NCBI GenBank assembly: GCA_039583875.1
Contig: CM077160.1
Coordinates: 116,795,895 to 116,859,894 of the forward strand
DNA: 64,000 nt
Reading direction: 5' to 3'
Origin: Platanthera guangdongensis
Taxonomy: Eukaryota > Streptophyta > Magnoliopsida > Asparagales > Orchidaceae
Shown here: piece by piece, positions 1 to 64,000 of the stretch
Position numbering within the stretch: position 1 is the stretch's first letter
How the letters are laid out: each line of letters opens with the position of its first letter
Position numbers and translations under genes: made by a program
Notes under the pieces: model-generated
What the model was told of the DNA's origin: nothing
Seen by the model: only the letters and a program-made list of their open reading frames with translations
The model's database searches: none

Positions 1-42
1 TCCATTCAAGATGCAGAGCAAGATCCACACTGGATCATTGCA

Positions 43-939
43 ATGCAAGAGGAGTTGCATCAATTTGAGAGGAACAAAGTATGGGAACTAGTGCCAAAGC
101 CTAAGGATCACTCCATTGTTGGAACAAAATGGGTATTCAGAAACAAACTGGATGATCAAGGAATAATTATAAGGAACAAGGCAAGGCTAGTTGCTCAGGG
201 ATATTCTCAAGAAGAAGGAATCGACTACGACCAGACTTTTGCACCTGTTGCAAGATTGGAAGCCATCAGAATATTTCTAGCTTATGCAGCTCACAAAGGC
301 TTGAAGGTATATCAGATGGATGTCAAAAGTGCTTTCTTGAATGGAGACATCAAAGAGGAAGTTTATGTCAGACAACCTCCAGGTTTTATCTCTCCAACTT
401 TTCCTGATTATGTTTTTAGACTGAACAAAGCATTATATGGTCTCAAGCAAGCTCCTAGAGCATGGTATGAGACCCCAGCATGCTTTCTCTTGGAAAATGG
501 TTTTATAAGGGGTAGAGTAGACCAAACTCTTTTCATTAGAACCCATAAGTCCCATACCCTTACTAGTACAAATTTATGTAGACGATATCATTTTTGTTCT
601 ACTGACTCCAAATTGTGCAGAAGGTTTTCCAACCTAATGCATTCTAAATTTGAGATGAGTAGCATGGGTGAGCTATCCTTCTTCCTAGGATTGCAAGTCA
701 AGCAACATGCTGAAGGCATCTTTATTTCTCAAACCAAATATGCAAATGAATTGGTTAAGAAATTTGGTATGTCTGAGGCATCTTGTATGAAAACACCCAT
801 GCCTACTAATGCTGTATTGGATGCTGATGAACATGGGAAACCTGTTGATCAAACAACATATAGAGCAATGATTGGCTCTTTACTGTATCTTACAGCTAGT
901 AGACCAGATATAATGTTTGCTACATGTATATGTGCTTAG
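43..939 (+). pseudogene. Sire-A Copia reverse transcriptase (RVT_2), frameshifted
   Basis: This is the RNA-dependent DNA polymerase of a Copia pol polyprotein. Visible landmarks are GTKWVF (near residue 27), [55 protein letters not shown] and [13 protein letters not shown]. The catalytic YVDD is absent from this frame but present at 575-586 in another frame. One indel near 556-562 and a second near 597 compensate each other, so the frame is lost just across the active site. A one-base insertion near 936 then ends the frame before RNase H. The fold is certain and the copy is catalytically dead. Confidence 0.93.
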
Positions 940-1528
940 GTTCCAAGTAAGCCCTAGAGAGTCACACCTAACTTTAGTAAAGAGGATTCTCAGGTATGTT
1001 AAAAGTTGTCCAAATCTAGGTCTCTGGTATCCAAAGGATTCAGCATTTGATTTAACTGGATTCTCAGATGCTGATTATGCTGGATGCAGAATTGACAGGA
1101 AAAGCACCAGTGGAACTTGTCAGTTCCTTGGTGACAGACTTGTCTCTTGGTTTTGTAAGAAACAAACATCTGTGTCAACTTCAACTGCTGAAGCTGAATA
1201 TATGGCTGCAGGCAGTTGTTGTTCACAAATCTTGTGGATCCAAAACCAACTCCTATACTATAGCTACAACTTAGAGAAGTCTAAAATCTTGTGTGATAAC
1301 ACAAGTGCTATTTCCATAGCTCAAAATCCAGTCCTCCATAGTAGGACAAAACACATAGAGATTAGGCATCATTTCTTAAGGGATAATGTTGAAAAGAATA
1401 AAATTGAATTACATTATATCCCAACTGATTTACAAAGGGGAGATATTTTCACCAAGCTCTTGGATGAAAAGAAACACACCTTCTTCCTAAATCAGTTAGG
1501 AATGTTAGATGGAGGAAGCCTTAAATAA
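917..1528 (+). pseudogene. Sire-A Copia RNase H, end of pol
   Basis: This is the C-terminal RNase H domain of the same pol, separated from the RT by a one-base insertion near 936. The three acidic blocks are intact: SDADYAG, AEAEYMA and CDNTSAI. Between and after them come RKSTSGTCQFLG, RTKHIEIRHHFLRD and DIFTKLL, the usual end of Copia pol. The stop is TAA at 1526-1528. In a live element the enzyme degrades the RNA strand of the RNA:DNA hybrid. No ORF3 start lies close by; about 500 bp of repeats and leader follow. Confidence 0.92.
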
Positions 1529-1616
1529 TATCCAAGATTTTGAAATCTTAAAAATTGACCAATACTAGGCAAACATTCTGATTTTTCTTAGTGTCTAGAA
1601 TTTTTCTGATCTCTGA

Positions 1617-1900
1617 ACTGCGCTCGACGATTTGCCCCAAGATCGTCGAACGGAGATCGACGATTTCCAAAAATCGTCGAACTGAGTTCAGCGCCTCTCA
1701 GATAGTATGAACTATCTCTTCCGGTCAACGATCGTCGAACGGCGCTCGACGATTTTGTTCTCTGAACGATCGTCGAACGGAGCTCGACGCTCTCCAATAT
1801 CGTCGAACGGAGATCGACGATGTTGAAAACTCTTCAGATTCCTTTAGAAGCCTCGATCGTCGAACTGAGTTCAACGATCTTTCCAATTCTGCGTCGAACC
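1617..1900 (+). repeat. Palindromic repeat array between pol and ORF3 (Sire-A)
   Basis: The spacer holds repeated dyads of the form ATCGTCGAAC-NGAG-NTCGACGAT, spaced by short unrelated words. The same dyad type fills 5473-5760 in this element's own LTR. It lies directly upstream of a TATA-like box and the ORF3 start, which suggests regulatory use. Confidence 0.8.
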
Positions 1901-1904
1901 CTAA

Positions 1905-1911
1905 TATAAAA
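1905..1911 (+). promoter_or_regulatory. Candidate internal TATA box for ORF3 (Sire-A)
   Basis: TATAAAA follows the last palindrome half-site and lies 121 nt upstream of the ORF3 ATG at 2026. The leader between is pyrimidine-rich and also holds a TTTTTGCAG acceptor-like site at 2011-2019. ORF3 could therefore be expressed from an internal promoter or from a spliced RNA. Confidence 0.45.
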
Positions 1912-2025
1912 CTCTTTTTTCGCCGTCGTTCTCTTTTGCGCTTTCGATTTCTCTGCAAGAATTTTCTTTCCCTCCAAACAGTTCTACACTTGGTCGTTTT
2001 GTTTGTTGAGTTTTTGCAGGTACCA

Positions 2026-5000
2026 ATGGCTGTGTCAGTTGCTGTTCTTGCTGCAATGAAGTTTGATGCCGGTTTTGACATTGATATAGAATCCTTCAAC
2101 ACGACTGATCAGATTTTTCAAGATATACTGGGTTTGTTCAAGGATCAGAATCTGACTGCTATAATGACCACCAGGATCAAGCTGGCTTCTGATGAGATCA
2201 AGGAGTGGGTTTATACTGCCCATAATCAAGATAACAGCACCATAGTTGGGTCAATAGCTGGAACTCAGGTACCCTTGACCCCAACCATTCTCTCAGAAGT
2301 TTTTGAATTGAGAAATGGAGAAGATTCTGCTGAGCTATCTGGAGAGGAGTATTCTGAACTGCTTGCCAGAATGGGTCATCCAGAGGGAAACCCTAGCAAG
2401 CTCTTCAAAAGGAACCTGTCTGTTGAATACAGGTTCATGGCAGATGTGGTGGGGAAAGTGCTACTGGCAAAGCACTCAGCCCATGATACAATATCCAGAT
2501 ATCAGCTCTGTCTCATGGGAGCTCTTGTGTATAAGAAGAATCTGAACTGGGGAGAGGTTTTCTTTGACCTCATCAAAAAGAAAATAAACAAAAGTTTTGT
2601 TAATTTTGGGAGAATTATTGGAGTATTTCTGCAGCACAGGTGTCCTGCCTTGATGGTCTCCTCTGGAGTTCATATCAATGCCTCCAAGAGATTGTCCTGT
2701 GCCCTCTTTGGAAAGTGGGACAGGCAAATCAACAAGCCTAGCAGGCCCTCCTCCAGTGCTCCTTCAGGAACAAGGACTTAAAGAGTCACTCCTCCATAGG
2801 TCTCTGCCCCTGCAGATGACCTGGCTGCTGCTGTTGCTTCTCCTCCTCCTCCTCCAATTCCATCCCTTCCCCTACCATCCACCATTCCAGCTCCATCCAC
2901 CATCATCATCTCCAGCCCATCTCCAACATCAACACCTTCTCCAGAACCTATTCTACCTCCACCAGTAGACCAATTCCACCCACTATTCTCCTATCCTCCA
3001 CCAGATGTCACCTCATCACCTTCTCATCCATCCTTCACCCTCCTTGATGATTCCTTTATGGATGATTCCCCATCATCTCCTCCTGAATTACCTTCCTCCT
3101 CCACTTCATTTCAAGACCTCCTACACCAGATCATTGATCAACTAACATTCACCCCATCCATATCCATTCCCCTGTCCTCCATACCCACCCTACCAACACC
3201 TCAGCCATCCATTCCACAATTCTCCAGCTCTCCACTTCCAGAACCTTCAGTTGCTTCCATGCCTTCTACCTCTGCTCCAGCTCTTGAGCAAGTAGACCTC
3301 TCAGCCCTTGCTGACAGGCTGTATGAGCTGCTTGCCCCCAGGCTCTCTCTATTGTTGGAGACCTCCTTGGCTCCTCTACACCTGTCAGTGGCAGCCCTTT
3401 CTGCCAGGCTCTCTTCCCTCTTCCCTCAGGCAGCACCTACAGCAGTGTGCCTTGATCCAGACATGTCTGCATCTAGGCAGGGGGAGATGTCATATGAAGT
3501 AATCCTTCATGTTGTTGTTGCTGCTACTTCTGTGACTGCTTCTGTAAGCTCTCTATCTGCTATTGCTGTTAGTTCTGCTTCTTCTGCTGCTCCTCCTGTT
3601 GTTGTTGCTGTGCCTCAAGCACAAAGTCAGAGTTCAACTGCAGTTCTTGCAATAGACCTCAGGTCTTTGCTATCAGCTTTTGATTCTGCCTTCTTCAGCT
3701 GTCTGCCAGAGGTCCATGCTGTCCAGCCTCCAGAAGATTTATCCAAGGCGCTTGTGCCTTTTTCTTGCTGTGACCCTAGCATGATCACTTCTTTTGTAAA
3801 TTCAGTAATTGCTGCTGCTGCTTCTTCTGAAGAAAGGACTGATTTTTCTTCTGTGAATGTTGATACTGCTGCTGCTGAAATTCTTACTGTTTCTGATGAA
3901 CCATCTTCCAAGGACATTCTGATGTCAGAGGCCACTGAATTTGAGCCTTCTGCAGTCCTTGATGGTTTTCCCTCAGTTTCTATTGATGATAGTAAATCTG
4001 CTGTTTCTGCTGTTGCTAGTGAAGTTGCTGCTGTTGTCACCTGTCCAGAGCCTACTGCTGCTGTTGCTGTTTCTGCTTCACCTTCTCCATCTACTGTTGT
4101 CCCTGCTGTTACCATCTCAACACCTGCTGCTGCTGCTGTTTCAACTTCTGCCTCATCTGCTTCTGCTCAGCTCAAAAAGGACTTGATGAAGAAAATAGAT
4201 GCTTTCTATGAGGACAAGAGTTCTGAATCTGATGAATTTAAAACAGACTCTGATGATTCTTCTGCTACCATTGCCAGGAAAAGGAAGGCAAGGAGCAAAG
4301 CAATGAAAAGGGTACCTCCTGCTAAAGTTAAAGATAACAATGATATCCCTTATTACATCTTACATGACTGCCCAATCACTGAACACTGGATGCAATACTC
4401 TAAAAATCAGCTGAAAGCAATGAAGAAAAAGAGAAAATATGAGAAGGGTTCATCCCAATTCCAGCACTCTCATCCTCCTCCACCACCTCCTCCTGATGCA
4501 GGTGCAGGTGGAAGCTCTGCTGCTCAACCCCCAGCCAGAAGTCAGGCTCCCTATCAACCTCATGCCAGATCTTACCATAGGGAAAGCCAATCCAGGGGTT
4601 CTCATTCTAGGAGAGGAGGCTATAGGGGTAATCAGAGAGATATTCAAGTCTATTCGAAAGGTTACTCCAGGCAGCACCCATATTCCAGGGAAAGACAAAC
4701 TTCAACTGATACAACATCTGGTTCTTTCCCTTACAAGCTGAAAGAGACTGTGTCTGCCAGGCCTCCTCAAGACAATCCCTCCAACAGGTTTGAGCCACCT
4801 GTACCTTTTGAGGACCCTGAAAATAATCCAGCTGCTTGGACTGCCAGATTAAAGGAATTAGCTGCACTGGATCAAATTAAAAAGGCCAGAGAACAAGGAT
4901 TAGATTCTTCCAACATTTCTACTATGTCTGAACAGAGACAGAAAGAACTAGAGAGATATGCTTCAAGTTAGTTCTTTGATGCTGACAGGTACATGGAATT

Positions 5001-5133
5001 ACACCCTGAAGCAGTGGTTCCCAGGCTTAAACAGCAAACATCTCTAGGTGCAGCAGATGACACCAGATCTAAGAAGGAAGCCCTCAATCCTAACAGAGAG
5101 ATTAAAATGGTTAAGGGCAAAGAGAAGAAATGA
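2026..5133 (+). pseudogene. Sire-A ORF3, post-pol protein
   Basis: One frame runs about 1035 codons from ATG 2026 to TGA 5131, broken by stops at 2779, 2797 and 4969. Residues 1-250 resemble the plant transposon-protein domain found after pol in Sireviruses and Athila elements: helical, with VPLTPTILSEVFELR and YRFMADVVGKVLLAKHS. Then follow a long Pro/Ser/Ala-rich low-complexity region, a basic RKRKARSKAMKR segment that could be a nuclear signal, and a His/Pro/Gly/Arg-rich tail. No transmembrane segment is obvious, so the old 'envelope-like' label is doubtful here. Function is unknown. The N-terminal part is shared with Sire-B ORF3; the C-terminal part is not. Confidence 0.75.
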
Positions 5134-5289
5134 TATTGTAAGGTGACAATTTCTGCAATTTCTGACTATCTGGATGCCATATATATCTCTGTGATTATTC
5201 TGCAATGTCTAGCTATTATTTTTATGTCTTACTGATTGTATGTTGTTATTTAAGTTTTTCCAAAATCTGTAAATAGTAATCCTAACCCA

Positions 5290-5302
5290 AGTAGGGGGAG
5301 AT
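5290..5302 (+). other. Polypurine tract of Sire-A
   Basis: AGTAGGGGGAG lies just before the LTR start TGTTGGAAC at 5303. This is the expected position of the plus-strand priming site. Confidence 0.8.
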
Positions 5303-6832
5303 TGTTGGAACACCCTATTACTAATTTGGGTCAGGATCACTATGTCTCTAGGAATCTTTGCTTGACCTCCTGTATAGCTTAATAGGTCAATTAGAATTGA
5401 GTCTAAGGGTTAGAAGTCTAGGTTTGGAAGCTGCCCTGAAGACCAAGATTTTGTGTTTGGAGACTAAGTCATATCGTCGAGCTCAGCACGACGATTCATC
5501 GAACTTCGATCGACGATCATCTAGCTCAACTTCGACAGATCGTCGAACTCCATTCGACGATCGCTGAGCTCAACTTCTTCACATCGTCGAACTCCATTCG
5601 ACGATCGGTGAGCTCAGGTCGACAATTTGGACTCTGCTTAGGATCTTTATCTCTGAGCTCAGTTCGATGATCTTTGAGCTCAGATCGACGATATTTTTGC
5701 TGCTATATATTTCCAGATCGCTGAGCTCAGCTCGACGATAGCAGAGCTCAGTTCGACGATTTCAGATAACTTCTAGAATGTTTCTAAATTCAAATTCAAA
5801 TCAGTTAGGAGTTATTCTGCAATTAATTCAGAGATTTGCTAGCCGTTTTCATTCAATTCTGGACCAAGTTTCAAGGGATTTTTCAAGGAATATATCTGTG
5901 GACTTTCCTCCAGAAGAGATTATGCAATTAAGGATGCAAATTAATGCAGGCCAACGGCTATACTTGACAGAGAATGTTATTCTATTCTATACCAGAGAAT
6001 AAAAGACAGGATATTTTGAATCTCTAAAAAAAAAAGAACACACACAATACAGAGAGAGGATACAGATTATAGAGACACATTCAAAAATCTTCTGTCACAA
6101 AAGAATTCTGAAGAACACACATCCAAGGAGATCAAGCCTTCTCAAATCTTTAGATCTCCGTAGTCTTCAAAGTGTTCAAGGCCAACATATTTCCAGACTC
6201 CAGACATTCAACATTTCAGCTATTGCTGAAATCATCTATTGCTGGAGTTCAATCTTTGAAGGCCTATCACCCTCAGCAAAGCTTTTTCTTCCTGAAGATC
6301 TCAAGGATTTAGGGGGAGCTTTGACATCAACAATCCACATAGTCTTCTCAGTTGTTTGAGAAAGAGAAGACTTCCATCATTCTCTCACCCCCACTCTGTA
6401 AAGGGTTTCTCAAACTCCCTTCAAAAGTTTGAGCTTGGTTTTTGAGCACCTTGTCAAAAGCTCATTGGTGGCAAGACACCTGATCAAAAAATCTGCTTTG
6501 GTTTTTGAGCACCTTATCAAAAGCTCATTGGTGACCAGGACACCTGATCAACTCATCCTGCAGTGGATTCCTACCTAGGGTGGTAGAAGAGTGGATGTAC
6601 CCAAGTTTAGGGGAACCACTATATTTCCTTGTGTCTTCTGGTTTTGCTTGTTTTCATTTTTGTTTCTGGCCCTGATTTTTCTGTGCTTAGTTCTTGTTTA
6701 ACTTAGTGTTGTAATTAGATTTATTATTGCTTCCCTGCTCACACTTATTACAACAATAGTTGTAAAAGTTTTTAAAGCACCATATACTCTATTCACCCCC
6801 TCTAGAGTATATTAGATCTAATTGCACTTTCA
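5303..6832 (+). repeat. Sire-A 3' LTR (1530 bp)
   Basis: It starts TGTTGGAACACC after the polypurine tract and ends with CTTTCA at 6832. Near the end it carries CTATTCACCCCC, also present just inside the ends of the Sire-B and Sire-C LTRs. The block GTGGATGTACCCAA followed by GGGGAACCACTATA near 6590-6625 is shared by all three. A tandem duplication of about 62 bp lies at 6430-6550. There is no target-site check because the 5' end is outside the window. Confidence 0.85.
5473..5760 (+). repeat. Palindromic repeat array in the Sire-A LTR
   Basis: Repeated ATCGTCGAAC, TTCGACGAT and GAGCTCAG words form dyads about 22 nt long. This is the same motif family as in the pol-ORF3 spacer (1617-1900). 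It sits in the 5' half of the LTR, where U3 enhancers are expected. Confidence 0.8.
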
Positions 6833-7105
6833 CTCATCCAAAGGACCTACATAGAAGCAGGAGACAAAACTCACAGCATTCCCATCACAGTACCGATCAG
6901 GTGGCTTAACAAACCTCTTTGATCTCCGAATGGTCTTCTCCTTGCTCACTACCTCTATTGCTTCTTCAGACTCAGCTACAACTTCAGGCAAGCTTTGAGC
7001 AATGCTCCCCCTGCTTCCTGGGCCAGAAGCCTCAGCACCAGGGCTTGAAGCAACAGGAGCTGCTGGTGAAACAGCAAGCTCCTCTTCCAGACCATCAGTA
7101 GCCAC
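6833..7105 (-). pseudogene. Cop-D1 integrase-to-RT linker fragment
   Basis: This is an acidic, Ser/Ala-rich linker ending in RRSKRFVKPPDRYCDGN and a short VSFVSCF stretch. It corresponds to the Cop-D2 linker at 37450-37590. An indel near 7130 separates it from the integrase frame. The frame stops at 6833 where the Sire-A LTR begins, which fixes the insertion point inside a codon run still readable in Cop-D2. Confidence 0.7.
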
Positions 7106-7131
7106 CTTCTTCTCTTCATCAACCTTGCTCT

Positions 7132-8607
7132 CTATAGATAAACCGACTTACCTCCATACGACGTCAGTTCATCAAAGATAATATCTCTTGATACAACAAA
7201 CTTTTTCATCGCAGGATCCATGCATTTCCATCCCTTCTTCCGCTCATCATAGCCAATAAAGACAAGCTTCCTTGCCTTTGCATCAAGCTTTGTCCTGGAA
7301 GCATCTGGTACATGCAGATAGCACGTTGATCCAAACACCTGAAGGTGTTCCACACTTGGCTTTTTCTTCAGCAACATCTCAAAGGGGGACTTCATGTTGA
7401 TCGGGCTGAGCAGCATCCGATTGATGACATTGGAAGCACAAGACATCACCTCTGCCCAGAAGGACCTAGTAGTGTCTTTTGCATGAAGCCAGCATTTGCA
7501 AGTCTCCGTCAAATGACGGATATTCCGCTCCGCTACTCTGTTTTGTTGTGGATTATCAGCACAAGTAAGCTCTCTTTGTATTACGCACTTCATGCAGAAG
7601 TTATAAAACTCTGAGGAGACAAACTCACCCCCGTTATCTGTTCTAAGCTTCTTGATCCGCAAGCCAAGCCGGCCCTCCACTAGCTCCTTGAACTTCACAA
7701 GCAAACGGAAGGCTTTAGAATTCTCCTTTAAGAAATATACCCAAGTGTATCTTGAGTAGTCATCAATCAATACAAGCATGTATCTGCTTCCACCAAGGCT
7801 GGCAGTGACAGTCGGTCCCATCAAGTCTCCATGGATACACTCCAATGGTCTCTTGCTCCTTATTTGTGATTTATCAAACAGAAGGCGATGAGCCTTGCCG
7901 TACTGATACCCCACGCAAACATGACCGTCACCAAAAGAATATAGCTTAGGCAAGCCTCTAACAAGGCTTCTGTTTGTCATAGCATTCAGCTTATCCATTC
8001 CTACATGCCCCAGCCTCTCATGCCAGATAGCAGTGCTATCATTTGCTCTCATCCGATCAACATAAGAGTTAGTTGCAAGAACAAACAAGTTCTTAACTCT
8101 CCTCCCAATATGAGCAATATCAGCCTTAACCGCTGATACGTTGCGAAGGAACTTCACTTCTATTGGCCCAAGCAGAATGTGATAACCAGCGTCTACCACA
8201 TTGGTCACAGAGAAGAGGTTCTTCTTCATGCCCGGTACATGATACATACTCCTTAACGTGAGTGGCCCCTTATCACTACCCAAAGACACAACTCTCTCCT
8301 TCTCTATTGAATAAACAGTATTATCACCAGTTATGATAGCTTTATTACTTGAGTAAGCTTGCAAGGAAGAGAACTTTGACTTGTCTCCGGTGAGGTGAGG
8401 ACCATACCTGGAGTCCACGATCCATTCGTCGTTGAAGTCGACAGTGGACAAGGTATGGACACAGGTTCCCGTCATGAAAGCTCCGCCCCATCCATCTTCC
8501 TTACTCTTAGAGCAAGCTTTCTCATTGCCAGCAGCATGCCCAGGCTGTAGTTTGATCTTGCAGTCATGCTTGAAGTGTCCCCGCTGATGACACCTGTAGC
8601 ACTTCAA
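7132..8607 (-). CDS. Cop-D1 Copia polyprotein segment: zinc knuckle, protease, integrase
   Basis: This 491-codon open frame starts at a CCHC zinc knuckle (CYRCHQRGHFKHDC, residues 3-16). A Copia aspartic protease region follows, but the catalytic D-S-G is D-S-R (VDSRYGPHLTGD, near residue 66), so protease activity is doubtful. The pre-integrase region IWHERLGH comes next. The integrase core retains its three acidic residues: HGDLMGP, RTDNGGEF and VAERN. The C-terminal part VFGSTCYLHV...FIGYDERKKGW is typical of Copia integrases. The ATG at the zinc knuckle is probably not the true start, since gag continues upstream out of frame. In a live element this would process Gag-Pol and insert the cDNA. 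Confidence 0.85.
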   Translation of the reverse strand: MKCYRCHQRGHFKHDCKIKLQPGHAAGNEKACSKSKEDGWGGAFMTGTCVHTLSTVDFNDEWIVDSRYGPHLTGDKSKFSSLQAYSSNKAIITGDNTVYSIEKERVVSLGSDKGPLTLRSMYHVPGMKKNLFSVTNVVDAGYHILLGPIEVKFLRNVSAVKADIAHIGRRVKNLFVLATNSYVDRMRANDSTAIWHERLGHVGMDKLNAMTNRSLVRGLPKLYSFGDGHVCVGYQYGKAHRLLFDKSQIRSKRPLECIHGDLMGPTVTASLGGSRYMLVLIDDYSRYTWVYFLKENSKAFRLLVKFKELVEGRLGLRIKKLRTDNGGEFVSSEFYNFCMKCVIQRELTCADNPQQNRVAERNIRHLTETCKCWLHAKDTTRSFWAEVMSCASNVINRMLLSPINMKSPFEMLLKKKPSVEHLQVFGSTCYLHVPDASRTKLDAKARKLVFIGYDERKKGWKCMDPAMKKFVVSRDIIFDELTSYGGKSVYL

Positions 8608-9164
8608 ATTCTTCTTCCAATCCTTCTTAGGAGCAGCGCTCCTCTCTGACTGACAAGAAGTTGAAGACTTATTTTCAGTAGCAGTCTTCTTATTCTTCCC
8701 TTCTCATCCCTTCTTCTTCTTGCCTGAGAAGAGAGCTTCACTGCCTTCCTCAGTGACAGTGACTTCAGCCATCTACCTTGCCAAACTTTCCTGCAAAGCA
8801 AGCAGGTTCTCCAGCTCCAGCAGAGATCGCCGAGTAGCCCAGCCTTGAACAGATGTCACAAAGGCAACATACTCCTTCCGTAAGCTGCGGATTATGTGCC
8901 TTTTCATCTTAGCCTCAAAGATAGGCTCATCAAGGTCAAGAGCTGAAAGCTCAGCTCACAAGCTCTTCATCTTCAGAAAGAATTTTGAGATGGCCAGATC
9001 TCCTTGAGTTGTCCTTGCCAACTCATTTTCCAGAAAATGAAGTCTGGCCACATTCTTCCTATTGAACAACTCATCAATAGTTGCCCAAATATCAGCAGCA
9101 GACTCACATCCAATGATGAGATCAAACAATTCTAGTGAAATAGCTCTCTTGAGAACAAACTCCA
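8608..9164 (-). pseudogene. Cop-D1 gag (UBN2-type), 5'-truncated
   Basis: Reverse-strand translation gives the Copia gag core seen in Cop-D2: CESAADIWATIDELFNR, FLENELARTTQGDLAIS and FVTSVQGW. Stops occur in the middle (near 8957) and near 8773, and the Lys-rich spacer before the zinc knuckle is frameshifted. The first part of gag is missing because the sequence switches near 9165 to an LTR in the other orientation. Confidence 0.75.
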
Positions 9165-10275
9165 GGGAAGTGGGGCAGGCCGGGCGGTCTGAGCGGCCTG
9201 AGCGGTCTGAGTCCGCGGTATGGGCGCACTGTTGGTTGCGGCCTGGGTAGTTTGGCTTGCTTGGTCTTGGTGGCTTGACTGTTCTTGAGGAGAGGCTTGT
9301 GCGGCCTATTGTGCGGCCTGTTGTGCGTCCTGCTTGCGGCCTGTTGTGCGGCCAGTATATTGTATGGCCGAAGGAGTCCTGTAACTTGGGCTTCTTGTGG
9401 AGTGGCCTGAGCGGACTGTGGATTGTGGTCTGTTGGCAGTGCCCAACTTGATCTGCGGCTTTGCTGCTGGTAAGCTCTTGTGGATCCAGGCGAACTGGAA
9501 GTTGTATCCGCGGTGTGTTGACGGACTTGTCTTCTGTGTCCGCGGAGTCCGCATATATGGATGGTGTGCTTTGGTTCTTGCCGAACTATCCTTGTTGCGG
9601 TGGATGTTGCTCGTCCTATGGCGGACTGTCCTATTGATTGGTGGTTTGATTCTTCTATGTCCATCGTGCTCGCGCTTGTTGCTTGGTGGGCTGCTGGACT
9701 TGATCATTTTCTGTGACAAGTTCACGGTGTCCGCAGAGTCCGTAGAGTTCGCTGTTGACCGGGGCCTGCCTGTGGTCATGTACTCAGTGGCAGGTGGTGG
9801 CGTTGTTGTTGTGCTCTGCGGACTACCTCCTGTGTCCGCTTGATGTGTTGAGTGGCGGTGGTGGTCTGGCGCTGGGCTTGCGTTGGGCGGGCTGGCGTTG
9901 TACCTATGTTGTACAAGTCTGCAGTGTGTGCTCATATTGGCGGATTGCCTTTGGTCTGGCTCCTTAAGGGTTGAAGTCTGGCCAAGTCCATGTGGACTTG
10001 GAGGACTGGTTGTGTTAGTGCACGGTCTGGAGAGGTGTCTCTATTCACTAGGGTAGTGACCACACTCCTCACCTCGTCTATAAATAATAGAGATCTTCTT
10101 TTATCTTATGTACTGGCAAAATCATGTCTCTCCATGTATACCTCGCCATGTAAAGAAGTGTTAATAAAAATAAGATCTGCTTGTTCTTCCATTTGCTTTG
10201 GGTGTTATGCTTGCTCCTTGGGTTTCCGCATGATCAAAGTGTGAACTGGTTAGTTCTGAGAATATTAATTTGGCT
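9165..10275 (+). repeat. LTR remnant of the Cop-D family, inverted relative to Cop-D1
   Basis: The start GGGAAGTGGGGC lines up with the Cop-D2 LTR shortly after its TGTTGAAAATTG start. GGGCGGTCTGAG repeats follow, then a TATAAATA box at 10079-10086 preceded by a block matching the Cop-D2 LTR (CTATTCACTAGGG, CACACTCCTC). A CATGTCTC...CGCCATGTA block and a CCGCATGATCAAAGTG end also match. The middle is shorter than in Cop-D2. Bases 10276-10330 resemble the start of the Cop-D2 internal region. Long open frames here are repeat artefacts. Confidence 0.7.
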
Positions 10276-10330
10276 TTAGGCTATCTTGCTGACCATCTTG
10301 AGAAAATTTAACACCTGGAGTTTGGCTGGA

Positions 10331-10969
10331 CTGATGCCTTCATTATTTTTCACGTCTCTTGTTTCTCTTCATGTCGTAATCGATATATCACACCTCCAGG
10401 GAATAAGAAAAGCTATATATGTCTTCTTTCTCTATTTGATTGGAACCACAAACCACATTCCTCACATATGTAGCTATCAATAACTTGTACCCTACATCAA
10501 CCAAGCCCAGCGACCCCTAGGATCCTTCTATGACAATCATGAATATCATTCTATGATTACCATAGTCACCTACTACACGTTCGTGTGTACTGTAGTTTCG
10601 CTCCCGTTTATAGAGGTATTTCGAAAATACACGTCAAATTTTGTGCGTTGTTGCAGGAGAATATGGCATCTTGTGTTTTCTAGATTTTGAAAAACTATTG
10701 TAATGGTTTTTTTTTCATTTATATTCTCTCTCTCTCTCTCTTTCTCTCATAATTTTAAATTTTCTTTATACTGGCGCTTCCATTTCAATTATTTGTCTGT
10801 GCAGCTAATTATGCATAAATTCATTTTGTGAATCCACCTCTGCATCATCATGTATTCATATTCTCAATGTTGATGGTGCGAGGCATATAATCATCGTATT
10901 GATGATTGTTATATAGGAGAACGTAGTTATAACTAATATGGCTCACCATATGGAGCATCATAGTAGTGA
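10331..10969. other. No gene seen; AT-rich with a CT microsatellite
   Basis: There is no coding frame with recognisable content. A (TC)n run lies near 10721-10744. Probably eroded transposon or intergenic DNA. Confidence 0.5.
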
Positions 10970-11300
10970 TGATTGGTACTTCATACAACGCTCCCAATTC
11001 TGATAACTATGGTCCCCCACAGCAGGCATCGTCCCTGTCTTTTAACCTGGTGCCTCAAATGCCGAGTGGAAATGTGAAACAATGCTTTTTTGTCATAACA
11101 CTGAGCACGTGTTGAAGGATTGCGCTACACTTCAACGCTGGATGGTGGAGGATGAAAACCAGATATTTAAATCATCCCATCCTATTCTCATTCTAGCGTT
11201 CCTTCAGCCTCTGATGATATATACACAACACCACCTTATCTATGAGGGACTGTTGCGTATATTCCCATCGAAATCTCTACGGATCAGTGCGATGGCATGA
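10970..11300 (+). pseudogene. Copia gag fragment with zinc knuckle
   Basis: A Gln/Asn/Ser/Pro-rich stretch reads into a CCHC zinc knuckle (CFFCHNTEHVLKDC), with a one-base shift between the first and second cysteine near 11085. ATLQRW follows. This arrangement is typical of Copia gag C-termini. No protease follows, so this is an isolated scrap. It is too short to assign to a lineage. Confidence 0.45.
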
Positions 11301-12280
11301 TGGAGTATCCTCTCCCTATGTATTCATCAACTCTTTTAGATTCACCTCGTGTTGAAGCCAAAAACTGGCCTCAATGAGAGTTCGGACCTTGGGGGTAACC
11401 GACACCTTTTTCTCCAAAACCTCAACCCTGGACTAGTGATAAAGGACTAAGAACTGGCTCAAAGCCTCAGTTGGGAGGTCTCTCCTCTAACCCGGAAGTT
11501 CTCTGAGCGCTTCCCTTCCAAAGCAAATTACTGAGCTAGGAGTACCTCAGAATGCTCTGGAAGGAAAAAATCCGAGTATGAGAAAATCTGCCTTATGATG
11601 TGTCCTGTGGGTCTATTTATAGGTTTTCAATATCTGGTCTACAAAAAGCGTACTTTTGCGGCCCTAAAATTACTAAATTGCCCATGGGTTGGTCTGCCAA
11701 TAGCCAAACTCCGCTGTTCTGAGGAGTTAGATGCAGACCCAGGGGTATTTAGGTAATTTCAAGTCCGGGTCGCATTTGGCGGGAGCTCTTCCGGCCGAGC
11801 TCTGCGGGAACCCTGCTTGTTCTAAGAGCGAGCCTTCTCGCCTACCCCGGGCGGGAACCAAGAGACTAAAGGGGCGTTGAGTGGAGAAACAACACTCAAC
11901 GTTGTGGGTCGAATAGGCTTCCGCCAACGAGAGGCGCAAGCCCTTTCTCCTGACCAGGGCGGGAGCCTTCCCACCCGCCCTGGTTCTGCTACAGCCTAAA
12001 CATAAAATCTGCTCGACGAAAATAACTTTAAGTCGTAGACTCATCAAAAAAATTGTGTTCGACGAATAACGTTCTCAGCTCGACAAATTGAACTCGATGA
12101 AGTAGAATAACTTGACAACTGGGCAAGATCCCTCTCGCCTACTTACGGTGAGAGCCCTCTCCCCCACTTTCTTATCTGATCCAATTTACAGCGCAAATCT
12201 AGCCCAATCCAGGTCCTTGGGGCATCTTGGTCCCACCCAATGATATGGGGTTGTACACAATCCCCGCTCTTTGCTAGCTT
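11301..12280 (-). repeat. LTR-like, GC-rich non-coding block
   Basis: The minus strand carries a TATA-like CTATAAATAG at 11613-11622. The rest holds GC-rich inverted words (GGGCGGGAGCC...ACCCGCCCTGG near 11960-11990) and several CTCGACGAA words at 12010-12100. No protein frame makes sense. It resembles a degraded LTR, but no ends were found. Confidence 0.35.
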
Positions 12281-12283
12281 GCC

Positions 12284-12919
12284 TTGCGCTCAGAAAGACA
12301 CGTCCAGCCCCTAATATTCGGTGGGTGCTTGCTGACCTGGCAGGGAATCTTTCTGCAGACTCCACCTTTGTCTTATAAATACATCGCTGAGTTTGTTTCT
12401 CAGGCCATCCCTGTCGTTAATGCTCCATGCTTGAGCTTTTGCAAGGCCATGAAAATGCGTGCCAAATGTGTCGAAAAACCGCTCTCGCAAGAACTTTAGG
12501 CCCGCCTTGCCACAGCCCAGGAGCGGGCTCGTGCCATCTGTGCCAAAGTTACTTCTTGGCTGATGTGCAAGAGGCCAGCTGGAGAGAAGCCGGCGGGCGA
12601 GAATTCAGCAGGCAAGAAGCCTGCTGGCAAGAACTCCCGCCCAAAGAAGAAGGAGAAGGACAAGTCGGTCAGGCGAAATCTTTCAAAAGAGAAATAAGCC
12701 TCGCCTACCCCGACTCCTAACAGCGATGAGATCCCTCCTTCCATGCCCGAGGTATTTTTCTCACCATACCCATTAGCGCGAACTATTAAAGAGTTGGAAC
12801 GTGGTTGCGTACGGATGTATCCTCTTCTCGCAGGGGACGTTGTCAAAAGGCGTCGCCGACTTTCTACTGGCGGATACAGAGGCGGCCCGCCCTCTGAATG
12901 AGGATCTGTCTTTAGTATC
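12284..12919 (+). pseudogene. Unrecognised coding remnant with Lys-Pro-Ala-Gly repeats
   Basis: One frame (stops near 12497, 12697 and 12898) reads an Ala/Arg-rich helix (ERARAICAKVTSW), then KPAGEN/KKPAGKN repeats, a Lys-rich stretch and FFSPYPLARTIKELERG. It looks like a gag-like or third-ORF retroelement protein but I do not recognise it. It ends abruptly at 12920 against TGTAACATCC. The remnant at 17932 might be its continuation. Confidence 0.35.
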
Positions 12920-13300
12920 AATGTAACATCCCATTTCCAACTAGACCCCTAAGAGTGGTTTTGGCCATGACTAGGTCATGACAAAACCCTAGAAAGCTAA
13001 AAAGGGCCAAGTGATAGAATGCCAAGGTGAGAATCACCTTGGTCTGCCTATGACACAACCTCCTCACAAAACCTAGGGTTTGACCTTAGGGCTTCACCAT
13101 GACTCCATGACCCCACCACAACATCACTAACCTATTAAAGGGTCCACTAGAGCCCTAAGGGTCCATTGAAGTCGACCCAAGGTGGCTCAGTTGACCTAGA
13201 ACGACCATAAGCCTAAAGTGAGCAAGGTGTCGTAACTAAGGGTAGTGTACCCTAGTAAAGCCCAACTAACCCTACCAAGGACTTTCTAGACCTAAAGTGA

Positions 13301-13700
13301 GATCAATGGGTCACTAAGGACCCATGGAGGGCTGTCCAAAGGGTTAAGTTGACCAAATTCAACTCTAACCTTAAATGGGTCAAACTAACCTGCAGAAGGG
13401 CCAATTGAAGTTCCCTTAACCAAGTGGACCCCACACATACCTTCATAACCCTAGTGAGAGGCCAATGGGTCACCAAGGACCCAATGGGACCAATCAAAAA
13501 GGCTAAGTTGACCAAAGTCAACTCTAGCCCTAAAGTAGTCAAGGTACCCTGACTAAGGGTCAAGTGACCTCTAAAGGGCCAAGATAACCCTACCTAGGCC
13601 TTAGGAGAGGTTAATGGGTCACCAAGGACCCATTAGGGGCAACCTCAAATTCCAAATTGACCAAGGTCAACCATGGTCAAAGTTTAGGTCAAGTTAGCCC
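13301..13700 (+). repeat. Imperfect tandem repeat, about 150-160 bp, three copies
   Basis: The words AATGGGTCACCAAGGACCCA and AAGTTGACCAAANTCAACTC recur with starts near 13301, 13461 and 13611. The copies are diverged. Confidence 0.7.
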
Positions 13701-16517
13701 AAATGGGCTAACTCAAGCTCAACCCAATTCACTTGGGCTAACCTTGCCTTAATGGGTGAAATAAACATGTGGGCAGCCATTGGATTAGGTAGGAGTCAAT
13801 TTCAGCTTGGTAGGTAGGAGAGAGAGAGGAAATCCAAATGAAGGAGAGAGAAAGAGAAGGAGTAATGGAGGAAGACCTTAGGCTCCTCCCTCCCTTTCCT
13901 CCAACCTTCCCCATTGAATTCCCTAAGACCAGAGGAGTGCAACCAGCTGATCATTGACTGATTGGAGCCAAGATTTTCCCCCTACCTACCATGGCCGCAA
14001 ACCTTGACTAAAGGCCAATAATGGCAAAGCAGCTTAGAGCCACCTACCACCCCATTTCTCCTTTTTAAAACCTTCACTGGACTCCAAGGAGTCATTTCCA
14101 CCACTTACCTGAAGGATCCAAGCAATTCCACTGTGCAGTTGCAGAAATCCGACCACCACCACCAAAATGGCTTCCCAGCGATCGGCAACGCTACAGCCGC
14201 CCAGCAAGGTCCTCCTCCACTCCTTCTTCCATGGGAAGATCATAGCAATGCTTAGGTTTGAGGTTCGGGCTCAATTGAACCCGAATCAAGTTCTGGTATT
14301 CATGGATTTCGGGACGAAAACTTCCTGTTAGAACCGCCGGAATAAGCCCCTCCGGCAGCCAAGCCGCCGCCTGGCGACGGCCACCACCTCAACGGAGGTG
14401 GTGGTGGCGGTGGCCGACCGGGGAGGTGGCCGGATCGCCGGCGGCAGCCGCTGGAATAAGCTCCAGGAAAATCCAATCGGGACCGTTGGCTGAACGGGGA
14501 AGATGAAGGGATGCCATCCAAATTGCGCCAAGATTCGTGCGGGAAATGATATTAAACTATAGGTTTATAATTTCATTTTTCATGATTTCTGTCACACAAA
14601 ATGCATTTAATGTTATTAATTTTAAAAATATATAGAGGCTAGTTCATAAAAAGTCATCAACATGAATAGTGTATCCTTGAGAGCCTACTTTACAGCAAAA
14701 TTGATTTGAACCAATTTGGGTGCATTGTTTGACCAGGGCACTCATTTTGGTGGGACCTACACCTAGGGCTAGACAGACATTAAACTTAGTGTCCACACTT
14801 CATCCTTGGTCCAAATTAATTGGAAATTTTGCAGGGAGTCCCCCTAGACCATATCTAGTGCTGCCCAAAGTTTGGAATTTTTGGGGACAATTTTTCTATA
14901 GTTTTGGAAAATAATTAATTTATCTAGGTTTAATTAATTTAAGGGCCAAAGGACCTCTAAAATCACCCAAATTTTGGTGAGAGGTGCTTACGGTCAATAT
15001 AAATATCTGGTTAAAATTTCATCACAGTTGGAGGTAGTTTGAATAGAAATCATGCAAACCCTAGCTTTGCCCAAAAAGAGGTATTTTGGTCAAAAGGTGT
15101 ATTTTGGGTTTTGAGTGCCCAAATCACCTCAACAGAGGTTGGAATTGGGGCCACTGGCTTGGTTAGTCTTATTTCACCTTATCAGTAAATATGGGATAGA
15201 TTAGAATTAGTTTGCCCTAAGATCTAAGGCCATACCCTAAGGAAGGGCTTTTGTGCCTTGTGAAGGGTATGAGGTCAAAACACCTTGAATGATCTTGGAA
15301 TTTTGTAGGGAGGGTGCTAGAATAGATAAAATCCTCTGGTAAAAATAATAAGGGATTTTGGGAAGGGTATGACCCATAAAACCCTAACCCTATCCTAGGG
15401 CACAAATATTGTGCAGCTAGAATAGGTTAGCAAGATTCTTAAAACAATCATGAAAATTTGGCAGAGAAAGTTTTAGACCATACTAATCATATGTGAATTT
15501 TAATGGAATTTTTTGGATACATAATTAGGGTACCTACTTCACAACCTCAAATATTTGGGAACTTGCTAAATAATTCTTACAGAGCTCAATACTTGTTAAA
15601 AATTATGAAAGTTGAGAATTAGTGTTCCTAGTTCAGTATGCTCATATGAGAATTTATTTGGAATTTTTAGATAGATAATTGCTATACTTTGTTCATTAAC
15701 TCCTTAACTTGGAATACTACGAGAAAATCAATTATAGACTTTATTGTTCAATGATAAATTGTGAAACTCAATCAAGAGTCCTTATATACCCTTGCAATCA
15801 TCCATGAATTTTCTCTAAATTTTTAGAATTATTAATGCTGTAAATTCTCTTAAAATGAATTATTATGAGATATATTTGAAATTAAACTTAAGGGGTTAAA
15901 CCTTACTAAAAAAAATTTGAGGCTTTGGATTTTGTGTTATATATTCATATTTTATTAAACAAAAATTTGGTGGAATATTATCTTATTGAAATTGGTACTT
16001 CATGTTCAAACATGGGATTTTTGGCTACTAAATTAATTAAATAAATTATCAGATAAATAGGAAAATTGTGAAATTCTGGATTTAGTCCACAAAGCTCATA
16101 ATGGCCCTCCAATAATTATTATAGGAGTACTGGATGATTATTTGTTGTACCTCCCATTTTACGGGTCATATAGCTTAAGTGGTCTGCATATAGTAAAAAA
16201 AAATTGCAGAAATTATATTACAGTATAATTTGATGCATGCCTTGGGATTAGTGGTCTGCTGGTTTGGATAGATAAAAATAAGTTCATTATTGGTAGTAGG
16301 ATGAGTAGAGGGGTGGATTGGCTAGAGTTAGGCGGTGCCCCGGGATCGACGAAAGATCGTCTTTCTCATAGGGAGGAAGTGTCAATTGCACAATGGTTAG
16401 ATCCAACACAACATTTAAGGGTAGCTAGTAAGTCTAGGGTTTCACTTTATCACACCTCGATGACTCGGGGTGATAGGTTGGGTCACTCAGGCAGTAAGCA
16501 CAGTGGTATGGTAAAAG

Positions 16518-16610
16518 GGCGGGTTAGCCCGGCGAGCTTTGGCTCGGTAATGGTTTGTGGTGGGCAGGTTGGCCCGGCGAGCTTTGGCTCGGTTATTGTT
16601 TATGATGCAC
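16518..16610 (+). repeat. 45-bp tandem duplication
   Basis: CCCGGCGAGCTTTGGCTCGG occurs at 16528 and 16573 within a longer duplicated unit. Confidence 0.8.
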
Positions 16611-17230
16611 GGGATGGTCCGGGGAGATTTTGCTAGGTAGCTGATACATAAGATTGCATGTGCATAAAGGAAAAGGTGGTGTGTCTTCGGTGTTGGAGGG
16701 TCTATGCACCGACGCCAACACGTTGACTGGCGAGTGTGGTCTAGCACTTGGCCAAATAAAGTCCGGTGCGCCAGCCAGCAAGAGTACACAGGCGCTTCGG
16801 TCTGTGCACCAGCATTGAGGCGTATGATAGGTCTGACTGGTAGTGCAATTACCTGTTTAGAGGTGGGCGAGGCCCAACCCACCACTTCCGTTTGCCACTA
16901 CGGAGGTATCCTGGGAGGTTCGGCTCCAGAAAGAGGGAACTAAAGATCTGTGTACACAGAGTCGAGTGGGTGAGTTGCACTTGCATGCTCACATCATGGT
17001 ATAATTGTATTACATAGCATAATCATTGCATATAACCTGACACATATTGTATAAGTGGTATGGGACGCTCTATACAATAGGCAATGCAAGACGACCCCTT
17101 AGTTTATAAGTTCGCGGCAAGCATGCTTATAAGTTAAAGGTTTTATTTGATATTACATATTATGCTTGCTAGAAAACTGACACCCTACTTATCCCTTTCG
17201 CTGACTTGCCATCCGCTTTAAATGATCTAT

Positions 17231-17528
17231 TTCCTTTTCGCTGACCTGACCTCTCACATCACCTATTTGTGGGAGCCCGAATCTCGTTGGTCAGGGGCCC
17301 CAAATTTCTCCTCCCAAAGATCTTACCAATCTGGCGCTCGATCCCGCCCTCCCCACCGGAGGGGTAGTCTCGGAGCCATACGCACCTACGCCGGGATCCC
17401 AGCCCTCGGTGAGAGAGGGCATCTCTATTCCCCCACTAGGAGAGACTGAGACCCTAGGGTGCAGGATGTTTCGTCCGGGCCGGGGCAAGCCGCTCCATTT
17501 GCTCTCCGAAAAAATTTCAGAGAGCCAG
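17231..17528 (+). other. Possible 5' leader of another LTR element
   Basis: TGGCGCTCG at 17332-17340 after CTTACCAAT resembles the primer-binding site of some Tat-type Gypsy elements. A GC-rich leader and a GCTCTC...GAGAGC inverted repeat near 17500-17525 follow. There is no coding evidence, so this is tentative. Confidence 0.25.
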
Positions 17529-17720
17529 TGTAACGGCCCAGGCCCAGCCCACACAGCAACTTATCGGGACCCAGCTGGTACCGTCACAGGCCTACAGCCC
17601 CTACACCCCAATGCCTCTCTGTGCATGTTTCCCAGCAACAGTGCGATGTTGGCACAGGGTCTCGAACCCGCAACCCTTGATAAGCTTCCCTCAACAAAGC
17701 ACATCACCAACTGAGTTGCA
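17529..17720 (-). repeat. tRNA-derived SINE, copy 1
   Basis: On the minus strand the head has an A-box-like CTCAGTTGGTGATG and an exact B-box GGTTCGAGACC (17658-17668), as in RNA polymerase III promoters of tRNA-derived SINEs. The body ends with GGGCCTGGGCCGTTAC. A second, similar copy follows directly at 17721. Confidence 0.65.
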
Positions 17721-17930
17721 CTTTTTTTGTAATGGCCCAGGGCCAGCCCACACAGGGACTTACCGGGTCCCAGCTGGCACCATCACAGGGCTGCAACCCA
17801 TACACCCCAATGCCTCTCTGTGCCTGTTTCTCAGCAACAGTGCAATGTTGGTGCAGGGTCTCGAACCTGCAACCCTTGATAAGCTTCCCTCAACAAAGCT
17901 CATCACCAACTAAGCTGCAGCTAACCGACG
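17721..17930 (-). repeat. tRNA-derived SINE, copy 2, with short A tail
   Basis: It has the same layout as copy 1: A-box-like CAGCTTAGTTGG, B-box GGTTCGAGACC (17857-17867), body, GGGCCATTAC, then seven A on the minus strand (17722-17728). The period between copies is about 200 bp. Confidence 0.65.
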
Positions 17931-17931
17931 G

Positions 17932-18240
17932 TGAAGAGAATCCACGGGATGATGGAGCGGCGGCTGGCGATCGTAGAGCAGGACTACGCCTACCTCATTG
18001 GCGGGGAGGAATCCCAGGACATGCTTTCCGCCGAGACCTCCCCAGGAAGATACGTTGTGCGGGTTTGATATCATCTCTGCCTGGCCAACCAGGGGCTGAT
18101 CTCCCTGATGTCCTTCTTCGATCCGCGAGTGCCTCCGAGGTCTGGCAGCGAGGCCTGGGTCATTTGTGGTGGGAGCCGTACTGATACCTGTGGGGCTAGC
18201 TTCTTCTTTACCCCCTTAGCCTACCCTTTGTGCTTTGTAC
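17932..18240 (+). pseudogene. Unrecognised coding remnant
   Basis: The frame beginning PTVKRIHGMMERRLAIVEQD reads as an amphipathic helix and stays sensible past one stop near 18067. It then gives LMSFFDPRVPPRSGSEAW. It has no ATG context and starts right after the SINE pair. It could be the interrupted partner of the 12284-12919 remnant. No family was recognised. Confidence 0.3.
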
Positions 18241-18738
18241 CCTTTGCGCCTCATGGTGAGAAAAAATTACTATTTGTCATCATTACTATTTCGCGACTCT
18301 CGCCTAGCGAGAGACTCTCTATGTCTGTGCTTTTTTTCTGTGTTTTATGCCTTTACATCTAATGCTTTGCGAATGCTTGACTCTCGTGCCATGCTAAACA
18401 CTTCTTGCATGCTGTGAACGTTTGTTTTTTCAGTAGACCTTCTTGGAGGTTCTCGCTTCCTGCAGGTCCAAGGAAAGTCGACGAGGCATGATGGAAATCA
18501 AGGTGCCAGAACATCGGGATTTCCTGACTTGTTGACCCCCCCCCCCCCCCCCCCCCCGCCGCATTTTAGGAAAAAACTCATAATTACCACATCTTATGTA
18601 AATAGGCCCATCCATCTACCTCATTTACTTCACTGCATTCACTTCTTTGATTCCAAGGCTTCGTCCTCCTCCCGACTACTCTCGCTGATCTCTACAGCGC
18701 AAAGGCTCTCGCCTCCCTGATTTTTTCTCCCCACTCTC
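18241..18738 (+). other. No clear gene; intron-like stretch and poly-C run
   Basis: A GTGAGA donor-like site near 18255 and a TTTGTTTTTTCAG acceptor-like site ending near 18432 frame a T-rich stretch. A perfect inverted repeat GACTCTCGCCTAGCGAGAG lies near 18295-18315. A run of 22 C spans 18536-18557. No protein could be assigned. Confidence 0.35.
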
Positions 18739-18884
18739 TGTTGGGTACATTGGCTCAAATGTACCTGATTTGAAGAAGCCTCACCTAACTCAATGATATA
18801 CATCAAAAATGTATTTGATGTGTTTTGAGTTTACTTGTGCAGGCTAAGTATTTACAGGAAAGAAGAAAAAGTTTCTAAGTCCAT

Positions 18885-19783
18885 GTGTCGACACCCAGAG
18901 GGAAAGTGTCGACACTTAAGAAGACTTGTGTCGACACCCAGGCAAGCAGTGTCGACACTTGGAGTGATTGTGTCGACACCAGGGATGCTGAGTCGACACC
19001 AGACAGAAAGTGTCGACACAAGGAGCTGTGTCGACACTCAGTGAAGAAAAGTGCAGTAAAGCTGTGTCGACACTCAGTGAAGAAAAGTGCAGTAAAGCTG
19101 TGTCGACACTTAATAGTTGTGTCGACACCCAGAGAAACTGTGTCTACATCAGAAAGTGTCGACACTTGGAGGCTGTGTCGACACTCAGCAAAAGTCAGCT
19201 GAGACTAAGTATAAGTGTCGACACCCAGAGCAATGTGTCGACACACAACAAAAGAGTCAACACTTGAAGAAAGTGTCGACACAAGAAAGAATGTGTCGAC
19301 ACTCAGCTGAAGATTCAACATTTGAAGAAAGTGTCGACACAAGGAGCTGTGTCGACACTTAGCAAAGAACAGCAAAGTTCAACAAAACTATTCTAAGTAC
19401 AAGTGTCGACACTAAGGGGATGTGTCGACACTCAGCCAGAGTCTCGACAGAAGAAGAATGTGTCGACACAAGGAGCTGTGTCGACACTTAACAAGTATCA
19501 ACACTGAAGACATGTGTCGACACCAAGAAGCAGTGTCGACACTTAACAGATTCAACACATGAAGATGTGTCGACACAAAGGAGATGTGTCGACACTTAGA
19601 AGAATTCAGCAAAATACTGAAGTACAAGGACTTGTGTCGACACACATTATCAGTGTCGACACATGAAGAAGAAGCAGTGTTGAGATATTAAATCTACAAC
19701 ACAAGGAGTTGTGTCGACACCTTGTAGGCTAGTGTCGACACTTAGTCAACTTGTGTCGACACTTGGTCTATAAGTGTCGACAC
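18885..19783 (+). repeat. GTGTCGACAC palindrome array in the Sire-B LTR
   Basis: I count 32 exact copies of the perfect 10-bp palindrome, plus degenerate ones (GAGTCGACACC, GTGTCTACATC, GTCTCGACAG), in about 900 bp. Spacers are about 15-30 bp and mostly unrelated. A duplicated spacer occurs at about 19028-19110. The same palindrome recurs ten times at 26218-26560 before ORF3. Confidence 0.95.
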
Positions 19784-19940
19784 TTAAAGACAGACAGTCT
19801 CGACACTTACAGTCAGTTACAGAATTTTCAAGAACTAACTGGATGACTTGACAGCTGCCATTCCAGCCGTTCTACAGCACCTGTCAGAGTTGTCAGAAAT
19901 CAGTTATGAACCGGACCAGCCGGTTACCATGAAGAAGGCC

Positions 19941-19949
19941 TATAAATAG
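19941..19949 (+). promoter_or_regulatory. TATA box of the Sire-B LTR
   Basis: TATAAATAG lies in GGCCTATAAATAGGCTTAG, downstream of the palindrome array. Transcription would start about 30 nt further on. The same core recurs at 26489. Confidence 0.75.
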
Positions 19950-20454
19950 GCTTAGACTGTCTACAGAAACAGTGGTTCAAAGTTGTTGAAGTTGTTGATT
20001 GAACACAAGTACAAGTGATCAATATACAAAGAAGATCTAGCTATTCCTTGAAGAATCAAGTGTAGATCTAAGAAGTTGGAGAGAGAGAGCTCCATCCAAG
20101 AAATCAGTTGTTGGAACCAGACTGAGAAGAAGGGTTCAGATTTATTCTGAATCTTAAGTAGCAGAGATCAAGGATCAACTGCAGAAGAAGTCAATCTTAT
20201 TGTGTTCTACATTCAAGAAGCTTTGAAGAAAGCCAAGTCAGATTGATTTCAGCTGAGTTCTTCCAAGAACTCATCAAGAAACTCACAACTTTTCTCTCTT
20301 ATCTCTGAGTTGTTGAGTGATAATATTTGTATTCATTTTATCTTGTAGGATCCTTAGGGATCTGAGTCTTGTAAGCCTGTAATTATAAAGGCTGAGTGTA
20401 GGGCTTGAGTGCCTGAGTGTAGGAGATAGAAATCTCTGAGTGTAGGCCTATTGT

Positions 20455-20575
20455 GGCTGAGTGTAGGCCTTGGTGGCTGAGTGTAGGCCTTGGTGGCTGA
20501 GTGTAGGCCTTGGTGGCTGAGTGTAGGCCTTGGTGGCTGAGTGTAGGCCTTGGTGGCTGAGTGTAAGCTTTGTGG
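20455..20575 (+). repeat. 20-bp tandem repeat in the Sire-B LTR
   Basis: The unit GGCTGAGTGTAGGCCTTGGT repeats about six times nearly perfectly. Related CTGAG-TGTAGG words continue on both sides, and diverged ones fill 43750-44260 of Sire-C. Confidence 0.9.
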
Positions 20576-20880
20576 ATAAGCTGAGTTGTAGGGCCTTGAG
20601 CCTGAGGTGTAGGAACCTGTTTTGGGTTCTGAGATAGTGGAGAAGTTAGGTCGAATCTAGTACACTGCTAGATAGGCGAAGGGGGAAAGTGGATGTACCC
20701 AAACCTTGGGGAACCACTATAAAACTGTGTGTCTGTGTGCTATTATTGCTGTGTGATTGCTGTGATAAAGTAGCTAGAATTCTATGTTAGATTCTGTATT
20801 CTGCCATAAAATTTAAAAAGATTCAAGTCACCTATTCACCTCCCCCCCCCTATAGGTGTTTAGGTACTATATCTTTCAAG

Positions 20881-20892
20881 TGGTATCAGAGC
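20881..20892 (+). other. Primer-binding site of Sire-B
   Basis: TGGTATCAGAGC is the standard complement of the initiator Met-tRNA 3' end, two bases after the LTR. Confidence 0.92.
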
Positions 20893-20982
20893 GAGGTTAC
20901 TCAAAAAGGACTTAACAGTCTGAGTAGATTCTGTTGGCAGATTCAGTCTAAGTGAATTACAGAATCAAGAAAATCAAGAACC

Positions 20983-23019
20983 ATGGGTTCCACTGAGAAT
21001 CACAAGGAATTGGGATCCATGAAGTTACCCATATGTAGAAAAGAGATATTTGGGATATGGAAGGAAAGGGTGAGACTTTTTATGGAAGCCTCAGACCCTA
21101 GGATTTATATCACAGTAAAGGAGGGGCCTTATGTGCCCATGAAGGTATCAGTCTTAGATGCAAATCAGAGAACACCAAAGGATTTCTCTAAAATGACAAA
21201 GGATGAGACAGTACTAGCCACTATGGATAAAAGGGCTCAAAACATCATAGTGAGTTCCATAGATGATGCAACTTTTCAGAATCTGATACACTGTAAGACA
21301 GCTAAAAAGATGTGGGATACTCTTATTGTGTACATGGAGGGTTCTGAAGAAGTTAGGCAAGACAGAAAATCCTTGCTAAACCAAGAATATGAAAATTTTA
21401 GACAAGGAAAAGCTGATAGCATAACTGAATGCTATAAGAAGTTCTACAAGATTGTGAATGAACTCATGTCCTATGGCAGAGAGTTCAGTAATTATGAACT
21501 CAATGATAAGTTTCTAAGGTCCCTAACAAAAGATTGGGACACCAAGATCTGTGCCATTAGGGAAATGGCAAAGTTGGCTGAAATTCCTCCACCAACACTG
21601 TTTGGCAAACTGCTGTCCTATGAAATGCAGTTAATGGTGAGGAAATAAGAGGAGAAATCAACAAGAAGTGAACACAAAGAAAGAACAGTTGCCTTCAAAT
21701 CAGAAGCCTCCAGAAAGTATAGGAGTAAGTCACCAACTCCACCTCCTAAAGTTGCTGAAATAGAATCAGATGATTCAGAAAGTAGAAAATCTGAAAGCAG
21801 TGAAAGTGATGCGGACTTTGCTGCCTTCACAAGACATTTTCAGAAATTCTTGAAGAAGAAACAGTAGAGGACAAGGCCTTCAACTTCACAGGGAAAAGAA
21901 GACTATTATCAGAACAAAAAGTCTTCAAAGAAGGACAGGAAAAAGACTAAGTCTAGCAAGGCAACTCTTTCAAAAATAGTATGTTATTGTTGTAATAGAC
22001 AAGGTCATGTTGTTGCTGATTGTCCTGAGAAAAGGAAGGAGTCTAATGACAAGAAGAGGACTCAATACAAGGGCAAGAAGGAAAAGTCACTTGTTGCCAA
22101 GAAGGACAAGAGCTTGTCAGATATTTCTTCATCAGAAACTGAGTCAGATGCTGAGGCATATATAGGACTGTTTGCTGAGGAAGAAGAAGAAGAGTTCATG
22201 CAGATTATGAACTCTATATATGAACAAGAAGACAGTCAGTGCCAAGGACTAATGGCATTGACAGCAGGTGACAAATTCCTGGAGCAGCCAGGACCTAGTA
22301 AGGTACAAAGTTCAACTTTCAGTTCAATTTCTTGTGCCAGTACAGAATCAGATTCATCATCATCAAATGATGAGAGTGCATCTGAGTCTGAAGAAGACAT
22401 TCATCAGTTGATAGATGAATATAAAGTTCTATTGCAAGCTTATAAGAAGAGCAAGTCCCTAGCCAAAAGTCAGGCAAAGGAAATTGCTAATCTCAAAGCT
22501 GCTGCAACTGATTTGGAGAAATTGTTTGATCAAAAGCTTAATGAGGTAGCCAGACTGAAGCACATAACAGTGATTCAGATGGGGACTATAACATATAAGA
22601 ATGATCAAATCAAGAGTCTGGAGATTAATCTTCAGAAGGAGAAAGACTTAGTTGCTAGGTTTTCTAAACCCAAGTCAGTTCTACCCCTAATTGATGAATT
22701 TGTTCATCACAAAGGTAAAGCTGGACTGGGATTTACTAGACCTGCAAGGACTGTTCAGTCCAAGTCCAAAGTCAAAGCCTCAACTCTCAACAAGTCTGCT
22801 GTAGATAAAACAGCAAAGACAGTACCTAAGCAAAGGTACAATAAATTTGAGTGTTGGTGCTGTGGCAAGGTAGGCCACTTTGCAATGGACTGTTGGCACA
22901 ATGCTAGTGCCAAAGTGAGTAGCAAACTGCCTGTAGGAAAGCCTGCAGGTAGCTTTGTCAGGATGCAAACTAACAAGTATCAAGGACCCAAGAATTCTTG
23001 GGGTTCTAAGGTTCACTAA
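20983..23019 (+). pseudogene. Sire-B gag
   Basis: One frame from ATG 20983 to TAA 23017, with in-frame stops at 21646 and 21866. It starts 90 bp after the primer-binding site. Residues 1-220 are the Copia gag core (KKMWDTLIVYMEGSEEVR, LLNQEYENFRQGKADSITE). A Ser/Lys-rich part follows, then zinc knuckle 1 (CYCCNRQGHVVADC, near 21985), an acidic stretch, a coiled-coil-like region (22400-22660) and zinc knuckle 2 (CWCCGKVGHFAMDC, near 22855). Two knuckles and an extended gag fit a Sirevirus. Its role would be the virus-like particle shell and RNA binding. The final TAA lies in frame with protease and may be a CAA-to-TAA change. Confidence 0.88.
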
Positions 23020-23025
23020 TCTGTT

Positions 23026-24423
23026 TTGCAGGTAAATCCAAGTGGCCATGCCCCAATATGCTACTTGGACAGTGGATGTTCCAGACATATGACTGGGACT
23101 AGGGGATTACTAAGGGACTACACTCCAATCAAAGATGGTCCAAAAGTCACCTTTGGTGGTTCTGAAAAAGGAATCATCAAAGGGTTTGGTAACATTTCTA
23201 GTAACTTAGTTACCATTACTCAAGTGGCTTATGTTAAAGGTTTGAAACACAACCTAATTAGTATAAGTCAATTAAGTGATGTAGGATATGACATCTCATT
23301 TGTTAAAGATGGTTGTCATATCAAGAGGTCAAATGATCAAGAGATCATTTTGACAGGTTATAGAAAGAGGAATGTCTACTGCCTAGACATTAAGTGTGAG
23401 ACCAATGGTTCTCAAGTGTGTCTTGTAGCTGATGAGACAGTCTCTCATTGTGTCAAATGACACAAGAGGCTAGCCCATCTAAATTACAAGACTATTGGCA
23501 AACTCTTTAGCAAAGAGTTAGTGAGGAATGGTCCTCAAGTTAAGTGTATTAAAGATGGTATTTGCTCAGCTTGTCAAAAGGGCAAGCAGACTAGATCCAT
23601 CTTTAGAAGCATTGAAAACAAAGATGCTGTGAGGTGTTTATACCTTTTGCATATGGATCTCTTTGGTCCAATGCTAGTTCACAGCCTAGGTAGGAAGGTC
23701 TATACCTTTGTAGTTGTAGATGACTACTCAAGGTTTTCCTGGGTGTTCTTTCTTAGACAGAAATCTGAAATACCTAGTGTCTTCTATAGCTTTGTCAAAC
23801 AGATTCAGAATGAACTAGACAGTACGGTGGTCAAGATTAGAAGTGACCATGGTACTGAATTTCAGTCTGATAGCATGACAAAACTTTGTGAAGAATTTGG
23901 GACATTTCAAGAGTTTTCTTCACCAAGAACACCTCAGCAAAATGGCATTGCTGAGAGGAAGAATAGAACCTTGATTGAGGCTGGTAGGACCCTGTTAAGT
24001 GATACATCACTACTAGAAAATTTCTGGGCTGAAGCAGTTAATACTGCATGCCATGTTATTAATAGGGCTACCATTACTAAAAGCCTCAACAAGACCCCCT
24101 ATGAGGTTGTGAAAGGCAGGAAACCAAACCTGTCCTATTTCAGGATCTTTGGTTGTAAGTGCTTCATACTTAACAATGGAAAGTCTTACTTGACTAAGTT
24201 TGCTGCCAAGTCACAAGAGGGAATTTTTGTTGGGTACAGCAACAACAGTAAGGCTTATAGAGTCTACAACTTGTCTACTCAAGTTTTAGAGGAATCTGTA
24301 CATGTAGTATTTGATGAAACTAGACTTATTAATAATGAGTTGTCTAGTAGTGTATGCAGCCCCACAGGTATAACAAAGAAGATGGACAAGCTCACTATAG
24401 AAGAAGAACCTACTGCAAGATAG
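23026..24423 (+). pseudogene. Sire-B protease and integrase
   Basis: In the same frame as gag. The protease active site YLDSGCSRHMTG is intact at about 23062. Pre-integrase HKRLAHLN follows a stop at 23458 that replaces Trp (TGG to TGA). The integrase core has HMDLFGPM, KIRSDHGTEF and QQNGIAERKNR, so all three catalytic acids are present. The C-terminal VFDETRL region and tandem stops near 24421 end the open stretch. Confidence 0.9.
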
Positions 24424-24537
24424 TAAGTAGAAGGCAGTGGCTGTTGTCCAGGGGGAGTACTACATATACCTAATGCAGAAGAAGTACAAGGAGTACAGCA
24501 AGATGAAGAAAATGAAGAAGTTCAACCTGAAGTCAGG

Positions 24538-25700
24538 ATGCCTCCAGCCAATAGGCATCTTAGAGATCATCCAGTAGAACAAATCATTGGTGATCCAAGA
24601 CAAGGGGTACAAACAAGGAGCAGAAATCTGAATGCAGCAATCTACTCCAGTTTCCTATCCCAAGTTGAACCAAAGAAGTTTGAAGAAGCCATTCTAGACC
24701 CTCACTGGATTGAGGCAATGCAAGAAGAACTGAATCAGTTCAAGAGGTGCAAGGTCTGGGAACTTGTTCCTAAACCTAAAGACCACAATATAATAGGAAA
24801 CAAGTGGATCTATAGGAAAAGATGGATGAACATGGAGTCATCAATAAGAACAAAGCAAGATTGGTTGCTAAAGGATATAGGCAGGAAGAAGGTATTGACT
24901 TTGATCAAACCTTTGCTCCAGTAGCCAGACTGGAAGCCATAAGGATGTTCCTGGCCTATGCAAACTTTCAAGGATTTAAAGTTTACCAAATGGATGTCAA
25001 GTCAGCATTTCTGAATGGTAATCTTAAAGAGGAAGTCTATGTGAAACATCCATCAGGGTTTGTTGATTCAACTCTACCTAATCATGTCTATAGACTTAGG
25101 AAAGCATTATATGGGTTAAAGCAAGCCCCTAGGGCTTGATATGAAACCTTGTCTAGTTTTCTCATTGAGAATAAGTTCACAAGGGGGAATATAGACAAGA
25201 CTCTATTCCTTAGGGAATCTAGAGGCAAAGTAATACTAGTCCAAATATATGTAGATGACATAATATTTGGGTCTACTGAAAGTGGTCTTTGCAAAAAGTT
25301 TGCAAAACTAATGCAAGGAAAATTTGAGATGAGTAGCATGGGAGAACTTAAGTTCTTCTTGGGTCTCCAAGTAAGATAGACTGAAAATGGTTTATCCATA
25401 TGCCAGTCTAAGTTCACCCTAGAACTCATAAGGGAGTATGGTATGGATTCATCCAGTACCATGAAGACTCCTATGGAGTCAAGTATGTCTCTTAAGAAGG
25501 ATGATGCAGGGAAACCTGTAGATGAAACCTTGTATAGAGGGATAGTTGGCTCCCTATTATATTTGACTGCAAGTAGACCAGATATCATGTATGCTACATG
25601 TGTCTGTGCAAGGTATCAAGCATGCCCTAAAGAGTCTCATTTGACAGCAGTCAAAAGGATATTGAGATATCTAAAGGGCACTCCTTATCTAGGCCTCTAG
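24538..25700 (+). pseudogene. Sire-B reverse transcriptase
   Basis: The RT begins in the gag-pol frame ([23 protein letters not shown]) and changes frame near 24815. It continues with [26 protein letters not shown] and [10 protein letters not shown]. The catalytic IYVDDIIFG is intact near 25250. Stops at 25137, 25376 and 25698 replace Trp, Gln and Trp, each explicable by one C-to-T or G-to-A change. The domain is very similar to Sire-A. Confidence 0.9.
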
Positions 25701-26192
25701 TACCCTAGGAATGGGGATTTTGAACTAACAGGTTATTTAGATGCAGGCTTTGCAGGATGCAAAGAAGACAGAAAAAGCACAACTGGAACCTGTCAATTCC
25801 TAGGTGGAAGACTAATTTCATGGAGTAGTAAAAAGCAAACAAGTGTGGCTATCTCCACTGCAGAGTCAGAATATGTGGCTACAGGAAGTTGCTGTGCTCA
25901 ACTTCTGTGGATACAACATCAGCTTGAGGACTATGGAATTCAGGTAAGTAGAACTCCACTCTTTGTGATTCTACTAGTGCCATATCAATTGCACATAATC
26001 CTGTTTCCCATAGTATAACTAAACATATTGAAATAAAATATCATTTTCTTAGGGAGCATGTAGAAAGAGAAGATATTTTACTAGAATATGTTAAAACAGA
26101 TAATCAAATAGCTGATATGTATACTAAGCCCTTAGAATAAACTAAGTTCAATAGGTTTAAGATTGAACTAGGTATGATAAACTTAGAATAAG
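25701..26192 (+). pseudogene. Sire-B RNase H, end of pol
   Basis: RKSTTGTCQFLGGRLISW, STAESEYVATGSC and LLWIQHQL mark the Copia RNase H. The first acidic block reads YLDAGFAGC where SDADYAG is usual. A frameshift near 25950 precedes DSTSAISIAHNPV, TKHIEIKYHFLREH and IADMYTKPLE, the end of pol. The palindrome spacer begins 25 bp later. Confidence 0.85.
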
Positions 26193-26217
26193 TTTATAGA
26201 ATTGGCTAAGTCAAAAG

Positions 26218-26560
26218 GTGTCGACACACAGAGATATCTGTGTCGACACAGAAAAGTGGTGTCGACACTTCAGGGAAAAGGTGTCGACACATCTAGGAAG
26301 TTGGTGTCGACACTTCAGAAGATTTGTGTCGACACATAGTAAGTAGGTGTCGACACATCCAAGGTGGTGTCGACACTTAGGCTTTACTCAGAATTATTTA
26401 AGTAAAGTCTCGACTAAATGTCGAGTTATGTAGTGTCGACACAATTCAAGTTAGCTGACCCGCCTTTTCATCTTCAAACTTAGAAAGGTATAAATAGGAT
26501 TTTGCCTTAGTCTGTCGACACACTTTCAAAAGTTTCGAGACCAAACTTCTGTGTCGACAC
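26218..26560 (+). repeat. GTGTCGACAC palindrome array between pol and ORF3 (Sire-B)
   Basis: Ten exact copies of the LTR palindrome plus near-copies (CTGTCGACAC, GTCTCGACTA) lie between the end of RNase H and the ORF3 start. The last exact copy ends 35 bp before the ATG. Confidence 0.93.
26489..26497 (+). promoter_or_regulatory. Internal TATA box before Sire-B ORF3
   Basis: TATAAATAG lies in AGAAAGGTATAAATAGG and is followed by CTTAGTCTGTCGAC. The LTR promoter reads AGAAGGCCTATAAATAGG followed by CTTAGACTGTCTAC, so similarity runs past the TATA box. The ORF3 ATG (26596) is 107 nt downstream in a leader ending AAACCCTAATGGC, typical of plant mRNAs. Confidence 0.65.
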
Positions 26561-26595
26561 CTCTATTCTCTCAAGTTCAAATTCTTCAAACCCTA

Positions 26596-28856
26596 ATGGC
26601 GCCAAAGCTTGAGGAGAACGTCAACGAAGGGTATGAACTGGTGCGCGACGCGTTTGGTGAGGCTGATCAGGAAATAAAAAACGTGATAACCCTAGTTGCA
26701 GACTCAGGGTTGAAATTTCTTGTTTCAGAGCCTACAAAGATCTGGAAGAAAGAAGTGTTAGAATTTCTAAATGGAGCTAAGGTCGACGAATCTGGATTTA
26801 AGATCAAATCCAGGGTCCATGGTGAGAAGGTTAAGGTTTCACCAAAAGGTTTGAGGAAAATCCTTCAGTTACCAAGAACCAAGGAAGAAGAAGAGGTTAC
26901 AGCTTCCAGGACCAGAGATGTATTGGCATGGTGTGGTCTAGATTCTAAAATGAAGATTGGATCTGTTTTCAATAGAAAGGGCATGAACAGCCAAGGGAAA
27001 TTCATGTCTGAGATTGTAGGCAAAGTAATCTAAGCAAACCTGGAGGGCATGATAGAGTATCTGCCCATATGTTTCAGCATTATGACCAGGATAATCTTCA
27101 ATCTGAAAACTGACTGGTCTGTAGTAATCTTTGAGAAGATCAAGGAAAGCCTAAAGAAGCCCAACTTAGGCAGAATCTTAAGTCTATACCTTGCTGGAAG
27201 TATTCCAGAGGTAATGAATCATGCTGCTGGGACAAAATAAATCATATGAGGAAAATGGATATGAGGATATTCTCTAGATGGGATAGGGTGTTGTCTAAGG
27301 AGATGCCAACCCCTGAGAAGATAATTCCTGAGAAAGTATCACCACAAAAGAAGAAGAGGAAAACTGTTCCAGTGGCTCAGGTTTCTTCTAGCTCTGGTAG
27401 TGAAGAGCAAGTAGTCTTCACACCTGATGAAGAAGACACAGAAACTGCTGTGAAATCTCCAGTACAACAAGAAATTGCTGATAGGCAGGGGAGCTACCTC
27501 CAGCTAGCCCCATTCACCAGGATTCAGTTCAGGGGGAGTCACTAGTTGTGGAAGAGCCAAACTCCTCTGGAAAGTGAACAAGCTACAAACATCATCCAAG
27601 AGGTAATCACTGAGCTTAATGCTTTTGATTTTCCTATAGAGGATACTAATTTGTCTGATGTTTATCAGCAACCACATACTGATAGTCAAGTCCCAGATGT
27701 TGTAATGCAAGACACATCTGTTGTAGTTCAAGAAGTATCTGATCCAGTGGTTGAAGAGCCAAGAATTTCTCCAGCCCATTCACCACAAGAATATACCATG
27801 TAAGATCTATTCCTAAATCTGGATCTAACTGATTTTGACAAGGAATGTACTGCTACTGAGGGGGAGACTGCTCCAGTTGAGGGGGAGCAAGTTGTACTTG
27901 TTGAAGAGCCTATAAGGCAAGAACCTGAGAAGGCACCAGATGTGCAGAAGGAGTTACCCCCAAGCCCTAAGGAGAGGGTAGAAATTGCTAGCTCCTCAGC
28001 TTCAGAAGATGAGGAAGCTACAAGGGCCAAGAAAAAGAAAATTCATGTATTCAAGAGAAGGAGTCAGAGTTATAAGAAGGCCTTAAAATCTATTGCACAA
28101 CAGCCTATATCACTGCCAGCACCAACTGTTGATTATAGTGCTTTAATGGTTGCAATGCAAATCAAGCTGGATGAGCACAGAAAAGCCATAGAAACTTATG
28201 TGGATGAGGGGCACAAATCACTACAGTTTGATCTGGCACAGGACATTAAGTCCATAAGATTTGAGATGAATCTCAATAAGAAGGAGATGACAGACTGCTT
28301 TCACAAGGGAGGAAATGCAGTGGTGTACTTGGCTACACATCAGGAAAAGATTAAGGCTCAAGTAGATGACATAGCACTGAAGCAGGGGTATGTTCTAGAG
28401 AACCAAATCAGGATGAATGATAATTTAACTGCTTCCCATAATGCTATTGTCACAGAAATGAAAAACATAGCTGCTGGACATACATCTTCTACTTCTACTG
28501 CTATTGCTAAAGCAGAATTTGACAAAGTATTCCAAGAAGAAATAACTGCTGTTAAGACTGCCATTCAAGACTCTCAAAATATCATAACTGACAAACTCCA
28601 AAGGTTAAAACCTTTTTTTAAAGATGGAGTTAATTATTTGGATAATCAAGTCAGATTTCAAAAAGATGATGTGAGAGATCACATAGAAAGAGAAGTCATA
28701 AAGGGGGAGAGAGTTTTAGTCAAAGCCACCTCGGATCATGACAAGTGGATATCAAATTCTATCAGAGCAACTCTTGGATATCCTCCTTTTTGTGATGATG
28801 ATAATGTGGCAGAATCTGGAATTAATGTTGCATCAATATCTAGAGGGTATCACTGA
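26596..28856 (+). pseudogene. Sire-B ORF3, post-pol protein
   Basis: ATG 26596 to TGA 28854, with stops near 27031, 27238, 27541 and 27801 and one frameshift near 27240. The N-terminal 210 codons (VSPKGLRKILQLPR, GKFMSEIVGKVI, YLPICFSIMTRIIFNLKTDW) match the layout of Sire-A ORF3 and of plant transposon-protein domains. An acidic Ser/Glu-rich middle follows, then a basic KKKKIHVFKRRSQ segment and a long helical, probably coiled-coil C-terminus (28140-28750). No transmembrane segment is evident. Function is unknown. Confidence 0.75.
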
Positions 28857-28869
28857 AGTTGGCTCAAGG

Positions 28870-29369
28870 NNNNNNNNNNNNNNNNNNNNNNNNNNNNNNN
28901 NNNNNNNNNNNNNNNNNNNNNNNNNNNNNNNNNNNNNNNNNNNNNNNNNNNNNNNNNNNNNNNNNNNNNNNNNNNNNNNNNNNNNNNNNNNNNNNNNNNN
29001 NNNNNNNNNNNNNNNNNNNNNNNNNNNNNNNNNNNNNNNNNNNNNNNNNNNNNNNNNNNNNNNNNNNNNNNNNNNNNNNNNNNNNNNNNNNNNNNNNNNN
29101 NNNNNNNNNNNNNNNNNNNNNNNNNNNNNNNNNNNNNNNNNNNNNNNNNNNNNNNNNNNNNNNNNNNNNNNNNNNNNNNNNNNNNNNNNNNNNNNNNNNN
29201 NNNNNNNNNNNNNNNNNNNNNNNNNNNNNNNNNNNNNNNNNNNNNNNNNNNNNNNNNNNNNNNNNNNNNNNNNNNNNNNNNNNNNNNNNNNNNNNNNNNN
29301 NNNNNNNNNNNNNNNNNNNNNNNNNNNNNNNNNNNNNNNNNNNNNNNNNNNNNNNNNNNNNNNNNNNNN
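28870..29369. other. Assembly gap, 500 N
   Basis: Exactly 500 undetermined bases. Left is the end of Sire-B ORF3; right is the middle of a different Copia element. A fixed-size gap suggests a scaffolding join, so true distance and adjacency are unknown. Confidence 0.98.
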
Positions 29370-31060
29370 CTGCACTTCGATCGTGATGTTTGTTTAAAAA
29401 CAAACAAAATGCTAAGTTCATTGAAAAAGAAGAAAACGAGGAGAAGCTCTTTATGGCCTTTGCTGAGAAAACACTCCCGACCAGAAGTCATCCAAGTGGT
29501 ACATTGACTCGGGATGTTCCAACCATATGGAAAATGATAAACAGTTGTTCACCAAACTTGATGAAACCTCAAATTCAAAGCTATACTTGGGTGATGGGCA
29601 TTCCAAAACTATTGAAGGGATTAAGATAGTTGTTGTCAAAGATAAAGATGGTAAAACAAAAACTATTGAAGAAGTTCAATACGTTCCCTTCATGGCTCAG
29701 AACCTGATCAGTGTAGGTCAATTGGTGAACAAGGGCTATTCTGTGATGTTCAAATCCGACTCCTGCACCATTTCTGATGAGTAGGGAAAGGAGGTTGCAA
29801 CAACTGAAATGTCAAAGAACAAGATCTTCTCTCTCTGGAATATCCCCAGATGTCTGCACTTACCTCCATAGATCATTCATATGATGCCTTGACCACTTGG
29901 CACCATCGACTAGGGCATCTAAGCTTCAGCTCAATGCAGAACCTGTTTAACAACAAACTTGCCACCGGGCTTCCAAAGCTACAAATTCATCATTGCCAAT
30001 ATGCAACTTGTGCAATGGGAAAATCTCACCGTCAGTCATTCCAAGACTCTAACTCAAGGTGTGCAAAGCCTCTGGAACCTCTGCATTGCGACTTATGGGG
30101 CCCTTCCACCACTCCCACAATTGGAGGGAAAAATATTTCTTGCTGATCGTCGACAACTGTTCCAAGGATATGTTGCTCTTTTTACTAACACAAAAATCTG
30201 AAGTTTTTTCTTGCTTGGTCGACTTCAACAGAGAAATTGAAAAGAAATTAGAGAGGATCATCAAGACTATAAGAAGTGATAATGGGGGGGGGGGGGGGGG
30301 TGGAATTCATTTCTCATGCATTCAAAAAAAACATTTGCACCATTCATGACATACAACATGAGCTCTCTACTCCCGAACAACTCAACAAAACGGAGTTGTA
30401 GAGCGCAAAAATCAAACTATACTTGAAATGGTTATATCATTGCTCCTCCACAAAAACATGCCAAAACACTTTTGGGGAGAAGCATCCAACACAACCGTCT
30501 ACATCTCGAACAAAGTTCAAACAAAAACAATTAAAGGTTCAACCCCATATGAAGTGCTACATGGAAGAAAGCCTGTCTTGAAGCACCTCAAAGCATTTGG
30601 ATCCATTACATATGCGCTTGTACTAAAAGAAAAGAGAGATAAACTTGATCAGACAAGTATGACGTACATATTCCTAGGCTGTAGTGAGATTAGCAAAGTC
30701 TATAGATTATTGGATCTAGTTTCTCAAAATGTGCTTATTTCAAGAGATGTTATATTCTATGAGAAAGAAGGGATGGACTGGGCATCAGACGAAGGATCCC
30801 ATTTGAAACCTGAGCACGAGGTTGAGCTCAGCTTGAGTCCCCTCCAAGGGGCACATGAAACTAATACACCTCAAGGTGAAGAAGAAATTGAGCCCCTCAA
30901 TGAAATTTACTCATGTGATGAGTCATCATTACCCCCAAAGAATAGATCACTTCAGGAGCTATATGAGAAAACCAATATCATTACGATGCATCTCACCCCA
31001 ACACCTTACATGGAAGTTGTTAAGGATGAAGCCTGAAGAAAGGCTATGAAAGAAGAAATG
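29370..31060 (+). pseudogene. Cop-F: Copia pol fragment (protease to integrase C-terminus)
   Basis: In several frames it reads the end of gag (NAKFIEKEENEEKLFMAF), protease WYIDSGCSNHM near 29500 and VQYVPFMAQNLISVGQL. Pre-integrase TWHHRLGHLSF and integrase LHCDLWGP and IRSDNGG follow. A run of 17 G (30284-30300) breaks the frame at the second catalytic Asp. Then come QQNGVVERKNQT-like sequence, HFWGEASNTTVYISN, YEVLHGRKP and VLISRDVIFYE. It stops at the first codons of RT (about 31060), replaced by the CGCCCGGGCG repeats. It belongs to a different lineage from the Sire elements. RT, RNase H and LTRs are absent. Confidence 0.82.
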
Positions 31061-31064
31061 TCAC

Positions 31065-31420
31065 TATTTTTGCCCGGGCGAGCTATTTTCGCCCGGGCGA
31101 GCTATTTTTGCCAGCTCAGACTGGTGTCGCCACCTCTCCCGGGACCGGAATGATTATCCCTGCCCGATGGGTCTACATTCATCCCTGAATGTCGTCGGGT
31201 ACTGTTCACTTCCCCGCCATTCTTGTAACCGTCACCTGTAATCCACGCAGGTGTGTCCGCACCCCCTGGAGTGGACGAGAAAGAAACTCTTTCTCGGAGC
31301 AACCCCCCTGGTTCTAGACCAAGGAGTGAACTTTCCCGTATGAGCATTCGGTACATGTATAAGTCCGTGGAAGAGTCAAAGGGTCACCACTACTGAGGAT
31401 CTCCCCCCTCTTTAGATGGG
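31065..31420. other. Lead-in to the inverted array
   Basis: Two copies of GCCCGGGCGAGCTATTTT (31068-31112) and then about 300 bp of unique GC-rich sequence with no recognisable coding content. Confidence 0.4.
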
Positions 31421-32660
31421 GCGTGCTTTTTTCGCCCGAGCGCGATTTTTTCACCCGAACGCGATTTTTTTGCCCCGACTTGTTTTTTTTCGCTCGGGCG
31501 CAAATTTTTCCGACCGGACACGATTTTTTGGCCCATACGCGATTTTTTTGCCCCGACGCGTTTTTTCACCCGTGGCGTTTTCTTCGCACGGACGCGATTT
31601 CTTCGCCCGAGCGCGATTTTTTCACCCGGGCGCGATTTTTTGGGCCCGACGCGATTTTTTTGCCCCGACTCGTTTTTTTGCCCGACCGCAATTTTTTTCC
31701 ACCAGACACGATTTTTTCGCCCCGACGCGTTTTTTTCGCCCGTGGTCGTTTTCTTCGCCCGGACGCGATTTCCTCGGCAGAGCGCGATTTCATTGCCCGA
31801 GCGCGTTTTTTCCGCCCGGGCGTGTTTTTTTCGCAATTTTTGCGACCGGACGGGATTTGTTTCGCTCGGGTGCGCTTTTTTTGCCCGGACACAATTTTTT
31901 TGCTTCGATTCAATTTTTTCGCTGCCACCCGATTTTTTCGCCCGGACGCGATTTTTTTGTCTGCACATGACTTTTTCGCCCGGATGCGATTTTTTCGCCT
32001 GAACTCGATTTTTTTCGCCTGTACGCGATTTTTTCATGTCAGGGCGAAAAAATCGCGCCCGGGCGAAAATATCGCGCCCGGAAGAAAATATGGCGCCCTG
32101 ACGAAAATATCACGCCCGAGCGAAAATATCGAGCCCGAGCGAAAAACTCGCGACCGTGCAAAAAGTGACGTCCGGGCGAAAAAGTCACGTGCGGGCGAAA
32201 AAGTCGCGTCAGAAAGAAAAAGTCGCGCTCGGGCGAAAAAATCGCGTCCGGGAGAAAAAATCGCGCTCAGGTGAAAAAATCGTGCCCGGGCAAAGTGAAC
32301 GCCCACGGACGAAAAACGCGTCGGGACGAAAAAATCACGTCTGGGCGAAAACAATCGCGTCCGGACGAAAAAGTCGCGTTCGAGCAAAAAAATCGCGTCC
32401 AAGCGACAAAGTCGTGTCTGAGATTAAAAGTCCCGTCATGGCGAAAAAGTAGCGTCCGAGTGAAAAAATTGAGTCTGGGTTGAAAAATCGCGTCCATGCG
32501 AAAAAATTGCATCGCGGCGAAAAAATTGCATCTCGGCGAAAAAATTCCATTGGGACGAAATATTTCGCTTTCGGGCCGAAAAATTTTAGTCCAGACAAAA
32601 ATATCGCGTCATGACGAAAAAAACGAGTCCGGACGATAAAATTGATGCCGAGCGAAAAAT
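31421..32660. repeat. Large inverted array of about 20-bp repeats (foldback-like)
   Basis: From 31421 to about 32035 the unit reads GCGATTTTTTCGCCCGGAC in diverged tandem copies. From about 32041 to 32660 the same unit runs in the reverse orientation (GGGCGAAAAAATCGCG). The axis lies near 32030-32045. Arms of about 610 bp form an imperfect palindrome. In the left arm a higher-order repeat of about 190 bp is visible, starting TGCCCCGACT at 31471 and 31661. Stop codons are rare in the unit, giving long frames of FFARTRFF type on both strands; these are artefacts. Confidence 0.85.
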
Positions 32661-33440
32661 CCACGTATGTTATTTTTAATTGATAGCATTGACCAACGTC
32701 TTTCCTATGATTGAAAATCTTTCTGCAAATGAACAATAAAAAGTTATTAATGTCAATTCATATAACAGAAAGTTATCATGCGGTCGAACAAAAGAATTGA
32801 ATTCAAACTCAAGTTCATTTCTCATGTGTATTGATATTGGATTTAAAGTTAATAATTGAATATCAATGTCGTTAAACGAACGGACACTTAGAGAACCATA
32901 GATTGTGCCCGCACCATCTTGCTTCAATTCTCTCACACAGGTAAAGTAATTAATGAAGAGAAGACCATCCCTATTTATAGAAAGGTGCAGCACTCCATAT
33001 TAAAAGCCCTAATGCTGCAAGTTCAGGAGGTTACTCCCTCTTAACTGCTGCCGCCCAAATGTTCCATCACTTGCAAGAACAAACCGCATCCACACCAAGA
33101 AAATACAGTTTGCCACAACACAACATTAACATTTCATACTCAGGAAATAACGACAGTTGTGCGCGGCGCAAAGTACAGACAAGCTATCAGTAACTCTAGC
33201 GAATATAGCTTGAGCAGCTGTCAGAGACTTGCTAAGCTCAACACTATATGCGTGTAGGGCTCACATCTTCTGAGACACCTGCTACATAAAGGCAGTGCGA
33301 TAGTGCGTCCTCTAAAGGTAGTTGCAGTTGCGACCCTGAAGACACAAACCTATAACTCACTTCATTGGGAAGCCCCTGAGGTAAGCTACAAGACCTGTTT
33401 CTTCAAGGTATCCATTTCCTTTTCCAAGTTGTATGACCAT
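32661..33440. other. No gene seen; minus-strand TATA box
   Basis: AT-rich sequence with no coding content recognised. On the minus strand CTATAAATAG at 32971-32980 is a good TATA-box match facing the inverted array. Confidence 0.4.
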
Positions 33441-34928
33441 GTTGAAAATTGTGAAGTGAAAGAGGGGGTTGATCAGCCAGACCGTGCGGCCTGGGCGGAC
33501 AGACTGCGGACGATGGCGCGGCCTGGGCGGTCTGAGGTTGCGACCTGGTGATGACGACCAGTTTGTTCAGCTTGTTCTGCTGATTGGCTGTTCCTTGAAG
33601 TAACCGGACGGATAGGTGGTATATCTGCGAGGAAGTGACAGAATCCTTTTGAGTTCGCGGAGTCCGCTTGTGGCGGACTGCATATGGAGATCGCGAGATC
33701 GGCATTGGCCCGTGCCCTTGATCTCTGGTGGAGCGGTTGGTGATAACCGCGGAGTTCGTGGTTGGCGGACTGTCTTGGGAGCTGGCGGTCTGGGTTCTTG
33801 TCTGCCGAGCTCACGCCAGAGGTTCACTGGTTGCTGAACTTGGTCACAATCTGTGACAAGTACAGGTTGTTCGCAAAGTCCGCAATGTCCGCTGGTTGAC
33901 AGAGCGATTTGTTCATGTTGGTCGTGGACTTGTGTTGCGGGCTGGTGCAATGTCCGATGCAGCATGCAAATAGGTACAGTGTTCGCAGAGTCCGCATTGT
34001 CCGCTGGTGACCGGGCGGTTTGGGCATGTTGGTCGTGGACTTGTGTTGCGGGCTGGTGTGGTGTCCGCTGCAGCATGCAGACTGCTCCGATGTCCGTCGG
34101 GTTGCGAACTGGCTTCTTGCCTTTGTGCCTGGCGGATTAGCTGGTGCTCGGCCTTGTCCATGCGGACTGGGCAGACTGTTTGGTGCTAGCTATGAGCTGG
34201 GGTGGTGAATCTATCCACTAAGGCGGTGATCACACTCCTCTTCGCCCCGATAAATAAGACCCCCGTCACATCAACAGTAACTGAATAAGCAGTAAGTTGA
34301 GCGTGGGTTAATTGTTACGATCTCGGTTTTCTTGTCCGCGCGGATTGAGAAGGTTTAACTGATTATTGTTTGCAGGTTGTGCGGTTAGCACTGAGAAGCC
34401 AGGAGTCTGGTTCTGACTACGGTCAGGGAACATTGGAGCTTGTAGTTAACAATCGGCTGGTTTGCAGCAGGTCGCATTTGCGGCCAGCCAGTCTTCTATC
34501 CTTCTGCAATTTCAATCAATAACCGGTCCGCCGGTCTCGACAGTCTAGGCGGTCTGTTCTTTCAGTTCGGCAGTGGCATGCAGAGCGGTCGTTCAGCAGA
34601 ATAACGGGTTGTCCACGGACTTCGCGGACTCCGTAGATCAGTGTGGTGCAGCAGCGGCTTGGCGGTCTCAGCGGACTCGGCGGTCTCTGAAGCAGCTCGC
34701 CCAGCTTGTATTTCTTGTTTGCTTGTATGCTTCCTTGTACTTTGGCGAATCATGTCTCGCCATGTATGTCTAGCCTTATAAAGAAGATTGTTGATATTGC
34801 AAGACTTGTTGTTGCCCTCTATTGTCTCTGATTTACTTAGCTCAGTTTATGGTTGGAGTGTTCATGCGTCTGGTTCCCGCTTTCCGCTTGATCAAGTTGT
34901 CAGTTTGATAGCTCTGAAAGTTTTTTAC
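33441..34928 (+). repeat. Cop-D2 5' LTR
   Basis: It starts TGTTGAAAATTGTGAAGTG, repeated at 39132. It contains many GCGGTCTG and GTCCGC words and a tandem pair of about 100 bp (33890-34090). GATAAATAAG at 34249 occupies the TATA position (TATAAATAG in the 3' LTR, 39926). The end is approximate, just before TGGTATCAGAG. Confidence 0.85.
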
Positions 34929-34929
34929 T

Positions 34930-34940
34930 TGGTATCAGAG
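34930..34940 (+). other. Primer-binding site of Cop-D2
   Basis: TGGTATCAGAG directly follows the LTR and matches the Met-tRNA type site. A second GTATCAGAGG lies near 34975. Confidence 0.85.
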
Positions 34941-35060
34941 GTATCCCCTGATCATCTTGTGAAATTTCAACATTGTATCAGAGGGAACAATGGCTTGAGC
35001 AGTGATCAACCTCAATTGTGCTCGGCGCTTCTAGAAGCTATTAAATCAGTGGTTGTTGCA

Positions 35061-35807
35061 ATGGACGGTGCTTACGCAAGAGGTCTTGATATTGAGCTTC
35101 TTACAATGACTAAATTTAAAAAGTTGAAGTCGTGTATGAAGAACTATCTTCTGGGTGAGGAGCTGTGGGAAGTCGTCGGTGGTGACGACAAACAAGAAGT
35201 TACTGCTGCTACTGGTACTGCTGAACGGGTGAGAGCTTGGAGGAAGACCAATGGAAAGGCAGAGTTTGCTCTCAAGCAGGTTATCTCACCTAAGCTTTTT
35301 GATCACATCTTAGCATGTGAGTCTGCTGCTGAGATTTGGACATCCATTGATGGACCGTTCAACAGGACGAATGTAGCGTGGCTATAGTTCTTGGAGAATG
35401 AGTTGGCTAAAGCAACTCAAGGAGATCTGCCTATCTCAACGTTCTTCCTTATGATGAAGAACATGTGCGCTGAAATATCAGCATTGGATCCTGATGAGCT
35501 CATTTCTGAAACTAAGTTGAAGAGTCACATAATCTGTGGTTTGTGGAAGGAATATATGGCCTTTGTGACTTCTGTTCAAGGATGGGAGACTCAGCCATCC
35601 TTGCTGGAGCTGAAAAATCTGCTGGCGTGTAGGAGAGTCTGGCTAAGCAAACGACCGGGGTTACTATCTCTGAAGGAGGTAGTGAGGCTCTCTTCACTGA
35701 TAAGAAGAAGAAAAAGAAATGAGAGAAGAAGAAGAAGACTGCTGCTGAGGATGGACCTTCAACTTCCTATCAGGAAGAGAGGAGCACTGCTCCTAAGAAG
35801 AACTTGA
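35061..35807 (+). pseudogene. Cop-D2 gag
   Basis: Start taken at ATG 35061 (MDGAYARGLD). An upstream in-frame ATG lies inside LTR-derived sequence. The core reads LLGEELWEVVGG, CESAAEIWTSIDGPFNR, a stop at 35385, then FLENELAKATQGDLPIS and FVTSVQGWETQPS. A frameshift near 35632 precedes a Lys-rich spacer. The following zinc knuckle (35825-35870) has lost its first and last cysteines (YMCNQPGHFKRNY). Confidence 0.82.
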
Positions 35808-36598
35808 AGGAGTTGAAGTTCTACATGTGTAATCAGCCGGGACACTTCAAACGCAATTACAAGGTCAAGCTGCAGCTTGGGCATGTTGCGGATAAGGAGG
35901 GAGTTGGTTCTAGTGCTGAGGAAGCCGGGTGTGGAGGAGCTTTCTTGACGAGCATGTGTGTTCGTGCTCTTTCCACCGTCGACTAGCAAGATGACTGGAT
36001 AGTTGACTCGGGGTGTGGTCATCACCTCACTGGAGACGAGTCGAAGTTCTCATCGCTACAAACATTCTCAGGTAATGAAGCTATTATTACAGCTGATGAT
36101 TCTGTTCATACTGTAGAGAAGGAGGGTGTTGTCTCTTTGGATAGTGCTCAGGGTCCACTCACGTTAAGGAGTGTGTATCACGTACCTGACATGAAGAAGA
36201 ACCTCTTCTCGGTAACCAATGCGGTTGATGCGGGCTATCACGTTCTGTTTGTTCCAACAAAAGTGAAATTTTTCCACAACGTATCAGCGGTAAAGGGTGA
36301 TGTTGCTCATGTAGGGAGAGGAGTAAGAGACTTGTTTGTGTTATCAACAAGCTCTTATGTTGATCAGATGAGGGCCAATGATAACGCGACTATCTGGCAT
36401 GAAAGACTAGGGCAATTTGGGATGGACAAGCTGAAAGTAATGTCGATGAGAAGTCTTGTGAAAGACTTGTCGAAGTTGTCATCCTATGGAAATGACCATG
36501 ATTGTGTGGGGTGTCGTATGGAAAGGCTCATCGTCTTCCATTTGACAAGTCACAAACAAGCAGCAAGGCACCATTGGAGTGTATCCATGGTGATCTGA
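35804..36598 (+). pseudogene. Cop-D2 protease and pre-integrase region
   Basis: A stop near 35984 separates the degraded zinc knuckle from the protease, whose active site WIVDSGCGHHLTG is intact. TLRSVYHVPDMKKNLFSV and IWHERLGQFGMDKL follow. A frameshift after DCVGC (near 36515) ends the frame. Cop-D1 keeps this region open but has lost the protease glycine, so the two copies are damaged at different places. Confidence 0.85.
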
Positions 36599-37191
36599 TG
36601 GGGCCAACTGTCATCGCTAGTCTTGGAGGCAGCAAATACATGCTGGTGCTGATTGATGACTAATCAAGATACATTTGGGTATATTTCATGAAGGAGAAGT
36701 CAACATCTTTCCAATTGTTTGTGGAGTTCAAGTAGCTGGTGGAGGGCCGGCTTGGCCTACGGATCAAGAAGTTTAGATCGGACAACAGAGGTGAGTTTGT
36801 TTCATCTGAGTTCTCTAACTTCTGCAGGAAGCACGATATTCAGAGATAGCTCACTTGTGCTCATACTCCACAATAAAATAGAGTAGCGGAGCGGAAGATC
36901 TGTCATTTGACGGAAACCTGCAAGTGCCGGCTTCATGCAAAAGGCATTCCCAGGTCCTTTTGGGCGGAAGGAATGAACTGCACAACTTATATCATCAATC
37001 AGATGCCTCTAAGTCCGATCAACATGAAGTCTCCCATTGAAATGATGTTAAAGGAGAAACCTAGCGTGGAACACCTTCGGGTGTTTGGATCAACCTGCTA
37101 TATACGCGTCTCAGATGCTCAAAGAACCAAGCTTGATGCAAAGACGATGAAGTTTGTCTTTGTGGGCTATGACGAGCGGAAGAAGGGATGA
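36599..37191 (+). pseudogene. Cop-D2 integrase, multiple stops
   Basis: The core can be followed by alignment to Cop-D1: HGDLMGPT, RSDNRGEFVS and VAERKI. Stops occur near 36661, 36733, 36847, 36874 and 36883. From 36907 the frame is open: TCKCRLHAKG, INMKSPIEMML, VFGSTCYIRV and FVFVGYDERKKG. Confidence 0.82.
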
Positions 37192-37197
37192 AAGTGC

Positions 37198-38528
37198 ATG
37201 GATCATGCGACAAGAAAGTCCGTTATATCAAGAGACGTTGTCTTTGATGACCTGACGTCGTATGAAGGTGGCTCTGTTGAGCTACATGAGAGCAAGGCTG
37301 ATGAAGGGCAGAAGGAGGTTGCTGAACATCTTCAGGTGGAGCTGCCTATGTCACCAGGAGCTCCAAGTGTTTCAAGCTCTGGGACAGAGGCTTCTGGTTC
37401 AGGAAGCAGGGGGAACGATGCTCCAAGTGTGCCCGGGAATGGAGCTGGTTCTGAAGAAGCAGCGGAGGTGGTGAGCAAGGAGCAGACTCTTCGGAGATCG
37501 AAGAGGAAAATCAAGCCACCAGCTCGTTATTGTAAAGGAAATACGGTGAGCTTTGTCTCTTGTTTCTTCACAGGCTCCCTAGATGAGCGGGAGCATTCTA
37601 GCTTTGTTGAAGCCACTGGAGTCAAGGAGTGGGAAGATGCTATGGATGAGGAGATGACTGCCCTCAAGAAGAATGAGACTTGGGACCTTGTTCCAAGGTG
37701 GATGGCGTTACTCCTATGACTTGCAAGTGGGTATACAAGCTGAAAAAGAACGCGGATGAAAGCATTGAGCGGTACAAAGCACGCCTTGTAGCTCAGGGCT
37801 TTTCACAACAGTACGACGAAGACTATGACGAGACGTTCAGTCCCGTGGCGAAGACGACTTCAGTTCGGGTGGTGATGGACTTGGCAGATTGCCAAGGCTG
37901 GAAGATGTGGCAGCTTGACGCAAAAAAATGTCTTTCTTTACGGGGAAATCGACAAAGACATTTTCGTGGATCAGCCACTGGGATATGTATCTGAAGAACA
38001 TCCAGACTACGTCTGCAAGCTCCGGAAAGCCCTCTATGGTTTGAAGCAGGCTCCTTGAGCCTGGTATGGGAAGATTACAGAATACCTCAAGTTTTGCGGT
38101 TATCTTGCTTCAAATTCAGACTTGAGCTTGTTCGCCAAAAAGAAGGGGGAGCTTCTGGTCTTGGTGTTGTTGTACGTGGTGACATGATCATCACAGGAAA
38201 CTCCAAGGAGGAGGTAGCTAGGCTCAGGGCAGAGCTAACTATAAGATTCGAGATGAAGGACTTGGGTGAGCTCCATCATTTCCTTGGACTCGAGGTGGAG
38301 AGGAAAGAGAGCGGCATACTTGTTTCCCAGAAGGGCTATGCGGAACGGATCGTTCAGCGATTCAACATGCGGGAGGGGAAGAGTAGCTCTACTCCTTTTC
38401 ATTCAGGCATCAAACTTCGGCGGGATGAGGGGAGGATTCTTCTAGATCCTTTGGTATTTCAGACTCTGGTTGGGAGTCTTATCTACTTGACGATTACGAG
38501 GCCAGACATTGCTTATGCGGTTGGCTGA
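37198..38528 (+). pseudogene. Cop-D2 integrase-RT linker and reverse transcriptase
   Basis: The linker is open to WEDAMDEEMTALKKNETW, with a frameshift near 37700. RT then reads VYKLKKNADESIERYKARLV and FSPVAKTTSVR. An insertion in an A run (near 37926) destroys the DVKNAFL block. ALYGLKQAP is followed by a stop. The catalytic YVDD is lost by a one-base deletion near 38175 (it reads VVRGDMII). GELHHFLGLEVER and GSLIYLTITRPDIAYAVG end the domain. Confidence 0.88.
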
Positions 38529-38540
38529 GTAAGTCGGTAT

Positions 38541-39137
38541 ATGGCGGAACCCTGGAAGCCTCATCTAATGGCGACAAGGAACATTCTAAAGTACGTGAAG
38601 TCTACTTCTGATATGGGTCTCCTTTATAGGAGAGGCACGGGTTTTACTCTTCAAGGATACTCGGATGCTGATTATGAGGTCGATTCATACGACCGGAAGT
38701 CAACATCCGGTTATGTCTTCACATGTGGATCAACCAGCATCTCTTGGTGTAGTAAGAAACACGACTCGGTGTCCGTGTCTACTACGGAAGCAGAGTACAT
38801 GGCTTCGACCTTGGCAGCTCGGGAAGTCATCTGGCTCAGGAGACTAGTAGAGTACGTCTATGAAGAAGTGCGCGGTCCAACTCTGCTGGGCGGTGACAAT
38901 AAAAGTGCCCTGATACTGGTGAATAATCCAGTTTGTCACGCACGGACCAAGAATATAGAGACTGAGCACCACTTCATTCGGGAGAAGGTGTTGGAGGGAT
39001 CTCTTATGGTGGAGCATGTGCGGAGTGAGGAAAACAACGCGGACATCTTCACGAAGCCGCTGCCGATGGTGCCATTTATATGGTTGCAGGGACTACTAGG
39101 CTTGGTCACCACTTCTCACTTTAAGGGGGAGTGTTGA
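38541..39137 (+). pseudogene. Cop-D2 RNase H, end of pol
   Basis: An open frame with the acidic blocks YSDADYEVD, TTEAEYMAS and GGDNKSAL all present. RKSTSGYVFTCG and RTKNIETEHHFIREK follow, with NADIFTKPL at the end. The upstream junction has a stop (TGA near 38526). The frame runs a few codons into the 3' LTR, as is common in Copia. Confidence 0.9.
39121..39131 (+). other. Polypurine tract of Cop-D2
   Basis: TTAAGGGGGAG sits immediately before the 3' LTR start TGTTGAAAATTG. Confidence 0.85.
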
Positions 39138-40267
39138 AAATTGTGAAGTGAAAGTGGGGTTGATCAGACAGACCGCGCAGCCTGGCCGGACAGTCTGGCG
39201 GACTGATGGTGCGGCATGGGCAGTCTGAGGTTGTGACCTGGTGATGACAACAGTTTGTTCAGCTTGTTTTGCTGATTGGATGTTCCTTGAAGTAACCGGG
39301 CGGATAGGTGGTATATCCGCGGGGAAGTTTCGGACTCCTTTTGAGTTCGCGGAGTCTTCTTGTGGAGGACTATGTATGGAGATCGTGAGATTGGCATTGG
39401 CCTGTGTCCTTGATCTCTGGCGGTGCGGTTGGTGATAACTGCAGAGTTCATGGTTGGCGGACTTTCTTGGGAGCTGGAGGTCTGGGTTCTTGTCCGCCGC
39501 ACCAGAGGTTCACGGGTTGCTGGAATTGTTCACAATCTGTGACAAGTTCAGGTTGTTCGCAGAGTCCGCTAGTTGACCGGGCAATTTGTGCATGTTGGTC
39601 GTGGACTTGTGTTGCGAGCTGGTGCAGTGTCTGCTGCAGCATACAGACTGGTACGGTGTTCGCAGAGTCCGCATTGTCCATTGATGACCAGGCGGTTTGT
39701 GCATGTTGGTCTTGGACTTGTGTTGCGGGCTGGTGCGGTGTCCGCTGCAGCATGCAGACTGGTACGGTGTCCGCCGGGTTGCGGACTGTCTTCTTGCCTT
39801 GGTACCTGGCGGATTAGCTGGTGTCCGGCCTTGTCCATGCGGACTGGAAGGGCTGCTTGGTGCTAGCTACGAGCTGGGGTGGTGATTCTATCCACTAGGG
39901 TGGTGATCACAGTCCTCTCCATGCCTATAAATAGGACCCTCCGTCACATCAACAGTAACTGAATGAACAGTAAGTTGAGCATGAGTTAATTACTGCGGTC
40001 TCGGTTTTCTTGTCCGCGCGGATTGGGGAGGTTTAACTGGTTATTGTTTGCAGGTTGTGCAGCTAGCACTGAGAAGCCAGGAGTCTGGTTCTGACTGCGG
40101 TCAAGGATCAGTGGAACTTACGGTTAACAATCGGCGGGTTTGCAGCATGTCGCATTTGCGGCCAGCCAGTCTTCTCTCCTTCAGCAATTTCGTTCAATAA
40201 CCTGTCCGCCGGTCTCGGTAGTCTAGGCAGTCTGTTCTTTCAATTCGACGGCAGCTTGCAGAGCGGT
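39132..40267 (+). repeat. Cop-D2 3' LTR, truncated
   Basis: It matches the 5' LTR from TGTTGAAAATTG to GCAGAGCGGT (34594 in the 5' copy), including the TATA box at 39926-39934. It then switches to Cop-E LTR sequence. About 335 bp of the LTR end are missing. Confidence 0.85.
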
Positions 40268-40724
40268 TATAAATATGCCCCCTTATTTATAGAAACTGGG
40301 GGAGATGAGAGAAAACAACAAATGATGTGGGAGCAAATACAATCCGCACGGCTTATGTGGTTCGACAATGTTAAACCGCACACTATACAAAAGAATAATA
40401 AACCATCCAACTATACCAAGGGAAACCGCCAGTCCTCCAGGGAAGCCCGCTAGGTAAGCCGCCAGACAACCAGACCGCCTGGACTAACTGCCAGTTTCTA
40501 ACCGCAACTGCGGGAAGCCATCAGGTCGTAGTTGCGGCTAATCAACAGACTGCTGCTCCGGCAAGCCTCCAGTCAGCAATTGCGGATAATCCCCAGACCG
40601 CCAGCAGAGGATCACAACCAGACCGCTGCACCAACCCGCCAGACAACCAGACTGCCTGGACAAACCGCCAGACCGCCCGAACTGCTAACCGCCCGACTAA
40701 AGGACAAACCACCAATATCTAACA
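40268..40724 (-). repeat. Cop-E 3' LTR, end-truncated
   Basis: It aligns with 46907-47363 and ends AACA at 40721-40724 beside the polypurine tract (TGCCCCCTCAAGCT on the plus strand, 40725-40738). The distal part joins the broken Cop-D2 LTR directly. Confidence 0.85.
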
Positions 40725-40856
40725 TGCCCCCTCAAGCTGGAGCGTATATGTCAACCATGCTCAGCTTGCTACAAACATCTGAAGCGGAAACTGGTTTCGT
40801 GAAGAAGTCTGTCAGTTTTTTATCAGAAGTGACAAAGGGAGTACAAATCTGATTCT

Positions 40857-41714
40857 TCAATACCTCTTCCCTAATGAAATGACAATCCACCTCAATTGCT
40901 TTGTCATCTCATGAAAGACAAGATTCTTTGATATGTAAATGGAGGCTTTATTATCACATAATATAGGAAGATGATGGTCGTAGACTTCTCCCAAGTCAAG
41001 CATAAGTGTTCGTAGCCATTTCAACTCACAGGTAGTTGAGGCCACGTTCATATGCTCTGCTTCAGCACTTGACCTTGAAACCACTGTCTGCTTCTTGCTT
41101 TTCCAACTAATAAGGTTTCCTCCAACAAAGATGCAAAAACTTGATGTAGACTTTCTATCTTTCTTGTTATCCGTATAGCTGACATCAGAATATGCTTCAA
41201 TCTTCAGGTAATCATTCTTCTGAAATAACAAGCCCTTTCCTGAAGACCCTTTCACATGCTCCAGAATCTTCATGGCAGATCGAAGATGACACACTCTATG
41301 ATTCTGTATAAATTGACTGACCTTTCCAACCACATAACAGATATCTGGTCTAGTAACAGTCAGATATATGAGTTTACCTACAAGTCGTCTGTACATAGTG
41401 AAATCTGGAAGAAGAGGAGAATCTTCAGTCCACCCCTTATCATCTCCAACCATCATCGGGCAACGAGCATATTTCGTGCTAAGAAGACCGGTCTCCTTTA
41501 AGAGATCTAGCGCATACTTTCGTTGTGAAAAAACCACCGAGTTCCTCTTTCGTGAAATCTCAATGCCCAAAAGGTACTTCGGAGGCCCCATATCCTTAGT
41601 AACAAAATGTTGTCGAAGATGTCGTTTGGCTAAATCAATGCCTTTTTTATCATCTCCAATTAGAAGAATATCATCAACATAGACCACAAGAACCACAAGG
41701 CCTTTAGTAGTCAT
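40857..41714 (-). CDS. Cop-E reverse transcriptase C-terminal part and RNase H
   Basis: An open frame of 285 codons. It has the catalytic VVYVDDILLIGDD near residue 11, YLLGIEISRKRN and GKLIYLTVTRPDI. RNase H follows with acidic blocks YSDVSYTD (altered from SDADYAG), SSAEAEHMNV and CDNKASI. RKSTSSFCIFVGGNLISWKS is typical of the Copia lineage with a split first acidic block. The last 30 codons are shifted, since the expected HHFIREK and ADIFTK motifs are absent. Confidence 0.85.
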   Translation of the reverse strand: MTTKGLVVLVVYVDDILLIGDDKKGIDLAKRHLRQHFVTKDMGPPKYLLGIEISRKRNSVVFSQRKYALDLLKETGLLSTKYARCPMMVGDDKGWTEDSPLLPDFTMYRRLVGKLIYLTVTRPDICYVVGKVSQFIQNHRVCHLRSAMKILEHVKGSSGKGLLFQKNDYLKIEAYSDVSYTDNKKDRKSTSSFCIFVGGNLISWKSKKQTVVSRSSAEAEHMNVASTTCELKWLRTLMLDLGEVYDHHLPILCDNKASIYISKNLVFHEMTKQLRWIVISLGKRY

Positions 41715-42259
41715 GTGTATAAACAGAGAATGATTAGCAGAGTTCTGATTGAATCCAATTAGAGAAACAACTCCATTAAACTTGTCAAACCAAGCTCGTG
41801 GACTCTACTTTAAGCCATAAATTGCCTTTCGAACCTTGCATACCTGAGACTCCCCTGAGCAACATACCCTTTAGGTTGCTCCATGTAAACTACCTCATGC
41901 AAATCTCCATAGAGGAAAGCATTCTTCTCATCTAATTGAGACATCTCCTAGTCTCGATTAACAGTGATAGAGAAGAGAACATGTATAGTGTTGATGTGGG
42001 CAACATGATAAAAAGTATCAAAGAAGTCCACCCCAAATATATGAGTAAACCCTTTAGCAACAAGTCGTGTCTTATAGCGATCAACTGAGCCATCGGGAAG
42101 GTATTTAACCACAAAGACCCACCTACAACCAACCAAATCAATACCCAAAGGTGGGGGACAAGAGTCCAAGTCCCTCTCGTCGTTAACATGTCCATTTCTT
42201 CATCCATAACAACTTTCCACTAAGGACTAGCAAGAGTCTCTTGATACGTTGCTGGGATG
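41715..42259 (-). pseudogene. Cop-E reverse transcriptase N-terminal part
   Basis: Frames on the minus strand give MDEEMDML, TWTLVP, GCRWVFVVKYLPDGSVDRYK and RLVAKGFTH. Frameshifts near 42130 and 41950 and a stop near 41800 separate blocks. The NAFLYGDL and LYGLK-PRAWFD regions are readable only in pieces. Confidence 0.8.
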
Positions 42260-42264
42260 ACAGT
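42260..42264 (+). repeat. Target-site duplication, left copy
   Basis: ACAGT immediately before the solo LTR. The identical pentamer lies at 44526-44530. Confidence 0.9.
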
Positions 42265-44525
42265 TGGTGGGTCTATTGATCCCAATGTCCTAGATTTGTA
42301 AGAAGTCAAACTGGTCAATGACATACACACATAATGTATTTGATATGTGCTTAAGTTCATGCATGCAAATAGTCCATGATTGGACAGGTGAAGAAAATGA
42401 GTATGTTGTGATTCCGAATTTGTCGAGCTCAGCTTGCAATTTGTCGAGCTCAGCTTGCAATTCATCGAGATCAGCTCATCATTCGTCGAGCGAAACTCAG
42501 AAGTGTGGAACTCAAAATTCGTCGAGCTCAGCTCACCATTCGTCGAGCTGAGCTCACCATTCGCTGAGCTAAAGTCAGAAGCTTGGGATTCAGAATTCGT
42601 CAAGCTCAGCCCACCGATCGTCAAACGCAGTTCAACATTCGTCGAATTAAGGCCAGAAGAATTGACCCAGGCAAAAACGCCAAGACAGTTGAGACAGCTG
42701 AGAAGTATGTCTCAGCATAACCGATGAGACAAAGCAGCAGAAATTTCTTTAAGTCCAGAAGCATTGAGAGAAGCAGGTTCACTCAACACTTCTAATGAAG
42801 AAGGAAATGCTGAGACAGTTGAGAGGAAAACCGTGGAGATAGAAGACAGTCTCAACTGAGAAGAAGAAAGCGTTGAGACCGCTGAGACAGAAGATAGTCT
42901 CAGCTGTTAAATAGAAACCGCTGAGACAGTTGAGAAAGAACCGTTGAGACAATGCCAGTGAAAATTCACTAAGTCCAGAAGCGTTGAGAGCCAAGACAGA
43001 TGGCGTTGAGTGACTTAACATTACTCAACGCTTATTGAAGATCTGAAATTTTGTCTAAGTCCAGAAGGTGATGACCACTGCTGACGTCATCAAAAGTCAA
43101 CGTGTCAAAGAACTTCATGCCGTTGCAGGAAGATACAACAGCACAAGATGACCACTGCTGACGTCACCAAAAAGTCAACAAAGTCAAAATACATGAAGTC
43201 GTTGCGGAAAAGCTGCAGTAGCGCCAAAAGCTTATTTGTCCTTTTATGAGGGAGGTGGCGCTCACCATCCTTGGTTGGGCCCACACTCAATTGTGTCGTT
43301 GATTTAAACCAACATATATAAAAAGAATAAAGAAAAGGGGATTAGGGTTACAGAGAACAAACGCAGAATACAGGAAGAATATACAGAAAATAGAGGCAGC
43401 TGGACTTCATATTCTCCGACAAACTTGAAAGCTAAAGTTCAGCAGAGTTATCCAGAAGGCAAAGAAAGAAAGTTGAAGCTCTTTCAAGTTCAGCAAGATT
43501 GTTCTCTCAAGAACAAGTCAGCTGATTCATCTATTTAGCAAGAAGTTAGCTGTGTGAAGGGTTGTTAGCCTTCAACAACAGATTGTTGTTCTCCAGTGCA
43601 ACAAAGAAGAAGTTGGCTGTAGAAGAAGACTTATTCCTTCTACAACAAGTGGGTTGGACTGATATCTGCTCAGTCCAGCAAGATAGACTCAGAGATTTAT
43701 CTCTGAGTCAGTTGTTTTAAATTTATTTCATCTTGTATAAACTCCTGTAGGATTCAGTTTATCTGAATCTGAGCTGTAGGGTCATTTGGACTGAGTTGTA
43801 GGTTACTAATTAGTCAGTGAAGTTGGTGCCCTGCTGGGGCACTGAGGTAGGATCCAAGTGTGGATCTGAGAGTAGGGCTGTCCTCCCAGCCTGAGTAGTA
43901 GGCCTTAGAAATAAGGCCGAGGTAGGTGATTGGTGAGTCACTGAGCTGTAGGTGACAAGTGTATCACTAAGTTGTAGGCCTTGGAGGAGGCTGAGGTGTA
44001 GGTGCCTGGAAGGGCACTGAGGTAGGTACCTGGATAGCTACTGAGTTGTAGAAGTGTTGCAGCACTCTGAGAGTAGGGCTTTGTGCCTGAAGTGGTAGGG
44101 TTGAAATGCCTGAGCTGCAGGCCTTAGAAATAAGGTTGAGGTAGGTGGTCAGTGGACCACTGAGCTGTAGGAGCACTATAGGGCTCTGAGGTAGGAACCT
44201 GTGTGGTTCTGAGGTAGGGTTCTGAAGAGAACCTGAGTGTAAGGCTGAGGGGCTGAGGTGTAAGTTCTGAGCAGCATATTGGTGGAGTTTGTGCCTAGTC
44301 CAACAAGATAATTAGATACGTGGGAGGGAAAGTGGATGTACCCAATTGAGGAACCACTATAAATAACTGTGTGCTTGTCTGTGTGATTTGTTTTCTTTTA
44401 TATTACATGATCTAAGGACAAGCTCTAGATCACATAAGAAGAAAATAGCATAAAGACTAATAAATTTTCAAAGACCTATTCACCCCCCTCTAGGTGATTA
44501 GCTAACCTAAGTTAAACAACTTTCA
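42265..44525 (+). repeat. Sire-C: solo Sirevirus LTR (2261 bp)
   Basis: It starts TGGTGGGTCTATTGATCCC, which aligns with the Sire-B LTR start, and ends CAACTTTCA. Inside are a CGTCGAGCTCAGC array (42418-42645), a GTTGAGAC/GCTGAGAC array (42675-42990) and a TATATAAAAA box at 43315. CTGAG-TGTAGG repeats (43750-44260), the GTGGATGTACCCAA block and CTATTCACCCCCC near the end follow. It interrupts the Cop-E coding frame exactly between two ACAGT copies, and no internal region is present. Confidence 0.93.
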
Positions 44526-44530
44526 ACAGT
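44526..44530 (+). repeat. Target-site duplication, right copy
   Basis: ACAGT immediately after the solo LTR. Removing the LTR and one copy restores the reading frame of the minus-strand Cop-E polyprotein. Confidence 0.9.
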
Positions 44531-45040
44531 AAAAAAGATAACAAGAGCAAAACGCTTACCATTCGGGGAAAGCTGTGCATATGAGACAACAAAGCCAATA
44601 GGATGATTAGTACATTGTCGAACACCCTTCCGCAGGGCAATGGGAAGATCAAGGTCACTATTGACCGGATGAGGTAATATGCTGTTAGAAGAAAGAAAAG
44701 GCCATGGAATAGGTACAGAAGGCTCCAAGGACAACACATCAGGATCCAGAGAAAGAGACGAAGGAATAGGAGCAGACGTGGAAAGAACTGGTTCTGGCGG
44801 AGGTGTCGAGAGAATAGGCAGGGAAGAAGAAGTATCAGATGGAAAGAGAGAGGAAATATGAGAGAAATATGGTGTATCTTCAAAAAAATGTAACATCAGC
44901 TGAAATATATTGTTTTCACAGAAGAGGATCAAAACAGCGATAGTCATTCTACGTCGGACAATAACAAAGGAAGATACACATAACAGAACTAGGAGAAAGT
45001 TTGTCACGACTAGGAGGGGACGTGAACAAATGTCGTACAT
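44531..45040 (-). pseudogene. Cop-E integrase-RT linker
   Basis: A Ser/Pro/Leu-rich linker leading to LRKGVRQCTNHPIGFVVSYA and LSPNGKRFA, the conserved start of the Copia RT region. It is cut by the solo LTR within that block. The frame is open for about 170 codons. Confidence 0.75.
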
Positions 45041-45076
45041 CCAAAAAATTTCAGAGATAAAGGAAACGGATCAGCC

Positions 45077-45680
45077 TCAGGATATAAAATAGAAAAAAGG
45101 AGTCTTGCCCTGAAGAATGGATGAGGGAGTACGGTTGATGAGAAAGCAAGAGAGGACAACATGTCCCCAATAAGACCGAGGAACCTTCATTTGTATGCAA
45201 AAGCTACGAGCAACATCCAAGAGATGACGATTTTTGCGTTCGGCAATGCCATTCTGCTGAGAGGTATAAGGACAAGTAGTTTGATGAATCAGGTCATGAC
45301 TCGCACAAAAATCAGAGAACTGACGACTGAGATACTCCTTGGCATTTTCAGTACGAATAACTTGAATAGGCACACAAAATTATGTGAGGATCTCATTGTA
45401 AAATGCAGTGAACACAAAGAACAGCTCAGAACGATCCTTCAAGAGATACAACCAAGTGCATCTGGAGAAATCATCAATAAAAGTAATAAAGTATAAGCTT
45501 CCAATTCCAACAATAGCAGTAGGAGAAGAACCTCAGATGTCAGAGTGAACTAGTTCAAAAAAACGCGAAGAACAATGTCCCGTTCGAGCTGGGAAAAAGA
45601 GCGATGATGTTTTCCTAACTCACATGCTTTACAGTTCAAAGGAAAATCATCTGAAGGAAGTTCTGAAAAAAGTTGATGAA
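45077..45680 (-). pseudogene. Cop-E integrase
   Basis: The open part (45077-45373) has TENAKEYLS, where the second catalytic Asp is Glu, then SQQNGIAERKNRHLL with the catalytic Glu and a Copia C-terminus (LINRTPSSILQGKTPF). The upstream core around 45380-45680 is frameshifted, so the first acidic residue is not in one frame with the rest. Confidence 0.75.
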
Positions 45681-45699
45681 TGAGGCGAGAAGGAGGATG

Positions 45700-46220
45700 A
45701 CCAGGACGACGATATCATTGTTGAAGAGAGGAAGAAACCAAAAAAGCAACATCTTGATCAAGAAAAAAGAGGTCACCACTTGCAATATAAGTAACAATCA
45801 TAGCTTTGGATCCAGAATCAGAGAAAGAACAAGTGGTGCCAGTAAAAGTAATCGTGCAATTCAACTGAGTACAGAGAGCATGAACAGAAAGTAAATTGCA
45901 CAAAAAAGTTGGAACATAGAGAATATCCTGGAGCAGCAAAGACGAGGAAAGATGCACAGTCCCACTACCATGAACAGGAGCAGAAGCCCCATCTTCAATA
46001 ATAACAGGAGGTAGCCTGTTCTAGACATTCAAAGAAGAGAATAAACGAGGGTTACTGGTCATGTGACAAGTGGCATCATAGTCAATAAGCCACTTGTCAG
46101 AGGAGGTGACAAGAGCACAAGCTGTAGAGGAGAGAAACCATCTCCAAGAGGAGAGAAGGATTTCCAACTGCACGGTTAGAAACAAGCCGAAAAGGACAAC
46201 TAGCATCAACAAGAGAGGGA
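45700..46220 (-). pseudogene. Cop-E protease region
   Basis: KWLIDYDATCHMTSNP marks the protease site, with D-Y-D instead of D-S-G, so it is inactive. After a frame break, LLQDILYVPTFLCNLLSVHAL and SGSKAMIV follow, as in Copia protease-integrase junctions. Confidence 0.75.
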
Positions 46221-46814
46221 AACGAAAGAGGAGGAAGAGACCACATGGTCACAATGTCAAACACCAACGATAAGGAACATGCCACGACCAAAATTCGGAA
46301 GCAAAAAAAGAAGAAACAAGCCGCAGGAAGACAACCTACGGGGACAAAGGAGAGAAGGCGCGGACATCCAAGAAGTTGCGCGAACAGGAGAAGTCACAAC
46401 GAAAAAACGAGTAACAAATGTAGCAAGTGCAAAAGAAGCTGCACAGCAAATCGCGTGAACCCAACTAACCGCAGAGACAAGCGATTAGAAAAGAAGCCGC
46501 GCAAAGAAGAAGAAAGAGAAGAGCAAGAGTCCACCAGGTTAAGGTGGAAACACACAAGCGGCAAGGAAGAAACCGCGACCAAAAGGCGGAACTCACAACA
46601 GAGAAGAGAAACCGCGCGAACAGAATAAGTTGCAAAAGAAGCGCGGTTAACAAGGAAAGCCGGGTGAACAGATAAGCCCGGAAGAAAGCAAGCCGCAAGC
46701 ACAACAAGCAGGAAGCAAGCCGCAAGCACAACAAGCAGCAAGAAGCCTCACGGGACGCAAAAGAGGCCGACGCGATTAGATAAAGAAACCGCAAGCGGAT
46801 TAGAGCAAAGGATC
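46221..46814 (-). other. Cop-E leader; gag missing
   Basis: Only about 600 bp lie between the primer-binding site and the protease. They hold direct repeats of CTTGCGGCTTGCTTCCTGCT and no gag core or zinc knuckle. Typical Copia gag needs about 1 kb, so gag is deleted or replaced. Confidence 0.65.
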
Positions 46815-46830
46815 AATTGCCTCTGATACT
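46815..46830 (-). other. Primer-binding site of Cop-E
   Basis: The minus strand reads TAGTATCAGAGGCAAT, next to the 5' LTR end. One mismatch from TGGTATCAGAGG. Confidence 0.8.
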
Positions 46831-46831
46831 A

Positions 46832-47363
46832 TGTGGGAAATGAGGGAGAAAACGACCAAGAGGTAAATAAAGGTAAATTTTATGGCTCCCAAAAAGATCC
46901 TCATTACATAGGTATGTCCCCTTATTTATAGAAATTTGGGGAGATGAGAGAATACAACAAATGATGTGGGACTAAATATAATCCGCGCGGCATATGTGGT
47001 TTGACAATGTCAAACCGCACACTATACAAAAGAATAACAAACCATCCAACTATACCAAGGGAAATCACCAGTCCGCCAGGGAAGCCTGCTAGGTAAGCCG
47101 CCAGACAATCAGACTGCTTACACTAACCGTCAGTTTCTAACCGCAACTGCGGGAAGCCATCAGGATGCAGTTGCAGCTAATCAACAGATCGCTACCGCGG
47201 CAAGCCTCCAGTCTGCAAATGCGGATAATCCCCAGACCGCCAACAGAGGATCACAACCAGACCGCTGCACCAACCCGCCAGACAACCAGACCGCCTGGAC
47301 AAACTGCCAGACCACCCGAATTGCTAACCGTCCGACTAGAGGACAAACTGCCAATATCCAACA
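46832..47363 (-). repeat. Cop-E 5' LTR (532 bp)
   Basis: Bounded TG at 46832 and CA at 47362-47363 on the plus strand. The minus-strand TATA box CTATAAATAAG is at 46921-46931. Rich in CAGACCGCC and ACCGCCAGAC words. Confidence 0.85.
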
Positions 47364-47495
47364 AATGAGTATAATTAAAAGCCCCACAAATATAGCACAT
47401 GCGCACGATGATTATCATAGAAATCATTGTCATGACTCAAACCAAATAACATTCCATAATATTTAATTCAGAATATAATAATTGTCAGAGGATAA
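47364..47495. other. Short AT-rich spacer
   Basis: 132 bp between the Cop-E LTR and the Gyp-G LTR with nothing recognised. Confidence 0.5.
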
Positions 47496-47778
47496 TGTAG
47501 CGGGGATCGGCGGTGGTCGGGGAGAATGGCAGGCTGCTGGAGACGAGAGAGAAAGATTGAATAGGGAGGAGGTGAGAGAGAAGAGTTGAGGAGAGAGAGA
47601 CGACAAAAGAGACTTGATCCATTCCATAATCCGTAATTACAACCCTAAAAGAGTACTTATAGCTAACCCTTCTAAAAATAGCCGTTAAGGCCTGACACAT
47701 CATCCGCCAGCTCATAACCTTCCTGTAGCCTAGTCTGTAGCCTAACAATATTAATACTAGGCCATATAAGTGGCTACA
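47496..47778 (-). repeat. Gyp-G 3' LTR (283 bp)
   Basis: Perfect 6-bp terminal inverted repeat TGTAGC...GCTACA. A purine-rich tract (GGGCAGGGCAGGGAT on the minus strand, 47779-47794) adjoins it, as expected for a polypurine tract. Confidence 0.7.
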
Positions 47779-47839
47779 ATCCCTGCCCTGCCCGAGACCG
47801 CTGCCCGGGTCATCCTTTGCTGCCCCGAACGTCCTTTCT

Positions 47840-49483
47840 TCAATCTGTGATGGGCCGAAGGCGAGATTGTCGACGGCGAGGGACTGGAGGCAGCTGTTGC
47901 AGAAGCCGTGATGCTCGTCGAAGGGACCGGCTAGGGTTACTGGAGGAGACCGTCCCTGAAGCAAGTAGTTTGGTGGGATGCTGGACATCTTCCTGGTTGA
48001 GGTGCGGACCCTGTGGAGATGACAAGGTAATATTAGAATTTGGGAGTTGTGTTTGCGAGGGGATGACCCTTTTATGATTAGGACGAGAAACATCCCTGTT
48101 ATCATTTTCTGGTATAGCTTGTTTGTTTTGTGCCTCCTGCTCCTTTCCCTGTGGGCTTGTTTGCTGCATCAAAGGGGTAAAATTAGGGGAGAGTATTGAA
48201 TCTCGTGAGTGGATGACGTGAGAGATTGGAAGGAGGAGTTCTTCCCTATTCGACAGATCTGTGATTGCTTTTTGTTTTCCTGGTTGTGTTCCCTCTTGTA
48301 CCAATGGAAATGTATTAGAAGTAAATAAGGAAAGTAGCGGGGGGATGACAGCCGAGTCGTTGTGGAGGTTGTCATCCCTGTTAGTGGTTTGATTGGGGGC
48401 GGATGATAGGCCTTGTTGGTGTAAATGTTCTTCCTGGAGGATTGGAGCAGCTGCTGCGTTATCCATCTGTCGATGACTTTCCTGTTGCACAGAAGCAGGG
48501 TGAGACATAACAATTTTGGAGGTATCAGGGATGACAAGAAGTGATGATAAGTCGATCTCTTCCCTGTTTCCCCCTTTTGATGGAGGAGCTGCACATGTGC
48601 ATTGCGGTTCCAAATGATAAAGCGTAGCTTTGTCTATGTTGGATAAAGGTACCCATGTTGATTCCTCTGGCAGCAGTCCCTCCCAATGAATTAGTCCCTG
48701 TGAGATTGTCAGTCCCTTGTGCTGGACTGTTCGTCTCTCCAATATAGCAATTGGATGCCGCCTTGTGTGTCTTGCTAAATCCATATCCGGAAGTTCATGA
48801 GTTGGATAGGATGCGCTTGGATGGTATGGCTTTAATAGGGATACATGAAAAACCGGGTGTATCCTACTTGACGGTGGTAGAGCTAATTTATATGCTACTA
48901 ATCCAATACGTTGTAAAATTCGATATGGTCCGAAATATCGGAGGCGGAATCGTTTGCATGTTTTTTTATGCATGGTAGATTGGCGATAGGGGTGAAGCCG
49001 AAGCAACACCAGGTCGCCTTCCTGGAAGGAAATCTCCTGTCTATTGCGATCTGCATTTTTTTTCATTTTGTACTGAGCTTGTTGTAGGTGTTGTTGTAGT
49101 TGTAGTATTAAGGTGGCTCTATTGGTGTTCTCGAGCATGAGGTGGGTGGAAGCCTCTCCCGCTGTGTAGGCCAAAAAGTTTGGTGGTGGTCGGCCAAACA
49201 TGGCTTCAAAGGGTGACATTCCAGCCGAGGCGTGATAGCTAGTGTTGTAGTGGTATTCAGCCCAGCTTAATATTTTGGCCCAATGTGTCGGATGTCTATG
49301 GGTAAACAAGCGTAAGTATTGATTGAGACAACGATTAACGCGTTTGGTTTGGCCATCCGTTTGGGAATGGTAAGCCGTACTAAAACGTAATTTTGTGTCG
49401 TTGGTTTTAAAGAAAGCTAACCAAAATGTACTTAAGAAAATCGTATCCCTATCCGACACTATGGATTCGGGCAACCCATGCAA
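47840..49483 (-). CDS. Gyp-G integrase C-terminal half, chromodomain and long tail
   Basis: An open frame of 547 codons. It starts in the integrase core (IVSDRDTIFLS has the second catalytic Asp). The catalytic Glu of the DGQTERVN block is Lys (DGQTKRVNR), so integrase is dead. GMSPFEAMFGRPPP, FQEGDLVLLRLHPYRQ and HPVFHVSLLKPY follow, then a chromodomain (residues about 240-290: AILERRTVQHKG, LIHWEGLLPEESTW). A further 240 or so low-complexity Ser/Gln/Pro-rich residues end in a basic RRRQSRLRP. Chromodomains guide integration to particular chromatin. Confidence 0.88.
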   Translation of the reverse strand: MHGLPESIVSDRDTIFLSTFWLAFFKTNDTKLRFSTAYHSQTDGQTKRVNRCLNQYLRLFTHRHPTHWAKILSWAEYHYNTSYHASAGMSPFEAMFGRPPPNFLAYTAGEASTHLMLENTNRATLILQLQQHLQQAQYKMKKNADRNRQEISFQEGDLVLLRLHPYRQSTMHKKTCKRFRLRYFGPYRILQRIGLVAYKLALPPSSRIHPVFHVSLLKPYHPSASYPTHELPDMDLARHTRRHPIAILERRTVQHKGLTISQGLIHWEGLLPEESTWVPLSNIDKATLYHLEPQCTCAAPPSKGGNREEIDLSSLLVIPDTSKIVMSHPASVQQESHRQMDNAAAAPILQEEHLHQQGLSSAPNQTTNRDDNLHNDSAVIPPLLSLFTSNTFPLVQEGTQPGKQKAITDLSNREELLLPISHVIHSRDSILSPNFTPLMQQTSPQGKEQEAQNKQAIPENDNRDVSRPNHKRVIPSQTQLPNSNITLSSPQGPHLNQEDVQHPTKLLASGTVSSSNPSRSLRRASRLLQQLPPVPRRRQSRLRPITD

Positions 49484-49499
49484 TTTTCCGCAATACTTC

Positions 49500-50021
49500 C
49501 TAAAGGTTTGTGCTACTATTTGGGCCGTGTAATGAGAGGGTAGGGGGCAAAATGTGCCCTTTTGTTAGCCTATCGACCATAACTAAAATTGTTGTAAAAG
49601 ATTGTGATTTAGGTAGGTGTGTAATAAAATCGATAGAGATGTCAGCCCATATTTGGTTTGGGATGGGAAGAGGTTGCAAGGTGTCGTAAGGCAAGGTGTT
49701 GCGATCTTTCCCTTTTTGGCAGTGGTCGCAGTGTTGAACGTAGCCCTGCACCTCCTTTTGTAGTCCGGGCCAATAATAATATTGTGTCAATCGTTTAACG
49801 ATTTCTGTGATACCGGAATGCCCCCCGATTTTTGTGTCATGGGCCTCACTGATGAGTATTGTGCGTAAGAGGGAGTCTGGTATGTATAATTTCTTTTTAT
49901 AAAAAAGTTTTTGTCCCACTAATTCCCATTTTGGTGTAATGTCCGGGTGGGTTTTTAACGTTGCAAGTATGTCCTGTGCTTTGGCATCTGAGAGGTATTG
50001 GGTGTCCAAGTCATTAAACAA
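49500..50021 (-). pseudogene. Gyp-G integrase zinc finger and first half of the core
   Basis: Reads HDTKIGGHSGITEIVKRLTQ, YYWPGLQKEVQGYV and HCDHCQKGK (HHCC zinc finger), then ADISIDFITHLPKS with the first catalytic Asp and MVDRLTKGHILP. A frame break near 49500 separates it from the rest of integrase. Confidence 0.87.
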
Positions 50022-50079
50022 ATTGGAATAGGAAAATGAAACATTTTGATAACTATGAATCGCAACATCCTCGGGCGGC

Positions 50080-50907
50080 TCATATATGCGTGAAAGCGCA
50101 TCTGCCGCGGTATTCTGGCGGCCGGGCCGATATTGTATGAGATAATTTGAAACCTAGCATTTTGGAAAGGAATTTATGTTGCTCGGGCATAGTCATTACT
50201 TGAGAGTTGAGATTGTGGAGTGTTTGATGGTCTGTTAAAATTGTAAATGTCGAACCGATTAAATATTGTCTCCATTTGCTTACCGCTGTTGTGATAGCTA
50301 ACATTTCACGGATATATGTTGATTTGGCCTGTTCTTGACGGGACAGTTTTTTACTAAAATACGCGATAGGATGTCCCTGCTGGCTCAGTACTGCTCCTAT
50401 ACCAACCTTAGATGCATCACATTCAATTGTGAATGGGAGTGTAAAGTTCGGTAATCCCAACACTGGGGCGGAGGATAATAATTCTTTAATTTGCTTAAAA
50501 GACTCATGACTTTGAGCTGTCCATACGGAACCATTTTTGACCAACAAATCTGTGAGTGGGGCGGTAATGGTTGCGTACTGACGAATAAAGCGTCGATAGT
50601 ATCCAGCTATGCCCAAAAAGGAACGCAGTTGTTTCTGGTTTTGAGGAACTGGCCACTCCGCAATGGCGGTCAACTTACTTGGATTACGACATACACCATC
50701 TGGTGTTATGACGTGGCTGAGGAACTCTATATTGGAAACGACAATGAAACATTTGGTTGGTTTTAGAGATAGGTGATGCGATGACAAAAGGTGGAAAACT
50801 TGGCGTAAATGATGTGCATGTAGCGCCACGGAGGGGCTATGGATTAAGATATCGTCAAAGAAAATGACAACGAATCGACGTAGGAAAGGTTTAAAAATGG
50901 TATTCAT
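50080..50907 (-). CDS. Gyp-G reverse transcriptase C-terminal part and RNase H
   Basis: An open frame of 275 codons with the catalytic VIFFDDILIHSPS near residue 14, KCFIVVSNIEFLSHVI and FLGIAGYYRRFI. RNase H follows: TIECDASKVGIGAVL, KSTYIREMLAI and ILTDHQTLHNL. The last acidic residue is unclear because the end is shifted to ARPPEYRGRCAFTHI; the frame needed for ENTAADALS lies one base off. Confidence 0.87.
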   Translation of the reverse strand: MNTIFKPFLRRFVVIFFDDILIHSPSVALHAHHLRQVFHLLSSHHLSLKPTKCFIVVSNIEFLSHVITPDGVCRNPSKLTAIAEWPVPQNQKQLRSFLGIAGYYRRFIRQYATITAPLTDLLVKNGSVWTAQSHESFKQIKELLSSAPVLGLPNFTLPFTIECDASKVGIGAVLSQQGHPIAYFSKKLSRQEQAKSTYIREMLAITTAVSKWRQYLIGSTFTILTDHQTLHNLNSQVMTMPEQHKFLSKMLGFKLSHTISARPPEYRGRCAFTHI

Positions 50908-50962
50908 TTAAGCCTGAAATGTGGCCGGGGCATTTGTAAGGTCAAATGGCATTACAAGGAAC

Positions 50963-52846
50963 TCATATAATCCATTGTGTCATAAATGCTGTTTTGTGTA
51001 TGTCCTGTGGGTGCATTCGAACTTGGTGATATCCCGAGTGTAAATCGAGTTTGGAAAATATTGTTGCCCCATGGAGTTCGTCAAGGAGTTCGTCTATTGT
51101 AGGCATCAAAAAACTATCTTTCACTATAAGAGAATTTAATGCACGATAATCAACACAAAAACGCCAAGTGCCATCCTTTTTTTTAATGAGAAGGACTGGG
51201 GAACTGAAAGTGGAATGACTTGGTCGTATGAGATCTTGGGATAACATTTCCGCTATTAAACGTTCAATCTCATTTTTTTGAACATAAGGATACCTATAGG
51301 GTTTTACTTTGGCAACCTTGGACTCATCAGTCAATGAGATCTTATGATCTAAGGGCCTAACTGGAGGTAAACCCAGGGGTTTCCTGAACAATGTGGAAAA
51401 ATTATTGAGGGCAGACTGTATAGCCGGATGTGATGTAGTTGGGAAATCCTGGAATTCCTGTAGGTCTGGGTCTGTTTGGAAACACAAAAGCATGCATTCA
51501 ATGGAATCTTGCACAATAAGTTTATGCATTTGTGATGACATAGTGAAGCCCGCAGTTAGCGATGTGTCTCCTGTGATTATAAAGGATGCCCCTTGGTAGT
51601 TGAATGACATTGTCCGTGTAGTATAATCTATGGTTATTGGGCCTAAAGTCTCCAACCAATTGAAACCCAGAATGATGCCAGCCCCATGTAAATCAGTTAT
51701 AAACAAGTCCAGGATGAATTGGATTTTCTGTATTGTTATGGGTACTTGTGGACACCGTTCTTTACAAAACATATTACTCCCGTTGCCGACATGGACTTTA
51801 AATGGAGAAATTGAAACTGTTGGTAATTTGAGAAATGATGCAGCTCGTTTAGTAATAAAACTATGGGTACTTCCGTTGTCGAGAAATATGTGAACTGTGG
51901 AATTTCCGATCTTACCACGTACCCGAAGGGACTTGGATGGGAATGTGCCCATGAAAGCATTGACACTAATTTCTGGATTAGTGGGCTCATTCGAGTCTAG
52001 TTGTTCGTCGAGCTGAGGTGGTGGCTCGTCGTCCTCCTGGTCCTGTTCCCCGTCAAAAAAATAAAGAGTCGATCGGTTTTTACACTTGTGTCCTGGGGTA
52101 TAACATTCGTCACACGTAAAACACTGTCCGCGTTCGCGGCGTGACTGTAGTTCTGTTGGGGTCAATCGTTTAACGGCAAATCGATCGTTTTTGTTGTGCT
52201 GGGTGTGGAAATTGTGGCATGGTGGATGGGGTCGGTTGTGCCATTGTTTGGTGGCCTGGTGTTTGTGTTCGTCGGGGCCCGGATCTTCAAAAAGTCGAGC
52301 CAGACGGAACGAGTCGTATAGTGAAACCGGTTGTTGGGCTACCACAACCCGTTTTATGTGTGGTTTAAGACCAAAAATAAAATTTCGGCGTAACACATCT
52401 TGAAAAAAACCATCTACTTGACAAGCTAATAATTCAAAAGCATCTTGATAATGAGCAACTGTAGAAACTTGTGCTAACCAATCTGAACAGAGGCCGTTGC
52501 GCAATAGACCTTGAAACCACTGGGATGCTGGTCTGTCCAAGTGCATAGAGGCTATAAACACAAAATCTAAGGGGTTTACGTTATTATACCTGAAATACAT
52601 CTCGATTTTGTAAATCCATTCTGTGGGATCCCCGCTAGAGAACATTGGGCAGCCTATTTTTGCGGGTGCTGGACAGTATCCATCAATCCGGGGATTCATG
52701 GCGCCTAAGTCGTGTGGTTGACTCGAATATGTGGGCAAATTTGCAGATAAAGAATTATTGAAGGTTGGTGCGGATGATGTCCTTATTGGTGTGGGGAATG
52801 GCCCAATTATGCCTGATTGTGATGAGGCAGCCCCATTAAAGGTCAA
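50963..52846 (-). CDS. Gyp-G gag, protease and first part of reverse transcriptase
   Basis: An open frame of 627 codons. The gag core has CPMFSSGDPTEWIYKIEMYF, ASQWFQGLLRNG and SLYDSFRLARLFED. The Cys/His cluster CFTCDECYTPGHKCK is not a standard CCHC knuckle. Protease has FLDNGSTHSFI (DNGST rather than DSGAT) and GFNWLETLGPI. RT starts with YRYPYVQKNEIERLI and reads SSPVLLIKKKDGTWRFCVDY and FSKLDLHSGYHQVRM. A frameshift near 50965 and a stop near 50908 separate it from the catalytic part. Confidence 0.88.
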   Translation of the reverse strand: MTFNGAASSQSGIIGPFPTPIRTSSAPTFNNSLSANLPTYSSQPHDLGAMNPRIDGYCPAPAKIGCPMFSSGDPTEWIYKIEMYFRYNNVNPLDFVFIASMHLDRPASQWFQGLLRNGLCSDWLAQVSTVAHYQDAFELLACQVDGFFQDVLRRNFIFGLKPHIKRVVVAQQPVSLYDSFRLARLFEDPGPDEHKHQATKQWHNRPHPPCHNFHTQHNKNDRFAVKRLTPTELQSRRERGQCFTCDECYTPGHKCKNRSTLYFFDGEQDQEDDEPPPQLDEQLDSNEPTNPEISVNAFMGTFPSKSLRVRGKIGNSTVHIFLDNGSTHSFITKRAASFLKLPTVSISPFKVHVGNGSNMFCKERCPQVPITIQKIQFILDLFITDLHGAGIILGFNWLETLGPITIDYTTRTMSFNYQGASFIITGDTSLTAGFTMSSQMHKLIVQDSIECMLLCFQTDPDLQEFQDFPTTSHPAIQSALNNFSTLFRKPLGLPPVRPLDHKISLTDESKVAKVKPYRYPYVQKNEIERLIAEMLSQDLIRPSHSTFSSPVLLIKKKDGTWRFCVDYRALNSLIVKDSFLMPTIDELLDELHGATIFSKLDLHSGYHQVRMHPQDIHKTAFMTQWII

Positions 52847-53105
52847 GATTGGAGCTCGGAACCGGGAAACCTATGCCGCCGTGCCCGATGGTAATGGTGG
52901 TATGCGCGCCGGAGGGATGCCAAGGATGCCGAGCGAGGACGATGTGGAACCGCTGGAATCGCCGTTCTGAGCCGGCAAGATCCCCGCAGAAGTGCTGGGT
53001 TGGGCTGGGGTCATTATCCGCATAAAATGCTGTAATCTTCCCGCAAGTTCTGAAAGTCTTTAGAAAGCATTTGGTGGGACTTCTGCATCTGGTCATAAGA
53101 GTGCA
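52847..53105 (-). pseudogene. Gyp-G gag N-terminal remnant
   Basis: Minus-strand reading near 53100 gives YDQMQKSHQMLSKDFQNLRE, a short coiled coil usual at the start of such gags. A stop and GC-rich Gly/Ala codons lead to the open frame. Upstream sequence is lost. Confidence 0.5.
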
Positions 53106-53359
53106 GCTCAAAACAACATAAATGAGACATAGCATGGTACATATGACATATTTCAATACTCAATTTCAGGTCAGTGTCATACTAAACATAAAATGATAGT
53201 AGGTAGCATCATAAAACATCAAAAATCATATAAGTGAAACACAAAATATATCATCCAAAGTGTCACATCGCAACATATATTTCACCAAAACATAGTCCAG
53301 AGCATAACATAGCCAAATATAGTATAGAGCAAAATGTAAACCTAACTATGCAGAAGTAA

Positions 53360-54505
53360 AGCTGGATATAAGATAATCCTACTCGTCCTCCTATTCACCG
53401 TCTTCTTCCTCTTCATCCCCTTCCTCGTCTTCCTCCTCTACATCAACCATTGTTGGATCAACTCTGGTCCGGTCTGAAGTCAGAAGGTATCTCTTATCGT
53501 CTAACTGTCCCAACATCCTAAAGCTCGGCTCTGACACTGGAATATTCGCTTTCTTCATGATCTTGCGCAGATTCGATCAAATATCCTCAAATTGTTCCTT
53601 TTCGTAAAGGTGTTGTTACCGCTGATATGTTTTAATATACTCGATATGTTCCATCATAACATCGGGATCGGTACCACGATCTGCCATTGAAATATCAACA
53701 TGAAAGGGGTCAGACGATGGTGGCTTTGTGGATTGGTCAACTCCCATTATTCTCAATAGTTCCTGCTTTCTTGTGGTTCCCACAGCCACCTTTACATTTA
53801 CCTCGACCACAGTTTCATTGATGTGACATTTTACCTGTATAGTCATGTCCTCTTCATCTTCCGCCACTCCTGCACTGCAACATAGTTCTGTGATGAGGGT
53901 TGGGAACCACAGTTATCGTACCCTCTCTTCCATAACTTTTTTACTTTAACTGCGCAGTGATGATTTTGCTCAGGTTAAACCTTATCTCCCTCATGATATT
54001 GTAGAAAAGAACCATCTTATCGAGGGCTGCACTGTTGGGATGTCTGGTGGGCATGATGCTTGCATTAATAAAGAGAAGCCACATCTTGGCCTCCCGGTTT
54101 AGACATGTTGCCTTCAGCGTTTTCTGTGCATTGCTGGACCAAACTGGCTTTGGTGTACAACACACAACTGTTGTCATCTCCCTTGGGGTTACATTCATTA
54201 AAATTGTGGTGTAATCAGCTTGTTCCTGCCTCCGTGATTTTAGCGTTTGCATAGCACTCTTAAATCAAAGGGAGAACAGCCTCGGTTCTCGAGTGACAGA
54301 ATGACTCCCACTGGAGTACTTCGATTTGATTTGCATATATGAGGTTCCAGACTCTATTTTCCATTTTAAAACCTCGCTCAAAGATGAAGGGGATAGATCT
54401 CAAATCTTTAAATTGAAGTCTACTCTGCTCATTCAAAAACTTGACATTTTGTTTAACAATTTTCTTCCCCTTTCCCTTTCTTTTTTCTTTTCTCCTTGAT
54501 GCCAT
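53360..54505 (-). pseudogene. Ath-H ORF3, plant transposon-protein-like
   Basis: Three overlapping frames from MASRRKEKRKGKG (54505). The first has FIFERGFKMENRVW and IEVLQWESFC. The second (53941-54252) has CLNREAKMWLLFINASIMPT and KMVLFYNIMREIRFNL. The third (53616-53867) and what follows end in a run of Glu/Asp codons (53390-53450). The order and blocks match ORF3 of Athila-type elements. A role is not known; it was long called envelope-like. Frameshifts near 54255 and 53900 kill it. Confidence 0.7.
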
Positions 54506-54585
54506 GATCTAACCCAAGCAAAAAAAAATTTGCAACTAACTAAAAAAATATTTTCACACACAAATGATTTATCTTGATAGATCTA

Positions 54586-54799
54586 GGCTTCATTTCTTTT
54601 GGCGGTGGCGGGTCGATCCGGCGGGTGGAAACGGAGTGTTCGAATCGGAGAGGGGAGGTGACTGCTCCAAACAGAGCTTTTTGAGGCGTTTCTCAAGACA
54701 GACGGGTGAAAACGGAGCAAACGCCGTCGGAGGTTCATTTGTTTACCCTCCTTCCGGCGGCGTTTGCCCAAAACGGAGCAGCGAAACAAATAGAGCCCC
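54586..54799. repeat. Possible short DNA transposon (MITE-like)
   Basis: GGCTTCATTTCTTTTGGCGG at the left resembles the complement of the right end, GGGGCTCTATTTGTTTCGC. Size is about 210 bp. No target duplication was found, so the call is weak. Confidence 0.25.
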
Positions 54800-54827
54800 A
54801 GTGCTATGAGGTATATCTTAGAAGCTC

Positions 54828-55100
54828 TCAAATTCTGTAGTAGATGCTACTGCTACCCTCATCGTTCAACGGAAGTGGATACTTCACTGTGTTGCTGCGA
54901 TTTGCCGGAGGTTCTTGCTTGAGCACCAACTCGAAATCCTGAACACTAAAACAAGTCAGTGCCAAACTCCCTCCAACTATTGGAACAACACCTCCAAGGT
55001 CGGGATGGAAATGTGGAAAGGCATCGACCTTAAATCCTTCTCGATCCGCTGAGGTTGGTTCGCTGAAGCTCGTCTGGAACTCCCCCGATGGTCGAACTTG
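54828..55100 (-). pseudogene. Unrecognised gene-like fragment without Met
   Basis: An open frame of 90 codons ending TGA at 54828-54830, with no methionine. It reads like a real protein end: DREGFKVDAFPHFHPDLGG, VPIVGGSLALTCFSVQDFEL and NTVKYPLPLNDEGSSSIYYR. Directly upstream is ACAATAG, either a stop or a splice acceptor. It does not belong to Gypsy pol or ORF3. It may be a captured exon of a host gene. No family recognised. Confidence 0.35.
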
Positions 55101-55605
55101 CTATTGTACGCCTCCGATCTCGCCACTCTCAAAATCTCCTGGGCGTGGAGTCGCTACCTTCTGCGAAACCGCCGGGATGTGGAGCCACCGCCTGCCGCGA
55201 AACCGTCGCTCCCTGTCGCCTATTGGAAAATCGCCCCGGGTGTGTAGTCGGGATTTTAGGGCAGAGGCTGAGCCGGGATTTTAGGAAGGGGAATGATTCG
55301 GGTTTTATATTTTTTTTTATTTTTAAGGTGTTAAGATTTATTATTATTTTATATATTTTTTGCTTTAACCTGGGAGAACCGGCCAAACTTCACGAACTGC
55401 ACCAGTTTAGTTGAACCAGAAGTTTCAACTCCTACAAGAGACGGGCAGCAAGAAAAATGTTGCAATGTTCTTTTTAGGTCGTTGCAATCAATTAAAGCCA
55501 CGCGACATCACTTCCTCCATAATTTTTTTTACTATACTAATGAAACAAACGAGATTTATTTGTTTATTTATAATTATATATATATTTAAATTAAAATAAA
55601 ATAAG
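55101..55605. other. No gene recognised
   Basis: Mixed GC-rich (55100-55290) and AT-rich (55290-55600) sequence between the gene-like fragment and Athila pol. CGGGATTTTAGG is repeated at 55249 and 55273. Confidence 0.4.
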
Positions 55606-57271
55606 ATGGATTGCCTCCCACCAAACGTCTTGTTTAAAACGTCCCGGCCGGAAGTTTTTCGCTCAATTTCTCATCGAAAGTTTATGACCATCGTCTCACG
55701 ATGGTCATTGTTGTCAAAATATTTCTTTAATCTTCGTCTGTTTACTTTAAACTCGGACCTGTCCTTCTCATTGTCAATTGTGACTACTCCATACGGGTGC
55801 ACCTCCGTCACTCGAAACGGTTCACACCACCTAGACTTCAATTTTCCAGGGAATAATATCAGTCTTGAATTATATAAAAGGAGAAGTTGTCCTACTTAGA
55901 ACTCCCGTATTTTCAACCTAGAGTCGTCTCATCTCTTTGTTCGTTCCTTGTACAACTTAGCGTTTTCATATGCATTAAATATAATCTCCTCTAATACATT
56001 GAGGTGAAGAAATCTGTTCCCGCCTGCTTCTTGAAAATCGAAATTTAATCTTTTAATAGCCCAGTACGCTATATGCTCCAGCTCTACGGGAAGATGACAA
56101 GCTTTTCCATAAATCATCTTGTAAGGGGTTACTCCTATAGGGGATTTGAAAGCAGTACTATACTCACATAACACATCGTTTAGCTTTTGTGACCAATTCT
56201 TGTCAGATGCACTCACCGTTTTTCTAGAATTGATTTTATCTCTCTATTCGAAACTTCGGCTAACCCATTAGTTTGAGGGTGGTAAGCAAGTGCGACTTTA
56301 TGTGTCACTCTGTATTTTCTCAGAAGTGCTTTGAATTGTGAATTGCAAAAATGCGTCCCGCCATCACTTATTATAGTTCTCGGTGTACCGAACCTAGTGA
56401 AAATATTCGACTTAAGGAATTTAAGTACAACCTAGGCATCTTTTTTTGTGTGTGGCTATAGCTTCCACCCATCGAGAGACGTAATCTACAGCTAATAGTA
56501 TGAATAGGTTTCCATTTGAATTTACAAATGGCCCCTTGAAGTCGATCCCTCATACGTCAAACACTTCCACTTCTAAGATATTATTCAAAGACATGTTAGC
56601 CCCTCGATTTATGTTACCCGCTCGTTGACATCTATCACATTGCTTAGCAAACATATGAGCATCCTTGAACAATGTCAGTCAGTAAAACTCAGCCTCTAAT
56701 ACCCTTATAGAAGTTCTTTCTCCCATAAAATGTCCGTAAGGAGATGCGTGACATTTCTTTAAGATATTATGAACCTCTACTTCCGGTACACATCTACAGA
56801 TCACCTAATCAGCACAAATTCTAACCAAATACGACGCATCCGAAAGGTAAAAACTCACATGGTGGAGAAATCTTTTCATTTGCCGATAGTCCATATTTGG
56901 GGCAAATACATTACTTATAATGTAGTTCACAAAATCTGCATGCCAAGGAATGCTACCCTCAATGATAGCCAATATCTGTTCATCGAGAAAATTTTCACTG
57001 ATCTTTATTTGTCGATTCTTTTTGCACTCTTGCTCTAAGCGTGATAAATGCTCCACGATTGGGTTTTTCGCTCCCTTACGATCTTTGATCTCAAGATCAA
57101 ATTCATGTAAGAGGAGAACCCACCTAATAAGTATAGGCTTCGCATCCTTTTTATTTACTAAGTACCGAATTGCTGCATGATCAGTGTAAACTAACCCTTG
57201 GAATTTATCAAATAAGCACGGAACTTGTCAAAAACAAAGACTACCGCTGGCAATTCTTTTTCTGTGGTTGT
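55606..57271 (-). pseudogene. Ath-H RNase H end and integrase
   Basis: From the right: [19 protein letters not shown] and [15 protein letters not shown] (RNase H end), then [24 protein letters not shown] and CDRCQRAGNI form the integrase zinc-finger region. The core has [24 protein letters not shown] and [16 protein letters not shown], so all three catalytic acids remain. GVTPYKMIYGKACHLPVELE and [12 protein letters not shown] are typical of Athila. Stops near 57210, 56550 and 56435 and frameshifts break it. Confidence 0.87.
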
Positions 57272-59267
57272 TGTAACGCCCCGAAAATTGTATTTGAGTC
57301 GGTCACAAAAAAGGATTTTTTGGTACCTGTATAAGGGTACACGGCCTAGGACACGGGCGTGTCCAAGGCCGTGTCTAGCTGGTGATTTTTTTGGCTGTTT
57401 TCATCCCGAGAAGGACACGGCCAGGAACACGGCTGGAAGACACGGACGTGTCATTTGACACGGGCGTGTGCCTACCCGTGTCAGTACCCGTGTTCTTTTG
57501 GGTCGTGTCGGTTTCCGTGGCGGTTATGCGTGACACGTCACCGAACACGGGCGTGTCGGGAGACCCGACACGGGCGTGTCGGGAGACCCGACACGGGCGT
57601 GTCAGGTGAGACACGGGCGTGTCTGAGCCCGTGTGTCTTTTCTTTGTTCGACGATCGTGCCTCGAACAAGGCACACGACCTGGAACACGACCGTGTGCGA
57701 GGCCGTGTTCGTCCCAGGTCAGGGGATTTTTGTACAGATCGGAGCCGTTCGTTTTCTTTAATTAAGATCCAACGGCCCAGGTGGTTTCCTGCTCTGTTAA
57801 GGCCTGGAATAGGGGAGTTAATCCTTCATTTCTCTCCAACCATTCTCTCTCTCAAGGAGTTGGAAAGAGGAGGAAGAAGGAAGGGATTCCGGCCGCCGGC
57901 GGAGCATCAGAGCACCGTTTCGAGATCTGAGAGCGGATCCGTGGAGGAAAGTTCGTTACGAAGAGTTCTGTCCGTGTAGTTTTTCCATGGCGCCAAAGCG
58001 GAGTACAAGGGTAACGATTCTCTACTTGAGCGTGTGGAGCTCTTTCTTTCTGCATAGGGAATCCCGCTCCCGCGAGTGTGCGGTGAGTGCGTGGTGTTCC
58101 TTGGGGTTGATGTGAATAGTCCCCCTTGTGTTGCATATAGAGTCCGGAATCATAAGTACGTGCATATGCATTGTGTGTGAAGCCTACCCGGACGTGTATT
58201 GTCTGGATCGGTGATGTTGCATTTGATATGTTTTGCCGGAGAAGACTCCGTGCTTTAGGTTTTTCGAGTTTCTACGCGGTAGATTGTAGCAGGGATCCTT
58301 GGAGGTTAGCTTCAAGGCGCACCTGGAAAACTGAGCGGAAACGTGTTATGCTAACTTGGCGGTCTGGGAACCGGCCTTGATCATAACTGGGTTATGAGAT
58401 TATTTGAAAAACTTTGGGATCCGAGAGAAGCTTAGCCCGTACGTAGAACTTAAATTGTATATACGGCGTAAGCAACGGGCAAGTGGAATCGGACCTAGGC
58501 TATGTGGTTCGGTGCGAGAGACCCGAAGACGGGGACTGGCCGTTGGCATAGTCGGGAGCCTTAGACGGTGGTCAGAAAGGCTAAATGCTCACATGGTTGC
58601 CATCTTTGGAATGGTGGTGAAGACGCTGATTGGTCAGGATTCACCGTTAATATGCCCTGAGTGCACGGGGTGTTTGGCCGTGCGAGCCTACACCTGTGGC
58701 GTAGTATAGTTGTGCTTTAGTATTTTATTGGACTAATGATATGCAGGGAAAGAGCACCGCCATCCCGAGTTAGGGGCGGGGTCGTTATAATTTGGTCGGC
58801 TTTTGGCTGACCGTTGCTTTGTTTGCTACCGTGCCGTGGAATATGCTTGCAGGTACTGCGGAGCCGAGTACCAAATAGCAGGCTGGAGCCCATGTTGCTG
58901 TGCTGGTCCTAGAAAGCTGTAAAAGAATAGTTGTTTTTATTTTATCATGTGTGGCCGGCCTGCGAGCCGATGTATGTAAGACATGTTTTATTATGTGAAC
59001 ATTTGTAAGGCCATAAGGCCATGTACCCTTTTAGTGTATTTGGGGTTTCATTCCTGTTGTGTGGATGTGGACATTCTTGGTTATGGAATTAAGTTTTGGG
59101 TTCTTTCAACTTTAAAAGCTTCTGCTAGAATGCTCTGTGTAGGACGTGTAGTCTTAATTGAATAGTTTGAATATTATTATGTAACCCTTCCGACTGTGTG
59201 TGGTATATGGCGTCGGGTTCCAGCTGTACCTTCTGTTATATGCCATGTGACGGATGGGGGTGTTACA
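57272..59267 (+). repeat. Gyp-I 5' LTR (1996 bp)
   Basis: It starts TGTAACGCCCCGAAA and ends GGGGGTGTTACA, with a perfect 6-bp terminal inverted repeat, three bases before the primer-binding site. The first 450 bp carry GACACGGGCGTGTC palindromes. CDS-like frames inside are chance. Confidence 0.9.
57330..57720 (+). repeat. GACACGGGCGTGTC array in the Gyp-I LTR
   Basis: Repeated imperfect palindromes ACACGGGCGTGT and ACACGGCC, with a perfect tandem pair GGGAGACCCGACACGGGCGT at about 57560-57600. Likely U3 elements. Confidence 0.85.
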
Positions 59268-59270
59268 ATT

Positions 59271-59286
59271 TGGTATCAAGGCGAGG
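59271..59286 (+). other. Primer-binding site of Gyp-I
   Basis: TGGTATCAAGGCGAGG three bases after the LTR; a variant of the Met-tRNA type site. Confidence 0.75.
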
Positions 59287-59493
59287 TTACGGTCAGGATT
59301 AAATGAATTCGTGGGCGAATTCGTTTAAGGGGTGGTGAGCACATGTGTGTGTCATCGTTATAACATTAAAAAGAACCCATGAATGTCCACTTAGGAATGA
59401 AAAATACACTTGTTTTGTGGAATCTGAGTATTCCAATGATTGGTTTTAGCAATTTGGTTGTCGTCTAATCGTGTATCTTCGCTACTATAGGCA

Positions 59494-60638
59494 GCTAGGA
59501 GCGGTGCTGGTCAGTCAGAGCGTCCGCAATCAGCGGAAAGTAGTCCACCAAGGGACGTGCCTACTACACCGCCTTCAGTGGAAACCATTAGGATGGTGGC
59601 TGAAGCCGTGTTTGCAATGATAAATTCCCAACCTGCAGGGCAAATGCATCGCGCACCTCCTACGAATGAGCAAGAACCGGTTAGGGCGGCAGAGCCGAGA
59701 GTGGTGGAGCGTGCAACAGTTGATCTGATAGAGCCGAGGAGAGCGGCGGAGAAGCAGCTAAAGCATGTAATGAGCTTTAATCCTCCGAGGTTCGATGGGG
59801 TTGGAACGCCAGCTCTAGCTGAGGACTAGATCTCTTCGATAAAGAGGGTGTTGACAGCCATAATTACTGAGGAGTGGCAGAAGACAAGACTTTTCTTTTG
59901 GTGGGTGAAGCGAGGCTGTGGTGGGATGAGTTGGAGTTTCATCTCTTGGTGGGTAGGCAGCTTGCTGATGTGCCTATGGAGGAATTTTCAAGATTGTTCC
60001 TAGCCAGATTTGTACCCTCTGTTCAGAAGTTGGAGATGGAGAATCAATATCTTGGGTTGACTCAGGGATCCAGAAGCGTGGACGAGTACCTGCATGAGTT
60101 CACACGGTTGGGTCGTTATGCTGGGGCTATGTTTATGGAAGAAGAGAGGAAGACCAACCGATTCTATGAGGGTCTACACGACGATCTACAGTTACTACTT
60201 GCTGGGCGTAAGGCGCAAGGCTTCCTAGCCTTGGTCAATTCGGCCTGATCGTTGGAAAAGGTTGCGAAGAAAGTTCAAGAGAAGAAGGACTCAGGAAAAA
60301 AGAAGTCCGAGTTCAAGGTGCCAAATGCCAAGTCAAGTTTCCGCAGGTGGAACAAGAAGCGGAGGACTTCAAACTCAGCCCCTTCGGCTGATGCGTCGGG
60401 GGCAACTACAAGTCGAGTCCCAGGAGCTTGCTACAACTGCGGGAAGATGGGGCATTTTGCTCGTGAGTGTTGGAGCGGACGTGCAAAGTCCGAGAGGAAA
60501 CCTGGAGCGACTTATGAGGAGAAAGGGAAGGCGGCGGAGTCAACCGCGTCCCATCATGCTCCAGTCCAGCCTAGAGTCTACAACCTTGGCCTGCAAGAGG
60601 CCATAAAGAAAACGGACGTGGTGACAGGTATGAGTTAA
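59494..60638 (+). pseudogene. Gyp-I gag
   Basis: No ATG is found in frame at the start; AARSGAGQSERPQS follows ACTATAG, possibly a splice acceptor or a lost start. The core has FNPPRFDGVG and PALAED, a TGG-to-TAG stop (59827) and a small deletion near 59885. VGEARLWWDELEF, VDEYLHEFTRLGRYAG and FYEGLHDDLQLLL follow, then a TGA near 60246, a Lys-rich spacer and the zinc knuckle CYNCGKMGHFARECW (near 60432). The gag stop TAA (60636) lies within the intron-like segment. Gag forms the particle shell and binds RNA. Confidence 0.85.
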
Positions 60639-60704
60639 ATTACAGTGGTTTAACTTTCATAGTTGTTACTTTCGTATTTGTTAGCTTACTTTTGTTGGTG
60701 CTAG
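60628..60704 (+). other. Intron-like segment between gag and pol (77 bp)
   Basis: Donor ACAG|GTATGAG and acceptor GTGCTAG|GC bound a T-rich 77-bp stretch. It contains the gag stop TAA, and its length is not a multiple of three. Removing it joins gag codons ending VVT to [17 protein letters not shown] in frame, which is the expected continuous run into protease for this Gypsy lineage. Confidence 0.6.
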
Positions 60705-62074
60705 GCTTTGTGTTGATTTTTGAGTTTCCGGCGAGAGCCCTGTTTGATACGGGAGCATCACATTCCTTCTTGTCCGAAAAATTCTTATCACGCATCGGGG
60801 TTCCGTCTTCGATGGTAAAAGACAGGTTGGATGTGTTGTTGCCCAATGGGTGCTCAATGCGCGCGGATAGGGTCTGTGTAGTGAAGATTCAGATTGAAGA
60901 CCAGGAGTTTGATTTGCGAGCGTTGGTTCTACCGTTAGTAGAGTTCGACGTAATATTCGGTATGGATTGGCTCTCAGAGCATGGTGCATACATTGATTGC
61001 AACCGTAAGGAAGTTAGGTTGGGTCTGAACACTGATCGGGAGACTACTTTTGCGGGCATGAAGGGGTCAGAGAAAGTTTTGATGTTGGCCCTTCAGGTGA
61101 TCAAGGTAGTTCGGTCTGGGGCAGAGCTGTTTGTCACTCTAGTGCAGACTTCAACGCCTAAGCCTAGTTTGGATGGCATCCCAGTTGTGTCCGAGTATCT
61201 TGATGTGTTCCCAGATGATCTCCCAGGAGCCCCTCCTCAGCGGGAGATAGACTTTACTATAGAGCTGGTACCGGGTGCTAAACCGGTGTCACGCTTTCCA
61301 TATCGGATAATGCCAAGAGAGATGGCAGAGTTGAAGGTGCAACTGCAAGAGTTGTTAGAGCAAGGTTATGTGCGTCCAAGTTCGTCGCCTTGGAGCGCAC
61401 CAGTTCTCTTTGTTAAGAAGAAAGATGAGAGCTTGCGGCTTTGTATCGACTACCGGGAATTGAACAAGCTTACGGAAAAGAATAAGTATCCGATTCCAAG
61501 GATTGACGACCTATTTGATCAGTTGGTTGGGTCAACAGTATATTCGAAGTTAGATCTGAAGTCCGGCTACTATCAATTGAGGATAAGGGAGTGCGACATC
61601 CCAAAGACAGCATTCAGTACACGTTTTGGGCATTACGAGTTCACGGTCATGCCGTTTGGTTTGACGAACGCGCCATCCGTGTTTATGGATCTGATGAACA
61701 TGACGTTCAGAGAGTACCTGGATTGTTTCGTGATAGTATTTATCGATGATATTCTGGTGTACTCGCAGTGTGAAGAGGATCACTATGATCATCTGCACAT
61801 GGTGTTGGAGACGTTGAAGAGGAATCAGTTGTATGCTAAGTTCTCCAAGTGTGAATTCTGGTTATCTTCGATAGTGTTCCTTGGTCATGTTGTTAGTGGA
61901 GAGGGGATAGCAGTGGATCCGGCGAAGATAGTGACGATACAAGAGTGGCCTGCTTTGACTACAGTGGCAGAGGTCCGGAGTTTTCTGGGGCTTGCTGGCT
62001 ACTACAGGCGCTTCGTAGAGAACTTCTCGCGGATAGCGCTACCACTCACGACGTTGACAAGGAAGGATCAATAG
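60692..62074 (+). CDS. Gyp-I protease and reverse transcriptase
   Basis: An open frame of 460 codons; the first codons lie in the intron-like segment, so real coding probably starts at 60705. The protease active site is [13 protein letters not shown], with [13 protein letters not shown]. The spacer holds [16 protein letters not shown] reads [75 protein letters not shown] and the catalytic [25 protein letters not shown] ends the RT. The stop TAG at 62072 replaces a Lys or Gln codon before FVWSPECEQAF. Confidence 0.93.
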
Positions 62075-64000
62075 TTTGTGTGGTCTCCGGAGTGCGAACA
62101 GGCTTTTGAAGAGTTGAAGAGGCGGTTGACTATGACGCCTATTTTATGTTCGCCAAGTGGAACCGAAGGGTTCGAGATCTATAGTGATGCTTCGGGTAGT
62201 GGTTTGGGCTGTGTTCTACTACAACATGGGAGAGTGATTGCCTATGGTTCACGACAACTAAAGGTTCATGAGAGGAATTATCCGGTCCACGAATTGGAGT
62301 TAGCGGCCGTGATATTTACTCTAAAGCTTTGGAGGCACTATCTGTATGGTGTGAAGGTCGATATTTACACCGATCATAAGAGCTTGAAGTACCTGTTGGA
62401 TCAAAAGGATTTGAACATGAGGCAGCGGAGGTGGATGGAGTTCTTAGGGGACTACACCTTCAAGATACATTATATGCCTGGGAAGGGAAATGCAGTGGCA
62501 GATGCGTTGAGTCGTAGGATTCCCGCACAAGCCAACTGGTTATCGGTACATGATGAGAGATTGGTCCATGAGTTGGAGACTTTGGAGATATCTTGTGTTG
62601 ACAAGCAATCTAGTGCTGAGGCGAAACTGTTTTGGACAGAGGTGCAGTGTGACCTAGCTGATAGAGTTCAGCGGGCTTTGGTTCAGGACAATAGCATGAA
62701 GCAAATTTTGGATGAGTCGTTGGATGGGTCAAATTCCCAGTTTGCTGTTGAAGATGGCTTGCTAAGGAAGGACGGTCACCTATGCGTCCCTAGTGCGGAT
62801 AATATTCGGGAGGAATTGATGTATGAGGCTCATCATACCAAGTACTCGATCCACCCGGGAAGCACGAAGATGTATAGAGACATGAAGAAATTATTCTGGT
62901 GGCCGGGTTTGAAGAAGGATGTAGCACTTTATGTGGCCAAGTGTCGCACTTGTGCATTGGTGAAGGCGGAATGCCAGAAGCCCGGAGGTTTCTTGAAGTC
63001 CCTTCCTATCCCAGAATGGAAATTTGACGACATATCTATGGATTTTGTGCATGGTTTGCCGAAGTCACAGAGGGGAAACGACACCATTTGGGTGGTCGTG
63101 GACAGGTTGACAAAGGTGTCACACTTTATTCCGAACAGGAAAGAGGATCCGGTGGAAAAGTTAGCCAAACTCTACGTGGATAATATTGTACGATTGCATG
63201 GTGTGCCCCGCAGTATTGTTAGTGACCGAGATGGACGCTTTACGTCGAAGGATTGGAGGTTGGTGCATAGTATGTTGGGAACTAAGCTGAGTTTCAGCAC
63301 AGCCTTCCATCCACAGACGGATGGTCAGACCGAGAGGGTCAACAGGACTATGGAGGGCATGCTTCGCATGTGCGTCCTAGATTTCAGAAAGCATTGGGAG
63401 GATCACCTGTATATGGTGGAGTTTGCGTATAACAACAGCTTTCAGGCAAGTATTGGAATGACGCCTTTCGAAGCCTTGTACGGGAGGAAGTGTCGTACGT
63501 CGTTGTCTTGGTTGGAGGCAGGCGAATCGAAGCTATATAAACGTCAAGCGGTGGAAGACGCCACTTCAATGGTGCGTACAATTCAGGAAAGGTTGAAGAT
63601 CGCTCAGGACAGGCAGGCAAAGTATTACAACGCCAAGCATAGGAACGTGGATTTCAATGTTGGCGACATGATGTATCTGAAAATCAAGTCGTTCAAGGGT
63701 GTATCGCGGGTTCGACGCTTGAAAAATCTGAGTCCGAGATACCTTGAACCATTTGAAATCCTGGAGCGTGTTGGCGAGGCGGCGTATAGATTGAAGCTGT
63801 CGGCGGAATTGAGTGGGCTGCATGACGTGTTCCACATGTCGGTGTTGCGTAAGGCAGTGCAAGAGCCTTCGCAGATCATTACGGACAATCAAGTATCGGT
63901 TAATTATGAGTTGACCACAAGGGTCAAGCCGGTACGTATTGAAGATGTTGCAGTCAAACGACTCCACAACATGGATATCCGTATGATTAAAGTCCGATGG
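62075..64000 (+). CDS. Gyp-I RNase H, integrase and start of chromodomain (open to window end)
   Basis: In the same frame as the RT, open for 642 codons to the last base. RNase H acids: IYSDASGSGLG, HELELAAVIF, IYTDHKSLKYL and AVADALSRR. Integrase zinc finger: EAHHTKYSIHPG with CRTCALVK. Core acids: DDISMDFVHGLP, SIVSDRDGRFTS and TDGQTERVNRTMEG, all intact. GMTPFEALYGRKCRTSLSW, FNVGDMMYLKIK and HDVFHMSVLRK follow. The last codons (PVRIEDVAVKRL) begin a chromodomain as in Tekay/Del elements. The separate stop at 62072 is the only break between this part and the RT. Confidence 0.93.

Follow-up and report, generated by a model that had tools for sequence, protein, structure and literature searches.

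Palindrome arrays and TATA boxes of element B

The window, by which we mean the whole 64-kb stretch of DNA analysed, contains a retroelement designated element B ('Sire-B', Sirevirus-like) and, at its start, the end of a second one, element A, which extends from locus L017 into the window. Element B exhibits copia-type gag and pol domains in Pfam (PF14223, rve and PF25597), the domains recognised in element A being RVT_2 and, in gag, PF14223. A third ORF (ORF3) is present between pol and the 3' LTR in element A and in the copies of element B. The Sirevirus lineage name for element B comes from a first-pass annotation of this DNA together with this anatomy. The features of element B are the following:

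18739..20878, + strand: 5' LTR (bounds of the first-pass annotation)
18885..19783, no strand: LTR array of 32 exact copies of GTGTCGACAC
19941..19949, + strand: LTR TATA box TATAAATAG, located 167 nt downstream of the last exact palindrome (counted from its first nucleotide)
20983..21648, + strand: gag ORF (PF14223)
23653..24423, + strand: integrase part of pol (rve, SH3_retrovirus)
26189..26191, + strand: pol stop codon, placed by homology with L013 (ending in MINLE and the stop), 26 nt before the first palindrome
26218..26376, no strand: internal array, exact copies 1-8 of GTGTCGACAC
26433..26442, no strand: ninth exact palindrome of the internal array, 56 nt before the TATA box
26489..26496, + strand: internal TATA box TATAAATA, invariant in 24/24 aligned copies
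26512..26521, no strand: one-mismatch palindrome CTGTCGACAC, downstream of the TATA box
26551..26560, no strand: tenth exact palindrome of the internal array, 62 nt after the TATA box, in the predicted 5' UTR
26596..28856, + strand: ORF3, disrupted in this copy (open for 145 codons, up to its first in-frame stop, and fragmented beyond)

A polyC-rich stretch near the 3' end of the LTR (around 20846) and TGGTATCAGAGC directly 3' of the LTR were read from the sequence. The LTR also contains, downstream of its TATA box, a 20-bp tandem repeat of CTGAGTGTAGGCCTTGGTGG (20436-20565; 6.4 units, 98% matches). The last open piece of ORF3 extends from 28146 to 28856 and is followed right away by 500 N (28870-29369). 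No further GTGTCGACAC occurs past 26560, and therefore the 3' LTR of element B lies outside the window.

Exact copies of GTGTCGACAC number 42 in the 64-kb window, against 0.03 expected from shuffles, and ten of them are located between pol and ORF3 (26218-26560). The first-pass annotation had described these ten palindromes with a TATA box 107 nt before the ORF3 ATG, and an LTR carrying 32 copies of the same palindrome and the same TATA core; recounting in the window confirmed the former in all its parts and reproduced the latter exactly. The ATG is situated at 26596, the 107 nt being measured from the start of the internal TATA box. A TATAWAW between the end of the array and this ATG appeared in 29 of 2000 shuffles, and TATAAATAG in 0 of 2000; in the window itself, TATAAATAG occurs three times, at 19941 (LTR), 26489 (internal) and 39926. 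Measured start to start, 91 of 170 intervals between palindromes in the LTRs span 18-22 bp, and 24 of 40 in the internal arrays span 18-23 bp, which corresponds to about two helical turns.

Conservation of the arrays across the genome

A search for the paired arrays in other copies of the family, suggested by the first-pass annotation, found them. Three more elements on contig 1 match the window in LTR array, internal array, TATA box and ORF3 start; each consists of two loci (L009 and L011, L013 and L014, L015 and L016) that we infer to belong together from position, orientation and LTR identity. Twenty further copies, with 8-14 exact palindromes each, were taken from the 40 that had been scored among 4,988 candidates. 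As resemblance to the promoter stretch guided this choice, they are biased towards the window's own sublineage and the presence of the TATA box in them is partly pre-selected. In all 24 internal blocks (4 + 19 read by script, L029 by eye) the TATA box lies 106-107 nt from the ATG. The palindromes mostly occupy the same places relative to the TATA box, with partial shifts or shortening in the window, L048, L036 and L047; L048, situated 10.7 Mb away and 100% identical over 261 nt, shares the shortened array of the window. In six LTRs, exact GTGTCGACAC copies number 26-32 per LTR (the partial arrays of L013, with 5 copies, and L020, with 13, being excluded from this count), and the last one starts 166-188 nt before the TATA box. 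Moreover, an array precedes ORF3 at 6/6 loci with an N-terminal part of ORF3 detected by tblastn (window and L009-L028), of which L009, L013 and L016 had been fetched for their arrays and only L021 was a random draw.

The anchor ATCTTCAAA-N30-38-TGTCGACACNCTTTC, which spans the internal TATA box without specifying any of its letters, yielded 7,794 matches (3,905 + 3,889) in the 4.25 Gb of the species' own genome and 0 for the control. Among the 100 anchor matches listed, all on contig 1, inspection by eye identified TATAAATA in 96 and exact TATAAATAGG in 84. A search for palindrome pairs separated by 5-25 nt gave 1,097,064 matches per strand (control, 15), the counts being equal on both strands because the pattern reads alike on each. 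The GTGTCGACAC-type motif is extremely common in this genome.

With every column counted as palindromic in which any row had an exact copy, a definition that favours the palindromes somewhat, mismatches across four internal blocks amounted to 16/690 comparisons in palindrome columns versus 260/1812 in the remaining block columns, some of the spacer mismatch being misalignment. The same four copies showed 183/1791 mismatches at the end of pol and 516/2520 in the first 420 nt of ORF3. Among six LTRs (window, L009, L011, L014, L015 and the second one in L016; the partial L013 and L020 were left out), mismatches between elements were 87/4146 in the palindromes versus 1903/12418 in other columns. 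Two LTR pairs, taken as the two ends of one element, served as a post-insertion baseline and gave 11/649 in the palindromes and 77/1985 in other columns, so that nearly all change in the palindromes can be decay after insertion. As for the internal TATA box, only 3 of 254 spacer 8-mers were equally conserved in the 24 aligned copies.

CpG dinucleotides inside the palindromes were kept in 134/136 internal and 874/920 LTR cases, and those outside in 60/78 and 192/273, respectively, with 58/114 in ORF3. A role of the arrays in chromatin or RNA, and not in a promoter, could also be imagined, the CpG palindromes acting as nuclei for methylation or small RNAs, or as RNA folding signals. CpG is indeed present in every palindrome, clusters of the RM palindromes of published Sireviruses border CpG islands (PMC2829016), and in element A one array falls in the last part of the gag coding sequence (see below). 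Nevertheless, a methylation target should erode, and exact retention of the 10-mer and its registry with the TATA box suggest protein sites that the element preserves, which makes such a role very unlikely.

ORF3 of element B is under strong purifying selection (dN/dS 0.03-0.07), with the reservation that dS is near saturation. Between copies (window from 26596 onward, L009, L013, L015 and L016), dS amounts to 0.9-3.2 in ORF3 versus 0.08-0.51 in pol; the lineages of ORF3 seem considerably more ancient than pol, as would result from recombination or conversion of pol.

The internal block had been regarded in the first-pass annotation as a second copy of the LTR promoter module, with similarity extending past the TATA core. 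Architecture and motif agree with this description, and the letters quoted do occur in both places; the general sequence does not agree. With the palindromes masked, the LTR TATA stretch and the internal post-array stretch matched over 19 columns with a score of 22, which was equalled in 24 of 500 shuffles, and a palindrome-free window tile (57016) scored 27; tiles scoring up to 32 contain masked palindromes and reflect an artefact of N matching N. Since the match outside the palindromes and the TATA box is at about chance level, the two regions share a design and not a copied module, and sequence duplication of the LTR promoter was rejected. Local gene conversion, by which repeats of the LTR would have been transferred to the internal site in the window copy, could account for the identical 10-mer at both sites. 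Its probability is nonetheless negligible, as the LTR and internal flanks are unrelated and 24 copies on 19 contigs share the internal array, mostly in the same register, a family-wide presence that refutes a local event.

A second motif in element A and the expression of ORF3

Element A exhibits a comparable arrangement built on a different, interrupted palindrome, and comprises the following features in the window:

1643..1877, no strand: internal array of TCGTCGA-N7-TCGACGA, 5 copies (up to 2 mismatches), before ORF3
1905..1911, + strand: TATA-like TATAAAA, 121 nt upstream of the ATG of ORF3
2010..2020, + strand: GTTTTTGCAG/G resembling a 3' splice site, immediately upstream of the ATG (a rival reading)
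2026..2781, + strand: N-terminal part of ORF3, with a weak PF20167 match, homologous to ORF3 of element B
5474..5738, no strand: same interrupted palindrome in the 3' LTR, 6 copies (up to 2 mismatches)

In L017, the 5' LTR of element A also holds 6 copies of TCGTCGA-N7-TCGACGA (up to 2 mismatches). Within the 64 kb, the motif has 0 occurrences outside the arrays in front of ORF3 and in the 3' LTR. The ORF3 proteins of elements A and B are 24% identical (E 1.9e-21). Hence two motifs exist, each in the LTR and before ORF3, in elements with diverged ORF3s. A TATAWAW before the ATG of element A ORF3 was given by 10 of 2000 shuffles. In a random 80 kb, one ORF3 was found (L021), 49% identical to that of element A and directly preceded by 5 motifs of the TCGTCGA-N7-TCGACGA type; no strict TATAWAW lies between this array and the ATG. 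Element A carries seven additional motifs around the end of its gag ORF (L017:7926-8138; ORF 6267-8102), five of which lie entirely within the ORF and encode a repeat rich in arginine and serine; arrays are therefore not always promoters. The A-like element of L021 also has motifs at 1548-1748, at a distance before the ORF3 array like that of the gag-end array of element A. Arrays of TCGTCGA-like half-sites are also situated near other copia RT fragments (window 42417-42645; L018:7617-7878).

Paired arrays, conservation above background, the array-TATA-ATG geometry, thousands of copies and, for the single copy L013, the stops and altered frame after pol are direct observations. We propose that the region 26218-26595 of this Sirevirus-like Ty1/copia element probably constitutes an internal promoter from which RNA polymerase II would transcribe ORF3. 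According to this model, GTGTCGACAC would be the target of a nuclear factor with sequence specificity, most likely a host-derived dimer, and the palindromes, often about two helical turns apart, would act as enhancer arrays for the TATA promoters of both the LTR and the internal region. The LTR promoter would yield the genomic RNA, and the internal one a short ORF3 mRNA with a predicted start near 26520; through the shared arrays, both RNAs would presumably be switched on together. Expression of ORF3 from an internal promoter sharing sites with the LTR, as put forward in the first-pass annotation, is thus retained as the best reading, on the strength of the invariant TATA box, the fixed ATG distance (24/24) and the independent motif pair in element A, with the reservation that the promoter is not a duplicate of the LTR sequence. 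Among the mechanisms considered for ORF3 expression, an internal promoter has the best support. Several points weigh against it: apart from the motifs, the surroundings of the LTR and internal TATA boxes are not alike; the random A-like copy L021 lacks a strict TATAWAW between array and ATG; element A has its other array at the gag end; a splice-acceptor-like site precedes ORF3 in both A-type loci; and six published ENV-bearing Sireviruses have no RM boxes (PMC2829016).

The acceptor-like sites raise the alternative that ORF3 is expressed by splicing from an LTR-started RNA, an acceptor before the ATG being joined to a donor in the leader and the array being intronic, for instance as an extra enhancer. 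Such sites read GTTTTTGCAG/GTACCAATGG in element A and TTTCTCTCTTGCAG/GTGCACTATGACG in L021, and a CT-rich stretch ending in AG precedes the ATG in the 4/4 element B copies examined. In 3/4 of these copies, however, the AG is an AAG, which makes a poor splice acceptor. Acceptors predicted for the ENV genes of both Athila and BAGY2 are also mentioned in PMC2829016, but splicing leaves unexplained both the invariant TATA box at a fixed distance and the matched motif. We consider splicing unlikely overall, though a serious contender; it is strongest in the second family, that of element A, where the acceptor-like sites of element A and L021 and the missing strict TATA box of L021 make it a live rival. 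A further route is exemplified by SIRE1, which like element B has a third ORF after pol and expresses ENV through stop-codon suppression (PMC2829016). Unlike SIRE1, L013 separates pol from ORF3 by 10 stops, counting that of pol itself, as well as by a shift to another frame, so that SIRE1-like readthrough is unlikely.

An internal promoter for the third gene of Sireviruses was proposed by Peterson-Burch and Voytas in 2002, and the way in which this gene is expressed has been under debate ever since, as recounted in PMC2829016. In that study, Bousios et al. (2010) reported paired RM arrays and hypothesised an internal promoter for ENV, which they were unable to identify conclusively; here, the TATA box stands at a fixed distance in 24/24 blocks. 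As in element B, the Sirevirus RM is a high-copy palindrome located in the LTR before the TATA box and again before the third ORF, and in the nine elements that have both RMs and ENV, 77 of 79 linker copies lie upstream of ENV (PMC2829016). The same paper gives up to 32 units per element (linker and one LTR), versus 42 in element B, and a Vitis RM, CGGTCGACCG, whose GTCGAC core is common to GTGTCGACAC. Sirevirus RMs there have a CGG-CCG core (except Tnd-1), which is absent from the symmetric part of GTGTCGACAC and from TCGTCGA-N7-TCGACGA. A later database paper from the same group, citing earlier work, names stop codon suppression and an internal promoter as mechanisms of ENV expression and describes no promoter in its available text (PMC3414828). 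Among the matches listed in a literature search for the GTGTCGACAC 10-mer, none concerned plant retrotransposons by title. Similarly, none of the later papers among the matches listed mapped such an ORF3/ENV promoter by title or start of abstract, subscription papers being mostly outside the coverage. A 2016 study reportedly treats the LTR palindromes of maize Sireviruses. What is new here is the fixed, invariant TATA box and the lack of a CGG-CCG core in the motif; otherwise, the design is that of published Sireviruses. The fixed TATA module, present in thousands of copies, provides exact coordinates for testing ORF3 expression.

Candidate factors recognising the palindrome

The motif is common to Ty1/copia and Ty3/gypsy elements. 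Near-identical stretches with 7 (L012:6759-7108) and 6 (L011:9044-9393) exact copies of GTGTCGACAC flank one gypsy coding region, which on one strand contains RVT_1, RT_RNaseH and Integrase_H2C2 in L012 and a Tf2-1-like SH3 domain in L011; these stretches are most likely the two LTRs of that gypsy element. Another gypsy pol is surrounded by a repeat pair 94% identical (C5 60.039-60.046 Mb), one member of which carries TCGTCGAACGGAGATCGTCGA, one letter off the palindrome of element A, twice, with close variants in both. The stretches observed next to Ty3/gypsy coding sequence, with GTGTCGACAC or a one-letter variant of the element A motif, include L024:9206-9464 and L025:4652-4959 besides those of L011 and L012.

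The presence of identical or almost identical motifs in gypsy elements favours a host factor or parasitism. The GTCGAC core would fit the RYCGAC site of CBF/DREB factors. A host factor would explain most simply both the sharing with gypsy elements and the palindromes of ENV-less Sireviruses, although parasitism on ORF3 may also account for them. That both superfamilies carry the motif, and that it is much better preserved than the sequence around it, suggests that they have one recognition factor in common; this factor would act on a very abundant part of the 4.2 Gb genome.

ORF3 itself may be considered as that factor. It would enter the nucleus, bind the palindrome of its own family at the LTR and at the internal promoter, and activate or de-silence the element in a VANC-like manner, a role that we regard as doubtful. 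In its favour, the motif pair and ORF3 differ together between elements A and B, ORF3 is strongly constrained, and a basic, NLS-like cluster is found at residue 252 (KKKRK in L016, RKKRK in L009, KKKKK in L013). Linker copies are present in 9 RM-bearing elements with ENV and 0/4 without (Bousios Table 3, PMC2829016). However, four Sireviruses without ENV have LTR palindromes (same paper), the motifs recur, identical or almost so, in gypsy elements, Pfam recognises no DNA-binding domain in ORF3, and AlphaFold models, at pLDDT 33 and 38 from shallow alignments, were uninformative. PF20167 (Transposase_32) scored 26.3, 20.3 and 17.8 bits, below the gathering cut-off of 45. Protein relatives were two for the N-terminal part of element B ORF3, both from Platanthera zijinensis (57% and 53% identical), and one for element A ORF3; the single PDB match of P0001, to a ribosomal protein (E 0.28), was taken as chance.

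An envelope function has also to be weighed, given that PMC3414828 assigns common transmembrane and coiled-coil domains to Sirevirus ENV-like genes. Hydropathy maxima reach 0.87-1.58 in the element B pieces, and 1.84 in the C-terminal part of element A ORF3 and 1.88 in P0002, so that a membrane stretch is possible for some members. The hydropathy of element B ORF3, its NLS-like cluster and the strong purifying selection fit a nuclear protein better than an envelope, if not uniformly across members. ORF3 control of both promoters may thus be viewed as an interesting possibility. The fuller version, in which ORF3 would be a nuclear, family-specific palindrome binder at both promoters and not an envelope, would establish a positive loop or counter silencing, and would have its sites exploited by gypsy elements, seems to us slightly more doubtful still.

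In foamy viruses, which are vertebrate retroviruses, the LTR promoter and an internal promoter within env share sites for one activator. The parallel with element B is an analogy, with no homology expected, and the Sirevirus RMs (Bousios et al., 2010) are the nearer precedent. VANC proteins of VANDAL elements resemble the present case in being element-encoded and in having tandem noncoding target motifs that differ between families; unlike element B, VANDALs are DNA transposons and their binding has been shown, that of ORF3 being conjecture (PMC10398659, PMC12844716). Accessory genes with their own promoter are represented by gene23 of Grande, a Ty3/gypsy element. Gene23 lies between pol and the 3' LTR and encodes a nuclear protein from its own internal promoter but, unlike ORF3 of element B, is an antisense gene, and no shared palindrome array is described in the available text (PMC7264820).

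Finally, further arrays were observed. Another repeat mixes GTGTCGACAC and CTCGACGAAC units in a single array (L001:1501-1640) and perhaps links the two motif types. At 31427-32642 of the window, about 32 copies of a 19-mer are followed by about 32 oppositely oriented copies of a similar unit, forming a 1.2-kb inverted array, and dense arrays of GGACTCC-type palindromes are located in further repeats (L010:2181-3400 and 8833-9936).
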